Shown piece by piece: positions 1 through 64,000 of a stretch of 64,000 nucleotides of DNA. The translations under genes and the position numbers were made by a program. The DNA is from Streptomyces humicola (lineage in GTDB: Bacteria > Actinomycetota > Actinomycetes > Streptomycetales > Streptomycetaceae). Where the stretch lies: NCBI RefSeq assembly GCF_024436035.1, contig NZ_JANFNG010000005.1, positions 124,001-188,000 of the forward strand, written 5' to 3'. Positions within the stretch are counted from its first letter, which is position 1. Each line of letters starts with the position of its first letter. Below the pieces are notes generated by a model. That model had not been told where the DNA came from and did not search any database. It was given only the letters and a program-made list of their open reading frames with translations.

Positions 1-2333
1 CCTTCGACCTCTCCGAGCCAGCCCTCGCGTTCGGCCTCGGCGATGCGGGCAATGAGGTTGTCGCGGATCTCGACGATGCGGGAGCGTTGGGCGGGGTCGG
101 GCCAGTGCATGGAACATCGCAGGCAGGCGTGTTCATGGATGCAGGGGGTGGAGTAGGCCCGGCCGCAGAGGCCAGTGGAGACTTTGCGGCGTTCGAAGTG
201 GCCGAGGAACTCCTCCCACTCCTCGTCCGTGGGCGCCCGGTATTCCTCGGTGGGGCGCTGGCTGCGGCGCCGGGCGAGGAAGGCCAGGTGGGCCTGGATG
301 GCCTCGTCTGGATAGACGGCTTTGTAGCCGAGGGTGACATTGATGTCCTGGTGGCCCACGAGCACTTGGGCGATGTGCGGGGGCAGACCGTTCATGATGG
401 CGTCGGTGATGAACATCCTGCGGAAGTCGTGGGGGGTGTAGTTCAAGGGGCGGCCGTCGCCAGGGTCGACGAGGCCGGTCCCGACCAGAGCGGCCTGGAG
501 CATTTTACGGATGGTTCCGTGGTTGATGGCGCGGAACTCGGTGCGGAAGCGGCGCTGGAACAGCAGCGGGGCCGGTGGCATCCACACGCATTCGTGCCAG
601 TCGTAGGCGGGGACCAGCGGGACGGGTCCGGAAGGTTCCCGGATTCTGCTGATGATGGTGGACAGCACCTCGGCCAGTTCGGGGCTGACGACCAGCAGTC
701 GTTCCACGTCCGTCTTGGACGGAGCGATCTGTAGCAGCGGCACGATTTCACCCGTGGTCGGCAACCGGTATTGCACCAGGCTGTGGTGGCTGATCTCCAG
801 CAACTCCTCAATACGGACGCCGGTGAGACGGAGGACTTCCACTGTGGCCCAGGCCCAGAACGCGTACTCCTCTTCCTGCCGTAGGTCGCGGCGCTTGCCG
901 CTGCTCGGGTCGTCCGCCCAGACCGTGGTCACGGACGCGCCGGGGCGAAGGACGGAGCGAATCAAGGTCTGGTCGCCGGCGGTGAATGCGGCCCCGGGCT
1001 CGGCTTGCCGGGCCGCGTTGAGGAGGGCCTCGGCGGTCTTGCGTCGCTGATCGACGGTGCGGACGAGCACGGGCAGGACCGGGAGCCGCTCGCGGGTGCG
1101 GGCATCCATGCGTGACTTGTGCTGTCGTTTGTATTTGCGGGTCCCGATGTCCTGCTGGCTGACGGGGCAGGGGGCGACCCAGTGTGCCCAACGTCCGGGA
1201 TCTTCGATGGCCCACTGGGAGAGATCCAGGTAGAGGGCCCGTACTTTGATCAGGCACTCGCGAAAGCTGATCCGGGCGACGGGGACGACGGTCTTCTCGC
1301 CGTCCCTCCCGGTGACTGTTTCCGGCCGGGTCAGCAGGCGATGGCGCCAGGCGGTGGCCACCTCGGTGGGCAAGTGGAGGCTGTCGAGGCCAGGGTGGTG
1401 GAGCTCAAGGTCTTTCCAGAAGCGGCAGCCGAGGAAGTACGCAAGGTCGCGCAGGCTGTTGTAGTCCAGTCCCGGCTGGCGTTCTCGCAGGTAGTCCACG
1501 AGCAGGTCTCTGACGGGCCGGGACTCGATCTCGTAGCGGTCGATCAGTTCCTCGGGAGTTCGCTGTCCTCCGGTGCGCAACTCGCGCCAGCCCGCGGGCG
1601 CTTGAGGGCCGAGGACGTCCAGGTCGCGCAGTGTGCGGTAGAAGACGGGCAGGTCCTTCGGCCAGGACGTGCGCACTGCGGTCTCGGTCTCGGCGAGTTC
1701 CAGGACGTCGCCGAGGGTGATGTCGTCGACCAGGCCGCCCTTGGCCGCAAGGATCACGGCGGTCCGCTGCAGGATGAGCCGACGGGAAGACGCCGACAGG
1801 TCGGTCCGGCTGTCGCAGTGTGCCCGCAGTCGCGCGTATCCGTGCGGGTCGCGCACGAGGGCAAGCCCTGGAGCAAGGTCGCTCTTCAAGGAAGGCGCGG
1901 ACACCAGCCACTCGAGCGAGGGGCGGATGACATCGGCGCCGATCAAGACCTTCATCCCGTTGGACAGCTCGGACGGCAGCCATTGAGAGCATCGACCACG
2001 TTCGCTGAGCCACTCCAGGGGCGCCCGTCGCCACTGGACACCGAGCGCCTCGGCGCCGCTGGCCAGCCATCGCCGCTGCCAGGACTCGCCCGGAACGTCG
2101 TGCAGCCAGTCCAGCAGATGAGCCAGACCGCGGACCCGCTTGCCCTGGACGACAGGGTTCGCGAGGACGAACGGCGTGCCGGTCGTCCGCTCCCACACAT
2201 CCACGCGCCCGAGTTCGGTGGCGGGCCAGGCGCTGGAGGCCGAGCGCGCGGGGAACCGATCGCGCGGCAGCTTCAGTGCCGCAGCCGAACTCGCCGCCTT
2301 CAGCGTCCGGTGCGTCAGTATCGTGGCCGTCAC
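1..2333 (-). CDS. Tn554 TnpB-like tyrosine recombinase, C-terminus off the window edge
   Basis: A continuous reading frame runs from a GTG start at 2333 to the window edge (at least 776 residues), so the gene is partial at its 3' end. Catalytic residues of a tyrosine recombinase are visible: Arg near residue 507 (TGVRIEELLE), the HxxR box near residue 635 (TPHDFRRMF), the GH box (VLVGHQDINVTLGY) and the nucleophile Tyr near residue 666. It would cut and rejoin DNA in transposition of its own element. The start overlaps the stop of the upstream recombinase by GTGA, so the two are translationally coupled. A smaller recombinase followed by a large one matches Tn554 tnpA-tnpB; a small tnpC would be expected beyond the left edge. 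The family is clear; the Tn554 assignment is by size and order. Confidence 0.8.
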   Translation of the reverse strand, partial: MTATILTHRTLKAASSAAALKLPRDRFPARSASSAWPATELGRVDVWERTTGTPFVLANPVVQGKRVRGLAHLLDWLHDVPGESWQRRWLASGAEALGVQWRRAPLEWLSERGRCSQWLPSELSNGMKVLIGADVIRPSLEWLVSAPSLKSDLAPGLALVRDPHGYARLRAHCDSRTDLSASSRRLILQRTAVILAAKGGLVDDITLGDVLELAETETAVRTSWPKDLPVFYRTLRDLDVLGPQAPAGWRELRTGGQRTPEELIDRYEIESRPVRDLLVDYLRERQPGLDYNSLRDLAYFLGCRFWKDLELHHPGLDSLHLPTEVATAWRHRLLTRPETVTGRDGEKTVVPVARISFRECLIKVRALYLDLSQWAIEDPGRWAHWVAPCPVSQQDIGTRKYKRQHKSRMDARTRERLPVLPVLVRTVDQRRKTAEALLNAARQAEPGAAFTAGDQTLIRSVLRPGASVTTVWADDPSSGKRRDLRQEEEYAFWAWATVEVLRLTGVRIEELLEISHHSLVQYRLPTTGEIVPLLQIAPSKTDVERLLVVSPELAEVLSTIISRIREPSGPVPLVPAYDWHECVWMPPAPLLFQRRFRTEFRAINHGTIRKMLQAALVGTGLVDPGDGRPLNYTPHDFRRMFITDAIMNGLPPHIAQVLVGHQDINVTLGYKAVYPDEAIQAHLAFLARRRSQRPTEEYRAPTDEEWEEFLGHFERRKVSTGLCGRAYSTPCIHEHACLRCSMHWPDPAQRSRIVEIRDNLIARIAEAEREGWLGEVE

Positions 2334-3534
2334 GGCTGACCACCGAAGAGGACGCTGAGCGTCTCGGAGCGGTAGCCGACGGCCGGTGTCGGAGCGGTCC
2401 GCGCTGCCGCCTGCCGAGTCTGCTCGGCATGATGGGCCAGCACGCGACGGATCACCTCCTCCTTGCGGGGCGTGAGGTAAATCTGCGTGGTGGTCAACTG
2501 GACATGTCCAAGGACGAATTGGACATTCGTGAGCGGCAGACTGGGATCCTCCGCCATCCGGTAGGCCGCCGTGTGCCGCAACGCGTGCAACGTCGCCGAG
2601 GTCCCGGCCAGAGCGTTGGCCCGCTCAAACATCCGGTGGGCCGCGTGGTAAGTCAGTGGCCGGGACGGTGAACGCAGTGTCCACCACAGCGGAAGCCGGC
2701 GCCCGCGGGGGATCATCTCCTCCATCTCCAGCTGGTAGAGCCGCAGCCAGACGAACGCGTCCGTCGAGGCCGGCAGTTCCTGCATCTCACCGGTGCCTTT
2801 GCGGACCACCGTGATCAACTGGCGCCCCGGATCGGCCCCGCCCTGCGTGGCGGACAGCAGCTCGCTGGCGCGGGCTCCGGTGGACACGTAGAAGGCGACC
2901 ATGGCCCTGTCCCGGTGGGAGGGCAGCCGCGTGAAGATCTCGTTGAACTCCTCGTCCGGGACGCTGCGGGGCACCCGCTTGGGCACCGTGGGCCGGTAGA
3001 GACCGGCGCGCTCGTTGTGGTGCGGCTCCATCGGGTTGTGATGAACGTGGGCCCGGCGCCCGCGGCGCGATCGGTCCAGAGGGAAGGGATTGAGGATCGG
3101 TCCGGTGCCTGTATCGCGGTGGAAGTCGTAGAAGTTCCGCAGCACTGTCTCGCTGTGTGCGCGGACCGATGCCGCATACGGCTTCCCGCCCGGAGTCCAC
3201 AGGGCGGCAGTCCGATGTCGCCAGTGCGGACGCGCCGGTTGCCCCGCGACCTGCAGCCACCGGGAGAAGTCCCTCGCCTCGATGCGAGTTGCCCCGTCCC
3301 ACGGGACATCGACGGCCCACAGAAAGCGGAACCGCGCAGCAGGTCCATGCCATACGAGCGGGCCGTAGCCGGCGGACGCCCGGCCCCCTGCAAGTCGCGC
3401 AGATAGGCAGCGGCCCCCTCGACCAGCTCGCCGCCTGGATCGACGAGCCGGTACGGCTCCCACTGATCACCGGTGGCCACGAGCTCGCCGGACAGAGGCA
3501 CGGCCAGCGACGCCAGGTCTCTTGACGCTTCCAC
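2330..3534 (-). pseudogene. Tn554 TnpA-like tyrosine recombinase with a frameshift
   Basis: About 400 codons of a tyrosine recombinase split over two frames. The N-terminal part starts at GTG 3534 and runs to the motif ARSYGMDLLR. Homology then continues in the next frame as FRFLWAVDVPWDGATRIE, so one base appears missing between about 3333 and 3334 (GCG-GG where GCG-TGG would restore the frame). The catalytic half is intact: STGARASELL, HALRHTAAYRM (HxxR), VLGHVQLTTTQIYL (GH and Tyr). Either the gene is inactivated, or there is a sequencing error, or it is expressed from an internal start as a shorter protein. The stop overlaps the start of the downstream large recombinase, as in paired recombinases of Tn554-type elements. 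Confidence 0.75.
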
Positions 3535-3594
3535 GGCCAGCCCAACGACCAGTCCGCCACCAGGTCACTGAACTGCGGAAACTCCCCAAGTAGT

Positions 3595-5151
3595 TCAGTC
3601 AACAGGTAGGAGCGGGAAGCCGGCTCGGCCGTGCATCTGCCTCATGATCTTCTTCGTGCGGGTGTTGACGCCCTCGGTGCGGCCGTTGCGGTACGGGAGG
3701 GTGAGTCCGGCGTCGACGGCGGCGCGGTCGAGTTCGAGGCCGTTCGCGAAGGAGTGCAGGTGGGGCAGATCAGCGGCGCGAACCGTGGTGATCCAGTCGG
3801 TGAGTTTGGCGTCGTTGCCCTCGGCTGGGGTCAGCAGCTGCGCGAACTCGCCAACGAGGCAGGCGAGTTCGGTCATCTCCGGACAGGCTTCGGCGAGTTC
3901 CCGTAGTAGTGCCGTGTCCTTGTCGCGCAGGTTCTCGGGGCGGGTGAGCAGGAGGCGGGTGAAGCGCTGCGGGGTGGTGACCGGCTTGTCGCCCTCGGCG
4001 CGGCCCTGGGTGATGTACCGGTAGAGCAGGTTGAAGCTGCCGGTGTAGCCCAACTCCTGGATCTCCCGGAACAGTTGCTTCACGGGGATGGCCGGGTCGG
4101 CGGCCCGGCGGGTGCGCAGGTGATCGCGGTAGGGGTCGACGAGGGTGGGCCGGTACTGCGGTGCGCGGCGCTCCGGCGTGGGCTCCTTCATGCGGGCGTA
4201 CCGCTTGACGGTGTTCAAGGCGAGATTGAGGCGGCGGGCGCATTCGAGCAGGCCGACGCCCTTGCCGAGCAGGTCGTGAACCTGCTGCCAGCGTTCCCGG
4301 GTGGTCTGCTCGCGCACGCCGCCCGGCCGGGCCCGGTTCACGGTCGCCCAGCACGCGGTGTGCGAGCGGACCTCGGCCAGGGCCTTGTCGCACAGGTTGG
4401 ACCAGATGTGCCACCGGTCGCTGACCTGCACCGCTTCCGGGAGGGCCTGGCGGATCGCCTCGCCGTAGGAGCCGGAGCCGTCACGGCAGACATACTCGGC
4501 GCCAGGGTGCTCACGCAGCCACTTCGTCACCGTCTCGGCCTTGCGATCAGGCAGGACGTCGATCCGCTCGCCGCTCTCGGCGTCGATGACGATCGTGGCG
4601 TAGCGGTGCCGGCGCTTGAGGGCGAAGTCGTCGATACCGACCACCCGCGGCACGCGCAGCGGCGGTATGGGCAGGCGCATGAGCATCCGCAGAGCCGTCG
4701 AACGGGAGAGTCCGCAGGCCAGGACGCGGGAGAGGCGGGCACCCGCCCGTCCCGCTAACTCCTTGACCACGGAGCCGAGTTGGTCGGGGGGGTTGGTGCG
4801 GCGCTGGTAGCGCTCCACCAGTCCCGGTACCTGCTCGCGGAACGTCTGCCACAGGCAGCCGAGCACCGGGCAGACCAGACGCCGCAGCCGCACCGAGACG
4901 ATGACCCGCCGCCCGTCCACCGGGACATCCGCGAGCGTCCGGCAGTGGAAGCCGTGCACTTTCGACGTCGGCACCCCACACACAGGGCACGGCACCGGAT
5001 CATCCCGGGTCCGCGCCATCACCCGGATCACGTCACCCTCGTCCGACACATGCTCCACAACCAGCGCCGACAGGCCCGAAAACACCACAGCCACAAGCTC
5101 GTTGACATCCCGCACACCACACCAACGACGCCCGTCACCCTTGGTTACCAC
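3595..5151 (-). CDS. ISL3-family transposase, C-terminal end replaced
   Basis: 518-residue reading frame of the ISL3 DDE transposase family. The N-terminal zinc-ribbon region (CPVCG near residue 55) is followed by the helix-turn-helix region and the DDE core beginning with VVGIDDFALKRRHRYA and containing SDRWHIWSNL. The N-terminus may start several codons inside the frame, as no clear ribosome site is visible. At the C-terminus the usual ending after GRAGFPLL is replaced by Pro-Val-Asp-stop, and no matching inverted repeat follows on the left. The 3' end and left terminus of the IS have therefore been lost where the Tn554-like recombinase region begins (about 3600). The right terminus is preserved. 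The element is probably no longer mobile as a unit. Confidence 0.88.
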   Translation of the reverse strand: MVTKGDGRRWCGVRDVNELVAVVFSGLSALVVEHVSDEGDVIRVMARTRDDPVPCPVCGVPTSKVHGFHCRTLADVPVDGRRVIVSVRLRRLVCPVLGCLWQTFREQVPGLVERYQRRTNPPDQLGSVVKELAGRAGARLSRVLACGLSRSTALRMLMRLPIPPLRVPRVVGIDDFALKRRHRYATIVIDAESGERIDVLPDRKAETVTKWLREHPGAEYVCRDGSGSYGEAIRQALPEAVQVSDRWHIWSNLCDKALAEVRSHTACWATVNRARPGGVREQTTRERWQQVHDLLGKGVGLLECARRLNLALNTVKRYARMKEPTPERRAPQYRPTLVDPYRDHLRTRRAADPAIPVKQLFREIQELGYTGSFNLLYRYITQGRAEGDKPVTTPQRFTRLLLTRPENLRDKDTALLRELAEACPEMTELACLVGEFAQLLTPAEGNDAKLTDWITTVRAADLPHLHSFANGLELDRAAVDAGLTLPYRNGRTEGVNTRTKKIMRQMHGRAGFPLLPVD

Positions 5152-5169
5152 CGATTACGGGCCAGAGCC
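5152..5169. repeat. Right terminal inverted-repeat end of the ISL3 element
   Basis: The sequence GATTACGGGCCAGAGCC just upstream of the transposase start resembles ISL3-type outer ends known from Streptomyces elements (recalled, not searched). The methyltransferase homology begins immediately after it, which supports this as the element boundary. No partner copy is present at the left side near 3540-3605. Confidence 0.55.
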
Positions 5170-5895
5170 GACGAATGGACCCCCTCGCACGACCGTGTCC
5201 TCGCGCAGCGCCATGCCGAGGGCTGGTTGTTCCTCCTCGAAGCGGCCCGGGACCTGCGCACCACCGGCGCCCTCGCTCCCAGCAGCAGGGCCCTGGCTCG
5301 TGCACTGACCGATCCGGTGCGCGCACAGGCCGAGCGGCCGCTGACCATCTTGGAAGCGGGAGCGGGAACCGGAGCGGTCACCCGCGCCCTGGTCTCCCGG
5401 CTGTCGTCGGGCAGCCGCCTGGACGTGGCCGAGGCCAACCCGCGCTTCACCAACCGTCTGCGGCGCCAGGTGCGCAACCACACGCACCTGGCGCCCGAGC
5501 AGGTCCGCATTCACCAGACCTACGTCGAGCATCTGGACACCGGCAGGCACTACGACGTGATCGTCTCCGGCTTGCCGCTGACCAACTTCACCCCCCGCCA
5601 GGTCGAAGCGATCATGAATCGCTATCTGGAACTCCTACACCCCGGCGGCACCCTGACCTACTTCGCCTACCTCGGCAGCCGACAAGCCCGCACCCTGCTG
5701 GCCTCCCGCACGGAAGCGCGCCGGCACAAGTCCGTCGAAGAGGTGATGGCCGCCTACCAGCGCCAGTACGCCACCGTCTGCTGGACGGTGTGGGCCAACC
5801 TGCCCCCGGCAAGGGTCTGGCAGCTGCAAAGCCCCGCACAGCCGTCATCCCTCAGCCCGGATCCACAGCACGCCCAGAGCGGGACAGGCCGGTGA
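5170..5895 (+). pseudogene. SAM-dependent methyltransferase, 5' end removed by IS
   Basis: About 240 codons of a class I SAM methyltransferase similar to the phospholipid N-methyltransferase-like proteins of actinomycetes. Visible are the leading RTTGALAPSSRALARAL segment, the SAM-binding motif LEAGAGTGAVTRAL, an acidic strand end (LDVAEANPRF) and the motif IVSGLPLTNFTP. There is no in-frame ATG or GTG between the IS end and this homology, so the native start and roughly the first 10-15 residues were lost when the ISL3 element arrived. An internal TTG at 5227 is the only nearby candidate start. The 3' end overlaps the following dedA fragment (GTGA), the normal arrangement for this pair. Confidence 0.75.
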
Positions 5896-6070
5896 CTGGC
5901 CCGTCCGGCGCCCTCGGCCATTTCCTTGCCGCGGCCGCGTACGCGCTGCTGGCCGTGGCCGTCCTCACCGAGTCTCTCCTGCTGATCGGGGCCTTCGTCC
6001 CCACCCTCGCACTGCTGCTGTCAGCCAGAGCACTGGCCCGCACTGGCCACCTGAGCCTCCCCCTGTCGTC
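5892..6070 (+). pseudogene. dedA-family membrane protein, N-terminal fragment
   Basis: GTG at 5892 overlaps the methyltransferase stop. About 55 residues match the start of an actinobacterial DedA/SNARE-associated membrane protein: YALLAVAVLTESLLLIGAFV is a hydrophobic first segment followed by PTLALLLSARALARTGHLSL. After about 6060 the frame shifts and DedA homology ends. The rest of the gene is missing and replaced by an ISL3 transposase remnant. DedA proteins are lipid-linked carrier flippase-like membrane proteins; this fragment cannot form one. Confidence 0.65.
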
Positions 6071-6089
6071 GCGGCCGCCACGGGCAGGA

Positions 6090-6250
6090 GTTGTTGGTCC
6101 GACTGCGGGTGCGGCGCTTCTTCCGCGACCGCGTAGGTGTCGGCGGATGACGTTCGTCGAGCAGGTCGAGGAGCTGAGCCCGCGTCACTGCTACCCCACC
6201 GTCGGGCTGGCGCAGTGGCTGCCTGCCGCGGCTGCTGGAGCTGACTGGTG
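6090..6250 (+). pseudogene. Second ISL3-type transposase remnant (N-terminal region)
   Basis: In two adjacent frames the translation gives VRLRVRRFFRDRVG and then MTFVEQVEELSPRHCY, the order and spacing of the N-terminal cysteine/basic segment of ISL3 transposases. It is interrupted by a frameshift near 6145 and stops soon after. It is short and decayed. It shows that the dedA side of this locus was also hit by an ISL3-type element. Confidence 0.5.
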
Positions 6251-6255
6251 CGCTA

Positions 6256-7086
6256 TCAGAACTCCTCGTGCTTCTCCGGATCCCCGCCGGTCCTGCTCCG
6301 CATCAGGGCTGACAGGGACGCGACTTCGGCCTCGGTCAGGGTGAAACCGAAGAGGTCCACGTTGGCGCGCTGGCGGGCCGGGGAGGCGGACTTGGGGATC
6401 GGCAGCGCATCGAGTTGGAGGTGCCAGCGCAGGACCACTTGAGCGGGGGACACGCCGTGCCGTCGGGCCGTCTCGACGACGGCGGGCTCGGCGAGGAGGT
6501 CGCTGCCGCGGCCCAGGGGGCTCCAGCTCTGAGTGGTGATGTTCCGGGCTGCATGCACCGCGCGCTGCTGCGGCTGGGGGAAGTAGGGGTGCATCTCGAT
6601 CTGGTTGACCGAGGGCAGGACACCGGTCTCGTCGTACAGCCGGTCGATCTGCCGGGCGGTGAAGTTGCTGACGCCGATCGACCGGACCAGGCCTTGCTCG
6701 CGAAGTTTGATCATGGCGCGCCAGGAGTCGACGTATGCGTCGAGACGGGGAAGGGGCCAGTGGATCAAGTAGAGGTCGACGTAGTCCACGCCGAGGCGTT
6801 TGGCGGAATCGGCAAAGGCAGCCAGGGTCTGGTCGTAGCCGTGGTCTCTGCCGCGCAGCTTGGTCGTGAGGAATACCTCCTCACGTGGCAGGCCGCTTGC
6901 AGCGACGGCCCGGCCGACCGAATTCTCGTTTCCGTAGCTGGCTGCGGTGTCGATCAGGCGGTAGCCGGCCTCAAGCGCGCCTCGTACCGCTGTCTCCGCC
7001 TGGGAACCGGCCAGCGGGTATGTCCCAAAGCCGATGACGGGGATCGACACACCGTCCGAAAGAACACGTGACGGCACCATGCTCAT
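6256..7086 (-). CDS. Aldo/keto reductase, 2,5-diketogluconate reductase type
   Basis: 276 residues, a normal length for a monomeric (beta/alpha)8 aldo/keto reductase that reduces aldehydes or ketones with NADPH in the cytoplasm. The catalytic tetrad is complete: Asp46 and Tyr51 in RLIDTAASYGNE, Lys76 in FLTTKLRG, His109 in LYLIHWPLP. The signature GLVRSIGVSNF and the C-terminal cofactor loop IPKSASPARQRANVDLF are also present. It lies 210 bp downstream of the symporter operon on the same strand and may be co-transcribed or independent. The native substrate cannot be inferred; within this locus a sugar-derived or alcohol-derived carbonyl is plausible. Confidence 0.88.
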   Translation of the reverse strand: MSMVPSRVLSDGVSIPVIGFGTYPLAGSQAETAVRGALEAGYRLIDTAASYGNENSVGRAVAASGLPREEVFLTTKLRGRDHGYDQTLAAFADSAKRLGVDYVDLYLIHWPLPRLDAYVDSWRAMIKLREQGLVRSIGVSNFTARQIDRLYDETGVLPSVNQIEMHPYFPQPQQRAVHAARNITTQSWSPLGRGSDLLAEPAVVETARRHGVSPAQVVLRWHLQLDALPIPKSASPARQRANVDLFGFTLTEAEVASLSALMRSRTGGDPEKHEEF

Positions 7087-7296
7087 GGGGACTCTCAGTC
7101 TCGAAGTGAATGCGACGTATGGACTTGGACTCTATGGGTTGGAAATGCGTTGCGGCGGTGACAGGCAACGTCGAAGGACCCGCGGCGATTGGCCTCCTCG
7201 GCGTTCACCGGAGGGGATCCGAAGGCGGAGCGGCGGCTGGGTGATCGGCCCTCCGCCCGGCGGGGGAGCCGCCGGGCGGAGCTGTGACCGCAAGAC

Positions 7297-7617
7297 TCAG
7301 GCTGTTTGCGCAAGCGCATCAAGGAGCTCGTCAGGCGCGGATTCGGTCGGCAGCCGCACCGGCCGCAGCAGCGCCCAGCCCGTGAAGATGGCCGTAACGG
7401 CGAGCATGGCGATCCCGCACCACAGGTTGACGTTCCAGCCGGCGGCCTTGTGCAGCTCTGTCTTGGATGTGCCAGCTGCACCCATGGTGGTGAGCACGAC
7501 TCCGTAGATCCCGAACAGCGCCGCGATGATGCTGCGCAGGTCGAGGAGCAGGTTTATGCCTTTTCCATTCGAGGGCTGCTGGTGGGTGTTCTCGTGCATC
7601 GGTTCTGCCTTTCTCAC
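7297..7617 (-). CDS. Small two-helix membrane protein coupled to the SSS symporter
   Basis: 106 residues with two clear hydrophobic segments: LRSIIAALFGIYGVVLTTMG (about residues 27-46) and NLWCGIAMLAVTAIFTGWALL (about 64-84). They flank a short polar stretch containing KTELHKAAGWN. The start overlaps the stop of the symporter by ATGA, so expression is coupled. SSS symporters are often paired with small membrane proteins (for example ActP-YjcH, PanF-YhdT), usually encoded before the symporter; here it follows. I do not recognise this exact family. A role as an accessory subunit of the symporter is inferred from coupling and topology. Confidence 0.75.
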   Translation of the reverse strand: MRKAEPMHENTHQQPSNGKGINLLLDLRSIIAALFGIYGVVLTTMGAAGTSKTELHKAAGWNVNLWCGIAMLAVTAIFTGWALLRPVRLPTESAPDELLDALAQTA

Positions 7618-9323
7618 CAGAAGGCGATGTTGAGGGCGGTGGCCAGGAGCAGGACGCCCGCGCCGAGTACCGCGGGCTTGCGGTACCAGCCGGCATCGTC
7701 GCCCGTCGCAGTGTGCGTGCGTTGGCTGCGCGGAGTCAGCGACCAGACAAGGCCGGTCAGTTCGGCGTCAGGCTTGGGCTTGGTGAGCAGCGAGACGGCG
7801 ATGCTCAGCAGGACATCGACTACGAAGGCCGCGATGGCTCCGAGGAAGCTGGCACCTTGGCCGGAGACGTGCAGCACACCGGTGCGGTTGAGCATGTCGA
7901 CGCTGACCGCCGCGATGGTGCCGGCGATCAGGCCGATCCCGCCGGCTGCCGGGGTCATGCGCTTCCAGAACATGCCCAGGATGAAGGTGGCGAACAGCGG
8001 CGCGTTGAAGAACCCGAACAGCGTCTGGAGGTAGTCCATGATGTTGCCGAAGTTCCCGGCGATGAACGCGGTGCCGATGGCCACCAGGCATCCGATGACG
8101 GTCAGGATGCGGCCGGCCCGCAGGTAGTAGCCGTCCGGCTTGCCCTTCTTCACATACGTCTGCCAGATGTCGTAGGTGACGACGGTGTTGAAGGAGCTGA
8201 CGTTGGCGGCCATGCCGGCCATGAACGCGGCGAGCAGGCCGGCGATGGCGATCCCGAGCATGCCGTTGGGCAGCAGGTCGCGCATGAGTAGTTCGAGGGA
8301 GTTGTTGAACGACACGCCGCCCAGGCTCTGCACGCCGGGATTGGCGGCGTTGGCGGCCTTGAGTTCGGCCAGTTGTGGGGAGAGTACGGCTGCGAGCATT
8401 CCGGGGATCATGATCACCAGGATGACCAGCGTCTTGGGGTAGGCGCCGATCAGCGGGGTGCGGCGGGCGGCGGACATGCTCTTGGCCGACAGGGCGCGCT
8501 GCACCTCGGTGAAGTTGGTCGTCCAGTATCCGAAGGAGAGCACGAAGCCGAGGCCGAAGACGATGCCCAGTACCGAGAGCGTGGAGTTGCCGATGCCGGT
8601 GAGGTTGGTGCCTGGCCAGGAGTGTGTCTGCAGCGCGCCATGGGCGCCCGCGTGGTTGATTTTGGCGACCAGACCGCTCCAGCCGCCGACCTTGTGCAGT
8701 CCGACGAGGGTCAGCGGGATCAGCAAGGCGAGGACCACGAAGAACTGCATGACCTCGTTGTAGATCGCCGCGGACAGCCCGCCGAGGAGGGTGTAGACGA
8801 GCACGATCGCGCCGGCGGCGAGGATCGAGACCCATGTCGGCCAGCCCAGCAGCAGATTCACCACAGTCGACAGGGCGTACAGGTTCACGCCTGCGATGAG
8901 CACCTGGGCGAGTCCGAAGCTGATGGAGTTGACCAGGTGGGCGAAGCGGCCGAAGCGCCGTAGCAGGAACTCCGGGACGCTGCGGACTTTGGAGCCGTAG
9001 TAGAAGGGCATCATCACCAGGCCCAGGAACACCATGGCCGGGATGGCGCCGATCCAGTAGTAGTGGACCTCCGGTACGCCGTACTGGGCTCCGTCGGCGG
9101 TCATGCCGAGGATTTCGACGGCGGCCAGGTTGGCCGAGATGAACGCAAGTCCTGTCACCCACGCCGGCATGGAGCGGCCGGAGAGGAAGAAGTCCATGCT
9201 GGAGGCGACCTTCCGGCGGGCGAGGAATCCGATGCCCAGCACGAAGGTGAAGTACACGGCGATCAGCACGTAGTCGATCGGCTGGGCATTCAGCCGGAGG
9301 TTGGTGTCAGCGAGCGCATACAC
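7614..9323 (-). CDS. Sodium:solute symporter (SSS family)
   Basis: About 569 residues, rich in hydrophobic helices across its length (about 14 expected), beginning with YVLIAVYFTFVLGIGFLARR. Family features include the N-terminal FFLSGRSMPAWVTGLAFISANLAA segment and the helix containing VYTLLGGLSAAIYNEVMQ. The frame is open up to GTG 9332, but GGGAGG at about 9333-9338 sits at a proper distance only from the next GTG, 9323, which I prefer. It would import a sugar, polyol or organic acid with sodium. It is the third or fourth gene of the leftward unit ALDH - GMC - (small ORF) - SSS - small membrane protein, so its substrate is probably the one those enzymes oxidise. Confidence 0.9.
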   Translation of the reverse strand: MYALADTNLRLNAQPIDYVLIAVYFTFVLGIGFLARRKVASSMDFFLSGRSMPAWVTGLAFISANLAAVEILGMTADGAQYGVPEVHYYWIGAIPAMVFLGLVMMPFYYGSKVRSVPEFLLRRFGRFAHLVNSISFGLAQVLIAGVNLYALSTVVNLLLGWPTWVSILAAGAIVLVYTLLGGLSAAIYNEVMQFFVVLALLIPLTLVGLHKVGGWSGLVAKINHAGAHGALQTHSWPGTNLTGIGNSTLSVLGIVFGLGFVLSFGYWTTNFTEVQRALSAKSMSAARRTPLIGAYPKTLVILVIMIPGMLAAVLSPQLAELKAANAANPGVQSLGGVSFNNSLELLMRDLLPNGMLGIAIAGLLAAFMAGMAANVSSFNTVVTYDIWQTYVKKGKPDGYYLRAGRILTVIGCLVAIGTAFIAGNFGNIMDYLQTLFGFFNAPLFATFILGMFWKRMTPAAGGIGLIAGTIAAVSVDMLNRTGVLHVSGQGASFLGAIAAFVVDVLLSIAVSLLTKPKPDAELTGLVWSLTPRSQRTHTATGDDAGWYRKPAVLGAGVLLLATALNIAFW

Positions 9324-9438
9324 CGGTGGCACCTCCCGGCTGACGGAGGATGGTCGACTCCACTGCAGCCGGCGCCGCCTGTGTGGGCGGTGGTCCGGCT
9401 GGGGCCCATGGCGGCTGGGCCTGCGCGGCCTTGATCAT
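9307..9438 (-). CDS. Possible 43-residue peptide upstream of the symporter
   Basis: ATG at 9438 follows an AGGGAC ribosome-site-like sequence, and the frame ends at a TGA just inside the symporter gene. The product is Pro/Ala-rich (QPPWAPAGPPPTQAAPAA) with no recognisable domain. Its stop lies 16 bases past the preferred symporter start, so translation could feed the symporter start. It could equally be chance; the only support is position and a plausible start. Confidence 0.25.
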   Translation of the reverse strand: MIKAAQAQPPWAPAGPPPTQAAPAAVESTILRQPGGATGVCAR

Positions 9439-9487
9439 GGTTCTGTCCCTACTTTCTGGGGTGAGGTCCACGTGACCATGTGGGGGC

Positions 9488-11095
9488 TCAGGTGTTTCCG
9501 AGGATGAGGTCGGATGCCTTTTCGGCGATCATGACCGTGGGTGCTTGTGTGTTGGAGCTGACGATCCTGGGCATGACGGATGCGTCGACCACGCGGAGCC
9601 CGTCCAGGCCGTGGACTGTCAGGTCCGGGGAGACGACGGAGGAGTCGGCGTCCCCCATCGCGCAGGTGCCGACGTGGTGGTACGAGGTGCGTCCGTGGCC
9701 GCGGACGAAGCGGATGTGGTCGTCTTTGGACTTCAGTGCCTGTCCCCCGGCCAGGTGTTCGGCCTTGACGTGCCGTGCCATGGAGGGTTGCGCCATGATT
9801 TCGCGGCTCTGCCGGACGCCTTCCATGCTCATTTCGAGGTCGTAGTCGTCGGCGAGGTAGTTGGGGTCGATCAGCGGTGGCTGTGCGGGGTCGGCGGAGG
9901 CGATTCGGACGGTGCCGCGGCTGCGGGGGCGCACGAAGTAGGAGTTGAGGGTGCAGCCGTAACCGGGTCGTACGCCCGCGATTCCGGCCTCCACTCCGGC
10001 GGCGGGCAGGAAGTGGAACTGCAGATCCGGTGTGGCTTCTTCGCGGTTGCCGTAGGAGAAGGCGCCGCCCTCGACGACCGTCGAGGCCAGCGGTCCCTTG
10101 CGGAAGGCGGCATATTCGATGCCGGCGGCCACCGTTGCCGGGCGGGGCCGGGCGAATCGGTCCATGCTCTGGTAGGTGTTGAGCTCGTAGATGATGTCGA
10201 GGTCGCAGTGGTCGTGCAGGTTCTTGCCCACACCGGGCAGGGCATGCCGCACGTCGACGCCGGCCTCGCGCAGATCGGCCGGGTCGCCGATGCCCGACAG
10301 CTGAAGGATCTTCGGCGAACCGATGGTGCCGGCGGAGACGATGACCTCGCGCCGGGCCCGGTAGCGGTGCCTGCTCTTGCCGGTGGTGGTCTCTATTCCG
10401 ACCGCCCGCTTTCCGTCCAGGATGACGCGGGCGATCAGGTGGCCCGGCTTCGCGGTGAGGTTGGGCCGTTTCTTGGCTGGGTGGAGGTAGCCGACGGCGG
10501 CGCTGCAGCGGCGGCTGCCGCGTGTGGTGTTCTGGTAGAGGCCGACGCCGTACTGTGATTCGCCGTTGAAGTCGCCGTTGTAGGGGAGTCCGAATTCTTG
10601 GCCTGCTCGCACGAACGCTTTCGACAGCGGGTGCGGGTTGACGGGGTCGGAGACTCCCAGCGGGCCGCCGTTGCCGTGCCAGGGGGCGGAGAGGCGGTCG
10701 TTGTCCTCCGAACGCAGGAAGTACCGGAGGATGTCGTTGAAGCTCCAGCCGGTGCAGCCGTATTTCTTGTCCCACTCGTCGTAGTCCTCGTGGGCTCCGC
10801 GGGTGAAGACCTGAGCGTTGATGGATCCGCCTCCGCCGATCACCTTGCCCTGGGCGAGTGGGATGACGCGGTCATTGCAGTGCCTTTGAGGCTGGCTGCG
10901 CCATCCCCATTCGTAGGGGCCGGCGGTGAGTTTCGCGAATCCGGCCGGGACGTGGATGAGCGGGTTGCGGTCGCTTCGTCCGGCTTCGAGCAGCAGCACC
11001 CGGACGGCGGGATCGGCCGAGAGCCGGTTGGCCAGGACGCAACCGGCGGTGCCACCACCTGCGATGACGTAGTCGTACTCGTCGTCAGTGAACAT
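9488..11095 (-). CDS. GMC-family FAD alcohol oxidoreductase (set I)
   Basis: 535 residues from ATG 11095, chosen because GGAG lies nine bases upstream; an in-frame ATG at 11110 lacks such a site. The FAD-binding GGGTAG is at residues 13-18, followed by [12 protein letters not shown] signatures follow: [18 protein letters not shown] and the second signature with [16 protein letters not shown]. The active-site His pair lies near residues 473-474 ([11 protein letters not shown]), with the C-terminal [18 protein letters not shown]. It resembles choline-dehydrogenase-type enzymes that oxidise primary alcohols to aldehydes. It lies 44 bp downstream of an aldehyde dehydrogenase gene, so alcohol to acid in two steps is the natural reading. 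A close paralogue lies at 62337-63950. Confidence 0.92.
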
Positions 11096-11139
11096 GAACG
11101 GGTGCTCCATCGGGATCGGATCGGTGTCGGGTGGGATCG

Positions 11140-12666
11140 TTATCGGGCGAAGAAGGGGGGGCGGGACCCGGTGCGCAGCTGGACGGACTTCAGTTCGGTG
11201 AACTCGTCGAATCCCGCCTGGCCCAGCTCGCGGCCGTAGCCACTGGCGCCCATGCCGCCTGCGGGCAGTTGCGGCGATCCGTCGATGGTCGTGTTGACCC
11301 ACACGCGGCCGCTGCGCAGTCGGCGTGCCGCGCGCATGGCCTTGTCGACGTCCTTGGTCCACACCGTGTTCGCCAATCCGTACTCGACCGCGTTGGCCAG
11401 GCTCATGGCCTGCTCGAAGTCGTTGAAGCGGGTGACGGTCAGGACCGGGCCGAAGATCTCCTCGCGGAACAGACGGCTGTCGGACCCGACACCGTCGACG
11501 ATGGTCGGGGGCAGGTAGTCGCCGCCGGGGTGCGCGGCATCGGGCAGAACCGCTCCCCCTGCGACGATCTTCGCACCGTCCAGGACGTCGTCGGCCAGGT
11601 AGCCCAGCACCTTGGCAACGTGGGACGGGCTGATCAGCGCCCCCACTTCGGTGGCCTCGTCCAGCGGGTCACCGACCCGGATACGCCCGGCGCGCTCGAC
11701 CAGCCGGGCCACGAAGGCGTCGGCGATGCTCTCCTCGACCAGCAGGCGCGCACCGGAGACACAGCATTCGCCCTGGTTGAAGTAGATCCCGAACAGCACA
11801 CCCTCGACGGCGTCGTCGAGGTCGGCATCCGCGAAGACGACGCTGGCTGCCTTGCCGCCGAGTTCGAGGGAGAGCCGGGTGGCGTGGGCCGCGGAGGCGG
11901 AGATGACGGCACGTCCTGTGGTGGTGCTGCCGGTGAAGGAGAGCAGGTCGATCGCGCCGCTTTCGGCCAGTGGCTGGCCGACTTGCTTGCCGTAGCCGGT
12001 GACGACGTTGACCACCCCGGCCGGGATACCGGCCTGCTCGGCCAGGCGGACGAGTTCAAGTGTGGTGCCCGAGGTCAGCTCGGACGGTTTGATCACCGAC
12101 GTGCAGCCCGCGCCGAGGGCGAAGGGGAGCTTCTGCGCCACCTGGAGGAGCGGGAAGTTCCACGGTGTGATCATCCCGACGACCCCGGCGGGTTCACGTA
12201 CCGTCCACGCGGTGAAGTCCTCGCCGAGGTTGGTGTAGACGTCTCCGTGAGCGGCCATCGCCAGCCCGGCCGCGTACTCGATGATGTCGATGCTGGCCGC
12301 GACGTCCCCGCGGGCCAGCCGCACCGGCTTGCCCACCTCTTCGGCCTCCAGACGTGCGAAGCGCTCGGCCTCCTCCCGCAGCAGACCGGCCAGGCGCAGC
12401 AGTGCCCGGCCGCGCTCCATACCGGTCAGCCGCGGCCACGGCCCGGTGTCAAACGCCCGGCGGGCAGCACCGACCGCGGCGGCGACATCGTCCGGCGCGC
12501 CTGCGGCGAACCTGGCGACCACGCGACCGTTGCTGCCGGGGGCGATGCGCTCGATGCCCTCTCCCGGGCCGGGCGCAGGCGTCCACTGCCCGTCCAGGTA
12601 CTGGCCGTACGCGCGGACCTTCGCATCCTCGGAATTGGTTGGGATGTGGTCGTGAGCTGTGCTCAT
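11140..12666 (-). CDS. NAD(P)-dependent aldehyde dehydrogenase (set I)
   Basis: 508 residues from ATG 12666, preceded by AGGACTTG. Family motifs are complete: [18 protein letters not shown], the cofactor loop [10 protein letters not shown], the general-base Glu in LSLELGGKA, and the catalytic Cys at residue 302 in [12 protein letters not shown]. It oxidises an aldehyde to a carboxylate in the cytoplasm, presumably the aldehyde made by the adjacent GMC enzyme. It is the first gene of the leftward unit, and a copy of the 23-bp palindrome lies 28-50 bp upstream. It is divergent from the ROK regulator at 12765. A paralogue is at 60486-62006, also next to a GMC gene. Confidence 0.92.
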
Positions 12667-12693
12667 GGGTATCAAGTCCTGATGCCGGGTCTA

Positions 12694-12716
12694 GTTAGGA
12701 AGGAGTCCTGACCAAA
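12694..12716. promoter_or_regulatory. Operator A (23-bp palindrome family)
   Basis: GTTAGGAAGGA-G-TCCTGACCAAA. The right half matches the half-site TCCTGACYAAA exactly and the left half is degenerate. It lies between the divergent ALDH and ROK1 genes, centred 39 bp upstream of the ALDH start codon. It is one of four related sites. Confidence 0.65.
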
Positions 12717-12764
12717 GATTTCGCGTTAACGTAACAGCAGCGACATCCGGCCACAAGGGGTGAG

Positions 12765-13970
12765 ATGGAAATCCGCAAGGGGCTCGGCCTGCAGGCCTTG
12801 CCGAGCATGACGCTGCTGCGCGAGCTGACCGACCAGATCGTGCTGGACACCGTGTTCGAGCAGGCCCCCATCACGCGGGCGGAGATCGCGCAGCAGACGG
12901 GCATCTCCAAGACCACCGTCTCCGAGGCGGTACGCCGTCTGGAGGGTGCAGGCCTGCTGCTGCCGGCTGGGGAACAACGCGGCAGGCAGGGACGGGTGGG
13001 GACCTACTACAAGGTCGCCTCGACGGCCGGCTTCGTCGTAGCCGTCGATCTCAACCCGACCCAGATCCGGCTGTGCGCAGCCGACCTGTTTGGCCAGCCG
13101 TTCCTGGAGAGCGCGCACCCGCCTGTACAGCCCCGCGAACCAGCCCGTGTCGCCGAGCAGCTGCGGGAGCTGGTGAGCAAGGCCATCGCCGAGGGCAATC
13201 CCGGCCGTGGGCGACCCCTGGCGGTGGCGGTATCGGTGGCCAACCCGGTCGACCCGGCAACCTCGCGGGTCATCCCGTTGGCCGACACCCCCTACCCGGA
13301 GGGCCTGATCCAGCCTCAGGAAGCACTCGACGGTCTGATCGACGCGCCGATCCTGGTCGAGAACGACGTCAACCTCGCCGCCATCGCCGAGCGCTGGCAC
13401 GGCGCGGCACGCACCGCCGACAGCTTCGCCTACGTCTACATCGGCGCCGGCATGGGCATGGGCCTGCTGATCGGCGACCAACTGATCCGCGGAGCACGGG
13501 GAGTCGCCGGCGAGATCGGCTACCTCAGCGTCAGTTCCCAGCCCCCGGGACCGCTGCACGGCCGACACGGCTTCGCCCGAGCCATCGCCGCTGCGGGCTT
13601 CCACCCTTCCCGCGAGCCGGGCAGCGACCAGGTCGCCGTCGACGTCGCCCGCCAGGTCTTCGACCGCGCCGCGAAGGGCAACGCCGAGGCCAAGGCCGTG
13701 GTGGAAGAGGAGGGTCGCACCATCGGCGAAGCCATCGCCGCGGTCTGCGCAGTCGTCGACCCCGAACTTGTCCTGCTCGGTGGTCCCATCGGGCTGCATC
13801 CGGCTCTTCTGGAGCCGGTTCGCGCCACGGTCCAGGATCTTGCGCCCCTGCCGCCTGCCATCGAAGTCGGCACGCTCGGCGACGCGGCTGTTCTCCATGG
13901 CGCCCTCGCCCTCGCCCTGCGGCGGGCTCGTGCCGACCTGTGGGCCGGGGTCAGTCGACAGCCGTCGTGA
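12765..13970 (+). CDS. ROK-family transcriptional regulator 1
   Basis: 401 residues. An N-terminal winged helix-turn-helix (about residues 15-80; TRAEIAQQTGISKTTVSEAV) precedes a sugar-kinase-like ROK domain containing LVENDVNLAAIAE and the glycine-rich YIGAGMGMGLLIGDQ. The usual ROK zinc cluster CxCGxxGCxE is absent; GRHGFARAIAA occupies the region. ATG 12765 follows AAGGGGTGAG. It is divergent from the ALDH-GMC-SSS unit, with an operator between, and most simply regulates that unit in response to a sugar-like ligand. Like ROK2 it may bind the 23-bp palindrome, but which of the two does so cannot be decided from sequence. Confidence 0.88.
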   Translation: MEIRKGLGLQALPSMTLLRELTDQIVLDTVFEQAPITRAEIAQQTGISKTTVSEAVRRLEGAGLLLPAGEQRGRQGRVGTYYKVASTAGFVVAVDLNPTQIRLCAADLFGQPFLESAHPPVQPREPARVAEQLRELVSKAIAEGNPGRGRPLAVAVSVANPVDPATSRVIPLADTPYPEGLIQPQEALDGLIDAPILVENDVNLAAIAERWHGAARTADSFAYVYIGAGMGMGLLIGDQLIRGARGVAGEIGYLSVSSQPPGPLHGRHGFARAIAAAGFHPSREPGSDQVAVDVARQVFDRAAKGNAEAKAVVEEEGRTIGEAIAAVCAVVDPELVLLGGPIGLHPALLEPVRATVQDLAPLPPAIEVGTLGDAAVLHGALALALRRARADLWAGVSRQPS

Positions 13971-14059
13971 CCACCCGTGTAGCCAGGTCAACATCACCTC
14001 GGTGACAGTCCCGGGAGCCGTGCCGGGCTGGCGCGGGACGGGGGCACGAGCCGAGGGCG

Positions 14060-14524
14060 TCAGCGGGGCTCGATGGGGATCTCGCACCACACACACTTGC
14101 CGTCACTGCTGGGATCGACGCCCCACGACTCGGCGAGAGCCTCGATGAGCATCAGCCCACGCCCCGAGGTGGCCTCCTCGTCCGCCTCGCGCTTGCGCGG
14201 TGTCCTAGTCGAAGAGTCGTAGACCTCCAGACGCACTACATCCACCAGTGGCAAGGCCGCCAGCACGGCAGACCCGCCGGAGTGCTGGAGCGTGTTGGTG
14301 ATGAGCTCGGAAGCGAGCAGCGCCGCGGTGTCGCGCACCGAATCCAGCGCCCAGCCGCGCAGCCACTCACACAGCGTTGCTCGAGCGCCACTCAGGGCAG
14401 CAGGGTCGTCGCGGCGCACGCGGACCTGCAGGCGCCGGTAGCGCATCCCGTTGTCTTCGTAGGTCGACGTGGGGGGGTTTTCTCGCTCTCGAATCTCTGC
14501 CCGCTTCGCTGTCGTGGAGGTCAT
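14060..14524 (-). CDS. Anti-sigma-type ATP-binding protein (HATPase_c_2)
   Basis: 154 residues from ATG 14524 with GGAGGG upstream; a longer frame to 14572 has no ribosome site. A single GHKL ATPase fold typical of Streptomyces RsbW-like serine kinases: N box in AALLASELITNTLQHSGG, G1 in VVRLEVYDSST, and G2 region TSGRGLMLIEALAESWG. Such proteins bind and phosphorylate anti-sigma antagonists or bind sigma factors. Its neighbours are catabolic and it stands alone between two leftward units. A copy of the ROK-associated palindrome (14542-14564) overlaps its promoter region, which suggests control together with the catabolic genes. Confidence 0.85.
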   Translation of the reverse strand: MTSTTAKRAEIRERENPPTSTYEDNGMRYRRLQVRVRRDDPAALSGARATLCEWLRGWALDSVRDTAALLASELITNTLQHSGGSAVLAALPLVDVVRLEVYDSSTRTPRKREADEEATSGRGLMLIEALAESWGVDPSSDGKCVWCEIPIEPR

Positions 14525-14541
14525 CGTCCGACCCTCCTTTA

Positions 14542-14564
14542 GTAAGGGAGGAGTCCTGACTAAA
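14542..14564. promoter_or_regulatory. Operator B, before the anti-sigma-type ATPase gene
   Basis: GTAAGGGAGGA-G-TCCTGACTAAA. The right half is a perfect TCCTGACTAAA half-site. The centre is 29 bp upstream of the ATG at 14524. No rightward gene starts here, so the site most plausibly acts on the ATPase gene. Confidence 0.6.
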
Positions 14565-14879
14565 TAATCCATTCGGACGCTCGCCCCGGCAAGAGGGAAG
14601 AGGAAGATAAACCATGATTTTTTGCACGAATGCGGGCCGACGACTGGACACCACCGACCAGCGCCATTTCATGAGCTGCATGGTGTGGGTGGCACCGGCC
14701 CTGCGCTAGGAAGCTGCAGGACCGGTGCCTGCCCTGGTGCCGGGCGCGACTCCTAGCGGCCCAGGGCGGTCTTGGACGTGATCAGCGAGAAGTCACAGGG
14801 AATGGGCCGCAGCCCCTCCCCGTCCACAGCAGGGAGAAGGCAGACACGGGAGTGCTGCAGCAAACGTCAGGGCCGGCGG
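14565..14879. other. Intergenic region without a gene, containing a hairpin
   Basis: I see no credible coding sequence in these 315 bases. The section next to the ATPase gene is relatively AT-rich (AAATAATCC, AAGATAAACCATGATTTTTTG), as expected of a promoter. The rest holds the hairpin at 14691-14729. Confidence 0.5.
14691..14729 (-). terminator. Hairpin downstream of the set I CoA operon
   Basis: GGCACCGGCCCTGC and GCAGGACCGGTGCC form a 14-bp stem with one mismatch and an 11-base loop. It lies about 150 bp beyond the last gene of the leftward operon 20030-14880 and before the ATPase gene. There is no clear U-tract, as is common in high-GC actinomycetes. Confidence 0.5.
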
Positions 14880-15704
14880 TCATACCACGTGGGCGAGGTA
14901 CCTTCGGCATGCCTGGGCGAGGACCTCGTGGCCGGGCAGCTCCCACAGGTAGGCGTTGAAGATCTCCACTTCGGTAAGTCCGCGGTAGCCGCTGCGTTCC
15001 ACCGCCTGCCGCAGGGTGCGCAGGTCGATGCAGCCGGTGCCCATCATGCCGCGGCCGGTCAGCACGCCGGCGGGCAGCGGGGTTATCCAGTCGCAGACCT
15101 GGAATCCGGCGGTTCGCTGTCCAAGCAGTGCGAGTTCGTCGAAGAGGCCGGGGTCCCACCAGACGTGGTAGGCGTCAACAAGCACCCCGACCTGGTCGGC
15201 CGGGAACTGCTCGGCCAGCAGCCGGGCCTGGCGCAGCGAGGAGATCACGCTGCGGTCGGAGCAGTACATGGGGTGCATCGGCTCGATGGCGAGCACGACG
15301 CCGTGTTCGCCCGCGAACGGGGCGAGCTCGGCGATGGCGTCGGCGACCATGCGACGCGCCCCTGCCAGGTCCCGGCTGCCCGGCGGCAGTCCCCCGCAGA
15401 CCAGGACGAGGGTTCGGGCGCCGAGCCGGGCTGCTTCTTCGACGGCTCGGCGGTTGTCGTCGATACGGTCCCGGCGGGCGGCAGCGTCCGCGGCGGTGAA
15501 GAATCCGCCCCGGCACAGGCTGGTCACCACCACACCCACCGCGCGCACGAGGCGGGCGATGCGGTCGATTCCGGTCTCCTGGACCGGCTCGCGCCACAGC
15601 CCGACGCCACCGAGTCCGCTGCGGGCGGCGGCGTCGATGAGTTCGGGAAGCGGCCAGTGTCTGGCAGTTTCGGAGTTGAAGGAAAAACGGCTCAAGTCGC
15701 TCAA
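14880..15704 (-). CDS. Sugar phosphate isomerase/epimerase-like TIM barrel (set I)
   Basis: About 274 residues of the xylose-isomerase-like TIM-barrel (AP endonuclease 2) family. The metal-ligand Glu and Asp positions of the family are recognisable in VLAIEPMHPMY, VGVLVDAYHVWWDP and LTEVEIFN. Homology begins right after the DUF993 stop, and the only start there is TTG 15704, overlapping that stop as TTGA, so coupled translation is likely. The longer in-frame extension to 15878 lies inside the DUF993 gene and is not real. The same DUF993-isomerase pairing recurs at 35843-37860. These enzymes isomerise, epimerise or dehydrate sugar derivatives; the exact reaction is unknown. Confidence 0.82.
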   Translation of the reverse strand: MSDLSRFSFNSETARHWPLPELIDAAARSGLGGVGLWREPVQETGIDRIARLVRAVGVVVTSLCRGGFFTAADAAARRDRIDDNRRAVEEAARLGARTLVLVCGGLPPGSRDLAGARRMVADAIAELAPFAGEHGVVLAIEPMHPMYCSDRSVISSLRQARLLAEQFPADQVGVLVDAYHVWWDPGLFDELALLGQRTAGFQVCDWITPLPAGVLTGRGMMGTGCIDLRTLRQAVERSGYRGLTEVEIFNAYLWELPGHEVLAQACRRYLAHVV

Positions 15705-16900
15705 GACTGCACTCCGTTGATCTGGAGGAATATGTGCATGCGGGCGGCGGCCAGGTCGGGGTCGCGCAGTACTCCAGCGCGGTCGGCCAGCCGAAACAGC
15801 TCGCCCAGGTGGATCAGCGAGCGTGCGCTGTGCCCTCCGCCGACCATGGTGAAGTGGTCCTGGTGACCGTTCAGCCAAGCGAGGAAGACAACGCCGGTCT
15901 TGTAGTGGAAGGTGGGCGCGGCGAACAAGTGCCGCCCTAGGGGGACGGTCGGCTCCATCGCGGCCTGGAAGGCGTCGTGGTCTCCGGCGTCGAGCCCCTG
16001 CAGTGCCTGAGAGGCCGCCGGGGCGATGGCGGCGAAGACACCGAGCAGGGCATCGCTATGGCCTTGGCCGTCGCCGCGGATGAGATCGCAGTAGTGGAAG
16101 TCGTCGCCGGTGTACAGGCGGACACCGTGCGGGAGCCGACTACGCAGCGCGCGCTCACGGTCGGCCTCCAGGAGCGAGAGTTTGATGCCGTCGACACGGG
16201 TCGCATGTGTGCGAAGGAGTGCGAGTACGGTCTCGGTCGCGGAATCGAGGTCGTCGGAGCCCCAGTAGCCCTTGAGTTGGGGGTCGAACATCTCGCCGAG
16301 CCAGTGCAGCACCACGGGCCCTGAGGCCTGGCTGAGGACCGTGTCGTAGACGGCGAGGTAGTCCTCGGGCGTGCGCGCTGCCGCGGCGAGTGCGCGGCTG
16401 GCCATGATCACCGGTGTTGCGCCGGCGTCCTCGGCAACGGACAGCTGCTCGAGGTAGGCGACCGTCACCTGGTCAAGCGTCGGGGCCGGCGCGGTCAGCT
16501 GGTCGGTGGCGACACCGGCGACGATCCTGCCGCCGACCGAGCGGGCCTCGGCCGCGGAGCGCCGGATCAACTCCGCAGCGGTGGGCCAGTCCAGGCCCAT
16601 TCCACGCTGGGCGGTGTCCATGGCCTCAGCGACGCCGAAGCCCCATCGCCACAGCTCGTGCCGGAAGGCGAGGGTGCGCTCCCAATCCAGGACAGCAGGC
16701 GACCCAGGGGTGTTCTCCGCGTACGGATCGGCGACCACATGCGCCGCCGCGTAGGCAATGCGGCTGTGGAAGCCGGACGCTGGCGGGGCGAACTCCCCCG
16801 GGACGCCGAGGGTGTACGGCTCGGTCCCACCGCCGGGAACCGGAAGGGGGAGGGTATGGGGCACAAGCAGCTCCTGGAGATCAGAATCAATGGGGATCAC
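15701..16900 (-). CDS. DUF993 protein, dihydrodipicolinate-synthase-like (set I)
   Basis: 399 residues from GTG 16900, overlapping the enoyl-CoA hydratase stop (GTGA). It belongs to the DUF993 family annotated as dihydrodipicolinate synthase-like. Conserved blocks shared with the set II paralogue include AMDTAQRGMGLDW, GRIVAGVATDQL, VILMASRALA-like, PVVLHWLGEMFDPQLKGYW, GIKLSLLEADRE and the GDDFHY segment. The Lys in GIKLSLL is a candidate Schiff-base residue by analogy with class I aldolases of this superfamily. The function is not established; an aldolase or lyase acting on a keto-sugar or polyol acid is an inference. The codons from 16389 upward are duplicated near-identically at 42851-43362. 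Confidence 0.8.
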   Translation of the reverse strand: MIPIDSDLQELLVPHTLPLPVPGGGTEPYTLGVPGEFAPPASGFHSRIAYAAAHVVADPYAENTPGSPAVLDWERTLAFRHELWRWGFGVAEAMDTAQRGMGLDWPTAAELIRRSAAEARSVGGRIVAGVATDQLTAPAPTLDQVTVAYLEQLSVAEDAGATPVIMASRALAAAARTPEDYLAVYDTVLSQASGPVVLHWLGEMFDPQLKGYWGSDDLDSATETVLALLRTHATRVDGIKLSLLEADRERALRSRLPHGVRLYTGDDFHYCDLIRGDGQGHSDALLGVFAAIAPAASQALQGLDAGDHDAFQAAMEPTVPLGRHLFAAPTFHYKTGVVFLAWLNGHQDHFTMVGGGHSARSLIHLGELFRLADRAGVLRDPDLAAARMHIFLQINGVQS

Positions 16901-17679
16901 TCGGACGTGGTGGTGACGGCGAAGGCGGGGGTGCGCTTCTCACGGAAGGCGCGGGTACCTTCCACCGCGTCGGGACTGCCGAGCGTCTCGTCGGACAGCT
17001 CGGTCAGCGCGTCTCGGACGGCGGCCATCCCGTCGGTACGCAGTCGGGCAGTGGTGAAGCGCTTGGTGCGGCGGATCGCGTCCCGGCTGCCCTCGGCGAT
17101 GGTGGCTGCCAGGGCGTGCGCGGCATCGCCGACCAGGTCGTCGTCGACGACCTGATGCACCAACCCACACCGCAGCGCCGTGTGGGAATCGAGTTCCTGA
17201 GCGGTCAGGGCCAGCAGACCGGCCGGCTTGTGCGCCAGAGTGTAGGGAGCGGCGGCCGCGAACACGGTCGGCCAGACCCCGATCCGGGCCTCCGGTAGCC
17301 GGAAGGCCGCCTTCGTGCCCGCGATGGCGAGGTCACTGACGAGCACGATCTCCGTACCGCCGCCGACGGCCCGGCCGCGAACCGCACTGATCACCGGCAC
17401 CTCGCAGTTCACAATGGCCTCCATCGCCGGCAGCACGAAGCCGAGGAAGTACTCCCGAGCCTCCTGCGGGGTGGCCAGCCGGAAGAACTCGCCGATGTCA
17501 TTGCCAGCACAAAACGCCCGCGGCGAACCGTGCAGCACAACCGCCCGAACCTGTCGGTCGGCACCCGCCTCCTGCAACAGAGCGGCCAAGGATCTCCACC
17601 CGGCGGCGTCCATCGCATGCAGCTTCTCCGGCCGGCCGAACGTGATACGGGCGACCGGCCCCTGTCTGCGCAGGTCCAT
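16389..17679. repeat. 1,291-bp near-identical duplication, copy 1
   Basis: Matches 42851-44141 at a constant offset of 26,462 bases, in the same orientation. By eye I count four differences (near 16420, 16905, 17268 and 17271). It covers the complete enoyl-CoA hydratase gene up to its ATG and the 5' 171 codons of DUF993. This copy is in an intact operon and is likely the source. Confidence 0.93.
16897..17679 (-). CDS. Enoyl-CoA hydratase/isomerase (set I)
   Basis: 260 residues, a typical crotonase monomer length. The two oxyanion-hole segments are present: HGSPRAFCAGNDIGEFF and VRGRAVGGGTEIVLVSDLA. The catalytic-Glu region follows as FRLPEARIGVWPT, which is more like isomerase/hydratase subfamilies with a Glu in the second position. 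It hydrates or isomerises an enoyl-CoA thioester in the cytoplasm. The start has AGGAGAAGAA upstream. It sits third in the operon SDR, CoA-transferase, hydratase, DUF993, isomerase. A copy differing at about three synonymous or conservative positions lies at 43359-44141. Confidence 0.9.
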   Translation of the reverse strand: MDLRRQGPVARITFGRPEKLHAMDAAGWRSLAALLQEAGADRQVRAVVLHGSPRAFCAGNDIGEFFRLATPQEAREYFLGFVLPAMEAIVNCEVPVISAVRGRAVGGGTEIVLVSDLAIAGTKAAFRLPEARIGVWPTVFAAAAPYTLAHKPAGLLALTAQELDSHTALRCGLVHQVVDDDLVGDAAHALAATIAEGSRDAIRRTKRFTTARLRTDGMAAVRDALTELSDETLGSPDAVEGTRAFREKRTPAFAVTTTSE

Positions 17680-17697
17680 TTCTTCTCCTGGGGTGGT

Positions 17698-19272
17698 TCA
17701 GCGGGCGCCGGCGGTGACCGCGGTGAACAGGGGCGGGTCCATCAGCCGGGGGGCGCGGACGATCGGGGTGAAGCCCATGTGCGGAAGCACGTCGCGTTCC
17801 ACCGAGACGCCGGGTGCGATCTCGGTGAGTTCGACACCTGCAGTGGTGAGGCGGAAGACGGCGCGTTCGGTGACGTAGAGGACGTCCTGGCCGCGGGCGA
17901 GTGCCTGGGGTCCGGAGAAGGTCACCTCGTCGACGGCTTGTACGAACTTGCCCACGCTGCCTTCGCGTTCGATGCGCAGTGCGCCGTCGGCTACCTGCAG
18001 GCGGGTGCCCTTGGCGGTGAACTGGCCGCAGAAGACCACTCGTCGAGCCGACTGCGAGATGTCGATGAATCCCCCGGGGCCGATGATGCCGCCGCCGATG
18101 CGGCTGACGTTCACCGACCCGGTGGCGTCCACCTCGGCCATGCCCAGGTACGTCGCGTCCAGCAGGCCGCCGCCGAACAGGTCGAACTGGGTGGTCGAGG
18201 GCAGTGTGATCTCCGGCCCGGCGCAGACTCCGAACATGTCCCCGGACAGCGGGACTCCGCCGGTGTGTCCTTGCTCGATGCAGATCGTGACCTCGCCCAG
18301 CCGGCCCTGCTCGGCCAGGACGTCGGCGACCTCGCTGGAGATGCCGAAACCCAGGTTCATCACATCTCCGCGGCGCACCTGGGCCGCGGCGCGGCGGGCG
18401 ATCAGTCGTCGCACGGGCGACGCGGGAGGAGCGGGCTCGAAGGGCGGCGCAGGGGCGTCGCCGCACAGCGCCGGGTCGTGTGCGCCGAGGTACGTCTGCT
18501 GCTGTCCGGGCACGACCGTCACTGCGTCGAGCAGGAAGCGCGGCAGGTGCACGTCCCTGGGGTTGAGCGGGGTGTCGAGCTTCCGCTGGACCTGGGCGAG
18601 GACGATTCCGCCGGATGCCTTGGCGGCCTGGGCGACGGCGAACGCGTCGAGCTGAGCCGCCTCACCAGCCAAGGTGATGTTGCCGTTCGGGTCGATCGCC
18701 GTGCCCCGCACAATGCCCACATCCACCCGCAGCGGCCGGTAGCGCAGGAACTCCTGGCCGTCGAACTCGACGAGTTCGACCAGAGTGTCCTTGGCGCGGG
18801 AATTCGCCCGCCCGCCGGTCTGCCGGGGGTCGACGAAGGTACCGAGACCAGTGGCGGTGATCAACCCCGGGCGCCGGGCCCCGATTTCGCGCAGCAGCAG
18901 GCTGATCACGCCTCCGGGCAGGACATAGGCCTCGATCGCCTCGTCTGCCGCCAGCCGGGCCATCTGCGGGGACCAGGTCCAGTGCCCGCCGATGACCCGG
19001 CGCACCATCCCGGCATGGGCGAAGGCACAGGTGCCGCGCCGGTCCCGGTCGCCTACCCCGAGAGCATGGACCAGCGTCAGATCGTGCGGGGTGGCCTCGG
19101 CGAGGAAACGCTCCTCCAGCGCGGCGAAGACCGCGTCCGGCTCGAGGACGCCGCCGCCGGTGCCGGTGATGGCGATCGTCGCGCCGTCGGGTACGAGCCG
19201 GGCGAGCTCATCCGGTTCGCAGATACGAGGGGCCACGGTGGTCGTCTCCAGGGTTTGTGACGGTTCGCTCAC
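17698..19272 (-). CDS. Acyl-CoA:acetate/3-ketoacid-type CoA-transferase (set I)
   Basis: About 524 residues with fused alpha and beta halves, as in YdiF or propionate CoA-transferase. The N-terminal half has the CoA-binding ITGTGGGVLEPDAVF. The C-terminal half has the catalytic Glu near residue 333 in CIEQGHTGGVPL and the GGIIGPGGFIDI block. It moves CoA from a donor thioester to a carboxylate, activating the acid made upstream. The start is GTG 19272, which overlaps the SDR stop as GTGA; GTG 19275 is one codon earlier. A paralogue at 48713-50341 is also directly downstream of an SDR paralogue, so the SDR-CoA-transferase pair is a conserved module. Confidence 0.9.
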   Translation of the reverse strand: MSEPSQTLETTTVAPRICEPDELARLVPDGATIAITGTGGGVLEPDAVFAALEERFLAEATPHDLTLVHALGVGDRDRRGTCAFAHAGMVRRVIGGHWTWSPQMARLAADEAIEAYVLPGGVISLLLREIGARRPGLITATGLGTFVDPRQTGGRANSRAKDTLVELVEFDGQEFLRYRPLRVDVGIVRGTAIDPNGNITLAGEAAQLDAFAVAQAAKASGGIVLAQVQRKLDTPLNPRDVHLPRFLLDAVTVVPGQQQTYLGAHDPALCGDAPAPPFEPAPPASPVRRLIARRAAAQVRRGDVMNLGFGISSEVADVLAEQGRLGEVTICIEQGHTGGVPLSGDMFGVCAGPEITLPSTTQFDLFGGGLLDATYLGMAEVDATGSVNVSRIGGGIIGPGGFIDISQSARRVVFCGQFTAKGTRLQVADGALRIEREGSVGKFVQAVDEVTFSGPQALARGQDVLYVTERAVFRLTTAGVELTEIAPGVSVERDVLPHMGFTPIVRAPRLMDPPLFTAVTAGAR

Positions 19273-20030
19273 CACACGCTCATTCCGCCGTCGACGGTCA
19301 GCACCGAGCCGGTCGCGAATGACGACTCGTCGGAGGCGAGGAACACCACTGCGGCGGCGATCTCCTCAGGTCGGCCGAGCCGCCCCAGCGGCTGTCGCGC
19401 GGCCAGGTCGGCCCGGTAGGCCTGCTCGTCGGGCAGATGCCGGGAGATCTTCGCGAAGTACGGGGTATCCGTCGTGCCGGGCGCCACGCAGTTGACGCGT
19501 ATCCCCTCGGATGCGTGGTCCACAGCCATCGCCTTGGACAAGCCCACGACCGCGGCCTTGGTCGCGCAGTACGCGGCACGCTCGGCCATGCCGATCTGCC
19601 CGGCGACCGAGGCCATATTGACCACACTGCCGGCACCGGCCTTGCGCATCAGCGGGATCGCGGTGCGGCAGCCGAGGAAGACGCTGCTGACGTTGGTGGA
19701 AACGATCGCCTGCCAGTCTTCCCACGAGGTGTCGGTCACGGTCGCCCGGATCCCGTATCCAGCGTTGTTGACCAGCACATCAAGGCGCCCCCAGCGCTCC
19801 ATGACCCGACCGCTCACCTCCTGCCACGTGTCCTGAGAGCCGACATCCCCGGCGACCGCGAACGCCTCGCCGCCGGACACGCGCAGCTGGCCGGCACACT
19901 GCCCGGCCGCTTCCGCCGCCCGGTCGACGACGGCGACGCGCGCCCCTTCCCGGACGAACGCTTCCACGACGGCGCGCCCGATCCCTGAAGCCCCGCCGGT
20001 CACCACGGCAGTCTTCCCGCCGAGTCTCAT
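19269..20030 (-). CDS. Short-chain dehydrogenase/reductase (set I)
   Basis: 253 residues of a classical SDR. The Rossmann motif TGGASGIG is near residue 12, NNAG follows in VLVNNAGYGI, the catalytic Ser lies in NMASVAGQIG and the Tyr/Lys pair in AAYCATKAAVVG. The C-terminal FATGSVLTVDGGMSVW is of the usual type. It would oxidise or reduce a secondary alcohol; in this operon a 3-hydroxyacyl-CoA or the corresponding polyol-acid is a reasonable substrate (inference). It is the first gene of the leftward operon, divergent from the MHS transporter, and very similar to the SDR at 50356-51126. Confidence 0.92.
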   Translation of the reverse strand: MRLGGKTAVVTGGASGIGRAVVEAFVREGARVAVVDRAAEAAGQCAGQLRVSGGEAFAVAGDVGSQDTWQEVSGRVMERWGRLDVLVNNAGYGIRATVTDTSWEDWQAIVSTNVSSVFLGCRTAIPLMRKAGAGSVVNMASVAGQIGMAERAAYCATKAAVVGLSKAMAVDHASEGIRVNCVAPGTTDTPYFAKISRHLPDEQAYRADLAARQPLGRLGRPEEIAAAVVFLASDESSFATGSVLTVDGGMSVW

Positions 20031-20347
20031 GCCGCCTCCGATCTGCTGATTGCGGTTTCAGTTAATGCCCCAGTGGAGCATGCCCGAGCCGCCTTCCGCA
20101 AGACGTTCGACCACTCAGAATCGGCATAAATAGCTGCATATGCGGGCATAAAATTCACCGCGACCCCTAGGGCTCCCCAGGGTCTGCAGCTGGTTAAAAA
20201 TCTCGACGGTGGAGATACCGGTTTCAGAATCGTTGACGTACCGTCCTCGGCAAGCATCGCGTCAGTGGTCGTGCAGGCACCACGCCGACGACGTGGACTG
20301 GGGCCGGAGACGGCCTTCCCCAATCTGATTCCGATCTGGAGACCCGC
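20031..20347. promoter_or_regulatory. Divergent promoter region, SDR operon / MHS transporter
   Basis: 317 bases with no credible gene. An AT-rich stretch (GCATAAATAGCTGCATATGCGGGCATAAAATT, about 20122-20153) contains the repeated motif GCATA. The octamer GGTTTCAG occurs twice (about 20052 and 20218). Neither the 23-bp ROK-associated palindrome nor a clear LacI operator is visible. The downstream LacI1 protein is the likeliest regulator. Confidence 0.45.
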
Positions 20348-21667
20348 ATGCAGACATCCGCACCAGGCGTCGCCGCGGACCATGCACGACAGATACAGCC
20401 ACGTGGGTTGCGCCGTGTAGTCGCCGCTGCCTTCATCGGCAGCGCGCTGGAGTGGTATGACTTCTCGATCTACGGCACCGCGTCGGCGCTGGTGTTCAGT
20501 GACCTGTTCTTCCCAAAGGTGGACGCCAAGCTGGGACTGCTCGCGGCGGTGGGGACGTACGCGATCGGCTTTTGCGCCCGCCCGATCGGAGCTGTGTTCT
20601 TCGGTCATCTCGGTGACCGCTACGGACGGAAAGGGGTACTGCTGGCCACGATCGTCTTGATGGGAGCAGCGACCTTCGCCATCGGCGTGCTGCCCACCTA
20701 TCGGCAGATCGGCTTCTGGGCGCCGGTGCTCCTCCTGGTGCTCCGGATCCTGCAGGGTTTCGGGGGCGGCGCCGAACAGGCCGGCGCCTCGCTGGTGTGC
20801 GCCGAGTTCGCACCCGCGAAGCGCCGGGGTCTGATCGCCTCGCTGGCCTTCGCGGGCATCATCCTGGGCACCCTGCTTGCCGCCCTGGTCTTCTCATGGG
20901 TCGCCAACCTTCCCCAGGGCACGCTCTACGCATGGGGCTGGTGCGTCCCCTTCCTGCTCAGCGCTGTGGTGATCGCCATCGGCATCTACATCCGCGTGGG
21001 GCTGCGCGAGAGCCCGGCATTCGAACACGTCAAGGAGGCCGATGACGTCGCCTCCAATCCCATCGGCGACGCCGTCCGGTCCGAGGGACGTCGCATCCTC
21101 AGCGTGCTCGGGCTGCGGATCGGCGAGAACGGCACGTCCTACCTGGTGAGCGTGCTCGCGCTTAGCTACGTCGCACACACCCTCCGCATGGGCGGGCCGG
21201 TCGGCGCGCAGGCGCTGGTGGTCTCCTCCGCGGTGGGCCTGGTGCTGCTCCCCTTCTGGGGGTGGCTGTCCGACCTGGTCGGACGTCGGCCGGTGTTCCG
21301 GTACACCGCGCTGTTTCTCGCGCTGTTCGCCTTCCCGTTCGTCTGGCTGCTGGACACCCGCGTGCCTTGGCTGGTCTACTCCGCCTTCACCCTCGCCATG
21401 ACCGTCGGCGTGTGGGGCATGTACAGCGTGGAGGCGGCGTACTTCCCGGAACTGTTCCGTGCACGGCACCGCTACTCCGCCCTGGCCATCTCCAAGGAGA
21501 TCGGCGCGGTGCTCGGCGGCGGCCTGGCGCCCGTACTGGGCGCGGCCCTGCTGCTGTGGGCCGGAGGCTGGGCCCTGGCCGCGTACATCGTCGTACTCGG
21601 AGGGATCTCGTTCGCCTCGACCTTCACCGTCCCGGAGACGAAGGGACGCGATCTCACGGCCGGTTAA
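20348..21667 (+). CDS. MHS-family metabolite:proton symporter (set I)
   Basis: 439 residues, about 12 membrane segments. The N-terminus RVVAAAFIGSALEWYDFSIYG is diagnostic of the metabolite:H+ symporter branch of the MFS (ShiA, ProP, KgtP), and the loop GHLGDRYGRKGVLL is the MFS motif between helices 2 and 3. It would import an organic acid or similar small metabolite. It is divergent from the SDR-CoA-transferase operon and followed on the same strand by a LacI regulator gene. A second MHS transporter (38978-40348) belongs to set II. Confidence 0.9.
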   Translation: MQTSAPGVAADHARQIQPRGLRRVVAAAFIGSALEWYDFSIYGTASALVFSDLFFPKVDAKLGLLAAVGTYAIGFCARPIGAVFFGHLGDRYGRKGVLLATIVLMGAATFAIGVLPTYRQIGFWAPVLLLVLRILQGFGGGAEQAGASLVCAEFAPAKRRGLIASLAFAGIILGTLLAALVFSWVANLPQGTLYAWGWCVPFLLSAVVIAIGIYIRVGLRESPAFEHVKEADDVASNPIGDAVRSEGRRILSVLGLRIGENGTSYLVSVLALSYVAHTLRMGGPVGAQALVVSSAVGLVLLPFWGWLSDLVGRRPVFRYTALFLALFAFPFVWLLDTRVPWLVYSAFTLAMTVGVWGMYSVEAAYFPELFRARHRYSALAISKEIGAVLGGGLAPVLGAALLLWAGGWALAAYIVVLGGISFASTFTVPETKGRDLTAG

Positions 21668-21758
21668 GGTGAACCCGTGTGCGGCCGATCGTCAGCCGCA
21701 CACGGGATTGCGCGAGGGCCGGGACAGCGCTCTCACCGGGGAAAGGAGCCCGAGGAAA

Positions 21759-22751
21759 GTGGCGAGGACCAGGGGGACGGTGACGATCCGCGCCGTGGCC
21801 GAGGCTGCGCAGGTCTCCCCCGCGACCGTCTCCCGATTCCTGGCGGGCAAGACGGTACGGCCCGAGCTCGCCGAGCGCGTCCGCGCCGTGGTCGAAGAGC
21901 TCGGATTCCGGCCCAACGTCATCGCGCAGGATCTCGCGCAGGGCAGGACCCGCACCATCGGGGTCGCCGTACCGGACCTCGAGAACCCCTATTTCACCGG
22001 GATCCTCAAAGGCATCGGGCACGAAGCCCAGAGCGCCGGATACCACCTGCTCGTCGGCGACAGCGGAATCGCACCCGAACTGGACGTATGGCGCGCGGTG
22101 CGCCAGCGCTGCGACGGCATCATTATCTGCTCTCCCTACGCCCCCGACGAGGTCCTCGCCGAGGCCGTCGCCCGGCTGACCCCTGCCGTCCTGGTCAACC
22201 GCTGCGCCCCCGCCGTGCCCGCTCCCCAGGTCGCGGTCGACTCGCATAGCGCCATGCTCGAACTCACCGGGCACCTGATGAACCTCGGCCATCGCAGGCT
22301 CGCCTACCTGGCCGGACCCGAGCAGGCATGGTCGGACCAGGAACGCCGCCGTGCGCTGGACGCGGCACGTCACTTCGGTGCCGAGGTCACCGTGGTGTCC
22401 GCCGGGGCCACCGCGGAGGACGTCGTGCGAGCCGTGGACGAGGCCCTGGCCGCCCGTCCCACAGCTCTGCTCGCCTTCAATGATCTGGTCGCCTTCGCTG
22501 CCCTCGCACGCCTGCGCGAGCTGGGGATCAAGGTCCCCGAAGACGTATCCGTTACGGGATTCGATGACATCCCTTACGCGCGGCTCGCCGTCCCCGCGCT
22601 GACCTCCGTGCGCAGCCCGCAACCCGAGCTCGGCACGCTGGCCTGGCAGGTTCTCAGTTCGCTGCTCGCCGGTGAGACACCAGTGGGTTTTCAGACCATC
22701 AGTGCGGAAGTACAGCACCGCGAAACCGTCGCTCCGTCTCCAGAACGTTAG
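21759..22751 (+). CDS. LacI-family transcriptional regulator 1
   Basis: 330 residues from GTG 21759 (GGAAAGGAG upstream); the longer open frame overlaps the transporter gene. The LacI headpiece is complete: TIRAVAEAAQVSPATVSRFLAGK, then the hinge-helix region NVIAQDLAQGRTRTIGVAVP. It is followed by a periplasmic-binding-protein-like sensor domain (DLENPYFTGIL, GFDDIPYARLA). It lies 91 bp after the MHS transporter on the same strand and probably regulates that gene and the divergent SDR operon. Operators for it are not obvious in 20031-20347. Confidence 0.9.
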   Translation: MARTRGTVTIRAVAEAAQVSPATVSRFLAGKTVRPELAERVRAVVEELGFRPNVIAQDLAQGRTRTIGVAVPDLENPYFTGILKGIGHEAQSAGYHLLVGDSGIAPELDVWRAVRQRCDGIIICSPYAPDEVLAEAVARLTPAVLVNRCAPAVPAPQVAVDSHSAMLELTGHLMNLGHRRLAYLAGPEQAWSDQERRRALDAARHFGAEVTVVSAGATAEDVVRAVDEALAARPTALLAFNDLVAFAALARLRELGIKVPEDVSVTGFDDIPYARLAVPALTSVRSPQPELGTLAWQVLSSLLAGETPVGFQTISAEVQHRETVAPSPER

Positions 22752-22910
22752 CGAACGCGGCCGCCTGCATCTTGCGCGGTGTACCGGACTGCGGCATACG
22801 GAAGATGCCACCTCGACCGCAGCCGAGAGAAGCGATGGTGCCCGGGGCGCCGACCCGGCGCGGCCGTCACCAACCACAGCACAATGATGGCCGAGAGGCC
22901 ACGATTGCGT

Positions 22911-23487
22911 TCACCCGCTGACGGCGTTGCCCGAACTGCCCAGGCATGGGAGGAGCTTGCTGATGGTGCGGATGACTCCAAGGTCGTGAGTGGACGCGGC
23001 TCGGTAACGGGCTCGGCGCAGTACCTCCGGGTGGGCGTTGGCCACCGCGAAGGACCATGCGGCGGCGTCCAGCATCTCCAGATCATTGAGGTAGTCCCCG
23101 AAGGCCATGGTCTGCCCCGGTGTGATGCCCAGGTCGCGTTGGAGTCGGTGGACTGCGGCGCCCTTGTTCGCGGTGGTGTTCATGATGTCGATCCAGTGCA
23201 TGCCGGGAACGACGACCTGGTGCGTGGCGGCGAACTCCTTGAGCGCGGGGGCGGTGCTGTGCTCGGCGGAGCCGAAGTCGAACAGCGCGATCTTGAAGAT
23301 CTCGTCGTTGACCGCGGTGAGGTCTTCAACGGTGGTGAGCTTGGCGTAGTACGTGGCGGCCTCGGCGATGAACGCCGGATCGGTCCGCTCGACGTAGGCG
23401 GAACGCTTCCCGCACACGACCGTGCCGATGTCCGCACGATGCGCGGCTGAGGGCAGCAGAGGCCGGTAGAGGGACAGGTCCTTTGCG
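22911..23487 (-). pseudogene. HAD hydrolase (Cof type), N-terminal half missing
   Basis: About 190 codons matching the cap and C-terminal part of Cof-type HAD-IIB phosphatases: VVCGKRSAYVERTDPAF, MHWIDIMNTTANKGAAV and the motif-4 loop TMAFGDYLNDLEMLD. The N-terminal region with the DxDGT nucleophile and the start of the cap is absent. Homology starts just where the ROK2 gene ends, so the 5' part was lost at that junction. The frame runs a few codons into the ROK2 3' end. Without the nucleophile the product could not be a phosphatase. Confidence 0.75.
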
Positions 23488-24630
23488 TCAGCGGGCGTGG
23501 CCTGAGCGCGCAGTGGTGATGATGGCGGAGCGCAGTTCGTCCGCGGCCCGAGCGCGGGCGCCGGCGAGTTCGGGCGCCTGGACCAGCGCTGTGGCGATCG
23601 GCACGTGGCGCGGGCTCCGCGCGAACTGCTCGCGGATCGTCTCGATCATGGCGGGGTCGGCGCCCCATGTGCCTCCGATCACTACGAGTTGGGGGTCGGC
23701 GAGGGCGACGGCGGCTGCCAGGACGCCGCACACCGCGCGGGCCAGGATGGTGCGGGTGCGGGCCGCGGCCTCGTCGGCTCCGCTTGTCACCGCGCGCAGC
23801 GCTTCGACGTCGATGGCGGTGGACTCCTGTCGGCGCAGTCCCAGTGTGGCGAACACCTCGGTCAGTGGCATCGCGGTGCCGTCCGGGCCCGCGGTGTGCA
23901 GGTGGGCGATCTCGCCGGCCAGACCGCGATGCCCCCGCCGGACCCTGCCATCGTTGACCACCGCGCAGCCCAGGCCCTCGCCCAGGTGCACGTACACGAA
24001 GTCGTCGATGCCGACAGCGCACCCGCTACCGCGTTCAGCACGGGCGGCCCAGTTGACGTCGTTGTCCACGAGCACCTGTCCGGCGATGAGGGGCTCAAGA
24101 ATCGCGACCGGGTGCAGGTCGCCTACCAGGAACGGCGCATCTGGCAGCTGCACGAGCCTGCCCGTCCCGCGGTCGACCGGGTCGGCCGCGCTGATCACGG
24201 CGATCCGAAGCCCGCCCGGGATATGTGCGCGCAGGGTTCCGGCCGCGCGGGCGAGCGCCTGCGCCACCTCCTCCTGGCTGGCGGACCTGCCCAACACGGT
24301 CTCTTCGCGGGCGACGAGCTCCCCGAAGGCGTTCACCGCCTCGGCCACCAGGCCGCGGGGGCTGATGCTCGCCACCAGCGCGGCCCCGGTGTCCGGGGCA
24401 AGAGAGTAGTAGAAGCCGACCCGGCCCCGGCCAGTGGTCCGCTCCCCGGTGTCCGCCAGCACTCCGGCTTCTGCGAGGCGCCGCACGCTGTCGTAGATCG
24501 TCGGCTTGGAAATACCGGTCCGGGCCGCGATGTCCGCCCGGGTCAGCCGACCGTGCTCCATGAGCGCACGCAGCACGTGCTCGTCGGTGATCGAGCGCAG
24601 CAGGTCGAGGGAGGGCTTCTCCACTGGCAT
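23488..24630 (-). CDS. ROK-family transcriptional regulator 2
   Basis: 380 residues. Winged helix-turn-helix TRADIAARTGISKPTIYDSV near residues 30-50, then an RGRVGFYYSL linker and a ROK domain with VLVDNDVNWAARAE and a VHLGEGLGCAVVNDG loop. The zinc cluster is absent; HRGLAGEIAHLHT occupies the region. The start ATG 24630 lies only 9 bp from operator C, so autoregulation is likely. It is divergent from the DUF1479 gene, which carries operator D. Similar in size and layout to ROK1 but clearly divergent in sequence. Confidence 0.88.
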   Translation of the reverse strand: MPVEKPSLDLLRSITDEHVLRALMEHGRLTRADIAARTGISKPTIYDSVRRLAEAGVLADTGERTTGRGRVGFYYSLAPDTGAALVASISPRGLVAEAVNAFGELVAREETVLGRSASQEEVAQALARAAGTLRAHIPGGLRIAVISAADPVDRGTGRLVQLPDAPFLVGDLHPVAILEPLIAGQVLVDNDVNWAARAERGSGCAVGIDDFVYVHLGEGLGCAVVNDGRVRRGHRGLAGEIAHLHTAGPDGTAMPLTEVFATLGLRRQESTAIDVEALRAVTSGADEAAARTRTILARAVCGVLAAAVALADPQLVVIGGTWGADPAMIETIREQFARSPRHVPIATALVQAPELAGARARAADELRSAIITTARSGHAR

Positions 24631-24638
24631 GCCACCAG

Positions 24639-24661
24639 TTTAGTCAGGAGTCTTGCCTAAA
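24639..24661. promoter_or_regulatory. Operator C, before ROK2
   Basis: TTTAGTCAGGA-G-TCTTGCCTAAA, the most symmetrical of the four sites (two mismatches between arms). The left arm read on the minus strand is the perfect half-site TCCTGACTAAA. The centre is 20 bp upstream of the ROK2 ATG. Confidence 0.75.
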
Positions 24662-24687
24662 GACTGAGGCACTGGTTACGGTTACGA

Positions 24688-24710
24688 ATAAATCAGGAGT
24701 CCTGACCAAA
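24688..24710. promoter_or_regulatory. Operator D, before the DUF1479 gene
   Basis: ATAAATCAGGA-G-TCCTGACCAAA. The inner 13 bases are a perfect palindrome about the central base and the right half matches sites A and B. The centre is 23 bp upstream of the ATG at 24722 and 49 bp from the centre of site C. Confidence 0.75.
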
Positions 24711-24721
24711 GCGGGTGTCTC

Positions 24722-26014
24722 ATGTCCACCACAACCGACCAGCAAGCTCTCCCCTCTCTGCCGCAGTGGCAGAGCGTCCCAGAGGACCTGCCTGTGGCGA
24801 TCCGCCGGATCAAGGCGGCGCTGCGCGCCCGGATCGAGGCATCCGGCCGCAGTGTCGAAGAGGTCTTCGCCGTGGTGGAGAAGCAGATCGCGGCCCGCAT
24901 CGCCGAGATCAACGCGGACAACAAGCGCGGCGAGGAGGTCTGGCCGGTCATCGATTACGCGGACATCGAGGCCGGCACGGTGGCCGCCGAGCAGCTCGAC
25001 AAGCTCAAGCGGCGCGGCTGCCTGGTCGTGCGCGGCCACTTCGAGCGCGAGCAGGCTCTCGGGTGGGACGCGGACATCGTCGACTACGTCGAGCGGAACA
25101 AGTTCTTCGAAAGCTATACCGGTCCCGGTGATGACTTCTTCGGCAGTGTCGGCTCCAAGCCGGAGATCTACCCCATCTACTGGTCCCATGCCCAAATGGA
25201 GGCCCGACAAAGCGACCGGATGGCGCGGGTCCAGTCGTTCCTCAACTCGCTGTGGAAGCACCAGTCCGAGGGGGTTCAGTGGTTCGACCCGGAGCGCGAT
25301 GCTATGTACCCGGACCGCATTCGACGCCGCCCGCCCGGCACCAACTCCGGTGGCCTGGGCACGCACTGCGACCCCGGCACGCTCGATTTGTGGATGACCC
25401 GAGAGAACCAGCAAGCCTTCCGCCACCTCTTCGACGGAAGCATCGAGCACTACGACCCGTGGGACGCCGCCTACCGGACCACCGGCCCGCAGTACCCCGG
25501 CTCCACCATGTGCTCGGCCTTCCGCACCTTCCAAGGCTGGACCGCCCTGTCCGACATGGACCACGACCAGGGCGTCCTGCACACGGTGCCCATCCCTGAG
25601 GCCATGGCCTACCTGATGCTCCGCCCGCTGCTGCCCGACGTCCCCGAAGACGACATGTGCGGCGTCACCACCAACCAGGTCTTCCCGGCCAGCACGAAGT
25701 GGCACCCGCTGCTCCTGGAAGCCCTCACCGGCATCCCCGACGTCAAGGCCGGCGACTCGGTCTGGTGGCACTGCGACATGATCCACAGCGTCGCACCGGT
25801 CACCGCCCAGAAGGGCTGGGGCAACGTCATGTACATCCCAGCCGCTCCCTGGTGCCGCCGCAACGAGCAGTACGCGGCCAACGTCCGCGAAGCCTTCGTC
25901 ACCGGCTCCAGCCCCAGCGACTTCCCCGAGGAGCACTACGAACGCGCCTGGGCAGACCGCTTCGGCCTCGACGAACTCAACGACACCGGCCGCCGCGGTA
26001 TGGGCCTGGATTGA
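24722..26014 (+). CDS. DUF1479 protein, Fe(II)/2-oxoglutarate oxygenase-like (YbiU family)
   Basis: 430 residues, usual for DUF1479 (E. coli YbiU). A candidate iron facial triad is visible: His215 and Asp217 in GTHCDPGTLDLW and His355 in WHCDMIHSVAP. DUF1479 has the double-stranded beta-helix fold of non-haem iron oxygenases; members have no settled substrate that I know of. An N-terminal helical region (residues 20-70) precedes it. Preceded by operator D and divergent from ROK2, so it is probably one of the main targets of the ROK/palindrome system. It may carry out an initial hydroxylation or dealkylation of the imported compound (inference). Confidence 0.82.
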   Translation: MSTTTDQQALPSLPQWQSVPEDLPVAIRRIKAALRARIEASGRSVEEVFAVVEKQIAARIAEINADNKRGEEVWPVIDYADIEAGTVAAEQLDKLKRRGCLVVRGHFEREQALGWDADIVDYVERNKFFESYTGPGDDFFGSVGSKPEIYPIYWSHAQMEARQSDRMARVQSFLNSLWKHQSEGVQWFDPERDAMYPDRIRRRPPGTNSGGLGTHCDPGTLDLWMTRENQQAFRHLFDGSIEHYDPWDAAYRTTGPQYPGSTMCSAFRTFQGWTALSDMDHDQGVLHTVPIPEAMAYLMLRPLLPDVPEDDMCGVTTNQVFPASTKWHPLLLEALTGIPDVKAGDSVWWHCDMIHSVAPVTAQKGWGNVMYIPAAPWCRRNEQYAANVREAFVTGSSPSDFPEEHYERAWADRFGLDELNDTGRRGMGLD

Positions 26015-26198
26015 TCCGGCTGGGCCTGCGTCGGCGACCGGATGCGGCCGCCGACGCAGGTGCACCTTCTGGCTTCCCCCTGCTCGGGCATGGAGCGGGC
26101 TATGTGACGGCCCACAGAGACCGGACCAGACGGCCCCTGGTGCGGGTGGCCGGCGCGCGGTGGACTGAGGATCCCAGCGAGTGGAGGGCTGCGGCGCG

Positions 26199-26345
26199 AT
26201 GGCTGACGTGGTGGCCGCGGTGGACAGCTCGGAGCCGAGTAGGCGGGCCGCGGCGTGGGCGGCGGACGCGAGGCCGCGCGGCGCCGCGTGCCGCTGCGCC
26301 TGGCGCACGCCTCGCTGTGGGAGCGGTACGAGCCAGCCGCGACGG
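26199..26345 (+). pseudogene. Universal stress protein fragment
   Basis: ATG 26199 opens MADVVAAVDSSEPSRRAAAW, the N-terminal strand and loop of a Usp domain. After a frameshift near 26285 the other frame reads PLRLAHASLWERYEP, the expected continuation. Homology then stops. It is a remnant of a universal stress protein gene. Confidence 0.5.
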
Positions 26346-26409
26346 CCAGGCCTCGGTCCGCTCGCGACCACCGACGTTGACCAGCGTGTAAGGGCGCCGA
26401 GGTACATCA

Positions 26410-26600
26410 GCGAGGCAGCGACCCGTCGACGCTCTGCGGCAGCACCGGCTCGACGACCAGCAGCCGGCCCTCGGGCGGGATCACGCCCGCACGTAGCCGA
26501 AGATCGTGGTCACCGGTTGCCGTCCCAGGCGTGGACGACGCTCTTGAGCAGATACACGCCCGACCCGGCTGGCACCGCGTCGAAGAAGTCTCCGGTGACG
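26410..26600 (-). pseudogene. O-methyltransferase fragment
   Basis: Minus-strand translation gives GDFFDAVPAGSGVYLLKSVV and, after a frameshift near 26512, GVIPPEGRLLVVEPVLPQ. Both are consecutive motifs of plant-type/polyketide O-methyltransferases (SAM-dependent, about 340 residues when intact). Only some 65 residues are left. Confidence 0.5.
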
Positions 26601-27440
26601 ACCACGAGCGCTCCGCGCTCAACGATCAGCGCTCCGCGGCGTCGGGCTGGCAACAGGGCTCCGCGGCTGGACGAGTGGTGGTGCATCAAACCGGCTGTAA
26701 GGGCACGGACGCCTACGTCCGTGCACGTGCGGTGGGTACGGACGGCGACGATACCGCCGGAGCTGAAGTCGGAACGCTGCCAGGGACGCGTATGCGAGGC
26801 ACAGACCGCAGCGAGGTCCGCGGCAGCGCGCGCCTTATTGGCCTTGACCTGGGCCCACTTGGCCTTCCTCCCGCGCAGCGATGCGGCTGTCGGCGCGGTC
26901 ACGGTCGCGTACCGCCGGCGAACTGGCCGGGAGCGGGCAGCACGAAACTCGGACGGATCATCTGCCGCTCGGCGACCTTGCACAGCCACACCACGTCGAG
27001 CTTGTCGGTCTCTTGGGCCGACCCGGCAGGTGCTCGACGTCCCGAGCGCTGACCAGCCAGGTCTCGAGTCCGGCTGCCTCCGGCACGTAGAAGGCCGGCG
27101 GGCCCGAGTTACCAGTTTCAGTCAGGGGTTCACGTCGCCCTGGACAAGGCACCATACCCGGGGGTCGTCCGCCGCCGCTGTCGTCCGCAGCGCGCCTACC
27201 GGCCTTTCCGCGCGATCCGCAGATTCACCCTGGGACCCAGGTGCACGGGAGGTGCTGACGGGGAAGTTGTGCCGCATCGTCGCGTGAGCCTGACCGGCAA
27301 CGCACTGGAGTTGTACCACCCCCTCCGTTTCTCGCCGTTCATGACCTGATCGCCTTCGCGGTCCCGCGGGAATGGAGAGTCCAGGTGCTCCGCGATAGCT
27401 CGGTCACCGGATCCGTCGTGGACCTCGCGCCCCAAGGGCA
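26601..27440. other. Non-coding debris with an IS110 transposase fragment
   Basis: No intact gene is supportable. On the minus strand about 27100-26940 read AAGLETWLVSARDVEHLPGR and, one frame over, VVWLCKVAERQMIRPSF, consecutive segments of the DEDD domain of IS110-family transposases. The remainder has long open frames on both strands, but only with Arg/Ala/Ser-rich low-complexity translations typical of non-coding high-GC DNA. Confidence 0.55.
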
Positions 27441-27515
27441 CTACATATATATACTCTATGTTAAATATTTAAGCATTCATAAAGCTAAATACACCTAATA
27501 CTATGATTATTGGTT
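27441..27515 (+). promoter_or_regulatory. AT-rich promoter island of the GAF/SpoIIE gene
   Basis: Over 27441-27510, 15 of 70 bases are G or C (about 21%), against roughly 70% in flanking DNA. It contains CATATATATACTCTATGTTAAAT-type runs and lies 50-125 bp upstream of the likely start codon at 27566. Confidence 0.6.
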
Positions 27516-27565
27516 CGATGGCGTTGGCCCTTGAAGACGCCGCCCCGGCCGAGGGAAGTGATCAC

Positions 27566-30385
27566 ATGGAGGACGGCTGGCTCACCGCCAGCAGCCGTGA
27601 ACGCGTCTTGGCGGGCAAGCCTGTCGAAGGAGGCCCGCGCGGCGCGATCCTGTCCTCGTGGCGGCGGTGCCAGGACCTGGGGCTCTCCCCAGATCGCTTG
27701 GATGTCCCCTACGAGGAGGATCTCGAACTGGACAGTGCCCTGGTATGCGCGGCCGACCCGGTGCTCGACCGGCTGGGAGCCAGAATCGCCGGGACCTGGG
27801 CAAGCGTGGCCCTCGCCGACGCACAGGGCCGGGTGCTCCGGCGCCTGGTCGGTGAACGCCCGCTGACCGGATATCTCGAGGCACTCCAAACTGCCGCCGG
27901 CTTCAGTCTCGCCGAACGATTCGTCGGCACCAATGCCATCGGAATGGCCCTGGTGGAAAGGCGCCCCTGTCACGTCTTCGGCCACGAGCATTTCGTGGGA
28001 AACCTGCACGCAGAGGCATGCGTGTCTGTGCCCATCACAGACCCTCTTAGCGGACGCATCGTCGGCGTCCTCGACTATTCTTGTTCGCACACCAAGATGA
28101 ACCCGGCGATGGCCTCACTGGTGCATAAAGCGGCCCGCGCTGTCGAAGGGCGTCTGCTGGAGCAGAGCTCGCAGCGCGAGCAGGCATTGCTCCAGGCATA
28201 CCTGCATGCCAGACAGCACCCCGGGATACCTGGGATCCCCGTGAGGGTGGATCCGGACGATTTCCGTGTGCCGCCAGGCAGCGCTGTGGACTCCAGGGAC
28301 CAAGACCTCCTGCAGGAGATGGCCGCGAGAATGATCGCCGCAGGCCGCAAGGCTGTCATCGAAGTGCCCCTTTCCCACGGTCGGCAGGGCACACTCGTGG
28401 CTCAGCCGGTGTCGGATCCGTTCGAGGGCGTCGTCGTCGAGATGTTCCTTCCTGACGGCCCCCCGCAGGCCCACGACTCTGTCGCTGCTTCCCCGGCGCA
28501 GGGCGCCGTGATCCTCCCTTGGAGGCATGCCCTTCCCGAGCAGGGCCAAGCTCCCGAGGCCGCTTCGAGCCGGGCCGGAGCTACGACAGGCGAGACGGCC
28601 TGTCCGCCGGGAGGCGTCGAAGAGATCTTGCATGCGGATACGACCAGAGCACTGATTCACCGCTTTCCACTGATGGTCGGCGAGTCGAGCGTGGGGAAGT
28701 TCGCCGTCGAGGCACGGAACCGCCTGCAGTTGCTGTGGGAAGCCAGCCTCCGCATCGGCACCACGTTGGACGTCCCCCGAACCGCCGGAGAACTCGCCGA
28801 GACCGCGGTCCCCGCCTTCGCCGACTTTGTCACCGTCGACCTGCACGACCCCGTGTTCCGCGGCGAGGAGCCTGTCGCCGCCAGCGCACCGATGCGCCGC
28901 ACCGCGGTGCGCGGCATCCAAGAGGGATGTCCCTTCTACGCAGAGCATGAGCTGGTCAGCTTCGCCCCCACCACACCACAGGCCAGGTGCCTTGTCAGTG
29001 GATGGCCAGCGCTGGAGCCGGACTTGAAGGCCGCAGGCGGCTGGTCGGCCCAAGACCCCGCCCGCGCCGAGCTGATCCTCCAGCAAGGAGTCCACTCCCT
29101 CATCGCGGTTCCCGTGACTGCCCGTGGAGTCGTGCTGGGCGTGGCCAGCTTCTACCGCTCCGCAACACCGACACCCTTCGAGGACGACGACCTGCTCCTC
29201 GCCCAAGAGCTCGTCACCCGCGCTGCTGTCTGCATCGACAATGCTCGCCGCTACACGCGAGAGCGCACCACCGCGGTGACGCTCCAACGCAGCCTGCTGC
29301 CACAGGGGCTGACGGAGCAGGCGGCGCTTGAGATCGCCTCTCGATACCTGCCCGCAAGCGCCCAAGCCGACGTGGGTGGCGACTGGTTCGATGTCATCCC
29401 GCTCTCCGGTGCCCGCGTCGCCCTCATCGTCGGTGACGTGGTCGGTCATGGGCTCCAGGCGTCCGTCACCATGGGCCGACTGCGCACCGCGGTCCGCACC
29501 TTGGCCGACATCGACCTCCCACCCGACGAACTGCTCACCCACCTGGACGACATCGTCATCCGACTGTCGACCGAAGCCACCATCGGGGCTGACACCGAAA
29601 CCACGGGAGCCATCGGCGCGACCTGCCTCTACGCCGTCTACGACCCGGTCTCCCGTCGATGCACTCTCGCCCGCGCAGGCCACCCCCTACCCGCCGTGGT
29701 CACCCCGGACCGCGGCGCGGAAATCCTCGACCTCCCCGCCGGCCCCCCTCTCGGCCTGGGCGGCCTCCCCTTCGAAACCGCTGAGGTCGCACTGCCCGAG
29801 GACAGCCTGCTGGCCCTCTACACCGACGGTTTGATCGGTAGCCGCGAGCGCACCATCGATGAGAGTCTCGACGTCCTGTGCCACACACTCGCTCAACCGG
29901 CTCCATCCCTGGATGCCATCTGTGACACCACACTCAACGCGCTACTCCCTGCCCGCGCAAACGACGACATCGCATTGCTTCTCGTCCGTACCCACGCCCT
30001 GGGGGCGGACCAGGTTGCCACGTGGGATGTCCCATCCGACCCTGCGGTCGTCGGTCGGATGCGGGAGTGCGCCTCCGACCAGTTGGCTGCATGGGGACTG
30101 GAGGAGGCTGCGTTCACCACCGAACTGGTGGTCAGCGAGCTGGTCACGAACGCCATCCGCTACGGTCAGCCTCCGATCCAGCTGCGGTTGATCCACAACC
30201 GCAGCCTTATCTGCGAGGTTTCCGACGGCAGCAGCACGGCCCCGCACCTGCGTCGAGCCCGTGTCTTCGATGAGGGCGGACGCGGCCTGCTCCTGGTCGC
30301 CCAGTTCACCCAGCGGTGGGGCACTCGGCACACCCGGCACGGCAAGACCATCTGGGCCGAACAGGACCTCCCCATCGCGAATTGA
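27566..30385 (+). CDS. Multidomain GAF - GAF - SpoIIE phosphatase - HATPase signalling protein
   Basis: 939 residues from ATG 27566, chosen because GAGGGA lies nine bases upstream; in-frame starts at 27503 and 27518 lack this. The N-terminal part (about 1-200) resembles the sensory module of AcoR-type activators: RGAILSSWRRCQDLGLSPDR and GTNAIGMALVERRP, but no AAA+ or DNA-binding domain follows. A GAF domain spans about 380-560. The PP2C/SpoIIE phosphatase (about 580-790) has ADVGGDWFDVIPL and IVGDVVGHGLQA metal-binding motifs. A GHKL ATPase domain ends the protein (ELVVSELVTNAIRYGQ; GRGLLLVAQFT). Such proteins control sigma factors by partner switching. It stands alone, and the ligand is unknown. 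Confidence 0.88.
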   Translation: MEDGWLTASSRERVLAGKPVEGGPRGAILSSWRRCQDLGLSPDRLDVPYEEDLELDSALVCAADPVLDRLGARIAGTWASVALADAQGRVLRRLVGERPLTGYLEALQTAAGFSLAERFVGTNAIGMALVERRPCHVFGHEHFVGNLHAEACVSVPITDPLSGRIVGVLDYSCSHTKMNPAMASLVHKAARAVEGRLLEQSSQREQALLQAYLHARQHPGIPGIPVRVDPDDFRVPPGSAVDSRDQDLLQEMAARMIAAGRKAVIEVPLSHGRQGTLVAQPVSDPFEGVVVEMFLPDGPPQAHDSVAASPAQGAVILPWRHALPEQGQAPEAASSRAGATTGETACPPGGVEEILHADTTRALIHRFPLMVGESSVGKFAVEARNRLQLLWEASLRIGTTLDVPRTAGELAETAVPAFADFVTVDLHDPVFRGEEPVAASAPMRRTAVRGIQEGCPFYAEHELVSFAPTTPQARCLVSGWPALEPDLKAAGGWSAQDPARAELILQQGVHSLIAVPVTARGVVLGVASFYRSATPTPFEDDDLLLAQELVTRAAVCIDNARRYTRERTTAVTLQRSLLPQGLTEQAALEIASRYLPASAQADVGGDWFDVIPLSGARVALIVGDVVGHGLQASVTMGRLRTAVRTLADIDLPPDELLTHLDDIVIRLSTEATIGADTETTGAIGATCLYAVYDPVSRRCTLARAGHPLPAVVTPDRGAEILDLPAGPPLGLGGLPFETAEVALPEDSLLALYTDGLIGSRERTIDESLDVLCHTLAQPAPSLDAICDTTLNALLPARANDDIALLLVRTHALGADQVATWDVPSDPAVVGRMRECASDQLAAWGLEEAAFTTELVVSELVTNAIRYGQPPIQLRLIHNRSLICEVSDGSSTAPHLRRARVFDEGGRGLLLVAQFTQRWGTRHTRHGKTIWAEQDLPIAN

Positions 30386-30620
30386 GCACAGCTGGCGGCA
30401 CCCGACACGGTCGGCCAGCGCGGTCGTCGCCGCCGGGACCGGGACCGGGACCGCCAGCAGTGTGGGATCACTGTCGCCCGATTCGGAGCGAGCGCCGAAT
30501 CGATCATCGATCAGGGCCTCGGCGTCGCTGGTGGTGAGCGGGGTGTGGGCGTTCACGGTGACCCCCAAGCCAGGTGGTGGACAGGTGAGGGAAGAGAGGC
30601 TGCCAGGGGCGGAGGGCGGC
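30386..30620. other. Intergenic region between convergent genes
   Basis: 235 bases between the SpoIIE gene and the oppositely oriented MFS gene. It contains a short tandem repeat of CGGGAC near 30436-30455. I see no recognisable gene and no strong terminator hairpin. Confidence 0.4.
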
Positions 30621-31823
30621 TCAGCGGCTGTTGAGCTCGCTGTGCACCAGGCCGGGGGCAGCATTCACGGCGGTGCGCTGGTCGCGGCGTTCCAGGGCTG
30701 CGGACCACAAGGCGAGCCCGAGGGCGGAGGCGGCCAGGAGTGCGCCGACCCAGTTCGGGGAGGTGTAGCCGAAGCCGACGGCGATGACGAGGCCGCCGAG
30801 CCACGCGGACAGAGCGTTGCCGAGGTTGAAGGCGCCGATGTTGACGGCGGAGGCCAGGGTGGGGGCACCGTGGGCCTGGTCGAGAACGCGCTTCTGCAGC
30901 GGCGGCACGGTGGCGAAGCCGAGCGCGCCGACCAGCAGGACGGTGATCGCCGCGAGCATCTCACTGTGTGCGGTGAGGGTGAACACGCCCAGCACCACGG
31001 CCAGTCCGCCGAGCGTGGTGTAGAGCATCGGCATCAGCGTACGGTCGGCGAACCTGCCGCCGACGAGGTTGCCGATGACCATGCCGACGCCGAACAGGAC
31101 CAGCAGCCAGGTCACCGCGCTGTCAGAGAAGCCCGCGACGTGGGTCATCATCGGGGCGATGTAGGTGATCGCGGCGAAGACGCCGCCGAAGCCGAGCACG
31201 GTCATCGCCATGGCGAGCAGAACCTGCGGGTTGCGCAGGGCGGCGAGCTCGTGCCGCAGGTGGAGGCCTTCGGGGCGGGGAAGGGCGGGGACGAGCTTGG
31301 CTATGCCGAGCAGGCCGACCACGCCGAGGCCGGCGACGAGGGCGAAGGTGGTGCGCCAGCCGGCGGCCTGGCCGATGTAGGTGCCGAGCGGGACGCCCAC
31401 GACGTTAGCGACGGTCAGGCCTGTGAACATGGTGGCGATGGCGCCGGCCTTCTTCTCCGGGGCGACCAGCTCGGCGGCGACGACCGACCCGATGCCGAAG
31501 AAGGCGCCGTGCGCGAGCGAGGTGACGATGCGTCCGACCAGCATCAGCCCGAAGCTGGGGGCGAGCGCGGACAGCAGGTTGCCGAGGACGAATAGGCCCA
31601 TCAGCAGCATCAGCATCCGCTTGCGGGGGATCTTCGTGCCGAGTGCGGTCATCAGCGGCGCGCCAAACAGGACGCCGAGGGCGTAGCCGGTGACCAGCAG
31701 TCCGGCGGTGGGGATGGTGACGTGGAAGTCCGCAGCAACCTGGGGCAGCAGCCCCATGACGACAAATTCCGTGGTTCCGATGCCGAAGGCACCGATGGCG
31801 AGTGCGAGAAGCGCGAGAGGCAT
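30621..31823 (-). CDS. MFS transporter, DHA1 drug-efflux type
   Basis: 400 residues from ATG 31823 (AAGGGTTGAG upstream); a longer frame to 31892 lacks a ribosome site. Twelve hydrophobic segments. The first helix contains AIGAFGIGTTEFVVMGLLPQVAAD, which marks the AraJ/Cml-type DHA1 exporters. Motif C-like AGAIATMFTGLTVANVVGVPLG lies in helix 5. It would export sugars or drugs with proton antiport. It is not linked to the catabolic sets by operon structure. A direct repeat of TTGCAAGCGC lies in its upstream region. Confidence 0.88.
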   Translation of the reverse strand: MPLALLALAIGAFGIGTTEFVVMGLLPQVAADFHVTIPTAGLLVTGYALGVLFGAPLMTALGTKIPRKRMLMLLMGLFVLGNLLSALAPSFGLMLVGRIVTSLAHGAFFGIGSVVAAELVAPEKKAGAIATMFTGLTVANVVGVPLGTYIGQAAGWRTTFALVAGLGVVGLLGIAKLVPALPRPEGLHLRHELAALRNPQVLLAMAMTVLGFGGVFAAITYIAPMMTHVAGFSDSAVTWLLVLFGVGMVIGNLVGGRFADRTLMPMLYTTLGGLAVVLGVFTLTAHSEMLAAITVLLVGALGFATVPPLQKRVLDQAHGAPTLASAVNIGAFNLGNALSAWLGGLVIAVGFGYTSPNWVGALLAASALGLALWSAALERRDQRTAVNAAPGLVHSELNSR

Positions 31824-31877
31824 GGGCTCAACCCTTCCGTGTTGCTTGAGCGAGCGCCTAACGAGCTTCGACAATAA

Positions 31878-31904
31878 TTGCAAGCGCCACATACTTGCAA
31901 GCGC
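31878..31904. promoter_or_regulatory. Direct repeat TTGCAAGCGC upstream of the MFS exporter
   Basis: TTGCAAGCGC occurs at 31878-31887 and 31895-31904, 17 bp apart start to start. The second is part of the perfect palindrome CTTGCAAG. It lies 55-81 bp upstream of the ATG, a likely place for a repressor (MarR, HxlR or TetR type) to bind. Confidence 0.5.
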
Positions 31905-32052
31905 GGGCTAGATGAGCTCTTGAAGTCCGAAGGAAGAGCATCCCGGGCAGGACTCGCCACAGCGGGTTCCCGGCGCCCGGGGCCACGTCTCGCGGCCGGA
32001 GGGGAGGCCGTGCAGCGGACCGGACTTGGGGAACGCTCCTCGTAGTAAGTCC

Positions 32053-32219
32053 CTGTCGGACGAGAGCTACAGGCGGAAGATCGCGCGGCAGCTGAACAAG
32101 GCGAGTCCCTTCACTCCCTGCGGCGCCAGCTCCACTACGCCCGCGAAGGCGCCGTGCGGCGCTGCCAGCCCGAGCAGCAGAACGGGCAGGCGTGGTGCCT
32201 GACCTGCGCCGCGCACTGA
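32053..32219 (+). pseudogene. Tn3-family transposase, C-terminal remnant
   Basis: The translation reads LSDESYRRKIARQLNK, then, after a one-base frameshift near 32100, ESLHSLRRQLHYAREGAV and QNGQAWCLTCAAH-stop. These are consecutive C-terminal segments of Tn3-type transposases. Only about 55 residues remain. Confidence 0.65.
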
Positions 32220-32314
32220 GGAAAGAACCGCAGGCGGCATGCCTCCTCGGTCACGGTGACCGCCAGCGGCATTCGCCCTACCTGACTGTCCACCGCCGAA
32301 GCACGGCATCCCGA

Positions 32315-32346
32315 GGGGGTGTCACGAATGGATTCGTGACACCCCC
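32315..32346. repeat. Perfect 15-bp inverted repeat with a 2-base spacer
   Basis: GGGGGTGTCACGAAT, then GG, then ATTCGTGACACCCCC. It lies about 95 bp beyond the Tn3 transposase remnant. It may be two abutting transposon ends, an operator or a terminator; stem perfection and the two-base gap favour an abutted inverted-repeat pair or a protein-binding site over an ordinary terminator. Confidence 0.7.
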
Positions 32347-32437
32347 CTCTTGGCCCAGCCGCTATGCATGACGGGCATTGTGATCTCCGTAGCGGCATGC
32401 GGGCGACGACAGGCTGCCGCGCGAGGGCCCGGAATGG

Positions 32438-32820
32438 TCAGGGCAGGAGCGAGGTGATGGTGCCACCCTCGACCTTGAGGGCAGCACCGGTGGTGGCGGA
32501 GGCCAGGTCGGAGCTGGTGTAGAGGATGAGGTTGGCGACCTCTGCGGGCTCGATCAGCCGCTTGAGCAGCGAGGTGGGCTTCACCCGGGACATGAACTCG
32601 CGCTGGGCGGCGTCGAAGGACTCGGCCTGGGGGAACATGGCGGTGATGTACTCCTCAATGCCCTCGGTGTGGGTGGGGCCGGGCAGGACGGAGTTGACGG
32701 TGACGCCGGTGCCGGCGGCGGCCGTGGCCAGGCCCTTGGCAACCGAGAGCAGGGCGGTCTTGGTCATGCCGTAGTGGACCATGTCCAGCGGGGTGTCGAT
32801 GGCGGTCTCGCTGGACTTGG
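32438..32820 (-). pseudogene. SDR C-terminal half, 5' end deleted
   Basis: About 127 codons of an SDR starting just before the catalytic Tyr/Lys (DMVHYGMTKTALL) and continuing through VTVNSVLPGPTHT to the normal C-terminus KVEGGTITSLLP. The Rossmann glycine motif and the first half are missing. The homology meets the start of the TetR homology on the opposite strand at about 32820, so a deletion appears to have joined the two genes. Confidence 0.75.
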
Positions 32821-33362
32821 AGGTCGCCGGGGACTTGTTCTACGCGCGCGGCGTCCGCGCGGTGGGCATGGACCTGGTGATCGGCACGGCTGGGGTGGCC
32901 AACGCCACGCTCTACCGCCACTTCGCGACCAAAGACGAGCTGGTCACCGCCTACCTCGTCGACCGCAACGAACACTGGTGGGAGCGCCTGCGCGAGGCCA
33001 CTGCCGCCGCGCCCGACGCCCGCGCCAGGATCCGGATGCTGTTCGACTTCACCACCCAGGAGATGGCCACCCCGGGCTTCCGGGGCTGCGCGACCCTGAA
33101 CATCACCAGCGAGTTCCCCGACACGGACCATCCCGCCCACGTCGCCGCCGTCGCCCACAAGGCCGACGTACATGCGTGGATGTGCGACCAACTACGCGAA
33201 GCCGGCGCCACGGAAGCAGAGGACACCGCCAGCAAGCTCGTGATCATCCTCGACGGTGCGCAAGTCCTGGCGACCGCCTTGGGAAGCGCCGACCCGGCCC
33301 AGCACATGACTGAGTTGGCCGAGCAAGTCCTCGCCGCGACACTCCCCGCGCCCGTCGGCTGA
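32799..33362 (+). CDS. TetR-family regulator with a replaced N-terminus
   Basis: From about 32826 the sequence is a normal TetR repressor: AGDLFYARGVRAVGMDLVIG and the recognition helix ANATLYRHFATKDELVTAY, then a C-terminal ligand domain to residue 187. The first ten or so residues that TetR proteins have before AGDLF are replaced by MAVSLDLEV, read from the antisense strand of the neighbouring SDR fragment. ATG 32799 or 32781 could still start translation, but no good ribosome site is visible and the native promoter is gone. It may be a pseudogene. Confidence 0.6.
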   Translation: MAVSLDLEVAGDLFYARGVRAVGMDLVIGTAGVANATLYRHFATKDELVTAYLVDRNEHWWERLREATAAAPDARARIRMLFDFTTQEMATPGFRGCATLNITSEFPDTDHPAHVAAVAHKADVHAWMCDQLREAGATEAEDTASKLVIILDGAQVLATALGSADPAQHMTELAEQVLAATLPAPVG

Positions 33363-33464
33363 CGCGACCCCGAGCCACGCTGGCCGCGAGAGCCACGCAA
33401 CACTCCCCGGATCGTCCGATAACGCTCGTTCGTGATATACGAAGACCTGAGCGGACCAGGGACC

Positions 33465-33655
33465 CCCGCCCCCGGGGCCGCACCGGCGGCCAGAAGCTCA
33501 AGCTCGGACCCCGCCAGGTGGTGCAGCTCGCCCGGGAGATGTACGACTCCGTCGACTACACCATCCAGCAGATCGCCGACGAGTTCGGCGTCACCCGCCC
33601 CACCATCGACCGCCACCTCAGCAGGGTCCCCAGCCAGACCCAAGCACCCGCGTAG
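33465..33655 (+). pseudogene. Serine recombinase (resolvase) C-terminal remnant
   Basis: The frame ending at TAG 33653-33655 reads RGRTGGQKLKLGPRQVVQLA, MYDSVDYTIQQIADEFGVTR and PTIDRHLSRV, the C-terminal helix-turn-helix of serine resolvases/invertases. The catalytic domain is absent. It is consistent with Tn3-type transposon debris here. Confidence 0.6.
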
Positions 33656-33843
33656 CCCAGCACCGTCGCAGCTCAGGGGCACCGCCGGAACCCTTGCGGG
33701 ACGGCCCCGGCAGAGGGAGGTGCTTCCGGCGTCCGGCGCAATGGACGTCGGGCGGCTCCTCGCAAAGCAGCCCGACCCGCGAGGCGAAGGCTCAACCCCA
33801 CCGCGGCGGGCCCGAGATACCCGGCCTGCCGGCCGAGGCGGCG

Positions 33844-34308
33844 TCAGGAAGCCGCGGGACCGTCCAGCGTCTCGACAGCGTCCACGAGAGGCGTCAGCCG
33901 GGGATCTTGACTGGCACGGTCAAGGGCCTCGCGCAGTGCCGCATCATGGGTGGGACGCGCCGCGGCGAGCAGGGCGAGCCCGGCCTCGGTGACGTCCGTG
34001 TAGATACCCCGGCGGTCGGTCACGCACAGGTAGCGGGTCAGCAGCCCGCGATCCTCCAGACGCGTGACGAGCCGAGTGGTCGCACTCTGACTGAGCACCA
34101 CCGCGTCGGCGACCTGGTTCATGCGCAGGTGACCGCCCTCACCGCCGTGCTGATGGCTGAGGACATCGAGCAGGGAGTACTCCCGCACACTGAGGTCATG
34201 CCCACTCTGCAGGGCGCGCTCAATGTGCGCCTCGATCCGGCCATGCAAGAGGGAGAGGGCATACCAGCCGTGGACAAGGCCGGTCGCGGCGACGTGCGTG
34301 GCGGTCAT
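33844..34308 (-). CDS. MarR-family transcriptional regulator
   Basis: 154 residues from ATG 34308 with GGAGGG upstream. The winged helix is visible as SVREYSLLDVLSH, MNQVADAVVLSQSATTRLVTRLEDRGLLTR and the beta-hairpin DRRGIYTDVTEAG. MarR proteins are dimeric repressors released by small aromatic or oxidant ligands. The longer open frame to 35079 fuses it artificially with an IS701 remnant. No adjacent target gene is apparent; the MFS exporter 2.5 kb away with its TTGCAAG repeats is a speculative candidate. Confidence 0.85.
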   Translation of the reverse strand: MTATHVAATGLVHGWYALSLLHGRIEAHIERALQSGHDLSVREYSLLDVLSHQHGGEGGHLRMNQVADAVVLSQSATTRLVTRLEDRGLLTRYLCVTDRRGIYTDVTEAGLALLAAARPTHDAALREALDRASQDPRLTPLVDAVETLDGPAAS

Positions 34309-34669
34309 CGTTTCCCTCCTCCGTGACAGCTGAGCACTCCCGTGCAACCCAACACCGTACACACGACAACATACCGCGCATGCAATTAGTAGGCTACGTA
34401 ATGAGGTGAGCTGAGCGGTGGCTCGCGGAGAAGTGCTGCCTGCCCGGAGGAATCCACCGCGGCCGTACTGCTGGCCGCCCGGCGCCTTGCGGTCGCGTGG
34501 CTCCACGGACGTTGCGGCTGACCCTATGCGCTTCGTTATGTCTGTCCTCCCTGCAGCCGCTGTGCAGGCGCAGCACCGACGCCCGACCATGGCCGGCATC
34601 TGACCGACCCTGGCGATGAGGCGGACGAAAGCCATCATGGGCGGGATGGAATCTGGGCTCACCCTGGAG
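34309..34669. other. Intergenic, no recognisable gene
   Basis: 361 bases between the MarR start and the IS701 remnant. The part next to MarR (34330-34410) is AT-richer with TACGTAATGAGG-like sequence and may hold its promoter. I recognise nothing in the rest. Confidence 0.4.
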
Positions 34670-35100
34670 GAGATCGTCTTGCCGTAGCGGCCCAGCCACC
34701 GGCGGCCCACATGCGCGGTCGCTTTACCGTCCTTGCGGTCACCGGAGTCATCGATGACCAGCACACCGCCCTCGTGCGGTGCGGTCGCCGGGTCTGCCAT
34801 CAACAGCTCCAGACGTCGGGCGTTGATGCGTTCGTCGTCCCAACATGACTCGGACAAGAAGAACTGCAGCCGCTGCACCGCCCGGTGTTGTGCTCCGACG
34901 ACCGGTTCGGCGCCTGCCAGACATGTCAGTGTCTTGTTTCGATCCCGCAGCGCGACAACCTCGTCAGGCACTCCCGAAAGAGCCTGCGCTGGGCCAGCGT
35001 GCCGAACAAGTCGTCGAAGCAAGTGGCGTAGTGTTCCAGCGGAACCCGAGCTGGCGGACACCGGTAGACGACCGGCCATGACTCACCGCTACAAACAGTG
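34670..35100 (-). pseudogene. IS701-family transposase, N-terminal remnant
   Basis: Minus-strand frames read LFGTLAQRRLFRECLT and, after a frameshift near 34965, LAGAEPVVGAQHRAVQRLQF, VLVIDDSGDRKDGKATAHVG and RWLGRYGKT. These are consecutive N-terminal segments of IS701-type DDE transposases, the IDDSGDRKDG motif carrying the first catalytic Asp. The remainder of the gene is missing. Confidence 0.7.
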
Positions 35101-35134
35101 ATAGCGCCGACACGTTCCGCCGTCAAAACTACCG

Positions 35135-35842
35135 TTAATAGCTGGCCCTCCCTCCGGAGAGATCGAAGACGGAGCCGGTGGTGTAGGACGACTCGCGCGA
35201 GATGATCCACCGCACCAGCGCCGCTGCCTCCTGCGGGGTGCCGTAGCGACGCAGCGGGATGCGGGCGAGTTCCTCTTCGGTGGGGGGAAGTCCTGCGGTG
35301 AGGGGCGTGGCGATCTTGCCCGGCGCGATGGCGTTGACGGTGACGCCGGAGTCGGCGTACTCCTTCGCGAGCGCCTTGACGAGCCCCATCACGCCCGCCT
35401 TGCTCGCCGAGTAGGCGGTCATCCCTGCGACGCCCTCCTTGCCGGCCGTCGAGGCGAAATGGACGAGCCGACCGTAGCCCCGGGAGGCCATGGGCGGCAG
35501 TGCCGCGCGCGAGACGATGAAGGCGCCGGTGAGATTGACGCGCAGGATGCGCTCGAAGTCGGCGACGGAGTGCTCCGCGGCCGGTTGTACCGGCCCGAGA
35601 AGCCCGGCACAGTTGACGACCGCGTCGATGCCGCTGGTGAGCGCTTCGGCGCGTTCGAGGGCGACGCGAACCGAGTCCTCGTCGCCGACGTCGATGGCCA
35701 GGCATCCGTCCTTGTCAGTGTCCCAGGTCGCGGACGGCAGGTCCGCGGCGACCACGTGCAGGCCGTCGGCGAGGAGCCTCGCCGCGGTCGACTGGCCGAT
35801 CCCCGAGGCAGCACCGATGACGAGACAACGCAATGCATGCAT
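35135..35842 (-). CDS. Short-chain dehydrogenase (last gene of the set II coupled operon)
   Basis: 235 residues. The cofactor motif is VIGAASGIGQ, NCAG occurs in place of NNAG (AVVNCAGLLG), the Ser is in VHFASTAGKE and the Tyr/Lys pair in MTAYSASKAGVMG. The C-terminus is YTTGSVFDLSGGRASY. The ATG at 35842 abuts the stop of the DUF993 gene (TAA 35843-35845), so the two are adjacent without spacer. It would oxidise a hydroxyl on an intermediate of the DUF993/isomerase pathway. It is not closely similar to the two SDRs of the CoA-transferase modules. Confidence 0.9.
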   Translation of the reverse strand: MHALRCLVIGAASGIGQSTAARLLADGLHVVAADLPSATWDTDKDGCLAIDVGDEDSVRVALERAEALTSGIDAVVNCAGLLGPVQPAAEHSVADFERILRVNLTGAFIVSRAALPPMASRGYGRLVHFASTAGKEGVAGMTAYSASKAGVMGLVKALAKEYADSGVTVNAIAPGKIATPLTAGLPPTEEELARIPLRRYGTPQEAAALVRWIISRESSYTTGSVFDLSGGRASY

Positions 35843-37000
35843 TTAGAACCCCAGTCCCGTGAAGTACCGCGAGGCCCGATCCGCTGCCGCCTGCGGGTCT
35901 TCGAACAGGCCGATCGAGATCGCCTCGGCGAAGACATCGGACAGGTGCAGGACGCTGCGCCCACTCTCGAAACCCCGGAGCATCCTGAACTGCTCCTGCG
36001 CACCGGAGAGGAAGCTCAGCCAAGCGACCCCCGCCTTGTAGTACTGCGTCGGTGCCTTGAAGATGCGCCGGCTCAGGGGCACGGTCGGGTCGAGGATCGA
36101 GCGGAAGCCCGCCTCGTCGCCTGCGTCCAACCTTGCCAGGGCCGCGGAGGCGAAGCGTGGTATCGCGGCGAACGCGCCGAGCAGCGCGTCGGAGTGGCCC
36201 TGGCTGTCGCCCGCTATCAACTCGGCGTAGTTGAAGTCATCGCCGGTGAAGAGCCGGACGCCGTCGGGCAGCCGGCGGCGCAGCGCGATCTCCCGTTCTG
36301 CGTCCAGCAACGAGACCTTGATGCCGGCGACCGACTCCGCGTGCCGTCCGATCAACTCGAGCACGGTGCCCACCGCGATATCGAGGTCGGCGCTGCCCCA
36401 GTAGCCCTCCAGCTCGGGGTCGAACATCGCACCGAGCCAATGCAGGATGACCGGGCGGGTCGCTGCTTGAAGGACCGTGTCGTACACGGTCACGTACTCC
36501 TGTGCGTGCTTTGCGGAATGCGCGAGGTTGCGGCTGGCCATGAGGACGACGGATCCGCCCATCGACTCGATGACGTCGAGCTGTTCGAGATAGGCCTGTG
36601 CGATCGCCGTCAGCGGTGCTGGACCTGGCGGGAGTTGGTCGGTGGTGATGCCGACGACGACGCGTCCGCCGACGGCGGCTGCTTCCGTCAACGTCCGCTT
36701 GCCGAGTTCGAGGGCTGCGACGGCGCCCAGTCCCATGCCGCGTTGGGCGGTGTCCATGCTCTCGGCGACGCCGAGTCCGAGCTCCCACAGCCGGTGCCGC
36801 ACGCGCAGGGTCTGTTCCCAGTCGATCCTGGTCGCGGCGCCGGCGCTCGCGGTGCGCGCATCGGGCACGACGTGGCCCGCTGCGAAGGCGATGCGGCTGG
36901 ACGTTGGGGCGAATGCGGTCTGCAGGGCGGCTGGTTCGGCCAGGGTGATCGTTCGGGTCCCTTCGGCTGAGGGGATGCGCACCGTGCTGGCGGTGATCAT
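35843..37000 (-). CDS. DUF993 protein, dihydrodipicolinate-synthase-like (set II)
   Basis: 385 residues from ATG 37000, with GGAGACCGG upstream and an ATGA overlap with the isomerase stop. Paralogue of the protein at 15701-16900 with the same blocks: AESMDTAQRGMGLG, GRVVVGITTDQLP, VVLMASRNLAHS, VILHWLGAMFDPELEGYWG, GIKVSLLDAERE and GDDFNYAEL. The Lys in GIKVSLL is conserved between the paralogues and is a candidate catalytic residue. The reaction is unknown. Its steady pairing with a TIM-barrel isomerase in both sets indicates consecutive steps. Confidence 0.82.
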   Translation of the reverse strand: MITASTVRIPSAEGTRTITLAEPAALQTAFAPTSSRIAFAAGHVVPDARTASAGAATRIDWEQTLRVRHRLWELGLGVAESMDTAQRGMGLGAVAALELGKRTLTEAAAVGGRVVVGITTDQLPPGPAPLTAIAQAYLEQLDVIESMGGSVVLMASRNLAHSAKHAQEYVTVYDTVLQAATRPVILHWLGAMFDPELEGYWGSADLDIAVGTVLELIGRHAESVAGIKVSLLDAEREIALRRRLPDGVRLFTGDDFNYAELIAGDSQGHSDALLGAFAAIPRFASAALARLDAGDEAGFRSILDPTVPLSRRIFKAPTQYYKAGVAWLSFLSGAQEQFRMLRGFESGRSVLHLSDVFAEAISIGLFEDPQAAADRASRYFTGLGF

Positions 37001-37860
37001 GCGCCGGTCTCCTTCTTCTGCGCGAGTGTGAGTCGGTGTGTGACGGCGGCGTCGAATCCGGATCGGGTGCGCGTCACTATCTCCTTGAGGGGCAGCGCCC
37101 ACACCGCGTCGTTGAACACCTCGACCTCCACGGGGCCGAGGTAGCCGGCGTCCACGACGTCCGCGGTGAGGCGGGCGAGGTCGAGTTCGCCGTCGCCGGG
37201 CAGGAGACGGCCGTTCATGTTCTCCGGCAACGGAAGCGGGAGTGCGAAGTCGCTGACCTGGAACCCGGCGATTCGGGGCCCTGCCGCCTGCAGAGATGTA
37301 CGAAGCTCCGAATCCCAGGAGACGGCGTAGGCGTCGACGAGCAGGCCGACGGCATCGTGTGGGAGCGGTTCGATGACGCGCAGCGCCTGTGCGACTGTGG
37401 TCACCGCGCTGCGGCTGTTGACGAACAAGGGGTGCAGCGGTTCAAGCGCGAGGCGGACTCCTGCCGATTGCGCCTCTGGGGCCAGTTTCTCCAGCGCGTC
37501 GCGAACACGGTGCTCGGCTGCGCGGAGATCACGGTCCCATGCGGGCAAGGCTCCAGCCATGAACGTGAGCTGAAGCGCGCCGAGTTCGTGGGCGAGTTCG
37601 AGGGCGCGGCGGGTGTCGTCGAGTGCGGTTCGCAGGTCGGCGCCCTGCTTGTCGGCGACGAAGCCGACGCGGCACAGTGAGCTGACCGACAATCCGCTCT
37701 CCGCGAGGAGCGCACGAGTCGGCCCGACACCGAGTTCCTGTATGGGGTCGACCCACAGTCCGATCCAGCCGATGCCCGACTCGACAAGCGCCGCGGCGGT
37801 CTCCGGCAGTGCGTACGGTCGCGTCGTTGCCTGGTTGAGGCTCAGCTCGGGCAGGCTCAC
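36997..37860 (-). CDS. Sugar phosphate isomerase/epimerase-like TIM barrel (set II)
   Basis: 287 residues from GTG 37860, overlapping the Gfo/Idh/MocA stop (GTGA). Xylose-isomerase-like TIM barrel, paralogous to 14880-15704: SSLCRVGFVAD parallels SLCRGGFF, and RLALEPLHPLFV, VGLLVDAYAVSWD and GPVEVEVFND carry the metal-ligand positions. The long extension of the frame upstream lies within the oxidoreductase gene and is spurious. Coupled on both sides in the seven-gene operon. Confidence 0.87.
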   Translation of the reverse strand: MSLPELSLNQATTRPYALPETAAALVESGIGWIGLWVDPIQELGVGPTRALLAESGLSVSSLCRVGFVADKQGADLRTALDDTRRALELAHELGALQLTFMAGALPAWDRDLRAAEHRVRDALEKLAPEAQSAGVRLALEPLHPLFVNSRSAVTTVAQALRVIEPLPHDAVGLLVDAYAVSWDSELRTSLQAAGPRIAGFQVSDFALPLPLPENMNGRLLPGDGELDLARLTADVVDAGYLGPVEVEVFNDAVWALPLKEIVTRTRSGFDAAVTHRLTLAQKKETGA

Positions 37861-38981
37861 GCGAGGGTCTCCTGGGCGGCGGCGTCGAGGTGCCGGAATG
37901 CGGGATTGACGGAGCACTCGCCGATGGCGACCGGAAGGCCGGTTCTGGTGGACTGGTAGACCGCCTGCACGATGCGCAGCGATTTCAGCGCCTCCTCGCC
38001 GGTGACGAACGGTTCCCGGCCGGTGCGCAGCGCGTCGATGAAGTCCGCGACGTGCCGCCTGTGCAGCCGCAGGAGACGGGCGTTGACCTCGCTGACCGGC
38101 ATGTCCGGCTGGAGGGCACCGGCCAGTGACGGCGTGAGCGCTTGCTCGCCGCGGACCGTCCAGACCTCTTCGAGCGCATCGGCGCCCTCGGGGTACTCGG
38201 TGAGCACGACCGTTGCGCCGCGGTCGCTGGTGACGGTCAGTCGAGTCCCGAGATTCGGGCGGGCCGCCACCGTCGCAGTCACGGTGGCGATCGCACCCGA
38301 CGCGAAGGTGACGAGCGCGGCGGCCGTGTCCTCGACTTCGATGATGCCTCGGTGGACGAAGGTGCCAGCCTTCGCGCTCACCTCGACGGGATCGCCGAGG
38401 AACCATTGCAGGAGGTCGATGTTGTGGATCGCCTGGGTCATCAGCACGCCGCCGCCATCCGCGACCCAGGTGCCACGCCAGGGTGCAGCGCCGTAGTACT
38501 CGGATCCTCGGTGGAGCAGGACCTGGCAGTGGGCGAGCATGGGGAGCCCGAAACGGCCGTCGTCGATCGCCCGGCGCAGGCGCTGCATGCTTGGCCAGTA
38601 CCGGCGCTGGAACACCACGCCGAGGGTGATCCCCGCCTCTCGCGCGGCGGCGACCATCCGCTCGGCCGCTGCGACATCGGCGGCGATGGGCTTTTCGCAC
38701 AGCACGTTCACCTTCGCGCGGGCAGCGGCGGTTACCACAGCCTCGTGGGTCGGGTGCGGCGTGCAGACACTGATCGCGTTGAGATCGAGCTCGACGAGCT
38801 CTGCGACCGAGGCGACAGCGTGAGGGATACAACGCTCGGCGGCGAACGCTCGCGCACGGTCCAGGTCGACGTCGCACACTGCGACGATGTCGACGCCATG
38901 GATCTGCTGGTAGGCCTGGTAGTGGTTGTCAGCGATGTTGCCGCATCCGACAATGCCGACTCTGACGTTCTCGGTGCTCAT
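37857..38981 (-). CDS. Gfo/Idh/MocA-family oxidoreductase (set II, first copy)
   Basis: 374 residues. N-terminal NAD(P)-binding Rossmann fold with VGIVGCGNIADNH, then the family hallmark NVLCEKPIAADVA with its catalytic Lys. The C-terminal domain contains the substrate-pocket sequence THPTHEAV-like and GGVLMTQAIHNIDLLQWFLG with conserved Asp and His. Such enzymes oxidise ring hydroxyls of inositols, sugars or glycosides, often to 3-keto forms. ATG 38981 overlaps the stop of the MHS transporter gene. Together with the next gene, a TIM-barrel isomerase, it resembles inositol-type and levoglucosan-type pathways in composition only. Confidence 0.9.
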   Translation of the reverse strand: MSTENVRVGIVGCGNIADNHYQAYQQIHGVDIVAVCDVDLDRARAFAAERCIPHAVASVAELVELDLNAISVCTPHPTHEAVVTAAARAKVNVLCEKPIAADVAAAERMVAAAREAGITLGVVFQRRYWPSMQRLRRAIDDGRFGLPMLAHCQVLLHRGSEYYGAAPWRGTWVADGGGVLMTQAIHNIDLLQWFLGDPVEVSAKAGTFVHRGIIEVEDTAAALVTFASGAIATVTATVAARPNLGTRLTVTSDRGATVVLTEYPEGADALEEVWTVRGEQALTPSLAGALQPDMPVSEVNARLLRLHRRHVADFIDALRTGREPFVTGEEALKSLRIVQAVYQSTRTGLPVAIGECSVNPAFRHLDAAAQETLA

Positions 38982-40348
38982 ACGTTCCCTGCTTCGACCT
39001 CGCTGGCGGCCGGACGCGTCCCCGCGTCCGCTTGCCGGAGCGCGCCGAGCTCGTCCAGCGGCGTGCGCGCGGTCTCCTTCGCGTTCAGCACGCCGCCGGC
39101 GGCGATCACGCAGATCACGGCGGAGACGACGGCGACGGGCATCCAGTTGCCGGGGTCGCCGGCGGTCAAGGCGCTGTACACGCTCGGCGCGAAGCCGGCA
39201 GCGATCAGCCCGACCTGCAGCCCGAGCGCCATGCCGGACTGGCGCACCTTCAACGCGAACATCTCCGCGAACATCGACGGGTAGCTCGCGTTAATGCACG
39301 CATACGCCCCGGCAACCGAGACGACGCCCGTGATGAACATCAGCGGCAGGTTCTTCGCCTGAATCGCAGCGAAGAAGGCGAAGAGCATGACCGCGCAGCC
39401 GAGGTTGCCCGCGACGAACACCGGCCTGCGCCCGATGCGATCTGACAACGCGCCGACCAGCGGCTGCGTGCCCAGGGCGACGAGGTGGCTGACGAGCAGC
39501 ACCCACAGCATCGTGGTGTGTGAGATGCCGTAGACGTTCGTGGCGAGCGAAAGGGCGAACACCTTGATGACCGTGTCGACGGCGAATGCGAGGGAGCAGA
39601 CGACCACGCGCACAATCGCGCCCCAGTGGGACTTGACCGCTTCAACGATCGGCACCTTCGTAAGATCGTCGTCCCGCTTCGCCTCCACGAACGCATCGGA
39701 CTCGCCGAGGTTCACCCGGATGAGGAGACCGGCGATCGTAACCACGATGCTCAGCCAGAACGGGATCCGCCATCCCCAGGAGTCGAGTTGATCCTGCGCC
39801 AAGCTGGAGATCGGCACAAACACGGCCGTGGCCAGCACGAAGCCCGAGACGATGCCGTTGGAGGTGAACGCGGTGTAGAAGCCCCGCCGGCTGTCCTGCG
39901 CTACCTCGACGGTCAACGTCGTCGCCGCCGCGGTCTCCCCACCCACCGAGATGCCTTGCATGATCCGGAGGAAGACGAGCAGGATCGGCGCCCACACGCC
40001 GATCTGGGCGTATCCGGGCAGAAAACCGATCAGCAGGCTGAACGTGCCCATAAGTACGAGGATCAACACGAGGACGGCCTTGCGTCCGATCCGGTCGCCG
40101 AAGTGGCCCAGCAGGACTGCACCGATGGGCCGCGCGAGGTACGAGACGGCGAACGTCGCGAGTGAGGCGACAGTGCCGAGATGGCCAGAGTTCGGGAAGA
40201 ACACCCGCGTGAACACGAGCGCCGACGCCAGCGCGTACACGTAGTTGTCGTAGTACTCGAGGGTGCCGCCTGCCCAGCTTGCGATGGCCGCGCGCCGCGG
40301 TGTCGCTCTGCGCGCGAGGGTTGGAGTGGATGTCATGGTCGAAGTCAC
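38978..40348 (-). CDS. MHS-family metabolite:proton symporter (set II)
   Basis: 456 residues from GTG 40348 with AAGGAG upstream. MHS branch of the MFS: RRAAIASWAGGTLEYYDNYV at the N-terminus (EYYD for the usual EWYD), GHFGDRIGRKAVLV between helices 2 and 3 and QGISVGGETAAATTL in helix 4. About 12 membrane segments. It imports an organic acid or sugar-acid-like compound. It sits in the middle of a coupled operon, 59 bp after the alcohol dehydrogenase gene and overlapping the oxidoreductase gene. Confidence 0.9.
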   Translation of the reverse strand: MTSTMTSTPTLARRATPRRAAIASWAGGTLEYYDNYVYALASALVFTRVFFPNSGHLGTVASLATFAVSYLARPIGAVLLGHFGDRIGRKAVLVLILVLMGTFSLLIGFLPGYAQIGVWAPILLVFLRIMQGISVGGETAAATTLTVEVAQDSRRGFYTAFTSNGIVSGFVLATAVFVPISSLAQDQLDSWGWRIPFWLSIVVTIAGLLIRVNLGESDAFVEAKRDDDLTKVPIVEAVKSHWGAIVRVVVCSLAFAVDTVIKVFALSLATNVYGISHTTMLWVLLVSHLVALGTQPLVGALSDRIGRRPVFVAGNLGCAVMLFAFFAAIQAKNLPLMFITGVVSVAGAYACINASYPSMFAEMFALKVRQSGMALGLQVGLIAAGFAPSVYSALTAGDPGNWMPVAVVSAVICVIAAGGVLNAKETARTPLDELGALRQADAGTRPAASEVEAGNV

Positions 40349-40407
40349 TGAAGTCTCCTTCGTCGCAGATTCAGATTGACCGGAGGTGTCAAAGCGGACA
40401 GTGATGT

Positions 40408-41412
40408 TCAGGGCAGGATCAGAACCTTGCCGGGGGGCAGAACGCCGGATGCGAGCGCGCGCAGCACCTCGGGCGCCCGATCGAGATCAGTCACGAGTTC
40501 CGTGGGAATTGTGGCGAGTCCGTGCGCGGCCACGAGAAGCGCCGCTTCGTGCAGTTCAGCGGTCGAATAGCAGAATGAGCCGCGGGCCGTCAGCTCCCGA
40601 CGCACGAGCGTCGAGGAGGCCGGGAGCGACCCGCTCGAAGCCAGCCCGACCGTGCACAGCGTGCCGCCACGCCTCAGCCGTGCGAACGCGAGCTCGGCCG
40701 TCTGCAAGGAGCCGACAGTGTCGATACCCAGGTCCCACGGCGCGGTGTCAGCGTCTGCCGGCGATTCGAGCTCGGCGCCGAGCTCGAGCAGAGCCTGTCG
40801 CCGCGCATCGTCGCGTTCGATGACAACGGGCTGCGCGCCGGCCTCGAGGACCACCCGCGCGCAGGCCGCCCCGATCGGGCCGCCGCCGATCACCCCGACT
40901 CGTCGGCCATGCGAGACGCCCGCTCGCCGGCAGGCTCGAATGGCGACGGCGACGGGCTCGACAAGTGCGAGCGCCCGCGGGTCTGTGCCCGCTCCCACCC
41001 GGATCGCCTGAGTCGATGGCATGACGACGCTGGTCTGCATTCCCCCGTCCCGCTCGAAACCCAGCAGTTGGCGCTGCGCGCACGACGCCCGTTCGCCTGA
41101 TCGGCAGTGCTCGCACGTTCCGCAGCTGACGTTCGGGTCTACCGCGACGAGATCTCCCGGTCGCCAGCCGGACGCGCCCGGGCCGACGCCGGTGACGACG
41201 CCGCCGAATTCGTGACCGATCACCACTCCCGGGCGGGTCCTGCCGTCGTTGCCGCGCCACTGTCCGAGGTCGGTCCCGCAGATACCGATCGCGGAGACCT
41301 CGACGAGCAACTGGCCGGCGCCCGGCTGCGGGCAGTGCCGCTCGCTCAGCCGGAGCATGCCTGCACCGTGCCATTCGACTGCGCGGACCGCGGCGGTCGC
41401 AGTCGCGGTCAT
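40408..41412 (-). CDS. Zinc-dependent alcohol/polyol dehydrogenase
   Basis: 334 residues from ATG 41412, which overlaps the flavoprotein stop (ATGA). Medium-chain dehydrogenase: catalytic zinc site GICGTDLGQW and IGHEFGGVV, the four-Cys structural zinc lobe CGTCEHCRSGERASC, and the Rossmann motif GVIGGGPIGAAC. It resembles sorbitol/threonine dehydrogenase types that oxidise secondary alcohols with NAD(P). Second gene of the seven-gene operon. Confidence 0.9.
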   Translation of the reverse strand: MTATATAAVRAVEWHGAGMLRLSERHCPQPGAGQLLVEVSAIGICGTDLGQWRGNDGRTRPGVVIGHEFGGVVTGVGPGASGWRPGDLVAVDPNVSCGTCEHCRSGERASCAQRQLLGFERDGGMQTSVVMPSTQAIRVGAGTDPRALALVEPVAVAIRACRRAGVSHGRRVGVIGGGPIGAACARVVLEAGAQPVVIERDDARRQALLELGAELESPADADTAPWDLGIDTVGSLQTAELAFARLRRGGTLCTVGLASSGSLPASSTLVRRELTARGSFCYSTAELHEAALLVAAHGLATIPTELVTDLDRAPEVLRALASGVLPPGKVLILP

Positions 41413-42764
41413 CGCAGAGCACCCAGGTCCCGGGCTCCGACCGCTGCATCGGCGGCACGGCGGCCGAAAACCAGCCCGAAGACGATGCCGCCGACGTAAC
41501 GCAGGTCCTGCGCGCCGCCGGCGTCGGCTCCCACGGAGAACAGGCCGGGGATGGTCCGGTTGTCCCGGTCGAGCACACGGGCGTCGCCGTCGACGCGAAG
41601 CCCACCGAACGGGATCGTGATGCACGGCTGCACCTCAAGCGCCTGAAACGGCGCCGACGCCAGCGGACTGGGACGCTCCGGCAGCGGCGCGTCGAGCGCT
41701 GCAGTCCCGCCGCCCGAGGCGGCCAACCGGTAGCCCTCCAGCGTCTGCGCAAGCGCCGCCTGATCCACGCCCCAGCCAGCGACGATGCCGACGAGTTCTT
41801 CCAAGGTCGCCGCCTCAGCCGCACGGGCTCCGAGCTTCGCGCCCTCCGCGTATCGGTCTAGGACGATCCCGCTCGGATACGGCGCGGCGAGCGCCCGTTC
41901 CCGCTGCACCGAGTCGTCCCAGATAAGCACGCCGCGGTGCGCGGTCTGCCGCAGCAGCCGCTGGTTGGAGACCTCATCGCCGAGGGACTCGTCGGTGAAT
42001 CGACGTCCCTCGCGGTTGACCAGGATGCCGTACGCCGAGAAGTAGAGCGTCAACCGCAGGAAGACCTCGGGATCGACCGGCAGCGGGCTCGGCAGCGTGT
42101 GTCCATAGAAGGCCGACAGATGCCGGCTGGCCGCCGCGCCCACCGAGGCGCCGAGGCGGAATCCGTCACCGACGGATTCCGGATTGCTACGCACGCCTAT
42201 GCTGTCCGCACCGAAGCCGATGAAGGTCTGCTTGAGTTCGGGGTCACCCTGGAATCCGCCCGTTGCCAGCACCACGGCGTCCGACTCAATCTGCGCTCGC
42301 TGCCCTGCCTGGACGTACCCCATGCCCGAGATGCGCCCATCGCGCCGAGTCAAGGTCACGTCGGACACCTGCGTGCGCACCGCTCCGCCCGAGGCGACGA
42401 CCTTGGAGGCCCAGACCTCGAACAGAGCCTTCACGTCGATCTTGCAGGCCCGCCCCCATTCCAGATGGTCTGTCCACTCCTGACTCACCGAGACGCCCGC
42501 GTCGCGTACATCCGCGACGGCCTGCTCATAGCCTTCGACCACCAGCGGGCCGAGCACGGGATCGCCGTCCGGCTGAATGCGCCGCAGGACCTCGAGATCC
42601 GGCGCTGTCCAAAGGATGCCCGCCGACAGCGCAGCGGAGCCTCCGACCTGCACCGCTTTCTCAAGCACCAGCACCCGCGCACCGAGATCGACGGCGCGGT
42701 TTGCCGTGGCGAGCCCAGACGCTCCGCCTCCGACGACGACGAGATCGAACCGGTCTTCTGTCAT
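41409..42764 (-). CDS. FAD-dependent oxidoreductase, fumarate reductase/ketosteroid-dehydrogenase type
   Basis: 451 residues from ATG 42764 (GAGGGTGG upstream). The N-terminal FAD-binding motif DLVVVGGGASGLATANRA is followed by LVLEKAVQVGGSA and the second dinucleotide segment DAVVLATGGFQGDPE. The C-terminal FAD segment is RTIPGLFSVGADAGG then YVGGIVFGLVFGRRAADAA. This family catalyses C-C bond dehydrogenation or reduction (fumarate, urocanate, 3-ketosteroids). First gene of the seven-gene operon, downstream of two LacI-type operators. The substrate is unknown. The frame continues to 42812 but without a ribosome site. Confidence 0.87.
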   Translation of the reverse strand: MTEDRFDLVVVGGGASGLATANRAVDLGARVLVLEKAVQVGGSAALSAGILWTAPDLEVLRRIQPDGDPVLGPLVVEGYEQAVADVRDAGVSVSQEWTDHLEWGRACKIDVKALFEVWASKVVASGGAVRTQVSDVTLTRRDGRISGMGYVQAGQRAQIESDAVVLATGGFQGDPELKQTFIGFGADSIGVRSNPESVGDGFRLGASVGAAASRHLSAFYGHTLPSPLPVDPEVFLRLTLYFSAYGILVNREGRRFTDESLGDEVSNQRLLRQTAHRGVLIWDDSVQRERALAAPYPSGIVLDRYAEGAKLGARAAEAATLEELVGIVAGWGVDQAALAQTLEGYRLAASGGGTAALDAPLPERPSPLASAPFQALEVQPCITIPFGGLRVDGDARVLDRDNRTIPGLFSVGADAGGAQDLRYVGGIVFGLVFGRRAADAAVGARDLGALR

Positions 42765-42791
42765 ACTGGCCACCCTCTTCGTTGAATCCGG

Positions 42792-42847
42792 ACAACGTTT
42801 GCCGCAAAACAAAATGAGCGTGCAAGAGTGGAGGTAAACGTTTGCCG
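42792..42847. promoter_or_regulatory. Pair of LacI-type operators for the seven-gene operon
   Basis: ACAACGTTTGCCGC (42792-42805) and TAAACGTTTGCCGTG (42835-42849) are direct repeats 43 bp apart, close to four helical turns. The second contains the perfect palindrome AAACGTTT. They lie 28-85 bp upstream of the flavoprotein start, and the far one abuts the boundary of the duplicated block. Confidence 0.7.
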
Positions 42848-42850
42848 TGC

Positions 42851-43362
42851 AGTGCGCGGCTGGCCATGATCACCGGTGTTGCGGCGGCGTCCTCGGCAAC
42901 GGACAGCTGCTCGAGGTAGGCGACCGTCACCTGGTCAAGCGTCGGGGCCGGCGCGGTCAGCTGGTCGGTGGCGACACCGGCGACGATCCTGCCGCCGACC
43001 GAGCGGGCCTCGGCCGCGGAGCGCCGGATCAACTCCGCAGCGGTGGGCCAGTCCAGGCCCATTCCACGCTGGGCGGTGTCCATGGCCTCAGCGACGCCGA
43101 AGCCCCATCGCCACAGCTCGTGCCGGAAGGCGAGGGTGCGCTCCCAATCCAGGACAGCAGGCGACCCAGGGGTGTTCTCCGCGTACGGATCGGCGACCAC
43201 ATGCGCCGCCGCGTAGGCAATGCGGCTGTGGAAGCCGGACGCTGGCGGGGCGAACTCCCCCGGGACGCCGAGGGTGTACGGCTCGGTCCCACCGCCGGGA
43301 ACCGGAAGGGGGAGGGTATGGGGCACAAGCAGCTCCTGGAGATCAGAATCAATGGGGATCAG
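42851..43362 (-). pseudogene. Truncated second copy of the set I DUF993 gene
   Basis: Near-identical to the first 171 codons of the gene at 15701-16900. It is interrupted at 42850, where unrelated sequence carrying a LacI-type operator begins. The GTG start of the parent gene is CTG here because of a G-to-C change on the coding strand, so translation initiation is also compromised. The frame then reads nonsense across the flavoprotein promoter. A remnant carried along with the enoyl-CoA hydratase copy. Confidence 0.88.
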
Positions 43363-44141
43363 TCGGACGTGGTGGTGACGGCGAAGGCGGGGGTGCGCTT
43401 CTCACGGAAGGCGCGGGTACCTTCCACCGCGTCGGGACTGCCGAGCGTCTCGTCGGACAGCTCGGTCAGCGCGTCTCGGACGGCGGCCATCCCGTCGGTA
43501 CGCAGTCGGGCAGTGGTGAAGCGCTTGGTGCGGCGGATCGCGTCCCGGCTGCCCTCGGCGATGGTGGCTGCCAGGGCGTGCGCGGCATCGCCGACCAGGT
43601 CGTCGTCGACGACCTGATGCACCAACCCACACCGCAGCGCCGTGTGGGAATCGAGTTCCTGAGCGGTCAGGGCCAGCAGACCGGCCGGCTTGTGCGCCAG
43701 AGTGTAGGGAGCGGCGGCCGCGAACACAGTGGGCCAGACCCCGATCCGGGCCTCCGGTAGCCGGAAGGCCGCCTTCGTGCCCGCGATGGCGAGGTCACTG
43801 ACGAGCACGATCTCCGTACCGCCGCCGACGGCCCGGCCGCGAACCGCACTGATCACCGGCACCTCGCAGTTCACAATGGCCTCCATCGCCGGCAGCACGA
43901 AGCCGAGGAAGTACTCCCGAGCCTCCTGCGGGGTGGCCAGCCGGAAGAACTCGCCGATGTCATTGCCAGCACAAAACGCCCGCGGCGAACCGTGCAGCAC
44001 AACCGCCCGAACCTGTCGGTCGGCACCCGCCTCCTGCAACAGAGCGGCCAAGGATCTCCACCCGGCGGCGTCCATCGCATGCAGCTTCTCCGGCCGGCCG
44101 AACGTGATACGGGCGACCGGCCCCTGTCTGCGCAGGTCCAT
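43359..44141 (-). CDS. Enoyl-CoA hydratase/isomerase, duplicate copy (set II)
   Basis: 260 residues, identical to the protein at 16897-17679 except that the last residue is Asp rather than Glu (as far as I can see). All crotonase motifs are intact. Upstream of the ATG the sequence is new and carries its own GGAGGG ribosome site, so the duplicate is equipped for expression. It lies 109 bp downstream of the butanediol-type dehydrogenase and in the same direction as the EtfBA genes, the place where a beta-oxidation-like operon would need a hydratase. Confidence 0.9.
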   Translation of the reverse strand: MDLRRQGPVARITFGRPEKLHAMDAAGWRSLAALLQEAGADRQVRAVVLHGSPRAFCAGNDIGEFFRLATPQEAREYFLGFVLPAMEAIVNCEVPVISAVRGRAVGGGTEIVLVSDLAIAGTKAAFRLPEARIGVWPTVFAAAAPYTLAHKPAGLLALTAQELDSHTALRCGLVHQVVDDDLVGDAAHALAATIAEGSRDAIRRTKRFTTARLRTDGMAAVRDALTELSDETLGSPDAVEGTRAFREKRTPAFAVTTTSD

Positions 44142-44250
44142 CGTTCCCTCCAGGTGGTGCTCGGCGAGAGTTAGTGGCCAAAGGTGGTGAGCACGCCGGG
44201 CCTTCCACGCGGTGGCAAAGGCGGCGTGAGCACCGGTTCTGGCAGCGTCG

Positions 44251-45315
44251 TCATCGCGGCCGCACCAGGATCTTCACCTGGTCTCCGGTGCCGTCGACGA
44301 GGGCTTGGAAGCCTTCCGCAATCAAGTCGTCCAAGTCGATGCGCTTGGTGATGAACTGCTCGACCGACAGCTTGCCTTTGCGTAGGAGGTCGATAACTGG
44401 CTGGTGGTCACCGGCGTAGCAGATGGTGCCTACCAGTCGCACCTCCTTGAGGACGATGGGGAGCATGTCGAGAGTCGCGGGGTGCCCCCAGATGGCGACG
44501 TTGACGACCGTGCCCCGCGCTTTGACGGCGTTGACGCAGCTGGCCAGCGCGGCATTGGCCCCGGCGCACTCAAAGGCGACGTCGGCCCCGGTGCCGCCGG
44601 TCAGCTCTTGGATGCGCTCGTCCACGTTCTCATTACGGGGGTCAAGGATGACGTCAGCTCCCGCACCGAGCGCTCGTTGCCGACGTGCTGCGGACGGTTC
44701 GACGACGGTGACGTGAGCAGCGCCGGTCGCCTTGAGCACGGCGGTGATCAATAGCCCGATCGGACCGGCGCCGAATACAACCGCGTTGTCACCCGGGGCC
44801 ATCCCTGCCCTGCCGACGGCATGGTGCGCGACGGAAAGCGGCTCGACCAGCGCACCGACTTGGCTCGGCAGATCCCCCAGGGAGTACACCAGATGGCGGT
44901 CGACGACGACGTACTCGGCCAGGCCGCCGCCCCCGCCTGCCAACCCGATGGTCGCGGCCTGCTGACAGCTGTTGTGGTGGCCAGCCGTACACGGGGGGCA
45001 CGTCCCGCACACGATCCTGGGTTCCACGGTGACGCGCTCGCCAAGGTTGAGGCCTTTGACGTCGGCCCCCAGCTCGACGAGTGTCCCGACGAACTCGTGG
45101 CCCAGGACGACCGGGGAGGTCTCCTGGGTCAGCGGATGCGGCTCGTGGGGCGTCGGACAGAAAATCGGGCCGTGCAGGTACTCGTGCAAGTCGGTTCCGC
45201 AGATGCCGCACCACTCGATCTTGATCTTCACGGCGCCCGGTCGTATGGACGGTTCCGGGACGTCCTCGATGCGTACGTCGCCTCGTTGGTGGAATCGAGC
45301 CGCCTTCATGCCCAT
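44251..45315 (-). CDS. Zinc alcohol dehydrogenase, (R,R)-butanediol dehydrogenase type
   Basis: 354 residues. Medium-chain dehydrogenase with catalytic zinc ligands in CGICGTDLHEYLHGP and VLGHEFVGTLVELG. The structural zinc lobe is CGTCPPCTAGHHNSC and the Rossmann motif VVFGAGPIGLLITAVL. The long HGPIFCP insertion is typical of bacterial 2,3-butanediol dehydrogenases. It oxidises a secondary alcohol or diol with NAD. The start could be ATG 45315 or ATG 45309. It lies 90 bp downstream of etfA. Confidence 0.88.
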   Translation of the reverse strand: MGMKAARFHQRGDVRIEDVPEPSIRPGAVKIKIEWCGICGTDLHEYLHGPIFCPTPHEPHPLTQETSPVVLGHEFVGTLVELGADVKGLNLGERVTVEPRIVCGTCPPCTAGHHNSCQQAATIGLAGGGGGLAEYVVVDRHLVYSLGDLPSQVGALVEPLSVAHHAVGRAGMAPGDNAVVFGAGPIGLLITAVLKATGAAHVTVVEPSAARRQRALGAGADVILDPRNENVDERIQELTGGTGADVAFECAGANAALASCVNAVKARGTVVNVAIWGHPATLDMLPIVLKEVRLVGTICYAGDHQPVIDLLRKGKLSVEQFITKRIDLDDLIAEGFQALVDGTGDQVKILVRPR

Positions 45316-45405
45316 CCTTTCTGATCACAGGGGCTTTGGGTAGGGATGCCGGACCAGGGCTGGCACGGGCACCGGTTCGTGCTGAGTAGCGGAACACGTG
45401 TGGCG

Positions 45406-46377
45406 TCAACTCGTGCGGCCACCGATCTCTTGCGTGGCCTGGGGTAGGACAACGAACAGGTCTCCGACCACGCCGAAGTCGGCCAGCTCGAAGATCGGCG
45501 CCTCCGGGTCCTTGTTGACCGCCACGATGGTCTTGGAGGTCTGCATCCCGGCCCGGTGCTGGATCGCTCCGGAGATCCCGGCGGCTACGTACAGCTGTGG
45601 CGAGACCTGCTTGCCGGTCTGACCCACTTGTTGGGCGTGCGGGTACCAGCCGGCGTCCACTGCCGCCCGGGAGGCGCCCACCGCCGCTCCCAGGGCGTCG
45701 GCCAACCCCTCGACCACCGCAAAGCCCTCCGGGCCGCCCACCCCGCGGCCGCCGGAGACCACGATCGCGGCCTCGGTCAGCTCTGGCCGGCCACTGGAGA
45801 CGCGCGGGGCGCGGGAGACCACCTTGGTGCCAGTGACGGTGGGCGAGAAGGCCACCGTGACGTGCTCGACCGCACCCGGGGCTGCGGCTGGCTCGGGGCT
45901 GGTGGCGTTGGGCTTGATCGCAATCACCGGGATGCCGCGGGTGACGATAGAGGTGACAGTGAAAGAGGCGGCGAAGGCCGACTGGGTCGCCACCGGCGAC
46001 CCGTCCTCACCGGCGGTGACGTCCACGGCGTCGGTGAGCAGGCCCGAGCCCAGCCGCAGCGCGGTCCGTGCCGCTACCTCCTTGCCCTCCCCTGAGGCGG
46101 TGACTAGCACCGCCGCCGGGTTGGCCTGCTGGGCGATCTGGGTTAGGGCGTCCACTTTGGGCACCACCAAGTACCCGGCGAACTCCGGCGCGTCGGCGAC
46201 GTATACCTTCACTGCGCCGTACTCGCCGAGCCTCGCGGCGATGTCGGCGGCGGTCTCACCGGCGCCGAGGACGACCGCGGAGGCCTCGCCGAGGCGGCTG
46301 GCGAGGGTCAGTAGCTCCAGGGTCGGCTTGCGGACCGCCCCGTCCGCGTGGTCGACCAAGACGAGGACTTCAGCCAT
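45406..46377 (-). CDS. etfA: Electron transfer flavoprotein alpha subunit
   Basis: 323 residues from ATG 46377 (the frame extends five codons further). The C-terminal FAD-binding signature is [20 protein letters not shown] with the preceding VGQTGKQ, and [14 protein letters not shown] lies in the domain hinge. With EtfB it accepts electrons from acyl-CoA dehydrogenase and passes them towards the quinone pool. It is 36 bp downstream of etfB. This is likely a second, pathway-specific pair beside the housekeeping ETF every streptomycete is expected to have. Confidence 0.93.
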
Positions 46378-46413
46378 GTTGGATGTCTCCAAAGGGGTGC
46401 GGGTGGGTAAGGG

Positions 46414-47211
46414 TTAGATGAACTTCTGCTCGGCGAGAAACGCGGCGAGCTGCTTACCGCCCTCGCCCTCGTCCTTGACCACCGTGCCAGCACTGCGGGC
46501 AGGGCGGGCGGCCACCGCCTCGACGGCCGTGCACGCCCCGGCCAGGCCCACCTGCTCGGCCTCGATGTCCAGGTCCGACAGGTCCCAGGTTTGGATCACC
46601 TTCTTCTTGGCGGCCATGATGCCCTTGAAGGAGGGGTAGCGCGCCTCGCCGGACTGGTCGGTCACCGACACCACCGCCGGCACGGCGGCCTGGAGCTGCT
46701 CGGTCGCGGCATCCCCGTCCCGGCGAGCGGTGACGGTGCCGCCATCGACCGCCACCTCCGACAGGAGCGTCACTTGCGGAATGCCCAGGCGTTCGGCCAA
46801 CAGCGCGGGAAGGATCCCCGTGGCGGCGTCGGTGGAAGCCATGCCGCACATCACCAGGTCAAACCCGGCCTTGGCGAGCGCCTTGGCCAGGATCAGCGAG
46901 GTGCCGAGGACATCGGAGCCGTGGATCGCCTCGTCCTTTACGTGGATGGCCTGGTCGGCGCCCATCGACAAAGCCTTGTGCAGCGCGTCATTGGCGCCGT
47001 CCGGGCCCACCGTCAGCACGGTAATCTCCGCGTCGCCAGAGACCTCGGCGATGCGCAGCGCCTGCTCCAGGCCGTACTCATCCAGCTCGGACAGCAGCCC
47101 GTCCACGGCTTCCCGGTCGGTGGTGTAATCCTCCGCGAAGCGACGATCGCCGCTCGCGTCGGGCACGTACTTCACACAGACAACGATCCTCAAACTCACG
47201 GTTGTCTTCAC
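46414..47211 (-). CDS. etfB: Electron transfer flavoprotein beta subunit
   Basis: 265 residues, usual length. N-terminal RIVVCVKYVPDASGDRRF, LDEYGLEQALRIAE, the AMP-binding LVMCGMASTDAATGILPALL and the recognition-loop region ARYPSFKGIMAAKKK. Partner of the adjacent EtfA. It starts a unit etfB-etfA-adh-ech that lies 298 bp downstream of the acyl-CoA dehydrogenase gene, its expected redox partner. Confidence 0.93.
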   Translation of the reverse strand: MKTTVSLRIVVCVKYVPDASGDRRFAEDYTTDREAVDGLLSELDEYGLEQALRIAEVSGDAEITVLTVGPDGANDALHKALSMGADQAIHVKDEAIHGSDVLGTSLILAKALAKAGFDLVMCGMASTDAATGILPALLAERLGIPQVTLLSEVAVDGGTVTARRDGDAATEQLQAAVPAVVSVTDQSGEARYPSFKGIMAAKKKVIQTWDLSDLDIEAEQVGLAGACTAVEAVAARPARSAGTVVKDEGEGGKQLAAFLAEQKFI

Positions 47212-47509
47212 CTTCCAGCAGTCTTCTTCGCCATATGCGACGGTTTCGCAGGAACGCTATTCGTAATGCGCGTGGCGCCGCGCGCATGTAGCGCGCACAG
47301 TTAAGAGTCTTATCAGCAGTGCCGATTTAGGTGCCAGGCATGGCACCCTGCCGAAGCCCGCTTTGGTGCGCCGGTTCGTGATCCGCTCTCACTCAAAGTG
47401 AAACTCAAGAGGAACGGTTCTTCGCTATGATTGCTCCGCCGCGTCTGCGCACCTGGCCCCAACGGCGAATTCTCGCCTGCCACGATGAATCGACATATAG
47501 CATGCACGA
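47212..47509. other. Intergenic region upstream of etfB
   Basis: 298 bases without a supportable gene. It holds a short perfect hairpin GGTGCCA-GGCA-TGGCACC (47330-47347), which may end the acyl-CoA dehydrogenase transcript, and AT-richer sequence likely to be the etfB promoter. No LacI operator of the type seen elsewhere is evident. Confidence 0.4.
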
Positions 47510-48667
47510 TCAACGCAGGAGAGACCTGCTGATGATAAGTCGCTGGACCTCACTGGTGCCCTCGTAAATGGTGGTGATGCGGGCGTCGCGGTAAAGGCGT
47601 TCTGCCTCGACGCCCCGGATGTAACCGCTGCCGCCCAGGATCTGTACGGCCCGTGAGGTGGTGCGGATGCTGGCCTCCGAGGCGAACAGCTTGGCCATGG
47701 AGCAGGCCATTCCGGCAGGCTCGCCACGGTCAAGGAGTTCGGCGCCGCGGCGCAGGAGCAGCCTCGCTGCCTCGTAGTCGGTGGCCATGTCGGCGAGAGT
47801 GAAGGCAACCGCCTGGAACTGGCCGATCGGCTGCCCGAACTGCGTGCGGGACTGCGCGTGTTCGCGCGCGGTGTCCAACGCCGCCCGGGAGATCCCGTTG
47901 GCCAGCGCGCCGATGCCCAGTCGGCCCTTCTCCAGTACCTGGAGTACCGCCGAGAACCCCGCACCCTCTGCGCCCAGCAGCGCGTCCGCTGGAAGCCGTA
48001 CGTCCGAGAAGATGAAGCCCCCGACCGGCGATGCCTTCTGGCCCATCTTCTTCTCGTGGTAGGCGCGCTGCACTCCGGGCAGGTCGGCCTCGACCAGGAA
48101 CATGGACATGCCGCCGCGCTTGCCCTTGTCCGGGTCGGTGACGGCGAGCACCATGGCGAAGTCCGCGACCGGGGCGTTGTGGATGAATATCTTTTCCCCG
48201 TTCAGGATCCAGTCATTGCCGTCCTTGCGTGCGGTGGTCTTCAGCCCGCCCAGGTCGGAGCCCGCTCCAGGCTCGGTCAACGCATAGGAGCAGCGTGTCG
48301 TTCCCGCGAGCAGGCCAGGGAGGTAGGTGGCCTTTTGCTGTTCGCTGCCGAAGGTGGCCAGCAGGGAGCCGACAAGCTCGACCAGTCCGCACTGGTCGGC
48401 GACGCTCGCGTAGCCGTAGGAGAGCTCTTCCATGACGCTGACGTAGTCGGTGACCGTGCCACCGGATCCGCCGTCGGTCTCGGGTATGGTGATGCCGAAG
48501 AGCCCGAGCTGCCCCATGTGCTCGTAGATCTCACTCGGGAATCGCTCGGTGGCGTCCAGGTCTTCGGTGACGGGGCGAATTCTCTTGGTCGCGAACTCGC
48601 GTACCATCATGGTGAGCTCATCGTGATGGTCGCTTCCGCTGCCCGTGGCGAGGGCGATCGTGGTCAT
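47510..48667 (-). CDS. Acyl-CoA dehydrogenase
   Basis: 385 residues. FAD-binding ALTEPGAGSDLGGLKTTA, substrate/FAD region WILNGEKIFIHNA, and the catalytic base Glu near residue 369 in TTIYEGTSEVQRLIISRSLL. It introduces a double bond alpha-beta to a CoA thioester and hands electrons to ETF. It lies 45 bp downstream of a CoA-transferase gene that presumably makes its substrate, and upstream of etfBA. Set I has no acyl-CoA dehydrogenase, so set II is the more complete beta-oxidation-like route. Confidence 0.93.
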   Translation of the reverse strand: MTTIALATGSGSDHHDELTMMVREFATKRIRPVTEDLDATERFPSEIYEHMGQLGLFGITIPETDGGSGGTVTDYVSVMEELSYGYASVADQCGLVELVGSLLATFGSEQQKATYLPGLLAGTTRCSYALTEPGAGSDLGGLKTTARKDGNDWILNGEKIFIHNAPVADFAMVLAVTDPDKGKRGGMSMFLVEADLPGVQRAYHEKKMGQKASPVGGFIFSDVRLPADALLGAEGAGFSAVLQVLEKGRLGIGALANGISRAALDTAREHAQSRTQFGQPIGQFQAVAFTLADMATDYEAARLLLRRGAELLDRGEPAGMACSMAKLFASEASIRTTSRAVQILGGSGYIRGVEAERLYRDARITTIYEGTSEVQRLIISRSLLR

Positions 48668-48712
48668 GGTTTTTCCCTGGTTCCTTGACGGTTGTCCGGT
48701 CTTGAGGTGGGG

Positions 48713-50341
48713 TCACGCAGAGCCGGGCGTTGCGCCCACCGTGGACCGGGAGGGTTCGCTGCGGTCGTGCATGGCAGGCCACAGTGGCCCGTTGCTGAAG
48801 ACGGCCGGGGGCATGGGACGCAGGGCTCCGATCTCGGGAGCGAAGTCCATGTGTGCCAGCACGTCCCGCTCGACGTCCAGGCCTTCCGCGACCTCGGTGA
48901 GCACCGGGCCGTTTTCGCCGAGTTCGAAGACAGCGCGCTCGGTCACGTACAGCACCTGCTGGCCTTCCTCGCGGGCCGTCCTCGCGGAGAAGGTCACTTC
49001 GTCGACCTTGCCGACGAACTTGCGCAGGCTGCCTTCCTGCTTGACGAGCAGCCTTCCGCCGGCTGCTTTGGCTTGCAATCCGCGGGCGGTGAACGTGCCG
49101 CAGAACACAACCTTGCGCGCGCCGCTGACGATGTTGATGAAGCCGCCGGGACCAACCACTACACCACCGACTCGGCTGACGTTGACGTTTCCGAACTGGT
49201 CGACCTCGGCCATACCCAGCGCGGTGAGATCGAGTATCCCGGCGGCGAAGAAGTCGAATTGAGTCGTGGAGGGAACGACGGCGAACGGTGCGCGGCTCAG
49301 GCCGAACAGTGGTCCGCTTTCCGGAGTTCCCCCGGTAGCGCCCTGTTCGATGCATAGATCGACGTCGTCCAGTCGATCATGCTGGGCCAGGACGTCGACC
49401 ACGCCTGCACTCATCCCGAACCCGACGTTGACCACCGATCCGGGCACCACCTCCAGGGCCGCTCGACGAGCGACCATCGCCCGCGCGTCGAGCACCGTGC
49501 CGCCCCCGTCCGGGGGGGCCAGCAGCGCGCCGTCGGAACGGGCAGGTGCCGGCCGGAAGCGTCCGCTCAGCGCCGGGTCGTACTCGGCCGCGTAGGTCTG
49601 CCATTGCCCGGGGTGAGGCACGACGACGTCGACCATGGGAGAAGGGAGGTGGACGAGGCGCGGGTCGAGTGACCCCTGGGCCCCCAGCCGCTTCACCTGA
49701 ACGATCACCCGGCCACCATTGCCCCGGGCGGCTATCGCCACCGCCTGGACGTCCAGAAGCGACGCTTCGTCCTCCAGACTCACGTTGCCGCGCTCATCGG
49801 CGATGGTGCCGCGTACGATGCCCACATCCACCCGCAGCGGGCGGTAGCGCAGATACTCCATGCCGTCGAACTCGACCAGTTCGACGATCTCCTCCGTCGC
49901 GGCGTCGTTGAGCTTGCCGCCAGAGTTTCGCGGATCGACGAAGGTACCGATGCCGACCCTGGTCAGCAGGCCTGGACGACGTGCTCCGCTCTCGCGCAGC
50001 AACGCGCTGATCACACCGGCAGGCAGCGAATAGGCCTCCATCCGATTCTCCCGTGCCAGCTCCTGCATCGGCCGCGACCACGTCCAGTGCCCCCCGATCA
50101 CGCGGCGCACCAGGCCCTCGTGCGCGAACCGATTGATGCCGCGTTCCGCGTTGTCCCCCAGTCCGAGGGCGTGCACGAGGGTGATGCCGCGGGGATGTCC
50201 GGAGCGCAGGAACCGCCGCTCGACAGCCTGGAACACCGCATCCGACTCGAGGATTCCACCACCTGAGCCGGTGACAGCGACCACGGCACCGTCAGGAATC
50301 CGGGCGGCCGCCGCGTCCGCATCGAGCACTGCCGAGTTACC
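48713..50341 (-). CDS. Acyl-CoA:acetate/3-ketoacid-type CoA-transferase (set II)
   Basis: 542 residues from ATG 50341 with GAGGAG upstream. Paralogue of 17698-19272 with the same architecture: VAVTGSGGGILESDAVFQ at the N-terminus, HWTWSRPMQELARENRMEAY in the first half, catalytic Glu332 in CIEQGATGGTPES and VVGPGGFINIVSGARKV in the second half. It activates a carboxylate by CoA transfer. It lies 14 bp downstream of its SDR partner. Confidence 0.9.
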   Translation of the reverse strand, partial: GNSAVLDADAAAARIPDGAVVAVTGSGGGILESDAVFQAVERRFLRSGHPRGITLVHALGLGDNAERGINRFAHEGLVRRVIGGHWTWSRPMQELARENRMEAYSLPAGVISALLRESGARRPGLLTRVGIGTFVDPRNSGGKLNDAATEEIVELVEFDGMEYLRYRPLRVDVGIVRGTIADERGNVSLEDEASLLDVQAVAIAARGNGGRVIVQVKRLGAQGSLDPRLVHLPSPMVDVVVPHPGQWQTYAAEYDPALSGRFRPAPARSDGALLAPPDGGGTVLDARAMVARRAALEVVPGSVVNVGFGMSAGVVDVLAQHDRLDDVDLCIEQGATGGTPESGPLFGLSRAPFAVVPSTTQFDFFAAGILDLTALGMAEVDQFGNVNVSRVGGVVVGPGGFINIVSGARKVVFCGTFTARGLQAKAAGGRLLVKQEGSLRKFVGKVDEVTFSARTAREEGQQVLYVTERAVFELGENGPVLTEVAEGLDVERDVLAHMDFAPEIGALRPMPPAVFSNGPLWPAMHDRSEPSRSTVGATPGSA

Positions 50342-50355
50342 CATGCCGCCGCTCC

Positions 50356-51126
50356 TCACCGGACACTCATGCCGCCGTCGACGGTGACCACTGAACCGGT
50401 CGCGAAGGAAGACTCATCGCTGGCCAGGAAGAGTGCGGCCGCCGCGATCTCCTCCGGCCGGCCGAGCCGCCCGAGCAGCTGGCGGTCAGCCAGCGATCGA
50501 CGGAACTCCTCCGATGCCGCGTCACCTGGCGCGATCTTGGAGAAGTACGGCGAGTCCGTGGTTCCCGGGGAGACCGCGTTGACTCGGATCCCCTGCACGG
50601 CGTGATCAACCGCCATTGCCCGGGTCAGCCCCACGACCGCGGCTTTGGTCGCGCAGTAGGCGGCTCGCTCGGCCATACCGATCTCACCGGCGACCGAGGC
50701 GATGTTCACGATCGAACCCCGCCCCGCCTTGATCATCACCGGGAGCACGGCCCGGCATCCGAGGTAGACACCTGTCACGTTCGTTCCGAACAGGGCTTCC
50801 CACGCCTGCGGGTCCGTGTCGAGCACGGTGCCGGCCAGCCCGTAGCCCGCGTTGTTGACGAGCACATCGATCCGGCCGAACCGGTCGACGACGCGGTCGG
50901 CCAGGGCGCTCCACGCGGCGGCGTCGGCGACGTCCCCGGCCACGGCGATATGCGGCGCGCCAGCACGCTCCAACTCTGCCCGGGCGGTGGCCACTTCATC
51001 TTCGTCGAGCGAGAGCACCGCGATCGCGGCGCCCTCGGCTGCGAACACCCTGGTGATCGCCTGACCGATCCCCGAGGTGCCCCCGGTGATCACACAGACC
51101 TTGTCACGCAGTCGTCCGACGGGCAT
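50356..51126 (-). CDS. Short-chain dehydrogenase/reductase (set II)
   Basis: 256 residues from ATG 51126 (AAAGGAG upstream). Classical SDR with TGGTSGIGQ, VLVNNAGYGLAGT, NIASVAGEIGMAERAAYCAT with the Tyr/Lys pair, and a C-terminal FATGSVVTVDGGMSVR. Strongly similar to 19269-20030 over its length, including the unusual GMAERAAYCATKAA stretch. First gene of the SDR - CoA-transferase - acyl-CoA dehydrogenase operon, with two LacI-type operators upstream. Confidence 0.92.
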   Translation of the reverse strand: MPVGRLRDKVCVITGGTSGIGQAITRVFAAEGAAIAVLSLDEDEVATARAELERAGAPHIAVAGDVADAAAWSALADRVVDRFGRIDVLVNNAGYGLAGTVLDTDPQAWEALFGTNVTGVYLGCRAVLPVMIKAGRGSIVNIASVAGEIGMAERAAYCATKAAVVGLTRAMAVDHAVQGIRVNAVSPGTTDSPYFSKIAPGDAASEEFRRSLADRQLLGRLGRPEEIAAAALFLASDESSFATGSVVTVDGGMSVR

Positions 51127-51142
51127 CACCACACTCCTTTCG

Positions 51143-51156
51143 GTAAACGATTTCTA
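51143..51156. promoter_or_regulatory. LacI-type operator, SDR/CoA-transferase/ACAD operon (proximal)
   Basis: GTAAACGATTTCTA, 17-30 bp upstream of the SDR ATG at 51126. It shares the layout GTAANCGNTTTC with the other set II sites. Confidence 0.7.
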
Positions 51157-51196
51157 ACACGAGAAAAACTGTGAGGTCAATAGGTATCCAGCTTGC

Positions 51197-51210
51197 TGTA
51201 ATCGCTTACA
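51197..51210. promoter_or_regulatory. LacI-type operator, SDR/CoA-transferase/ACAD operon (distal)
   Basis: TGTAATCGCTTACA, arms TGTAA/TTACA perfectly inverted around a four-base centre. It lies 54 bp from the proximal site (about five helical turns). Confidence 0.7.
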
Positions 51211-51376
51211 CACGCCCGCAGGCGGACCGCCCGGGGCCGCTCGTATGGCCTGCGGGCGGTGTGCGGCCGCGGGCGGCGTTCATGCGTCGGGCCGGGGTCC
51301 GATTCCTGCTGCTTCGCACGGCCCGGCAGATCAGGGGTGACAGCGCATGAGCTCGGAGTCTCGTGGGGGTGGAGTG

Positions 51377-52396
51377 TCACGGAGTGGGGGCATCATCCCG
51401 CAGGAGCCCCTCGCGCCGCAGATCCGCCCACAGCTCGGCCGGAATCGGTGCCGTGGACCAGGCGTAGCCACGTTGCTGCTGTTCGACCGTGCGCGACCCG
51501 AGGCACACGTTCGCGACCGCGGGATGCGCGGCCGCGAACTGCACCGCGATCGCTCCGAGCGGTACGTCGTACCGGTCGGAGACCCGCTGCAGCCGGGCCG
51601 CACGTTCCACGATGGATGCGGGCGCAGGCCCGTAGTTGAACTTGGCGTTCGGTGCCGGTCCAGTCGCCAGGATTCCGCTGTTGAAGACGCCGCCCAGCAC
51701 CACAGCGATGTCACGCTCCTGGCACAACGGCAGGAGACGGTCAAGGGGTTCCTGCTCGAGCAGCGTGTAGCGCCCGGCCAACAGGAAGCAGTCGAAGTCG
51801 CCCTCCTGGGCCGCGGCCTCCAGCACCTCCGCCTCGTTCACTCCGACGCCGATGGCGCGCACGACACCCTCATCCCGGAGCCTTCGCAGCGCCGGGTACG
51901 CCCCCTTCATGGCTTCGGCGAAGCGCAAGGGTTGCTCCGTCTGGCCGTGGGTGTAGACGTCGATGTCGTGGATGTGCACGACATCGATCCGATCGGTGCA
52001 CATCCGCTGCAGGCTGTCCTCGACCTGCCGCATCACGCCGTCGTAGCTGTAGTCGAAGACCGCTTCGAAGGGGGCGGTATCGACCCACACTCCGGTGTCG
52101 AACGTGCCGCGTGGGCGCGGCACCAGGCGCCTGCCGACCTTCGTCGCCAGGACGTACTCCTCGCGCGGCCGGTGCAGCAGGCCGTGTCCCAGCCGATGTT
52201 CGCTCAGCCCGTGACCGTACATCGGCGCGGTGTCGAAGTACCGGACCCCGGCGTCCCATGCATGGGCGATCAGGTTCTGCGCCTGCGCTTCCTCGATCGG
52301 GCGGAAGATGTTGCCGATCGGTGCGGCACCGTAACCGATCGCCGTCACCTCGAAGCCCGCTCGTCCGAAGCGGCGCGGGTCTGCCACGTTGGCCAT
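51377..52396 (-). CDS. Aldo/keto reductase, aldose 1-dehydrogenase type
   Basis: 339 residues from ATG 52396 (GGAGGGCAG upstream). The AKR fold shows the catalytic Asp and Tyr in VRYFDTAPMYGHGLSE, the Lys in LATKVGRRL and a His in VVHIHDIDVYTHG. It resembles D-threo-aldose 1-dehydrogenases and L-fucose dehydrogenases, which oxidise the anomeric carbon of an aldose to the lactone with NAD(P). Last gene of the ABC transporter operon, 92 bp after the second permease gene. A sugar substrate for that transporter fits. Confidence 0.88.
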   Translation of the reverse strand: MANVADPRRFGRAGFEVTAIGYGAAPIGNIFRPIEEAQAQNLIAHAWDAGVRYFDTAPMYGHGLSEHRLGHGLLHRPREEYVLATKVGRRLVPRPRGTFDTGVWVDTAPFEAVFDYSYDGVMRQVEDSLQRMCTDRIDVVHIHDIDVYTHGQTEQPLRFAEAMKGAYPALRRLRDEGVVRAIGVGVNEAEVLEAAAQEGDFDCFLLAGRYTLLEQEPLDRLLPLCQERDIAVVLGGVFNSGILATGPAPNAKFNYGPAPASIVERAARLQRVSDRYDVPLGAIAVQFAAAHPAVANVCLGSRTVEQQQRGYAWSTAPIPAELWADLRREGLLRDDAPTP

Positions 52397-52488
52397 CTGC
52401 CCTCCACTAGCTGCGTATTCGTTCAGAAATCTCGTGTACTGCGGCCGACGAACGGCCTTACCCCGGCAGGGTCTGTCTTGGCACCGTG

Positions 52489-53523
52489 TCACGCCACCGA
52501 GGTGACGCGTGTCCGGTCGACCGTCACCGTGATCACGACGATGACGAACAGGCCGTAGAAGATGGGCTGGTAGGAGGAGGGGATGCCCACGATGTCGAAC
52601 CCGACGCTCGCCACCGTGATGATGATCGCGCCCAGGAGGGTCCGCCCCACCCCGCCCACGCCGCCGGCAATCGCGGTACCGCCGACCACCACCGACGCGA
52701 TGGCCGGAAGCAGGAGCGCGTCGGAGCTGTCCGCGGATGCGGACTGCAGTTCGGCAATCTGGAAGACGCCGGCTATACCGCTGAGGAGCGCGCTGAGCGC
52801 GAACGCGCTGAGCACGACGCGGCTGGTGCGTATGCCGCTGAAGGCCGCCGCTCGTTCGTTGAGGCCCACGGCGCGCATCCGGCGTCCCCATCGCAGCCAG
52901 CGCATGCCGGACATCAGCAGCAGGGTCAGGACGAGCACCAGGACGAAGGACAGCGGTATCCCGTAGGGACGCGCGTATATCCACGAGACGGCGCCGTAGT
53001 GCTGCATGACCAGGATCGTGGAGGCCTTCGAGGTCGTGAGCGACAGCCCTGTCCACACGCCCAACGTCCCGAGGGTCACGATGAAGGACGGCACCTGCGC
53101 AAACACGTGAACGAGCCCCTGCAGGAGTCCGATGGCCAGGCTCAGGCCGAGTACCAGGCCGATCGCCAACGGTCCCTGGGACGGCAGCAGCTTGGCCACG
53201 AGCACGGCGGTGAAGCTGGCCAGCACGGCGTTAGACAGGTCGATGCGGCCGGTCATGACGACAAAGCCCTGACCGAGCGCCAGCAGCCCCAGAATCGCCG
53301 ATTGTTCGAGAAGCGACTGGATGCTGTCGCTCGCAAGAAAGCTGTTGTCGTACAGCGCGAGAATCCCCACGATCACGCCGAGCACCAGTGCCGGCGCCAC
53401 CCCGTGCTGATGCAGACGACTCGCAAGGGCCTTCACAGCATTGACGCGGCCCTCGCCCGCTTTGTGGTGAGCATGTGCTGCTTTCCCGGCATTTTCCGCG
53501 GTGGGCGTATTGGCAGTGGTCAC
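52489..53523 (-). CDS. Ribose-type ABC transporter permease 2
   Basis: 344 residues from GTG 53523, one base after the ATPase stop. RbsC-like permease with 8-10 membrane segments: LALGQGFVVMTGRIDLSNAV, FVQVPSFIVTLGTLG-like and GIAGVFQIAELQSASADSS. The family GG loop appears in VVVGGTAIAGGVGGVGRTLLG. With permease 1 it forms a heterodimeric channel. The longer frame upstream to 53604 lies in the ATPase gene. Confidence 0.9.
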   Translation of the reverse strand: MTTANTPTAENAGKAAHAHHKAGEGRVNAVKALASRLHQHGVAPALVLGVIVGILALYDNSFLASDSIQSLLEQSAILGLLALGQGFVVMTGRIDLSNAVLASFTAVLVAKLLPSQGPLAIGLVLGLSLAIGLLQGLVHVFAQVPSFIVTLGTLGVWTGLSLTTSKASTILVMQHYGAVSWIYARPYGIPLSFVLVLVLTLLLMSGMRWLRWGRRMRAVGLNERAAAFSGIRTSRVVLSAFALSALLSGIAGVFQIAELQSASADSSDALLLPAIASVVVGGTAIAGGVGGVGRTLLGAIIITVASVGFDIVGIPSSYQPIFYGLFVIVVITVTVDRTRVTSVA

Positions 53524-53524
53524 C

Positions 53525-55039
53525 TCACACCATCCTCTCGAGCACTGCGGTGCGTTCTGGCCGTGCCCCCGGAGCGCACTCGAATTCCGCGGAGATGCGA
53601 CCATCGCGCATCGTCACGATCCGATGGCTCATTGCGATCCCTTCCTCGAGGCTGTCGGCAAGCAGCAGCACGGCGATTCCCGCTCGGGCGAGCTGGCGGA
53701 CCAGCGCGTAGACGTCTGCCTTTGCGCCGACGTCCAGTCCGCGCGTGGGCGTGTCGAGGATCAGGACCTTCAGGCCGGGGTCCACGAGCCACTTGGCGAG
53801 GACGACCTTCTGCTGGTTCCCGCCGGAGAGGCTGCCCAGCGGTGTGCTGCCGGAAGGCGTTTTGATCTTTAGCTTGTCTACCCAGTCGGCGACCTTCTGC
53901 TGTTCCAGCGAGCGGCTGAGGACTGGGCCTCGCATTACCTGCTCCGGATGGGCCAAGGTGAGGTTCTCCTCGACGGTCAGGCCCATCAGGGCTCCGTCGG
54001 TCTTGCGTTCTCCCGGGATGTATCCGAAGCCGGCTCGCACGGCGTCGGCCGGGCTGCGGAACCGCACGACGCGCCCGTCGAGGGTGACCGACCCGGAGGT
54101 GACCGACGCGGCTCCCACTAGCGCGCGTGCCAGGGTCTCCCGTCCGCTGTCCTGGACCCCGACTACGGCCAGCACCTCGCCGGCGTGCAGGTCGAAGGAG
54201 ATGTCGGCGAAGCCCGGCCCTGTGAGCTGCGAGACCTGCAGGCGGACCTCTCCTGTGTGCGGAATCTGCTGGTCTTCGGCGAAGTACCCGTCGGTCAGGT
54301 CCCGGCCGACCATCAGCCGGTACAGCTCGTTGACGTCCACGGACGCAGGGTCGCACTCCGCCACGCAGCGGCCGTCGCGCATGACGTATGCCCGGTCGCA
54401 GATCGTGAGTACTTCTTCCATCCTGTGGGACACGAAGACGACGGAAGCGCGTTTTTTCAGCTCGCGGATGACGTCGAACAGGCGTTTGATCTCGGCGGCT
54501 TCGAGCACGGACGTTGGCTCATCGAGCAAGATCACCGGTTCGTGGTGGCTGGACTCGCCGGTGGCGAGGGCCTTCGCCACCTCGACCATCTGCCTCTTGG
54601 CGAATGACAGCTGTTCAGTGCGGGTGCGCGGGGAGACCTGGCTTCCGATGGCGTCGAGCTTCTCGGCGGCGCGTCGGCGCAGTAGCGGCCAGCGGTAGAA
54701 GCCGTGCTTGACAGCTGTGCCCTCGTTCCCGAGGTATATGTTCTCGGCGACGCTGATGTTCGGCAGCAGCGACTGCTCCTGGAACACCATCGCCACGCCC
54801 ATTCTCATGGCGTGGGCGACGCTGCGGAACTTCACCGGCTCGCCATGGAGCAGCACCGTGCCGAAGTCAGGTTGGTGGATCCCGCTGAGGATTTTGAGCA
54901 GGGTGGACTTGCCGGCTCCGTTTTCGCCGATGAGGCCGATAACCTCGCGACGTCGCACGTCAATGCTGACGTCCTCGAGCGCCTGCACGCCGCCGAAGGT
55001 CTTCGACGCGCCACGAACGGAGAACGCGATGTCGTTCAT
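53525..55039 (-). CDS. Ribose-type ABC transporter, duplicated ATP-binding protein
   Basis: 504 residues from ATG 55039, which overlaps the permease 1 stop (ATGA). Two fused ATPase domains, as in RbsA/AraG/MglA. The first has Walker A GENGAGKSTLL near residue 40, signature LSFAKRQMVEVAKAL and Walker B VILLDEPTSVL. The second has a degenerate Walker A (GVQDSGRETLARAL), signature LSGGNQQKVVLAKWL and Walker B VLILDTPTRGLD. It energises sugar import at the inner face of the membrane. Confidence 0.93.
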   Translation of the reverse strand: MNDIAFSVRGASKTFGGVQALEDVSIDVRRREVIGLIGENGAGKSTLLKILSGIHQPDFGTVLLHGEPVKFRSVAHAMRMGVAMVFQEQSLLPNISVAENIYLGNEGTAVKHGFYRWPLLRRRAAEKLDAIGSQVSPRTRTEQLSFAKRQMVEVAKALATGESSHHEPVILLDEPTSVLEAAEIKRLFDVIRELKKRASVVFVSHRMEEVLTICDRAYVMRDGRCVAECDPASVDVNELYRLMVGRDLTDGYFAEDQQIPHTGEVRLQVSQLTGPGFADISFDLHAGEVLAVVGVQDSGRETLARALVGAASVTSGSVTLDGRVVRFRSPADAVRAGFGYIPGERKTDGALMGLTVEENLTLAHPEQVMRGPVLSRSLEQQKVADWVDKLKIKTPSGSTPLGSLSGGNQQKVVLAKWLVDPGLKVLILDTPTRGLDVGAKADVYALVRQLARAGIAVLLLADSLEEGIAMSHRIVTMRDGRISAEFECAPGARPERTAVLERMV

Positions 55040-56082
55040 TTGACCACCCGAAGTCGCTCTCGAAGGCGCCACAGGGTCGCCGTTACGGCCAGCACGACGA
55101 TCGCGCCCTGCACGGACTGTTGTACGTAGGGGCTGATCCCGACGAGGATCATGCCGTTGGTGATGGAGACCATGATCAGTACGCCGACGACGGAGTGCAG
55201 CACGCCGCCGCGGCCGCCGGTGAGCAAGGTGCCGCCGATGACGACCCCCGCGATGGTGAGGAACAGATAGCCGTTGCCGTTTGCCACCGCGCCCTGGCCT
55301 GACCTGCTGGTGGCCATCACGCCTGCCAGGCCGCTGCACGCCCCCGCCACGATGAAGGCCAGTGTGCGGAACCGCGCGACCTTGATCCCGGACAAGCGGG
55401 CGATGTCCTCGCCGCCACCGATCACATACGCGTAGCGGCCGAACCTGGTCATGTGCTGCACCCACAGGCCGAGCAGCACCACGGCCAGGGCCACGAAGGC
55501 CAGGCGCGGCATGCCGAGCCAGGTCTTCAGCGCCCAGGAGAGAAGCTCTCGGTCACGCACGACGGGAGGCTGACCGCCGAAGAGCACTTGGGCGATTCCG
55601 ATACCGATCTGCCAGGTGCCGATCGTGACGAGGAAGGACGGGATCCGCAAACGAGTGACGCTGAGTCCCGCGACCGCGCCGATTCCGGCGCCGACGGCGA
55701 CGCTGATGAGAACCGCCCACAGGCCGAGGTGGTGATGCGTCCGGTCGTTGATTACGAGCAGCGCGGAGACCATCGACGTCGCAGCCACGACCCCTTCGAC
55801 CGACAGGTCGATGCTGCCCATGAGGATGACGAATGTCATGCCGACCGCGAGGACGACGGGGATCGCCGACTGATCGGCCAGGGCCTGCATATTCGCCAGC
55901 GTCAGGAAGGTGCTGTTGGCGAGACCGAACACGATGACGATGAGAGCCAGCGCCGCGAGTGCTGGGATGGGGACGCGTTCGATCCGTGACACGCGTGCCC
56001 ACAGACCTCCGCGTGACCGATCCTCACTGGCCCCTGCGGCGTTGCCGACCTCATGCTCCTGGGAGAGGAGATCCGGTGCCAT
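55036..56082 (-). CDS. Ribose-type ABC transporter permease 1
   Basis: 348 residues, RbsC-like, with hydrophobic segments such as ALAALALIVIVFGLAN and the family stretches VGMTFVILMGSIDLSVEGVV, IPSFLVTIGTWQIGIGIAQV and GVVIGGTLLTGGRGGVLHSV. It is one base downstream of the substrate-binding protein gene and overlaps the ATPase gene. Two different permeases rather than one homodimeric permease is the arrangement here. Confidence 0.9.
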   Translation of the reverse strand: MAPDLLSQEHEVGNAAGASEDRSRGGLWARVSRIERVPIPALAALALIVIVFGLANSTFLTLANMQALADQSAIPVVLAVGMTFVILMGSIDLSVEGVVAATSMVSALLVINDRTHHHLGLWAVLISVAVGAGIGAVAGLSVTRLRIPSFLVTIGTWQIGIGIAQVLFGGQPPVVRDRELLSWALKTWLGMPRLAFVALAVVLLGLWVQHMTRFGRYAYVIGGGEDIARLSGIKVARFRTLAFIVAGACSGLAGVMATSRSGQGAVANGNGYLFLTIAGVVIGGTLLTGGRGGVLHSVVGVLIMVSITNGMILVGISPYVQQSVQGAIVVLAVTATLWRLRERLRVVK

Positions 56083-56083
56083 G

Positions 56084-57217
56084 TCAGTTCCCGATGGGGG
56101 AGGCGACTACTGACCAGATGTTGTTGAAGTTCAGGCCGGAGGCGTCGGTGGGGGACGGCAGGCTACCGGCGTTCTGGGAGGTCACGATCCCCTGATAGGT
56201 GAGGTAGAAAGCCCGGTGCTCAGCTGGCTCCTTGGCAGGATCAATCTTGCCGATCGCCGCCGCGTACCCGATGGCCAGTCCGAAGCCTCCCTGGACCGAG
56301 CCGGTCGAGCGCGTCGTTGCCACGTAGCCGACGTTGTTCGCCTTGACATCGTCGATTGTCTGCTGCAGCCCATCGACGCTGCTCACCTTGACCACACCGA
56401 CCTTTCCAGCGGCCTTCAGGGCCTCGATGGCGCCCAGCCCCATCGCGTCATTGGCGGACCACACGCCGTTGATCTTGTCGCCGTACTTCGTAAGGAAGGT
56501 CTGAGTCACGTTTTGCGCCTGCGTCTGGTCCCAGTTGGCCGTCTGCGCCTCGAGGAGGTGCACCTGCGGGAACTCCTTCAGCGCCTTCTGCAGACCGGCG
56601 AACCGTTGCTGGGCGGGCACGTTGTCGAGGATGCCCTCCAACGCAACGATGTTGCCCTTGCCGCCCATGGCCTGGAACAACGCCTTCGCGGTGTTGTATC
56701 CCTGCGGGACGCCGTCGACCGACATGTGGGCCACCCAGTGCGCCGACGAGGTCGCTGGCGTCATCCCATCCGGCTTGTTCCACTGCGTGACGAGCCAGGC
56801 ATTTTGCCGCTGCACCGCGGTCACGATGGCCGGAAGAATGGAGTTGTCGTTGGGGTCGACGTTGAGCACGGTGCAGCGACCGTACTTGGCCAGGAGCGAC
56901 TGGATCTGCGTGAGCTGCTTTGAGGAGTCGCCTTCGCTCGCGATCCACGTGTAGTTGTTCTGCAGACCGACCGACTTCGCGAAGGCTCTCGCCCCGGCGT
57001 CGACGGCCACGTAGTAGGGATTCTCGAAACCTCGTCCGGACTGCACCAGGTGAACCTGCTTGGGATCACACGTGCCCCCCTTGCCCGAGGCGGCGTCAGT
57101 GAATCCGGAGCCGTTGCCCGCGCAACCCGCGACGGTCAACGTCAGCACCACGGCCGCGGACAGCACGGCCGCCCTGCGGCGTGATCTTGCTATGACGGTG
57201 GGAGGAAGACGCCTCAT
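56084..57217 (-). CDS. Sugar-binding lipoprotein of the ABC transporter
   Basis: 377 residues from ATG 57217 (GAGGAG upstream). A lipoprotein signal peptide has basic residues (RSRRRAAVL), a hydrophobic core and the lipobox LTVAGC, so the mature protein is anchored outside the membrane. The body is a type I periplasmic-binding fold: RGFENPYYVAVDAGARAFAK, VLNVDPNDNSILPAIV, GVWSANDAMGLGAIEALKAA. Ligands of this family are monosaccharides, polyols, autoinducer-like furanoses or erythritol-type compounds. First gene of a five-gene operon, preceded by two LacI-type operators. Confidence 0.92.
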   Translation of the reverse strand: MRRLPPTVIARSRRRAAVLSAAVVLTLTVAGCAGNGSGFTDAASGKGGTCDPKQVHLVQSGRGFENPYYVAVDAGARAFAKSVGLQNNYTWIASEGDSSKQLTQIQSLLAKYGRCTVLNVDPNDNSILPAIVTAVQRQNAWLVTQWNKPDGMTPATSSAHWVAHMSVDGVPQGYNTAKALFQAMGGKGNIVALEGILDNVPAQQRFAGLQKALKEFPQVHLLEAQTANWDQTQAQNVTQTFLTKYGDKINGVWSANDAMGLGAIEALKAAGKVGVVKVSSVDGLQQTIDDVKANNVGYVATTRSTGSVQGGFGLAIGYAAAIGKIDPAKEPAEHRAFYLTYQGIVTSQNAGSLPSPTDASGLNFNNIWSVVASPIGN

Positions 57218-57246
57218 GTGATCCACTCCTCGCTGCGGCGTTATCT

Positions 57247-57260
57247 GTAAAGGCTTTCTA
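57247..57260. promoter_or_regulatory. LacI-type operator of the ABC transporter operon (proximal)
   Basis: GTAAAGGCTTTCTA, 30-43 bp upstream of the binding-protein ATG. The AAAG/CTTT arms are inverted around GC. Confidence 0.65.
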
Positions 57261-57379
57261 AGGCCGCTGGAGTTGCCCGGTCAACCCCCGCGCAAGCTCC
57301 AATTCCACTGAATGCCAGCACAGAGGCCATGCAATGGCCCTGAGCAGCGACGCAGCGCCACGAGGCATTGGGGAGATTG

Positions 57380-57391
57380 GAAATCGTTTAC
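57380..57391. promoter_or_regulatory. LacI-type operator of the ABC transporter operon (distal)
   Basis: GAAATCGTTTAC, the reverse-strand form of GTAAACGATTTC seen at 51143. It lies about 130 bp upstream of the proximal site, far enough for looping. Confidence 0.6.
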
Positions 57392-57399
57392 TCACAGGA

Positions 57400-57786
57400 G
57401 AGGGGCGGTACAGCCGCTACCAACGAGCGGGTCCACGAGTGCTCGGATACGCGTGCCGACGAAGCTGCCGCGCGTTTGAGGGCGGTGGGCTGCGGCGCGA
57501 TGCCACGAAGGCTGGGGATGGCAGGTCCGCGCAGGACAACGAGCCCCGAGGTGTCCGCCAGTCGCGTGGGCGGGCAGCGGCACTGTGCGCCATTGCCCGC
57601 TGGGAAGCAGGGCGGTCCTCCCGCCTCGGAGAGGGCTACGTCTCAGGTGGTGCGCTGCGATGAGGCGGCGCGCGGGCGCTTTTGGGCGTCGGCTGTGGTG
57701 CCCTGACCTGCGCCGGACGAGCTACCGATGGTCCGGCGCGGTTCTTGCTGCATGCCGCGGCGTCAGGTGACGTCAGCCGGCTGCGG
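57400..57786. other. Intergenic region between LacI2 and the ABC operon
   Basis: 387 bases with several open frames on the plus strand (for example 57334-57663), but only Arg/Gly/Ala-rich translations with no recognisable motif or ribosome site. I consider it non-coding. Confidence 0.5.
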
Positions 57787-58878
57787 CTAACCGGCTGCCA
57801 CGCCAGTCTGACCGGTGAGGTCGGGTTGCGGGGAGGCCACGTGACCGCAGACGGAGGGCGCCGCCGTGGAGTGGCGTATCACGACCTCAGCCTTGAGCAG
57901 CGGCGTGTCATCGGGCTCCTTGCCATCGATCATCTGGTGGATGACCTGCCACGCCCGCTGTCCCAGTGCGAGTTGGGGGCTAACCGCCGTCGTCAGCGGT
58001 GGTGAGGCGTAGCCAGAGAACGGGATGTCGTCAAATCCGGTCAGCGACACGTCGTCCGGTACGCGCAGCCCGAGCTCCTGCAGCCGCGCCAAGGCCCCGA
58101 AGGCCACGAGATCGTTGAAGCAGACCAGTGCCGTGGGCTTCAGCTCCAGGGCACGGTCGACGGCGGCATGCCCCGCGCCTATCGTCGACCCGGCGGTCAC
58201 CGACGTCAGCTGCAGACCGAACGCCGGTGACTGATCGGCCGCTCGCTGCCGTTCGGTGTTCTGCCAGGAGTGCTCGGGACCGGCCAGATAGACCACCCGT
58301 CGATGGCCGAGCATCGCAAGGTGGCCGCAGATCTCCAACATCGCGGAGTGGTTGTCGACGGCCACCGTCGGCAGCCCGACTCCCACCACTACGCGGTTGA
58401 CCATCAGGACAGGGGCCGCATCCTGCGCGAGCACGCGCAGCGAGGCGACCGGCATCCTGGGAGACAGCAGCACCAGTCCGTCTGCTTGCCGCAACAGGCT
58501 CCGTGACAACGGCAGTTCCTGGTCAGGATCTTCGTTGGAGTCGGCGATGAGCATCTGGTAGCCCTGAGCGGCGGCCGCCGTGTTCATCGCCTTGATCACG
58601 TCGTAGAAGTACGGGTTGGCGAGGTTCGGAACGACGACCCCGATGGTCTCGCTCACCCCCGAGGCAAGTCGCTGAGCTGCGGGGTTCGGGCGGTATCCGA
58701 GTTCGTCAGCGACTTGGCGTACGCGCGCTGCCAGATCGGCTCGGACGCTTGAGTTCCCGGTCATGACACGCGAGACCGTCGCGGTGGAGACGCCTGCCGC
58801 CTTCGCAACTGCCTGGATGGTGACCGGCCTGCCCTGGTGCGCGTCTGCGCCCCGGATCGGTCCACCGTTCTTAGCCAT
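57787..58878 (-). CDS. LacI-family transcriptional regulator 2
   Basis: 363 residues. LacI headpiece VTIQAVAKAAGVSTATVSRV near residues 19-38, hinge region NPAAQRLASGVSETIGVVVP, sensor domain with NLANPYFYDVI, DADGLVLLSPRM-like and TGFDDIPFSGYASPPLTT. It has about 15 extra N-terminal residues before the headpiece and a roughly 20-residue C-terminal tail. It is the only LacI gene in the set II half and lies directly behind the ABC operon promoter, so it is the natural candidate to bind the GTAANCGNTTTC-type sites at 51.1, 57.2-57.4, 60.2-60.3 and 62.1 kb. Confidence 0.92.
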   Translation of the reverse strand: MAKNGGPIRGADAHQGRPVTIQAVAKAAGVSTATVSRVMTGNSSVRADLAARVRQVADELGYRPNPAAQRLASGVSETIGVVVPNLANPYFYDVIKAMNTAAAAQGYQMLIADSNEDPDQELPLSRSLLRQADGLVLLSPRMPVASLRVLAQDAAPVLMVNRVVVGVGLPTVAVDNHSAMLEICGHLAMLGHRRVVYLAGPEHSWQNTERQRAADQSPAFGLQLTSVTAGSTIGAGHAAVDRALELKPTALVCFNDLVAFGALARLQELGLRVPDDVSLTGFDDIPFSGYASPPLTTAVSPQLALGQRAWQVIHQMIDGKEPDDTPLLKAEVVIRHSTAAPSVCGHVASPQPDLTGQTGVAAG

Positions 58879-59074
58879 CCTGCTGGCACCCCTTAGCAGC
58901 TAGATCGATCGCTGTCGACACCGTACCCACACGTCCGGCGCCGCGAGCAACGGATACGCACGGCCCGGGCCGCACCGCGGCGAGCACGGAACGGCCGGCG
59001 CGGATCAGCTCGCCGACACCCGCCCGCCCGCGGCGTACGGCGCACCGCCACCTGCGGCCGGGTGATCCCGGGTC

Positions 59075-60187
59075 TCATCGGACATCTCCTGTGTCCTCAG
59101 GCACGTCGCACCAGGTGCCACGGCGCCCGCTGTTCCGGATCGCGTCGCAGAAGAGAGCGGCCCGGGCCGCGTAGCAGAAGGTCCAGGGGAACGGCGTATC
59201 GCCGGCGACATGCTCGAGGAACTGACGCCACTGACTGAGGAACTCGTCTTCCTGCGGGGGCATGGGAACCGGCTGCTGCCGAGGCACCGGAGTCGCACCG
59301 GGCGCCGGCAGCGTGGCGGTGGACAGCGTGCAGGCGTCCGGCGTCGCCATGGCGGTGGCCCGGGTGCCGTGCAGCGTCAGCGTGAAGGGGGTAGGCGGAC
59401 GCTGTATCCAGGAGGTCGAGATCACGCCGGTGACTCCGCCGTGCAACCGCACCAGCACGTGGCCGAGGTCCTCGACGTCGACGTCGTAGGGCCGGCCGCT
59501 CTCGTCGTGGCGGCGGGGCACATGCGTGGCCAGGAGCGCGCTGACGGCGAGCGGTGTCCCCACCATCGCCAGCAAGTAGTACCAGTGGCTGAACAGATCG
59601 GCGATGAAGTCGCCGCCATCCGCGCGCCGGTAGTTCCACGACGGACGCTGCGGACGTCCCGCGGCGTCGGCGGACACCCAGTAACCGAAATCGCCGCGGA
59701 CATCCAGGATCCTCCCGAGCGCACCGGCTGCCAATACGGAGCGCAGCGCCCGGAAGCCCGGCGTGAAGAGCTTGTCCTGAACCATCCCTGTGCGGATCTG
59801 CGCCTGCTCCGCGTCACGGGCCAGCTCCAGGGCCGCGGCTCCGTCAAGGGCCAGCGGCTTCTCGCAGTAGAGGTGTTTGCGAGCCTTGATCGCGGCCGTC
59901 ACCGCGCCGCTGCGCAGCCCGCTGCGCTGAGCGTCGAAATAGACGTCGACCTCCGGATCGCCCAGGACGGCGTCGAGGTCGGTGGACCAACGCCGGACGC
60001 CGTGCTCGCGCGCGAGCTGCGAGACGGCCGCGGCACGTCTGCCCACGAGAACGAGGTCCAGCTCGCGGCGCCGCCCAGCTGAGCGGATCCCGCTACGCTG
60101 AAGCGGCAGCAGCGCGCCGTGAAGATGCCGGGTGCGGCCCATGCGTCCCGTCACCCCATTGACCGCCACGACGAGTGGACGCACCAC
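59075..60187 (-). CDS. Gfo/Idh/MocA-family oxidoreductase (set II, second copy)
   Basis: About 370 residues from GTG 60187 or 60184 (GGAAGGGAG upstream). The N-terminal nucleotide-binding region is VVAVNGVTGRMGRTRHL, with NGVTGRMG in place of the standard GxGxxG, followed later by the hallmark HLYCEKPLALDG. The C-terminal substrate domain has WNYRRADGGDFIADLFSHWY with Asp and His in the usual positions. Probably a polyol or sugar dehydrogenase. It is divergent from the ALDH2 gene with two LacI-type operators between. Confidence 0.83.
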   Translation of the reverse strand: MVRPLVVAVNGVTGRMGRTRHLHGALLPLQRSGIRSAGRRRELDLVLVGRRAAAVSQLAREHGVRRWSTDLDAVLGDPEVDVYFDAQRSGLRSGAVTAAIKARKHLYCEKPLALDGAAALELARDAEQAQIRTGMVQDKLFTPGFRALRSVLAAGALGRILDVRGDFGYWVSADAAGRPQRPSWNYRRADGGDFIADLFSHWYYLLAMVGTPLAVSALLATHVPRRHDESGRPYDVDVEDLGHVLVRLHGGVTGVISTSWIQRPPTPFTLTLHGTRATAMATPDACTLSTATLPAPGATPVPRQQPVPMPPQEDEFLSQWRQFLEHVAGDTPFPWTFCYAARAALFCDAIRNSGRRGTWCDVPEDTGDVR

Positions 60188-60223
60188 CGACTCCCTTCCA
60201 CACCCGAGCCACTCCTGAGATCT

Positions 60224-60237
60224 GTAAGCGATTTCTT
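60224..60237. promoter_or_regulatory. LacI-type operator before Gfo/Idh/MocA 2
   Basis: GTAAGCGATTTCTT, 37-50 bp upstream of the oxidoreductase start; nearly identical to the site at 51143-51156. Confidence 0.7.
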
Positions 60238-60319
60238 GATCTGCCGGACGAAGTCGCCAACCTCTTGCCGAACCGGGCCAACCACGCTTAGGTTGGCACG
60301 CACGCCAGATCAACGTCAA

Positions 60320-60331
60320 GAGTAAGCCTTT
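60320..60331. promoter_or_regulatory. LacI-type operator in the divergent region before ALDH2
   Basis: GTAAGCCTTTAC, with inverted arms GTAA/TTAC. It lies 96 bp from the site at 60224 and about 155 bp upstream of the ALDH2 start. Confidence 0.65.
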
Positions 60332-60485
60332 ACCTGAACCGGATGGTTGGCTGGCCAGGCCGCCGCACGCCGGAGCCAAATCTCGCGACGCACTGAGTCA
60401 CACGCCGGAGCCTTGCCTCGCGGCGCGCTGAGGCAGGAGCACCGAACTGAATCGCACTGACAGGCATGACAGGCAGGAGTCTTTG

Positions 60486-62006
60486 ATGAGGGTTACCGCA
60501 TCGTCTCTCCATCCCACTACCTCCGGCCCCGGTGGTCCGCGCGTGTACGGGCACTACATCGACGGTGCCTTCACCGACCCTTCCCTTGATCGTGTTCAGC
60601 GCCGCGCGCCAGGCACGGGCCTCGTCGTCGCGGAATACTCCCGGGGCACCGCCCAGGACACCGAGCGCGCCATCACCTGCGCGAGGCGCGCGTTCGACCA
60701 CGGACCGTGGCCACAGTGGTCCGGCATCGAGCGCGCCCGAGTGTTGCTCGCTCTCGCCGACCTCGTTCGGCAGAACAAGGAACGGCTGGCCAGGCTGGAG
60801 GCGGAGGAGGTCGGCAAGCCGCTGCGCCTGGCCGTAGGCGACGTCGACGGAAGCGTGGGGCTGATCGAATACGCCGCGTCGCTGGCCATGTCGATGCATG
60901 GCGATGTCCACACCAACCTCGGCAGCGACTTCACCGCCTTCGTCGCGCGCGAGCCGGCCGGGGTGATCGGCATGATCACCCCGTGGAACTTTCCGCTGCT
61001 GCTGCTGGCGCAGAAGCTTCCATTCGCGCTCGGAGCGGGCTGCACCGCGGTCGTGAAGCCCTCCGAGCTCACCGCCAGCAGCACCCTCGAGATCGCCCGG
61101 CTGGCCCAGGAGGCGGGCGTCCCGGACGGCGTGATCAACGTCGTCACCGGCAGAGGCAGCGTGGTCGGGCAGCACATCGCCGAATCCGTACAGGTCGACG
61201 TGGTGTCCTTCACCGGCAGCACCGAGGTGGGCCGGCGCATCGTCACGGCCTCGCAGTCCAACCTCAAGCGGCTCTCGCTTGAGCTGGGCGGCAAGGCGGC
61301 GAACATCGTGCTCCCGGACGCCGACCTTGAGGACGCCCTGGACGGCGTGATGTTCGGCGTGTACTTCAACAACGGCGAATGCTGCGTATCGGGGGCCCGA
61401 CTGCTGATCGCGGAGCAGGTGGCCGACGAGTTCCTCGACGAGCTGATCGCCAGGACAGCCCGGCTCCGCGTCGGCCAGCCCCTCGAGGAGAACACCGACA
61501 TCGGAGCGCTGATCCACGAGGACCACCTCGCCACAGTCCTGGAGTACATCGAGTCGGCGGACGCGGACGGCGCGGCCGTCCGCACGGGTGGGTCACGGCT
61601 GACCAGCGAGCCGTTCGCCGCCGGAACGTTTCTGGCGCCGACGGTCCTGGACCAGGTGGCACCTACGGCACGCGTGTTCCGAGAGGAGATCTTCGGACCG
61701 GTCCTCTCCGTGACGCGGTTCCGCGACCTGGACGAGGCGATCGCGCTCGCAAACTCCGTCGACTACGGGCTCGCCAACTCGGTGTGGACGAAGGACATCG
61801 ACAAGGCGCTCACCGCCTCGCGGGCTCTGCGCAGCGGCACGGTCTGGGTGAACACCACCATCGACGGCGCCCCGCAGCTGCCGGGCGGAGGGGTGAAGAT
61901 GAGCGGCTACGGCCGCGAGATGGGACAGGTCGGCTTCGACGAATTCACCGAGGTCAAGACAGTGCAGATCCGGACCGGCAGGCGAACTCCGTTCTTCGGG
62001 GCATGA
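60486..62006 (+). CDS. NAD(P)-dependent aldehyde dehydrogenase (set II)
   Basis: 506 residues from ATG 60486 (AGGAG nine bases upstream). Paralogue of the ALDH at 11140-12666: [55 protein letters not shown] with the base Glu, and [13 protein letters not shown] with the catalytic Cys. Both paralogues end in a (R/P)TPFF or PPFF tail. It oxidises the aldehyde produced by the next gene, a GMC oxidoreductase, 330 bp downstream. Confidence 0.93.
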   Translation: MRVTASSLHPTTSGPGGPRVYGHYIDGAFTDPSLDRVQRRAPGTGLVVAEYSRGTAQDTERAITCARRAFDHGPWPQWSGIERARVLLALADLVRQNKERLARLEAEEVGKPLRLAVGDVDGSVGLIEYAASLAMSMHGDVHTNLGSDFTAFVAREPAGVIGMITPWNFPLLLLAQKLPFALGAGCTAVVKPSELTASSTLEIARLAQEAGVPDGVINVVTGRGSVVGQHIAESVQVDVVSFTGSTEVGRRIVTASQSNLKRLSLELGGKAANIVLPDADLEDALDGVMFGVYFNNGECCVSGARLLIAEQVADEFLDELIARTARLRVGQPLEENTDIGALIHEDHLATVLEYIESADADGAAVRTGGSRLTSEPFAAGTFLAPTVLDQVAPTARVFREEIFGPVLSVTRFRDLDEAIALANSVDYGLANSVWTKDIDKALTASRALRSGTVWVNTTIDGAPQLPGGGVKMSGYGREMGQVGFDEFTEVKTVQIRTGRRTPFFGA

Positions 62007-62336
62007 CCGCAGCGTCGCCGGGCGTCGCGCAGCACGACGGCGCGTGAGCAAGTGCTTCCTGAGTCGGAAGCCACCCTTGCCTGCGGGTTGAGGCGCTGCT
62101 ACGGTCGTGAAAACGCTTTCTGGATCTACTGGGCACGAACCCGCTCAGGTCGCCCCGTGTCGGTCGCACGTGGTCGTGACCGCGGCTGGAAGAAGCCCCG
62201 AAGGCGATGGCCGCGCCCGCCTCCGTGCCGCGCCGCCCGCCGGACAGCCAAGCCCCAACTACCGAATTCGAGTCACACCGGTTCGGCACCCGTATGCCGA
62301 ACGAGTGAATACGTCGAACAATCGAGGAAGTGTTCC
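62007..62336. other. Intergenic region between ALDH2 and GMC2
   Basis: 330 bases without a supportable gene. It contains the LacI-type operator at 62109-62120, so the GMC gene probably has its own promoter here rather than depending only on ALDH2 read-through. Confidence 0.55.
62109..62120. promoter_or_regulatory. LacI-type operator before GMC2
   Basis: GAAAACGCTTTC, arms GAAA/TTTC inverted around ACGC. It lies about 217 bp upstream of the GMC2 start codon. Confidence 0.65.
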
Positions 62337-63950
62337 ATGGCACAGCAGGGTGACACGTTCGATTATGTCATCGCAGGCGGGGGGACGGCGGGATGTGTCC
62401 TGGCCAGCCGCCTCAGCGCGGATCCCTCCGTGCGGGTTCTGCTCCTTGAAGCGGGGCGCTCCGACTGGCATCCCTTCATTCACGTGCCAGCCGGATTCGC
62501 CAAGCTCACGGCCGGGCCCTATCAGTGGGGGTTCGTCAGTCTGCCTCAAGAGCACTGCGGAGGGCGGGAGATCCCTCTGGCGCAGGGCAAGGTCCTCGGC
62601 GGTGGTGGTTCGATCAACGCGCAGGTCTTCACCCGGGGCGTCGCCCAGGACTACGACGAGTGGGCCGGTGCATACGACTGCGAAGGGTGGACCGCCAAGG
62701 AGATACAGAAGTACTTCGTGCGGTCCGAAGGCAACGAGCGGCTGTCCGGACCGCTGCACGGCTCCACTGGCCCCCTCGCGGTCTCCGACCTGGTCAACCC
62801 GCACCCGCTGTCCAAGGCCTTCGTCCGCGCCGGCCAGGAGTTCGGGCTGCCCTACAACAGCGACTTCAACGGCGAGCGGCAGCACGGCATCGGGTTCTAC
62901 CAGACCACCACCAGGAACTCGCGCCGCTGCAGCGCCGCGGTCGGCTACCTCCGCCCCGCTCGCCACCGGAAGAACCTCACGATCAAGACGGGGCCGCTGG
63001 TCAGGCGAGTGATCCTGGACAAGGACCGCGCCGTCGGGGTGGAAGTCATCGAGGCAGGCACGGTGCGCCAGTACACCGCCCAGCGGGAGGTGATCGTGGC
63101 ATCGGGCGCTTTCGGCTCGCCGAAGATCCTGCAGCTGTCCGGCATCGGCGATCCCGCCGACCTCAAGCAGGCGGGGATCGCGACCGTGCACGCGCTGCCC
63201 GGCGTGGGCAAGAACCTGCAGGACCACTGCGACCTGGACATCGTCTACGAGCTGACCTCGTACCAGAGCATGGACCGCTACCAGCGGCCGCTGCCCGCCA
63301 CCGCGGCCGCCGCCCTGCAGTACGCCGCCTTCCGCCGCGGACCGCTGGCGTCGACCGTCGTGGAGGCCGGCGGCTTCGGCTGCGGCAACGCAGAGGACTC
63401 CAGCCCGGACCTGCAGTTCCATTTCCTCCCGGCCGCCGGCGTGGAGGCGGGCATCGCAGCCGTGCGCCCCGGCTACGGGTGCACCCTCAACTCCTACTTC
63501 CTGCGGCCGCGCAGCCGCGGCACGGTACGGGTGGCCAGCGCTGACCCGCTTCAGGCGCCGCTCATCGACCCCAACTACCTCGCCGACGACTACGACCTGG
63601 AGATGGCAATCGAGGGCGTACGGCAGAGCCGCCAGATCATGGAGCAGCCGTCGATGGCACCCCACATCAAGGCCGAGCATCTTGCTGGTGGCCAGGCAGT
63701 GGAGACCAAGGACGACTACATCGCCTTCGTGCGCCGGCATGGGCGGACCGCTTACCACCCAGTGGGCACCTGTGCCATGGGGACCTCGGACCAGGCGGTG
63801 GTCTCCCCGCGCCTGCAGGTGCACGGACTGCGCGGCCTGCGGGTGGTGGACGCCTCGATCATGCCGCGCATCGTCAGCTCCAACACCCAGGCGCCGACCG
63901 TGATGATCGCAGAGAAGGCCGCGGACCTGATCCTCGAGGACGCCCGCTGA
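62337..63950 (+). CDS. GMC-family FAD alcohol oxidoreductase (set II)
   Basis: 537 residues from ATG 62337 (GAGGAAG upstream). Paralogue of the enzyme at 9488-11095, with [67 protein letters not shown], the active-site His in AYHPVGTCAMG and the C-terminal [20 protein letters not shown]. The set I enzyme has HH where this one has HP at the active-site pair. It oxidises a primary alcohol to the aldehyde handled by ALDH2. Confidence 0.92.
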   Translation: MAQQGDTFDYVIAGGGTAGCVLASRLSADPSVRVLLLEAGRSDWHPFIHVPAGFAKLTAGPYQWGFVSLPQEHCGGREIPLAQGKVLGGGGSINAQVFTRGVAQDYDEWAGAYDCEGWTAKEIQKYFVRSEGNERLSGPLHGSTGPLAVSDLVNPHPLSKAFVRAGQEFGLPYNSDFNGERQHGIGFYQTTTRNSRRCSAAVGYLRPARHRKNLTIKTGPLVRRVILDKDRAVGVEVIEAGTVRQYTAQREVIVASGAFGSPKILQLSGIGDPADLKQAGIATVHALPGVGKNLQDHCDLDIVYELTSYQSMDRYQRPLPATAAAALQYAAFRRGPLASTVVEAGGFGCGNAEDSSPDLQFHFLPAAGVEAGIAAVRPGYGCTLNSYFLRPRSRGTVRVASADPLQAPLIDPNYLADDYDLEMAIEGVRQSRQIMEQPSMAPHIKAEHLAGGQAVETKDDYIAFVRRHGRTAYHPVGTCAMGTSDQAVVSPRLQVHGLRGLRVVDASIMPRIVSSNTQAPTVMIAEKAADLILEDAR

Positions 63951-63980
63951 ACACGCCCCGTCGGCACAGGAGGAGACCGC

Positions 63981-64000
63981 ATGCCTGCAGACCCACGTGA
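63981..64000 (+). CDS. Start of a further gene cut by the window edge
   Basis: ATG 63981 follows a strong AGGAGG ribosome site at about 63968-63973, 30 bp after the GMC2 stop. Only Met-Pro-Ala-Asp-Pro-Arg is visible. It is probably co-transcribed with GMC2; identity unknown. Confidence 0.5.

Follow-up and report, generated by a model that had tools for sequence, protein, structure and literature searches.

DUF993 of Streptomyces humicola: a candidate Schiff-base lyase family with a predicted DHDPS-type barrel

DUF993 (PF06187) is a widespread family of bacterial enzymes that seems to be uncharacterized, so that assigning its function would improve the annotation of many genomes in one step. 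Structural modeling indicates that it is a (β/α)8 barrel of the DHDPS/NAL superfamily (class I, Schiff-base aldolase) type, and it is likely a new, divergent subfamily thereof. We tentatively propose, with slightly less than even confidence, that DUF993 is a Schiff-base lyase which cleaves the keto-sugar or keto-sugar acid product of a partner dehydrogenase, yielding a C3 fragment at the glycerate level. The window analyzed here is a 64,000 nt stretch of Streptomyces humicola contig NZ_JANFNG010000005.1 (positions 124,001–188,000, forward strand), the features of which are collected in Table 1.

Foldseek/VIA structure comparison of the AlphaFold (AF2) model of DUF993 (pLDDT 93, pTM 0.91) gave a Z of 58.7 with 4DNH; with DHDPS chains the VIA Z was approximately 31 (rmsd 2.3 Å over about 290 residues; Foldseek E ~1e-10). 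The structure prediction suggested in the initial annotation returns a DHDPS-type barrel, and Lys240 falls within the strand comprising residues 236–242, that is, barrel strand 6, which by position is the site of the superfamily's Schiff-base Lys. The profile alignment (hhalign) with the four DHDPS proteins of the host genome agrees with this: it runs collinearly through 228 columns, with the Lys of DapA NKDAKGD opposite Lys240, at a probability of 13% and an E of 0.0022 (a pairwise value). No DHDPS chain appeared among the matches of the profile search, and hmmscan at E 0.001 returned the DUF993 model only, with no match to Pfam DHDPS (PF00701). Sequence support alone is weak; the case for homology with DHDPS rests on the fold.

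GTTGE is the α-keto-carboxylate-binding motif of the pyruvate-type DHDPS/NAL members. In DUF993 it is replaced by DTAQR or DTSQR, Thr96 aligning with its first Thr, and the strand-5 Tyr of the superfamily is replaced by His199; it is on account of these two replacements that a new subfamily appears likely. Residues 96–99 read TAQR in 141/153 and TSQR in 12/153 tblastn matches, Thr96, Gln98, and Arg99 being invariant in all 153, and Asp95 is present in 38/38 alignment rows. Lys240, which the initial annotation had noticed as conserved in GIKLSLL/GIKVSLL, proves to be invariant in the same 38 rows and in 151/151 covering tblastn matches, the two other of the 153 loci being truncated. His199, Trp200, and Asp266-Asp267 are likewise invariant in the 151 covering matches, and the GDD stretch of DUF993 aligns at strand 7. 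The accessible part of PMC13398020 defines the superfamily by a TIM barrel and Schiff-base Lys, with a conserved Tyr on strand 5 that is Glu in KdaD.

The Pfam scan of the window reveals three DUF993 matches, all above the gathering cut-off of 24 bits, and two PF01261 TIM barrels. That DUF993 and TIM genes overlap in both sets in opposite order was confirmed: both pairs lie on the minus strand, as DUF993 then TIM in set I and TIM then DUF993 in set II, with overlaps read from the sequence of 4 nt each (TTGA at 15701–15704 and ATGA at 36997–37000). The true start of TIM_I is probably the TTG at 15704, since the G022 orthologue begins MSDLSRLSFNS; DUF993_II has its probable start at the ATG at 37000, the listed ORF beginning at 37102. 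The third DUF993 copy, which like the CoA setting of set II is an addition to the initial annotation, is accompanied by a second enoyl-CoA hydratase gene (together 42661–44141). It spans only positions 3–156 of the 382 in the profile, without the Lys, His199, or the GDD stretch, and the segment 42851–44141 (1291 bp) is 99.69% identical to 16389–17679, with four differences. A fourth DUF993 gene lies outside the window in the same genome (G000:C7; locus L139), in the canonical order LacI / Gfo-DUF993-TIM. A shared LacI operator GCAAACGTTTGC was considered for the window and rejected, as it gave three matches against 1.44 expected, which is not significant.

Table 1. Features of the window relevant to the DUF993 genes
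Feature	Coordinates	Strand	Remarks
TIM_I, xylose-isomerase-like TIM barrel (PF01261), sister of 7VPF/3QC0/3JU2	14880..15704	-	Pfam (14880-15878, 140 bits); probable start from sequence
DUF993_I (PF06187), predicted DHDPS fold	15701..16900	-	Pfam 602 bits; Lys240 (GIKLSLL) codon 16181-16183; His199 codon 16304-16306; DTAQR from Asp95
ECH_I, enoyl-CoA hydratase/isomerase family	16897..17679	-	
CoA-transferase (PF01144)	17698..19275	-	FadX-like below cut-off
SDR oxidoreductase	19269..20030	-	NF004791 above cut-off
SDR_II	35135..35842	-	
DUF993_II	35843..37000	-	Pfam (35843-37102, 522 bits); Lys (GIKVSLL) codon 36317-36319; probable start
TIM_II, divergent	36997..37860	-	PF01261, ORF ending at 36997, 105 bits
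Set II Gfo/Idh/MocA oxidoreductase	37857..38981	-	IolG-like below cut-off
Set II MFS transporter	38978..40348	-	By eye from translation
Zn-dependent alcohol dehydrogenase	40408..41625	-	
FAD-dependent oxidoreductase (FAD_binding_2)	41409..42812	-	
Third DUF993, truncated	42661..43326	-	Pfam 197 bits
Enoyl-CoA hydratase, second copy	43359..44141	-	Within 99.69% identical repeat
Zn-ADH	44251..45315	-	IolM-like below cut-off
Two ORFs, putative electron-transfer flavoprotein (ETF) subunits	45406..47211	-	By eye
Acyl-CoA dehydrogenase	47510..48667	-	
Second CoA-transferase and second SDR	48713..51132	-	
Sugar-type ABC transporter: permease BPD_transp_2, ATPase, Peripla_BP_4 binding protein	52489..57226	-	Top NCBIfam match RbsB, below cut-off
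Gfo/Idh/MocA protein	59075..60379	-	36-41% identity to DUF993-adjacent Gfo genes of other loci

The usual operon order is Gfo/Idh/MocA, DUF993, TIM barrel. A tblastn recount of 106 loci (L068 included, which is not in the locus tree) places any Gfo gene within 6 kb of DUF993 at 100 loci and the TIM partner at 91; the dehydrogenase is the more constant local partner. DUF993 and TIM had been described as a catalytic pair, and as an obligatory unit this could not be sustained, because the partner is missing within 6 kb at 15/106 loci and none was found genome-wide in 8/8 searched genomes with such loci (positive control 6/6). The expectation of a sugar-acting partner fared better: one is close to nearly all loci, and is missing locally at no more than 2/106 (L121 and L130, both MAG contigs). 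DUF993 was found in 44/61 genomes of the relatives search and in 29/396 drawn from the phylum, and also in Alphaproteobacteria, Firmicutes, Chloroflexi, and one Trueperaceae MAG. As the genome scan contributed the best 80 of 595 confirmed loci, the 106-locus set is weighted toward Streptomyces, and Mesorhizobium recurs too. From 50 canonical loci 224 neighboring ORFs were picked and 187 scanned in batches of 123 and 64, the remainder having been left out by hand (residue limit or likely spurious); neighbors of DUF993 include 2-hydroxyacid dehydrogenase, NAD_binding_2/11 reductase, KdgD, and mandelate-racemase genes.

In the TIM partner Glu199, Asp235, and Glu305 are invariant in 93/93 relatives. 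The IolI-type metal ligands of AP_endonuc_2 sugar isomerases are Glu-Asp-His-Glu; at the position of the metal His the partner possesses Gln in 76/93 and His in 17/93. TIM_II has Ala at the position of TIM_I His238, which is His in 92/93 relatives. Identity with hydroxypyruvate isomerase proper (TIGR03234) was rejected, the scores being 35 and 42 bits versus an equivalog cut-off of 353.

A glycerate kinase gene (PF02595) is located within 6 kb of DUF993 in 14/66 DUF993 genomes, where approximately 0.14 would be expected, and within 2 kb in ten, the cases spanning ten genus codes; in the other 52 genomes, that of the window among them, it lies beyond 6 kb or is absent. On a Paracoccus plasmid an unrelated glycerate kinase (DUF4147+MOFRL) is found downstream of the DUF993 operon. 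This type was discarded as a general partner, since it occurs in only 1/66 genomes, and there not near DUF993, leaving the plasmid case alone. Glycerate kinases are found in other sugar-acid clusters too. The glycerate-kinase neighborhood fits a retro-aldol reaction on a keto-sugar (acid), and this link makes the question of sugar-acid breakdown directly testable.

For DUF993 we infer imine chemistry in the retro-aldol direction, with the following substrate, products, and role for the TIM barrel. The partner dehydrogenase, usually Gfo/Idh/MocA and in the window's clade an SDR or Zn-ADH, would introduce a ketone into the chain or ring of a sugar or sugar acid by oxidation. With this ketone Lys240 would form an imine, leading to retro-aldol C–C cleavage, and in most genomes the TIM barrel, as a metal-type isomerase, would reshape either the keto-sugar or a cleavage fragment. 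Tartronate semialdehyde or hydroxypyruvate, both with the oxidation level of glycerate, would be one of the two fragments, to be reduced and then phosphorylated by the recurring neighbor glycerate kinase; a 5-keto-aldonate, for example, would give tartronate semialdehyde and dihydroxyacetone. In CoA-linked clusters the cleavage would probably be coupled to activation and β-oxidation of an acid. A retro-aldol on a keto-sugar, as the initial annotation had it, is consistent with the aldolase fold, the strand-6 Lys, and the frequencies of Gfo and glycerate kinase genes; the obligatory pair is not supported.

The retro-aldol direction is not forced, because superfamily members also dehydrate (KdgD and KdaD, in the part of PMC13398020 available). 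DUF993 could instead be a Schiff-base eliminase/dehydratase, in which the imine at the Gfo-made ketone acidifies the α proton and the β carbon loses water or a glycosidic group, as in KdgD/KdaD and as TIM-barrel eliminases on 3-keto-glycosides release aglycones, the TIM then hydrating or isomerizing the enone. Two dehydratase groups exist in the superfamily, of which KdaD has Glu at the Tyr position (same portion of PMC13398020), the site of the DUF993 His; Agrobacterium operons of Gfo and sugar-isomerase-type genes perform oxidation–elimination–hydration of glycosides (accessible text of PMC10628242), and KdgD-like and mandelate-racemase-like genes lie close to some DUF993 operons. We nevertheless regard elimination as unlikely: no glycoside hydrolase family has two or more members among the families listed for either neighbor batch (the batch of 64 has a single member each of GH3, GH4, and GH9; the listing for the batch of 123 excludes singletons), and elimination alone yields no glycerate-level fragment of the kind implied by the recurrent kinase. 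A non-catalytic or regulatory role for DUF993, as a barrel that scaffolds the Gfo and TIM enzymes, is hardly credible; no DUF993 activity is known and the usual superfamily motifs are altered, but the Lys and several polar residues do not vary between phyla, and DUF993 is kept in 8/8 searched genomes where the TIM was not found.

The retro-aldol scheme does not account for the CoA genes around the window copies. Set I had been described as following a CoA-transferase and hydratase and set II a Gfo enzyme; these neighbors are present, but the contrast is weaker than claimed since set II itself ends a CoA gene run on the minus strand (51132–35135: SDR, CoA-transferase, acyl-CoA dehydrogenase, putative ETF subunits, Zn-ADH, and hydratase). 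CoA-linked DUF993 clusters occur in the window clade, Mesorhizobium, and Psychrobacillus. For the window clade one might envisage a CoA-dependent route for a polyhydroxylated (cyclic) acid, DUF993-TIM performing the retro-aldol on a hydroxyacyl/keto-acyl CoA or acid derived from the CoA-transferase, acyl-CoA dehydrogenase, and hydratase. In Streptomyces sp. HNM0575 a contiguous cluster, largely common to G022 and the window, comprises GMC, ALDH, LacI, SDR, CoA-transferase, acyl-CoA dehydrogenase, sugar ABC transporter, Zn-ADH, DUF993, and TIM genes, the Zn-ADH (76% identical to that at 44251..45315) lying directly upstream of DUF993-TIM; class I or CaiB-type CoA-transferase genes are within 9 kb at 15/106 loci on at least five separate branches (a raw count). 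Against this, 10 of the 15 come from a single Mesorhizobium clade, genes for CoA-transferases are common, none of the CoA-transferase references matched within 9 kb at 91/106 loci, and the transporter of the window cluster is sugar-type, which leaves such a route quite improbable.

A broader and rather doubtful extension of the Schiff-base lyase proposal is that DUF993 forms a separate aldolase branch for sugar acids with the ketone away from the carboxylate. The loss of GTTGE would then be explained, because the ketone is not adjacent to the carboxylate. With Gfo and TIM it would constitute a mobile sugar-acid pathway in at least four phyla, wired in some lineages, including the window clade, into a CoA-thioester route for an undescribed kind of sugar-like acid. 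If true, a Schiff-base aldolase for sugars with a mid-chain ketone would enlarge a superfamily that has been studied intensively, and might find use in biocatalysis.

Our literature search found no paper naming DUF993 or PF06187, nothing on the Gfo/DUF993/TIM triad or on the TIM partner with Paenibacillus R4, and nothing joining DHDPS to a 3-keto retro-aldol or to tartronate semialdehyde. An orphan structure has been deposited for each of the three proteins (Gfo, DUF993, and the TIM partner), and no assigned reaction was found for any of them. S. meliloti SMc04132 (PDB 4DNH) belongs to the DUF993 family (E 4e-139), SMc04130 (PDB 3JU2) and PDB 7VPF to the TIM partner family, and PDB 3OQB is a canonical Gfo; the depositors' names assign no function to 4DNH, 3JU2, or 3OQB. 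One S. meliloti pSymB locus carries Gfo, DUF993, mandelate racemase, and TIM genes. In glucarate/galactarate catabolism a keto-acid lyase yields tartronate semialdehyde, followed by glycerate kinase; the DUF993 scheme shares the lyase-then-kinase order, whereas the aldolase of that route is of another family and acts on 3-deoxy-2-keto acids.

As functional data, the searches yielded only altered expression of SMc04132/SMc04133 in an S. meliloti PhaR study (accessible part of PMC12542648). PMC9608346 and PMC9202165 use the term "dihydrodipicolinate synthase family," and neither identifies a DUF993 protein in the text available. According to the available text of PMC10628242, in which the words aldolase and dihydrodipicolinate are absent, the A. 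tumefaciens OGE, levoglucosan, and puerarin operons resemble those of DUF993 in that a dehydrogenase makes a 3-keto sugar for a TIM-barrel enzyme, but are described with two isomerase-type genes. Members of DHDPS/NAL (DapA, NanA, KdgA, KdgD, KdaD, and hydratase-aldolases) share with DUF993 the TIM-barrel fold, the collinear alignment, and the strand-6 Lys; they differ in length (approximately 300 versus 400 aa, DUF993 having an extra N-terminal segment), in possessing GTTGE rather than DTAQR/DTSQR, and in having a catalytic Tyr in place of His199.

Two gene sets in the window (sets I and II, the genes carrying the suffix _I or _II) combine DUF993 (PF06187), by profile match a Pfam family without assigned function, with a xylose isomerase-like TIM barrel (PF01261), here the TIM partner. 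The pairing described in the initial annotation is real. In each set the two genes overlap by 4 nt, read from the sequence as TTGA in set I (DUF993/TIM) and found as ATGA in set II (TIM/DUF993), which suggests translational coupling in both. DUF993_I and DUF993_II share 51-52% identity, and a fourth DUF993 of this genome, overlooked in the initial annotation like the partial third copy and the genes upstream of set II, is found in a canonical operon on contig 7. On the same strand 5′ of set II are an SDR, a CoA-transferase, an acyl-CoA dehydrogenase, two ORFs that look by eye like ETF subunits and a Zn-ADH; still farther upstream are a ribose-type ABC transporter and another Gfo/Idh/MocA (Gfo) protein, and a LacI-type ORF (by eye and BLAST to LacI-like genes) also lies far upstream.

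Genes of the two DUF993 sets in the window
Gene	Set	Coordinates	Strand	Remark
TIM_I barrel	I	14880-15704	minus	
DUF993_I	I	15701-16900	minus	
Enoyl-CoA hydratase	I	16897-17679	minus	
CoA-transferase	I	17698-19275	minus	
SDR	I	19269-20030	minus	
SDR	II	35135-35842	minus	
DUF993_II	II	35843-37000	minus	
TIM_II barrel	II	36997-37860	minus	
Gfo/Idh/MocA	II	37857-38981	minus	
MFS	II		minus	before Gfo/Idh/MocA gene; assigned by eye

TIM_II possesses Ala where 92 of 93 TIM partners keep His, and several more of its conserved sites are changed; judged from this missing His, set II may be in decay or have taken on a specialised role, with the function of TIM_II possibly lost or changed. At the metal-ligand His expected at TIM_I residue 260, Gln is found in 76 of the 93 partners, both window TIMs included, and His in 17.

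A 1291-bp stretch comprising the entire hydratase gene and the initial portion of DUF993 (16389-17679) is repeated at 42851-44141 with four differences (99.69% identity). Its boundary falls exactly at the hydratase start codon, and it looks like a recent gene conversion or duplication. Since the repeat takes in just the first part of DUF993, the third copy (42661-43326) is truncated, covering profile positions 3-156 of 382 without the conserved lysine. The CoA-transferase and SDR pair is duplicated too (17698-20030 versus 48713-51132; two blocks, about 66-69% DNA identity), and a GMC oxidoreductase and aldehyde dehydrogenase pair occurs at both window ends in opposite orientation (9488-12675 and 60483-63950; DNA identity about 75% and 70%). 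A Gig2-like protein (PF07350, 462 bits) is encoded between the sugar clusters at 24722-26014. A phage-type integrase ORF (2330-3463) and an ORF adjoining set II with fused transposase (DDE_5) and MarR-type matches (33844-35079) hint at mobility.

The relatives search covered 61 genomes, that of the window included, and detected DUF993 in 44; of 396 genomes drawn from the phylum, 29 carry it. The species-genome scan confirmed 595 loci; the best 80, used here, belong to Actinobacteria, Alphaproteobacteria, Firmicutes, Chloroflexi, a Trueperaceae MAG and others. Together with six plasmid loci and 20 from further genomes, these make up a set of 106 (80 being the best 80 of 595), where 91 loci have a TIM partner within 6 kb of DUF993; within that distance 90 have a canonical Gfo and 100 a Gfo of any type. 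The usual layout is a divergent LacI, then Gfo, DUF993 and TIM. The initial annotation had cast DUF993 and the TIM barrel as a recurring catalytic pair; a search at E 1e-30 recovered no TIM partner in any of eight draft genomes with TIM-less loci (three Mesorhizobium, Psychrobacillus and four MAGs), and matched in 6/6 control genomes. The unit is the dehydrogenase plus DUF993, the TIM barrel being usual, not required. On two MAG contigs (loci L121 and L130) no sugar-acting partner was seen near DUF993; at L130 an ordinary DHDPS-family gene adjoins it. At locus L070 the neighbours are a KDPG-type aldolase, DUF4432, SDR and ADH. A second DUF993 in genome G022 (L159, G022:C5, 8875-9307) is a broken fragment, matching in two pieces, that adjoins a Gfo-like gene.

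In a quick-method tree of 107 rows, DUF993_I, G022 and Streptomyces sp. HNM0575 form one group (support 100), and DUF993_II has a long branch whose position is uncertain. The contiguous HNM0575 cluster runs GMC, ALDH, LacI, AKR, SDR, CoA-transferase and acyl-CoA dehydrogenase, then sugar ABC transporter, AKR, Zn-ADH, DUF993 and TIM, and most of it is present in G022. In ten Mesorhizobium loci DUF993, without TIM, is divergent from LacI/Gfo/CoA-transferase/hydratase/ALDH, the Gfo label being absent in one locus and the hydratase label in another. The Psychrobacillus locus comprises CaiB, Gfo, DUF993, acyl-CoA dehydrogenase, a TRAP transporter (three ORFs, by eye), ADH and hydratase. A CoA-transferase lies within 9 kb of DUF993 in 15/106 loci (80 of them the best 80 of 595), and the CoA link is graded as suggestive.

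Pfam scanning of 187 neighbour proteins of canonical loci (batches of 123 and 64) revealed glycerate kinase (Gly_kinase) in five and one, respectively. Regulators and periplasmic-binding-protein domains aside, it is jointly the commonest neighbour enzyme family with TIM (extra copies, 5 and 4), Gfo (extra copies, 5) and the ABC permease domain (5); one further protein is a MOFRL/DUF4147 kinase, unrelated to Gly_kinase. Glycerate kinase (PF02595) was searched in 66 DUF993 genomes, namely all 44 positives of the relatives search and 22 of 24 further positives of the phylum sample (G282 and G349, partial or weak, were excluded), giving 97 matches in 65 genomes. It lies within 6 kb of DUF993 in 14 of the 66, ten of these within 2 kb (chance expectation about 0.14); the 14 represent ten genus codes, related species being non-independent. 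Proximity in ten genera is far above chance, though glycerate kinases tend to lie in sugar-acid clusters in any case. The proposal that the route releases a C3 fragment at the glycerate level rests mainly on this proximity.

The AlphaFold model of DUF993 (38 sequences; pLDDT 93.3, pTM 0.91) most closely matches 4DNH, the S. meliloti DUF993 structure (SMc04132; VIA Z 58.7), followed by DHDPS chains (Z about 31, rmsd 2.3 Å over about 290 residues, model residues 47-378). Barrel strands assigned from the model are 49-52, 89-92, 126-130, 162-165, 196-201, 236-242, 261-264 and 283-286, which places Lys240 (DUF993_I numbering) on the sixth; the Schiff-base lysine of DHDPS is likewise on the sixth strand. 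Alignment by hhalign with four DHDPS proteins of the same genome is collinear, yet scores weakly (probability 13%, E 0.0022), and sets the DHDPS Lys opposite Lys240, its Tyr opposite His199 and GTTGE opposite Asp95-Thr96-Ala97-Gln98-Arg99. The lysine was rightly called conserved: Lys240 and His199 are each kept in 151/151 covering matches, and Thr96, Gln98 and Arg99 in 153/153, of which 141 carry Ala at residue 97 and 12 carry Ser. GTTGE binds the α-keto carboxylate. Because this motif is missing from DUF993 and His199 replaces the superfamily Tyr, the sequence suggests a substrate ketone that is not adjacent to a carboxylate.

What the analysis shows is the fold, the place of the lysine in it, the residues that do not vary, the partners in the operon and the association with glycerate kinase. 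In the proposed route the partner dehydrogenase would make a ketone, Lys240 would form an imine with it, and the chain would be cleaved between its α and β carbons, one C3 product being tartronate semialdehyde or hydroxypyruvate. On paper a 5-keto-aldonate fits best, since cleavage of its imine gives tartronate semialdehyde plus dihydroxyacetone and a long stretch of chain separates its ketone from the carboxylate. The main rival is elimination by DUF993 in place of C-C cleavage: dehydratases are described within the DHDPS/NAL superfamily (PMC13398020), and β-elimination is reported for Gfo and TIM-barrel systems (PMC10628242). The retro-aldol idea, originally framed for a keto-sugar or hydroxyacyl intermediate, is plausible and now better founded for DUF993 as an aldolase; an obligatory unit including TIM is not supported.

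The literature searched contains no functional assignment for the DUF993 family. The DHDPS/NAL superfamily is defined in PMC13398020 by a TIM barrel bearing a Schiff-base lysine, together with a conserved tyrosine that gives way to glutamate in KdaD, and the tree presented there has six subfamilies, DUF993 not among them. We rate DUF993 as a variant of the DHDPS/NAL kind.

Follow-up and report, generated by a model that had tools for sequence, protein, structure and literature searches.

Evidence for a recent intragenomic duplication of an enoyl-CoA hydratase gene and the start of its DUF993 neighbour in Streptomyces humicola

Introduction

Healing of chromosomal breaks in Streptomyces ambofaciens has been described to capture endogenous fragments of 30 bp to 18.8 kb (PMC5869714). 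With respect to gene content, the inositol-to-propionate genes of Anaerostipes (PMC8355322) comprise CoA-transferase, hydratase, acyl-CoA dehydrogenase and Etf classes, as does the locus analyzed here, and in S. iranensis and S. sabulosicollis, which have the nearest orthologues, a hydratase-DUF993-TIM barrel string is formed by orthologous genes (78–82% protein identity) in the same order as in our locus. A broader set, composed of CoA-transferase, acyl-CoA dehydrogenase, DUF993, TIM-barrel (AP_endonuc_2), SDR, GMC oxidoreductase, aldehyde dehydrogenase and sugar-type ABC transporter genes, recurs in Actinobacteria and Burkholderiales and looks like a widespread catabolic pathway; our literature searches returned no paper on this gene combination and none naming DUF993.

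Here, we analyze a stretch of 64,000 nucleotides of S. humicola (the window), in which a block of the gene cluster termed set I occurs again, about 26,000 bases away, in the related cluster termed set II. All genes of interest lie on the minus strand, as follows:

15701–16864, minus: intact DUF993 gene of set I (PF06187, E 4.7e-181), conserved start GTG at 16864
16389–17679, minus: copy I, the block inside the set I operon, from pairwise comparison of both copies
16897–17679, minus: hydratase of copy I (ECH_1, E 6.7e-47), starting 18 bases past the CoA-transferase I stop codon
17698–20030, minus: SDR and CoA-transferase I, standing in the window where the hydratase would have its own promoter and leader
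41409–42764, minus: FAD-dependent oxidoreductase (FAD_binding_2), first gene of its operon, adjoining copy II
42661–43326, minus: DUF993 fragment of copy II (PF06187 profile positions 3–156 of 382), translated over the junction
42765–42850, minus: promoter region in front of the FAD-oxidoreductase operon, containing two operator-like sites centred on AACGTT (42794 and 42837)
42851–44141, minus: copy II, the whole duplicated block, 99.7% identical to 16389–17679 and gap-free
43359–44141, minus: hydratase of copy II (260 aa, crotonase family), from translation
44142–44250, minus: copy II leader, containing the ribosome site CTGGAGG; its last 25–30 nt resemble the native hydratase leaders of relatives
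44251–45315, minus: Zn-dependent dehydrogenase (ADH_N, ADH_zinc_N), closing the dehydrogenase/Etf string and lying upstream of copy II
45406–51132, minus: set II core, with SDR, CoA-transferase II, acyl-CoA dehydrogenase, EtfB and EtfA (domain matches)

Extent and content of the duplicated block

The first-pass annotation had described the two blocks as identical except for about four bases, and alignment confirmed exactly four substitutions and no indels over 1,291 bp, in direct orientation (plus strand, copy I/copy II: 16422/42884 C/G, 16900/43362 C/G, 17266/43728 G/A and 17269/43731 C/G). The block starts at the hydratase ATG and ends in the interior of the DUF993 gene, with not a single matching base past either end. 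It thus holds the complete enoyl-CoA hydratase gene and the opening 158 codons of its DUF993 neighbour, and this truncated portion, 476 bp of the block, had been omitted from the annotation.

The two hydratases differ in a single residue, the last one (E in copy I, D in copy II). Membership in the crotonase family is indicated by the ECH_1 match of the copy I protein and by matches to PDB crotonases down to E 2e-29, and no NCBIfam model was matched at its cut-off. The catalytic glutamates of rat enoyl-CoA hydratase are E144 and E164; the GGGTE (E110) and LPEA (E130) segments of the present protein fit the motifs around such residues and may correspond to them.

The DUF993 fragment of copy II is composed of the 158 native codons from the conserved GTG, followed by 63 codons that run over the junction and end inside the FAD-oxidoreductase gene, and it is probably a dead by-product. 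The GTG at 16864 (43326 in copy II) is preceded by a ribosome site common to Wenjunlia, S. iranensis and S. sabulosicollis, and is on this comparison the likely start of the gene. We considered that the start was lost in copy II by the change of GTG to CTG at 43362 and rejected this, as translation more likely begins at the conserved GTG located 36 bases downstream: the longer reading frame from 16900 is not the likely start, and therefore the fragment is not inactivated by the change at that position.

Both copies lie, each with unique flanks, on one contig of 274,998 bp (C55) without N runs, and no third copy was found in the 7.07-Mb genome (78 contigs), in which the block otherwise matches only a DUF993 paralogue of 73% identity on contig C7 and, weakly, DUF993_II within the window itself. 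In a survey of the 275-kb contig the two copies were the sole pair above 99% identity; other long pairs were 72–91% identical, and one 379-bp pair at the contig end reached 96%. A false second copy made by the assembly is extremely improbable, given that the copies are told apart by four differences and that both have unique flanks in the same contig, even if repeats of 1.3 kb are hard for short reads and the assignment of the middle differences to one copy or the other is not guaranteed.

Other repeats were also observed in this region. A tandem pair of about 1.19 kb with 88% identity lies just beyond the window (C55:194402-196839), and two old paralogous pairs of GMC oxidoreductase and aldehyde dehydrogenase genes (9488–12675 and 60483–63950, in opposite orientation; DNA identity 76% and 72.5%) stand at the region's two ends, both pairs being present in S. 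iranensis.

Age and direction of change

The two hydratase genes are separated by a dS of 0.0095 and a dN of 0.0018, to be compared with a dS of 0.64–0.74 between copy I and its nearest orthologues, in S. iranensis and S. sabulosicollis, and with 0.16–0.23 for the hydratase among Streptomyces species. Therefore, the pair is about 17 to 78 times younger than those splits, unless its age was reset by conversion. Of the four differences, three arose in copy II, namely two adjacent silent codons and a Gly to Ala replacement in the DUF993 fragment, and the remaining one, in the last hydratase codon, looks like a change in copy I; both copies would therefore have been altered since the split. The dS values, and the finding that set I holds the complete version and set II the truncated one, bear out the annotators' proposal of a recent duplication or gene conversion. 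Judged from the sequences, the recent intragenomic duplication is real and well dated, and it is an ordinary, documented kind of event.

The locus in related genomes

An alignment of three CoA-transferases served as query and gave 80 named loci, among which the nearest comparable clusters are those of S. samsunensis, S. iranensis, S. endocoffeicus, Streptomyces sp. HNM0575, S. antioxidans, S. sabulosicollis, Wenjunlia and Planosporangium. The single-copy state, for which a check in relatives had been proposed, was found in S. iranensis, S. antioxidans and S. sabulosicollis, each with one hydratase orthologue (78–79% protein identity). At E 1e-45 none was detected in S. samsunensis, S. endocoffeicus, HNM0575 and Planosporangium, all of which have a set II-like cluster; a hydratase search of 395 genomes of the family returned only the window's own, and one genome of the same genus had neither hydratase nor CoA-transferase. 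Wenjunlia retains the hydratase as a decayed remnant, which has lost about 450 bp internally and is still placed before an intact DUF993 gene. The decayed hydratase is accompanied by a leftover C-terminal piece of EtfA (C20:22488-22800 and 5454-5729), and Wenjunlia is a case of the same pathway losing parts.

The gene order in S. iranensis is FADox (the FAD-oxidoreductase) - ADH - MFS - TIM barrel - SDR - hydratase - DUF993 - TIM barrel - ROK - Gig2-like - AldDH - GMC - SSF symporter, followed by a module of CoA-transferase II, acyl-CoA dehydrogenase, transporter, Etf and Zn-dehydrogenase. In the window, set I reads hydratase, intact DUF993, TIM-barrel gene and then a convergent ROK regulator, and the order hydratase-DUF993-TIM barrel-ROK-AldDH-GMC-SSF is common to both genomes, the window's Gig2-like gene being elsewhere. 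Since the window retains the hydratase-to-symporter half at set I, the set I location is the conserved one.

The CoA-transferase II module precedes the FAD-oxidoreductase operon in the window, and it is precisely at this rearranged junction that copy II lies, with the Zn-dehydrogenase gene on one side and the operon's promoter on the other. The Zn-dehydrogenase and FAD-oxidoreductase genes are adjacent in no relative examined, and a hydratase behind the former was likewise seen in none of them. Among the eight relatives, only S. iranensis and S. sabulosicollis have orthologues of the FAD-oxidoreductase, and in both the hydratase belongs to the same FADox-ADH-MFS string. AACGTT-centred sites also precede the FAD-oxidoreductase in these two species, together with a divergent LacI-family gene, which is missing at this place in the window. 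At 33844–35079, immediately downstream of the SDR whose S. iranensis counterpart stands ahead of the hydratase, lies a remnant that matches a DDE transposase and carries a MarR domain; it may have been left by the event that broke up the ancestral string.

The leader and the edge at the ATG

A different, good ribosome site in front of copy II had been reported, and the calculated duplexes with the 16S tail agree: copy II reaches -10.6 kcal/mol, stronger than copy I (-7.6 kcal/mol), with the orthologues at -9.3 kcal/mol. In the relatives, a promoter and a leader stand before the hydratase; copy I instead starts close behind CoA-transferase I. When the 25–30 bases before the ATG were compared with the leaders of four relatives, copy II scored better than all but 3 of 177 ribosome-site starts on the contig (top 1.7%), and with the ribosome site removed it still surpassed all but 2 of the 177, copy I being unremarkable. 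This comparison was devised after the sequences had been seen, and the likeness is therefore only suggestive. No source of the copy II leader was found elsewhere in the genome, and the spacer after CoA-transferase I had no match in distant relatives.

The ATG had been taken as one boundary of the duplication. Identity does stop exactly there; as the edge of the duplicated piece the ATG holds less well, since the leader of copy II resembles native ones. The edge may instead have arisen later, in set I, when the CoA-transferase gene displaced the leader of copy I. In this case, the duplicated piece would have carried its own leader, and the sharp edge would have been made in set I on arrival of the CoA-transferase gene.

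The same edge and the native-like leader are accounted for by gene conversion, in which set II already had an older hydratase-DUF993 piece and a recent conversion from set I homogenized the shared coding stretch, the edges being the ends of homology. HNM0575, with DUF993 directly behind the Zn-dehydrogenase, is in keeping with such an older piece. We regard this alternative as unlikely, because identity is even along the full shared length to both ends, no relative with two hydratases was found and two events are required. Outside the shared tract, no homologous sequence was detected at either end of the copy pair.

A collapsed tandem duplication would also explain the native-like leader. Here, in an ancestor of the S. 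iranensis type, a duplication ended in DUF993 and restarted at the FAD-oxidoreductase promoter, and the first copy later kept only leader, hydratase and DUF993 piece; the junction between this piece and the promoter is the one expected from duplicating the S. iranensis order. This account is very unlikely, as it needs a large later deletion and, in the short time since the split, the gain of CoA-transferase I and about 15 kb, and any direct repeat can be written in this manner.

Proposed mechanism of the duplication

We consider it probable that the pair arose by a recent segmental duplication within the genome, which brought about re-association or a change of dosage and not a new function. 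The piece would comprise the hydratase gene, probably preceded by a short leader and ribosome site of its own, and DUF993 up to codon 158, and its joining, which needed no homology, would have placed it between the Zn-dehydrogenase gene and the FAD-oxidoreductase operon promoter. Transfer mediated by an insertion sequence (IS) or by repeats was rejected: no IS, transposase, target-site duplication, terminal or flanking repeats or microhomology was found at the copy II junctions. With a Ku gene present in the genome, and with the precedent of S. ambofaciens, this favours the end-joining repair of a double-strand break, capturing a chromosomal fragment, as the most likely route.

The AACGTT-centred sites start a few bases past the junction and were left whole by it. 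The outcome would be intact operators for the FAD-oxidoreductase and a translatable hydratase, with read-through possible from the Etf/dehydrogenase operon. Some points count against this reading. A randomly inserted fragment is unlikely to begin precisely at the start codon with a usable ribosome site already in front of it, unless its leader was carried along. One of the four differences is a copy I change. No close relative shows an empty site, so that insertion is not seen directly.

Function and comparison with known systems

Set I is devoid of acyl-CoA dehydrogenase and Etf, and set II has no other hydratase within the window. Recruitment of a hydratase into a pathway that lacked one, as earlier proposed, is nevertheless not supported as stated: four set II-like clusters do without a close hydratase, and the relatives already carry theirs in the FAD-oxidoreductase gene string, which therefore argues for re-association or dosage. 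A need of set II for a hydratase is likewise not supported, since relatives with one CoA-transferase set have one hydratase in a neighbouring operon or none of this kind. Copy II probably adds dose and puts the hydratase under set II expression; in the 109-bp gap between Zn-dehydrogenase and hydratase no terminator-like or sigma-70-like site was found, which allows read-through from the Zn-dehydrogenase, though it does not prove it. Operon re-assembly in progress, in which the hydratase was split from the ancestral FAD-oxidoreductase string and copied back beside it with its own leader, the original being rewired behind a separately acquired CoA-transferase, is quite unlikely.

Segmental duplication as favoured here provides a clean and dateable natural case in which a second operon received a copy of a bacterial gene, the truncated neighbour being the scar and the regulatory sequence of the landing site unbroken, and the pair is suited for testing whether dose or a new expression programme is the reason why such copies persist. 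As for mechanism, it offers nothing beyond what is known for Streptomyces.

Compared with the strings of S. iranensis and S. sabulosicollis, which are single-copy, have their own promoter and leader and are part of a FADox-ADH-MFS string, copy I stands behind a CoA-transferase. The set II acyl-CoA dehydrogenase scores best with the acryloyl-CoA reductase model, below its cut-off; the Anaerostipes genes serve anaerobic gut fermentation and include iol genes, whereas the window, without iol genes, has GMC oxidoreductase, aldehyde dehydrogenase, DUF993 and sugar-type transport genes (PMC8355322). As in S. ambofaciens (PMC5869714), a chromosomal piece was apparently joined without need of homology, in a genome that has Ku; there, capture was induced and observed in the laboratory, whereas in the window it is deduced from sequence, and the piece contains a complete gene with a usable ribosome site.
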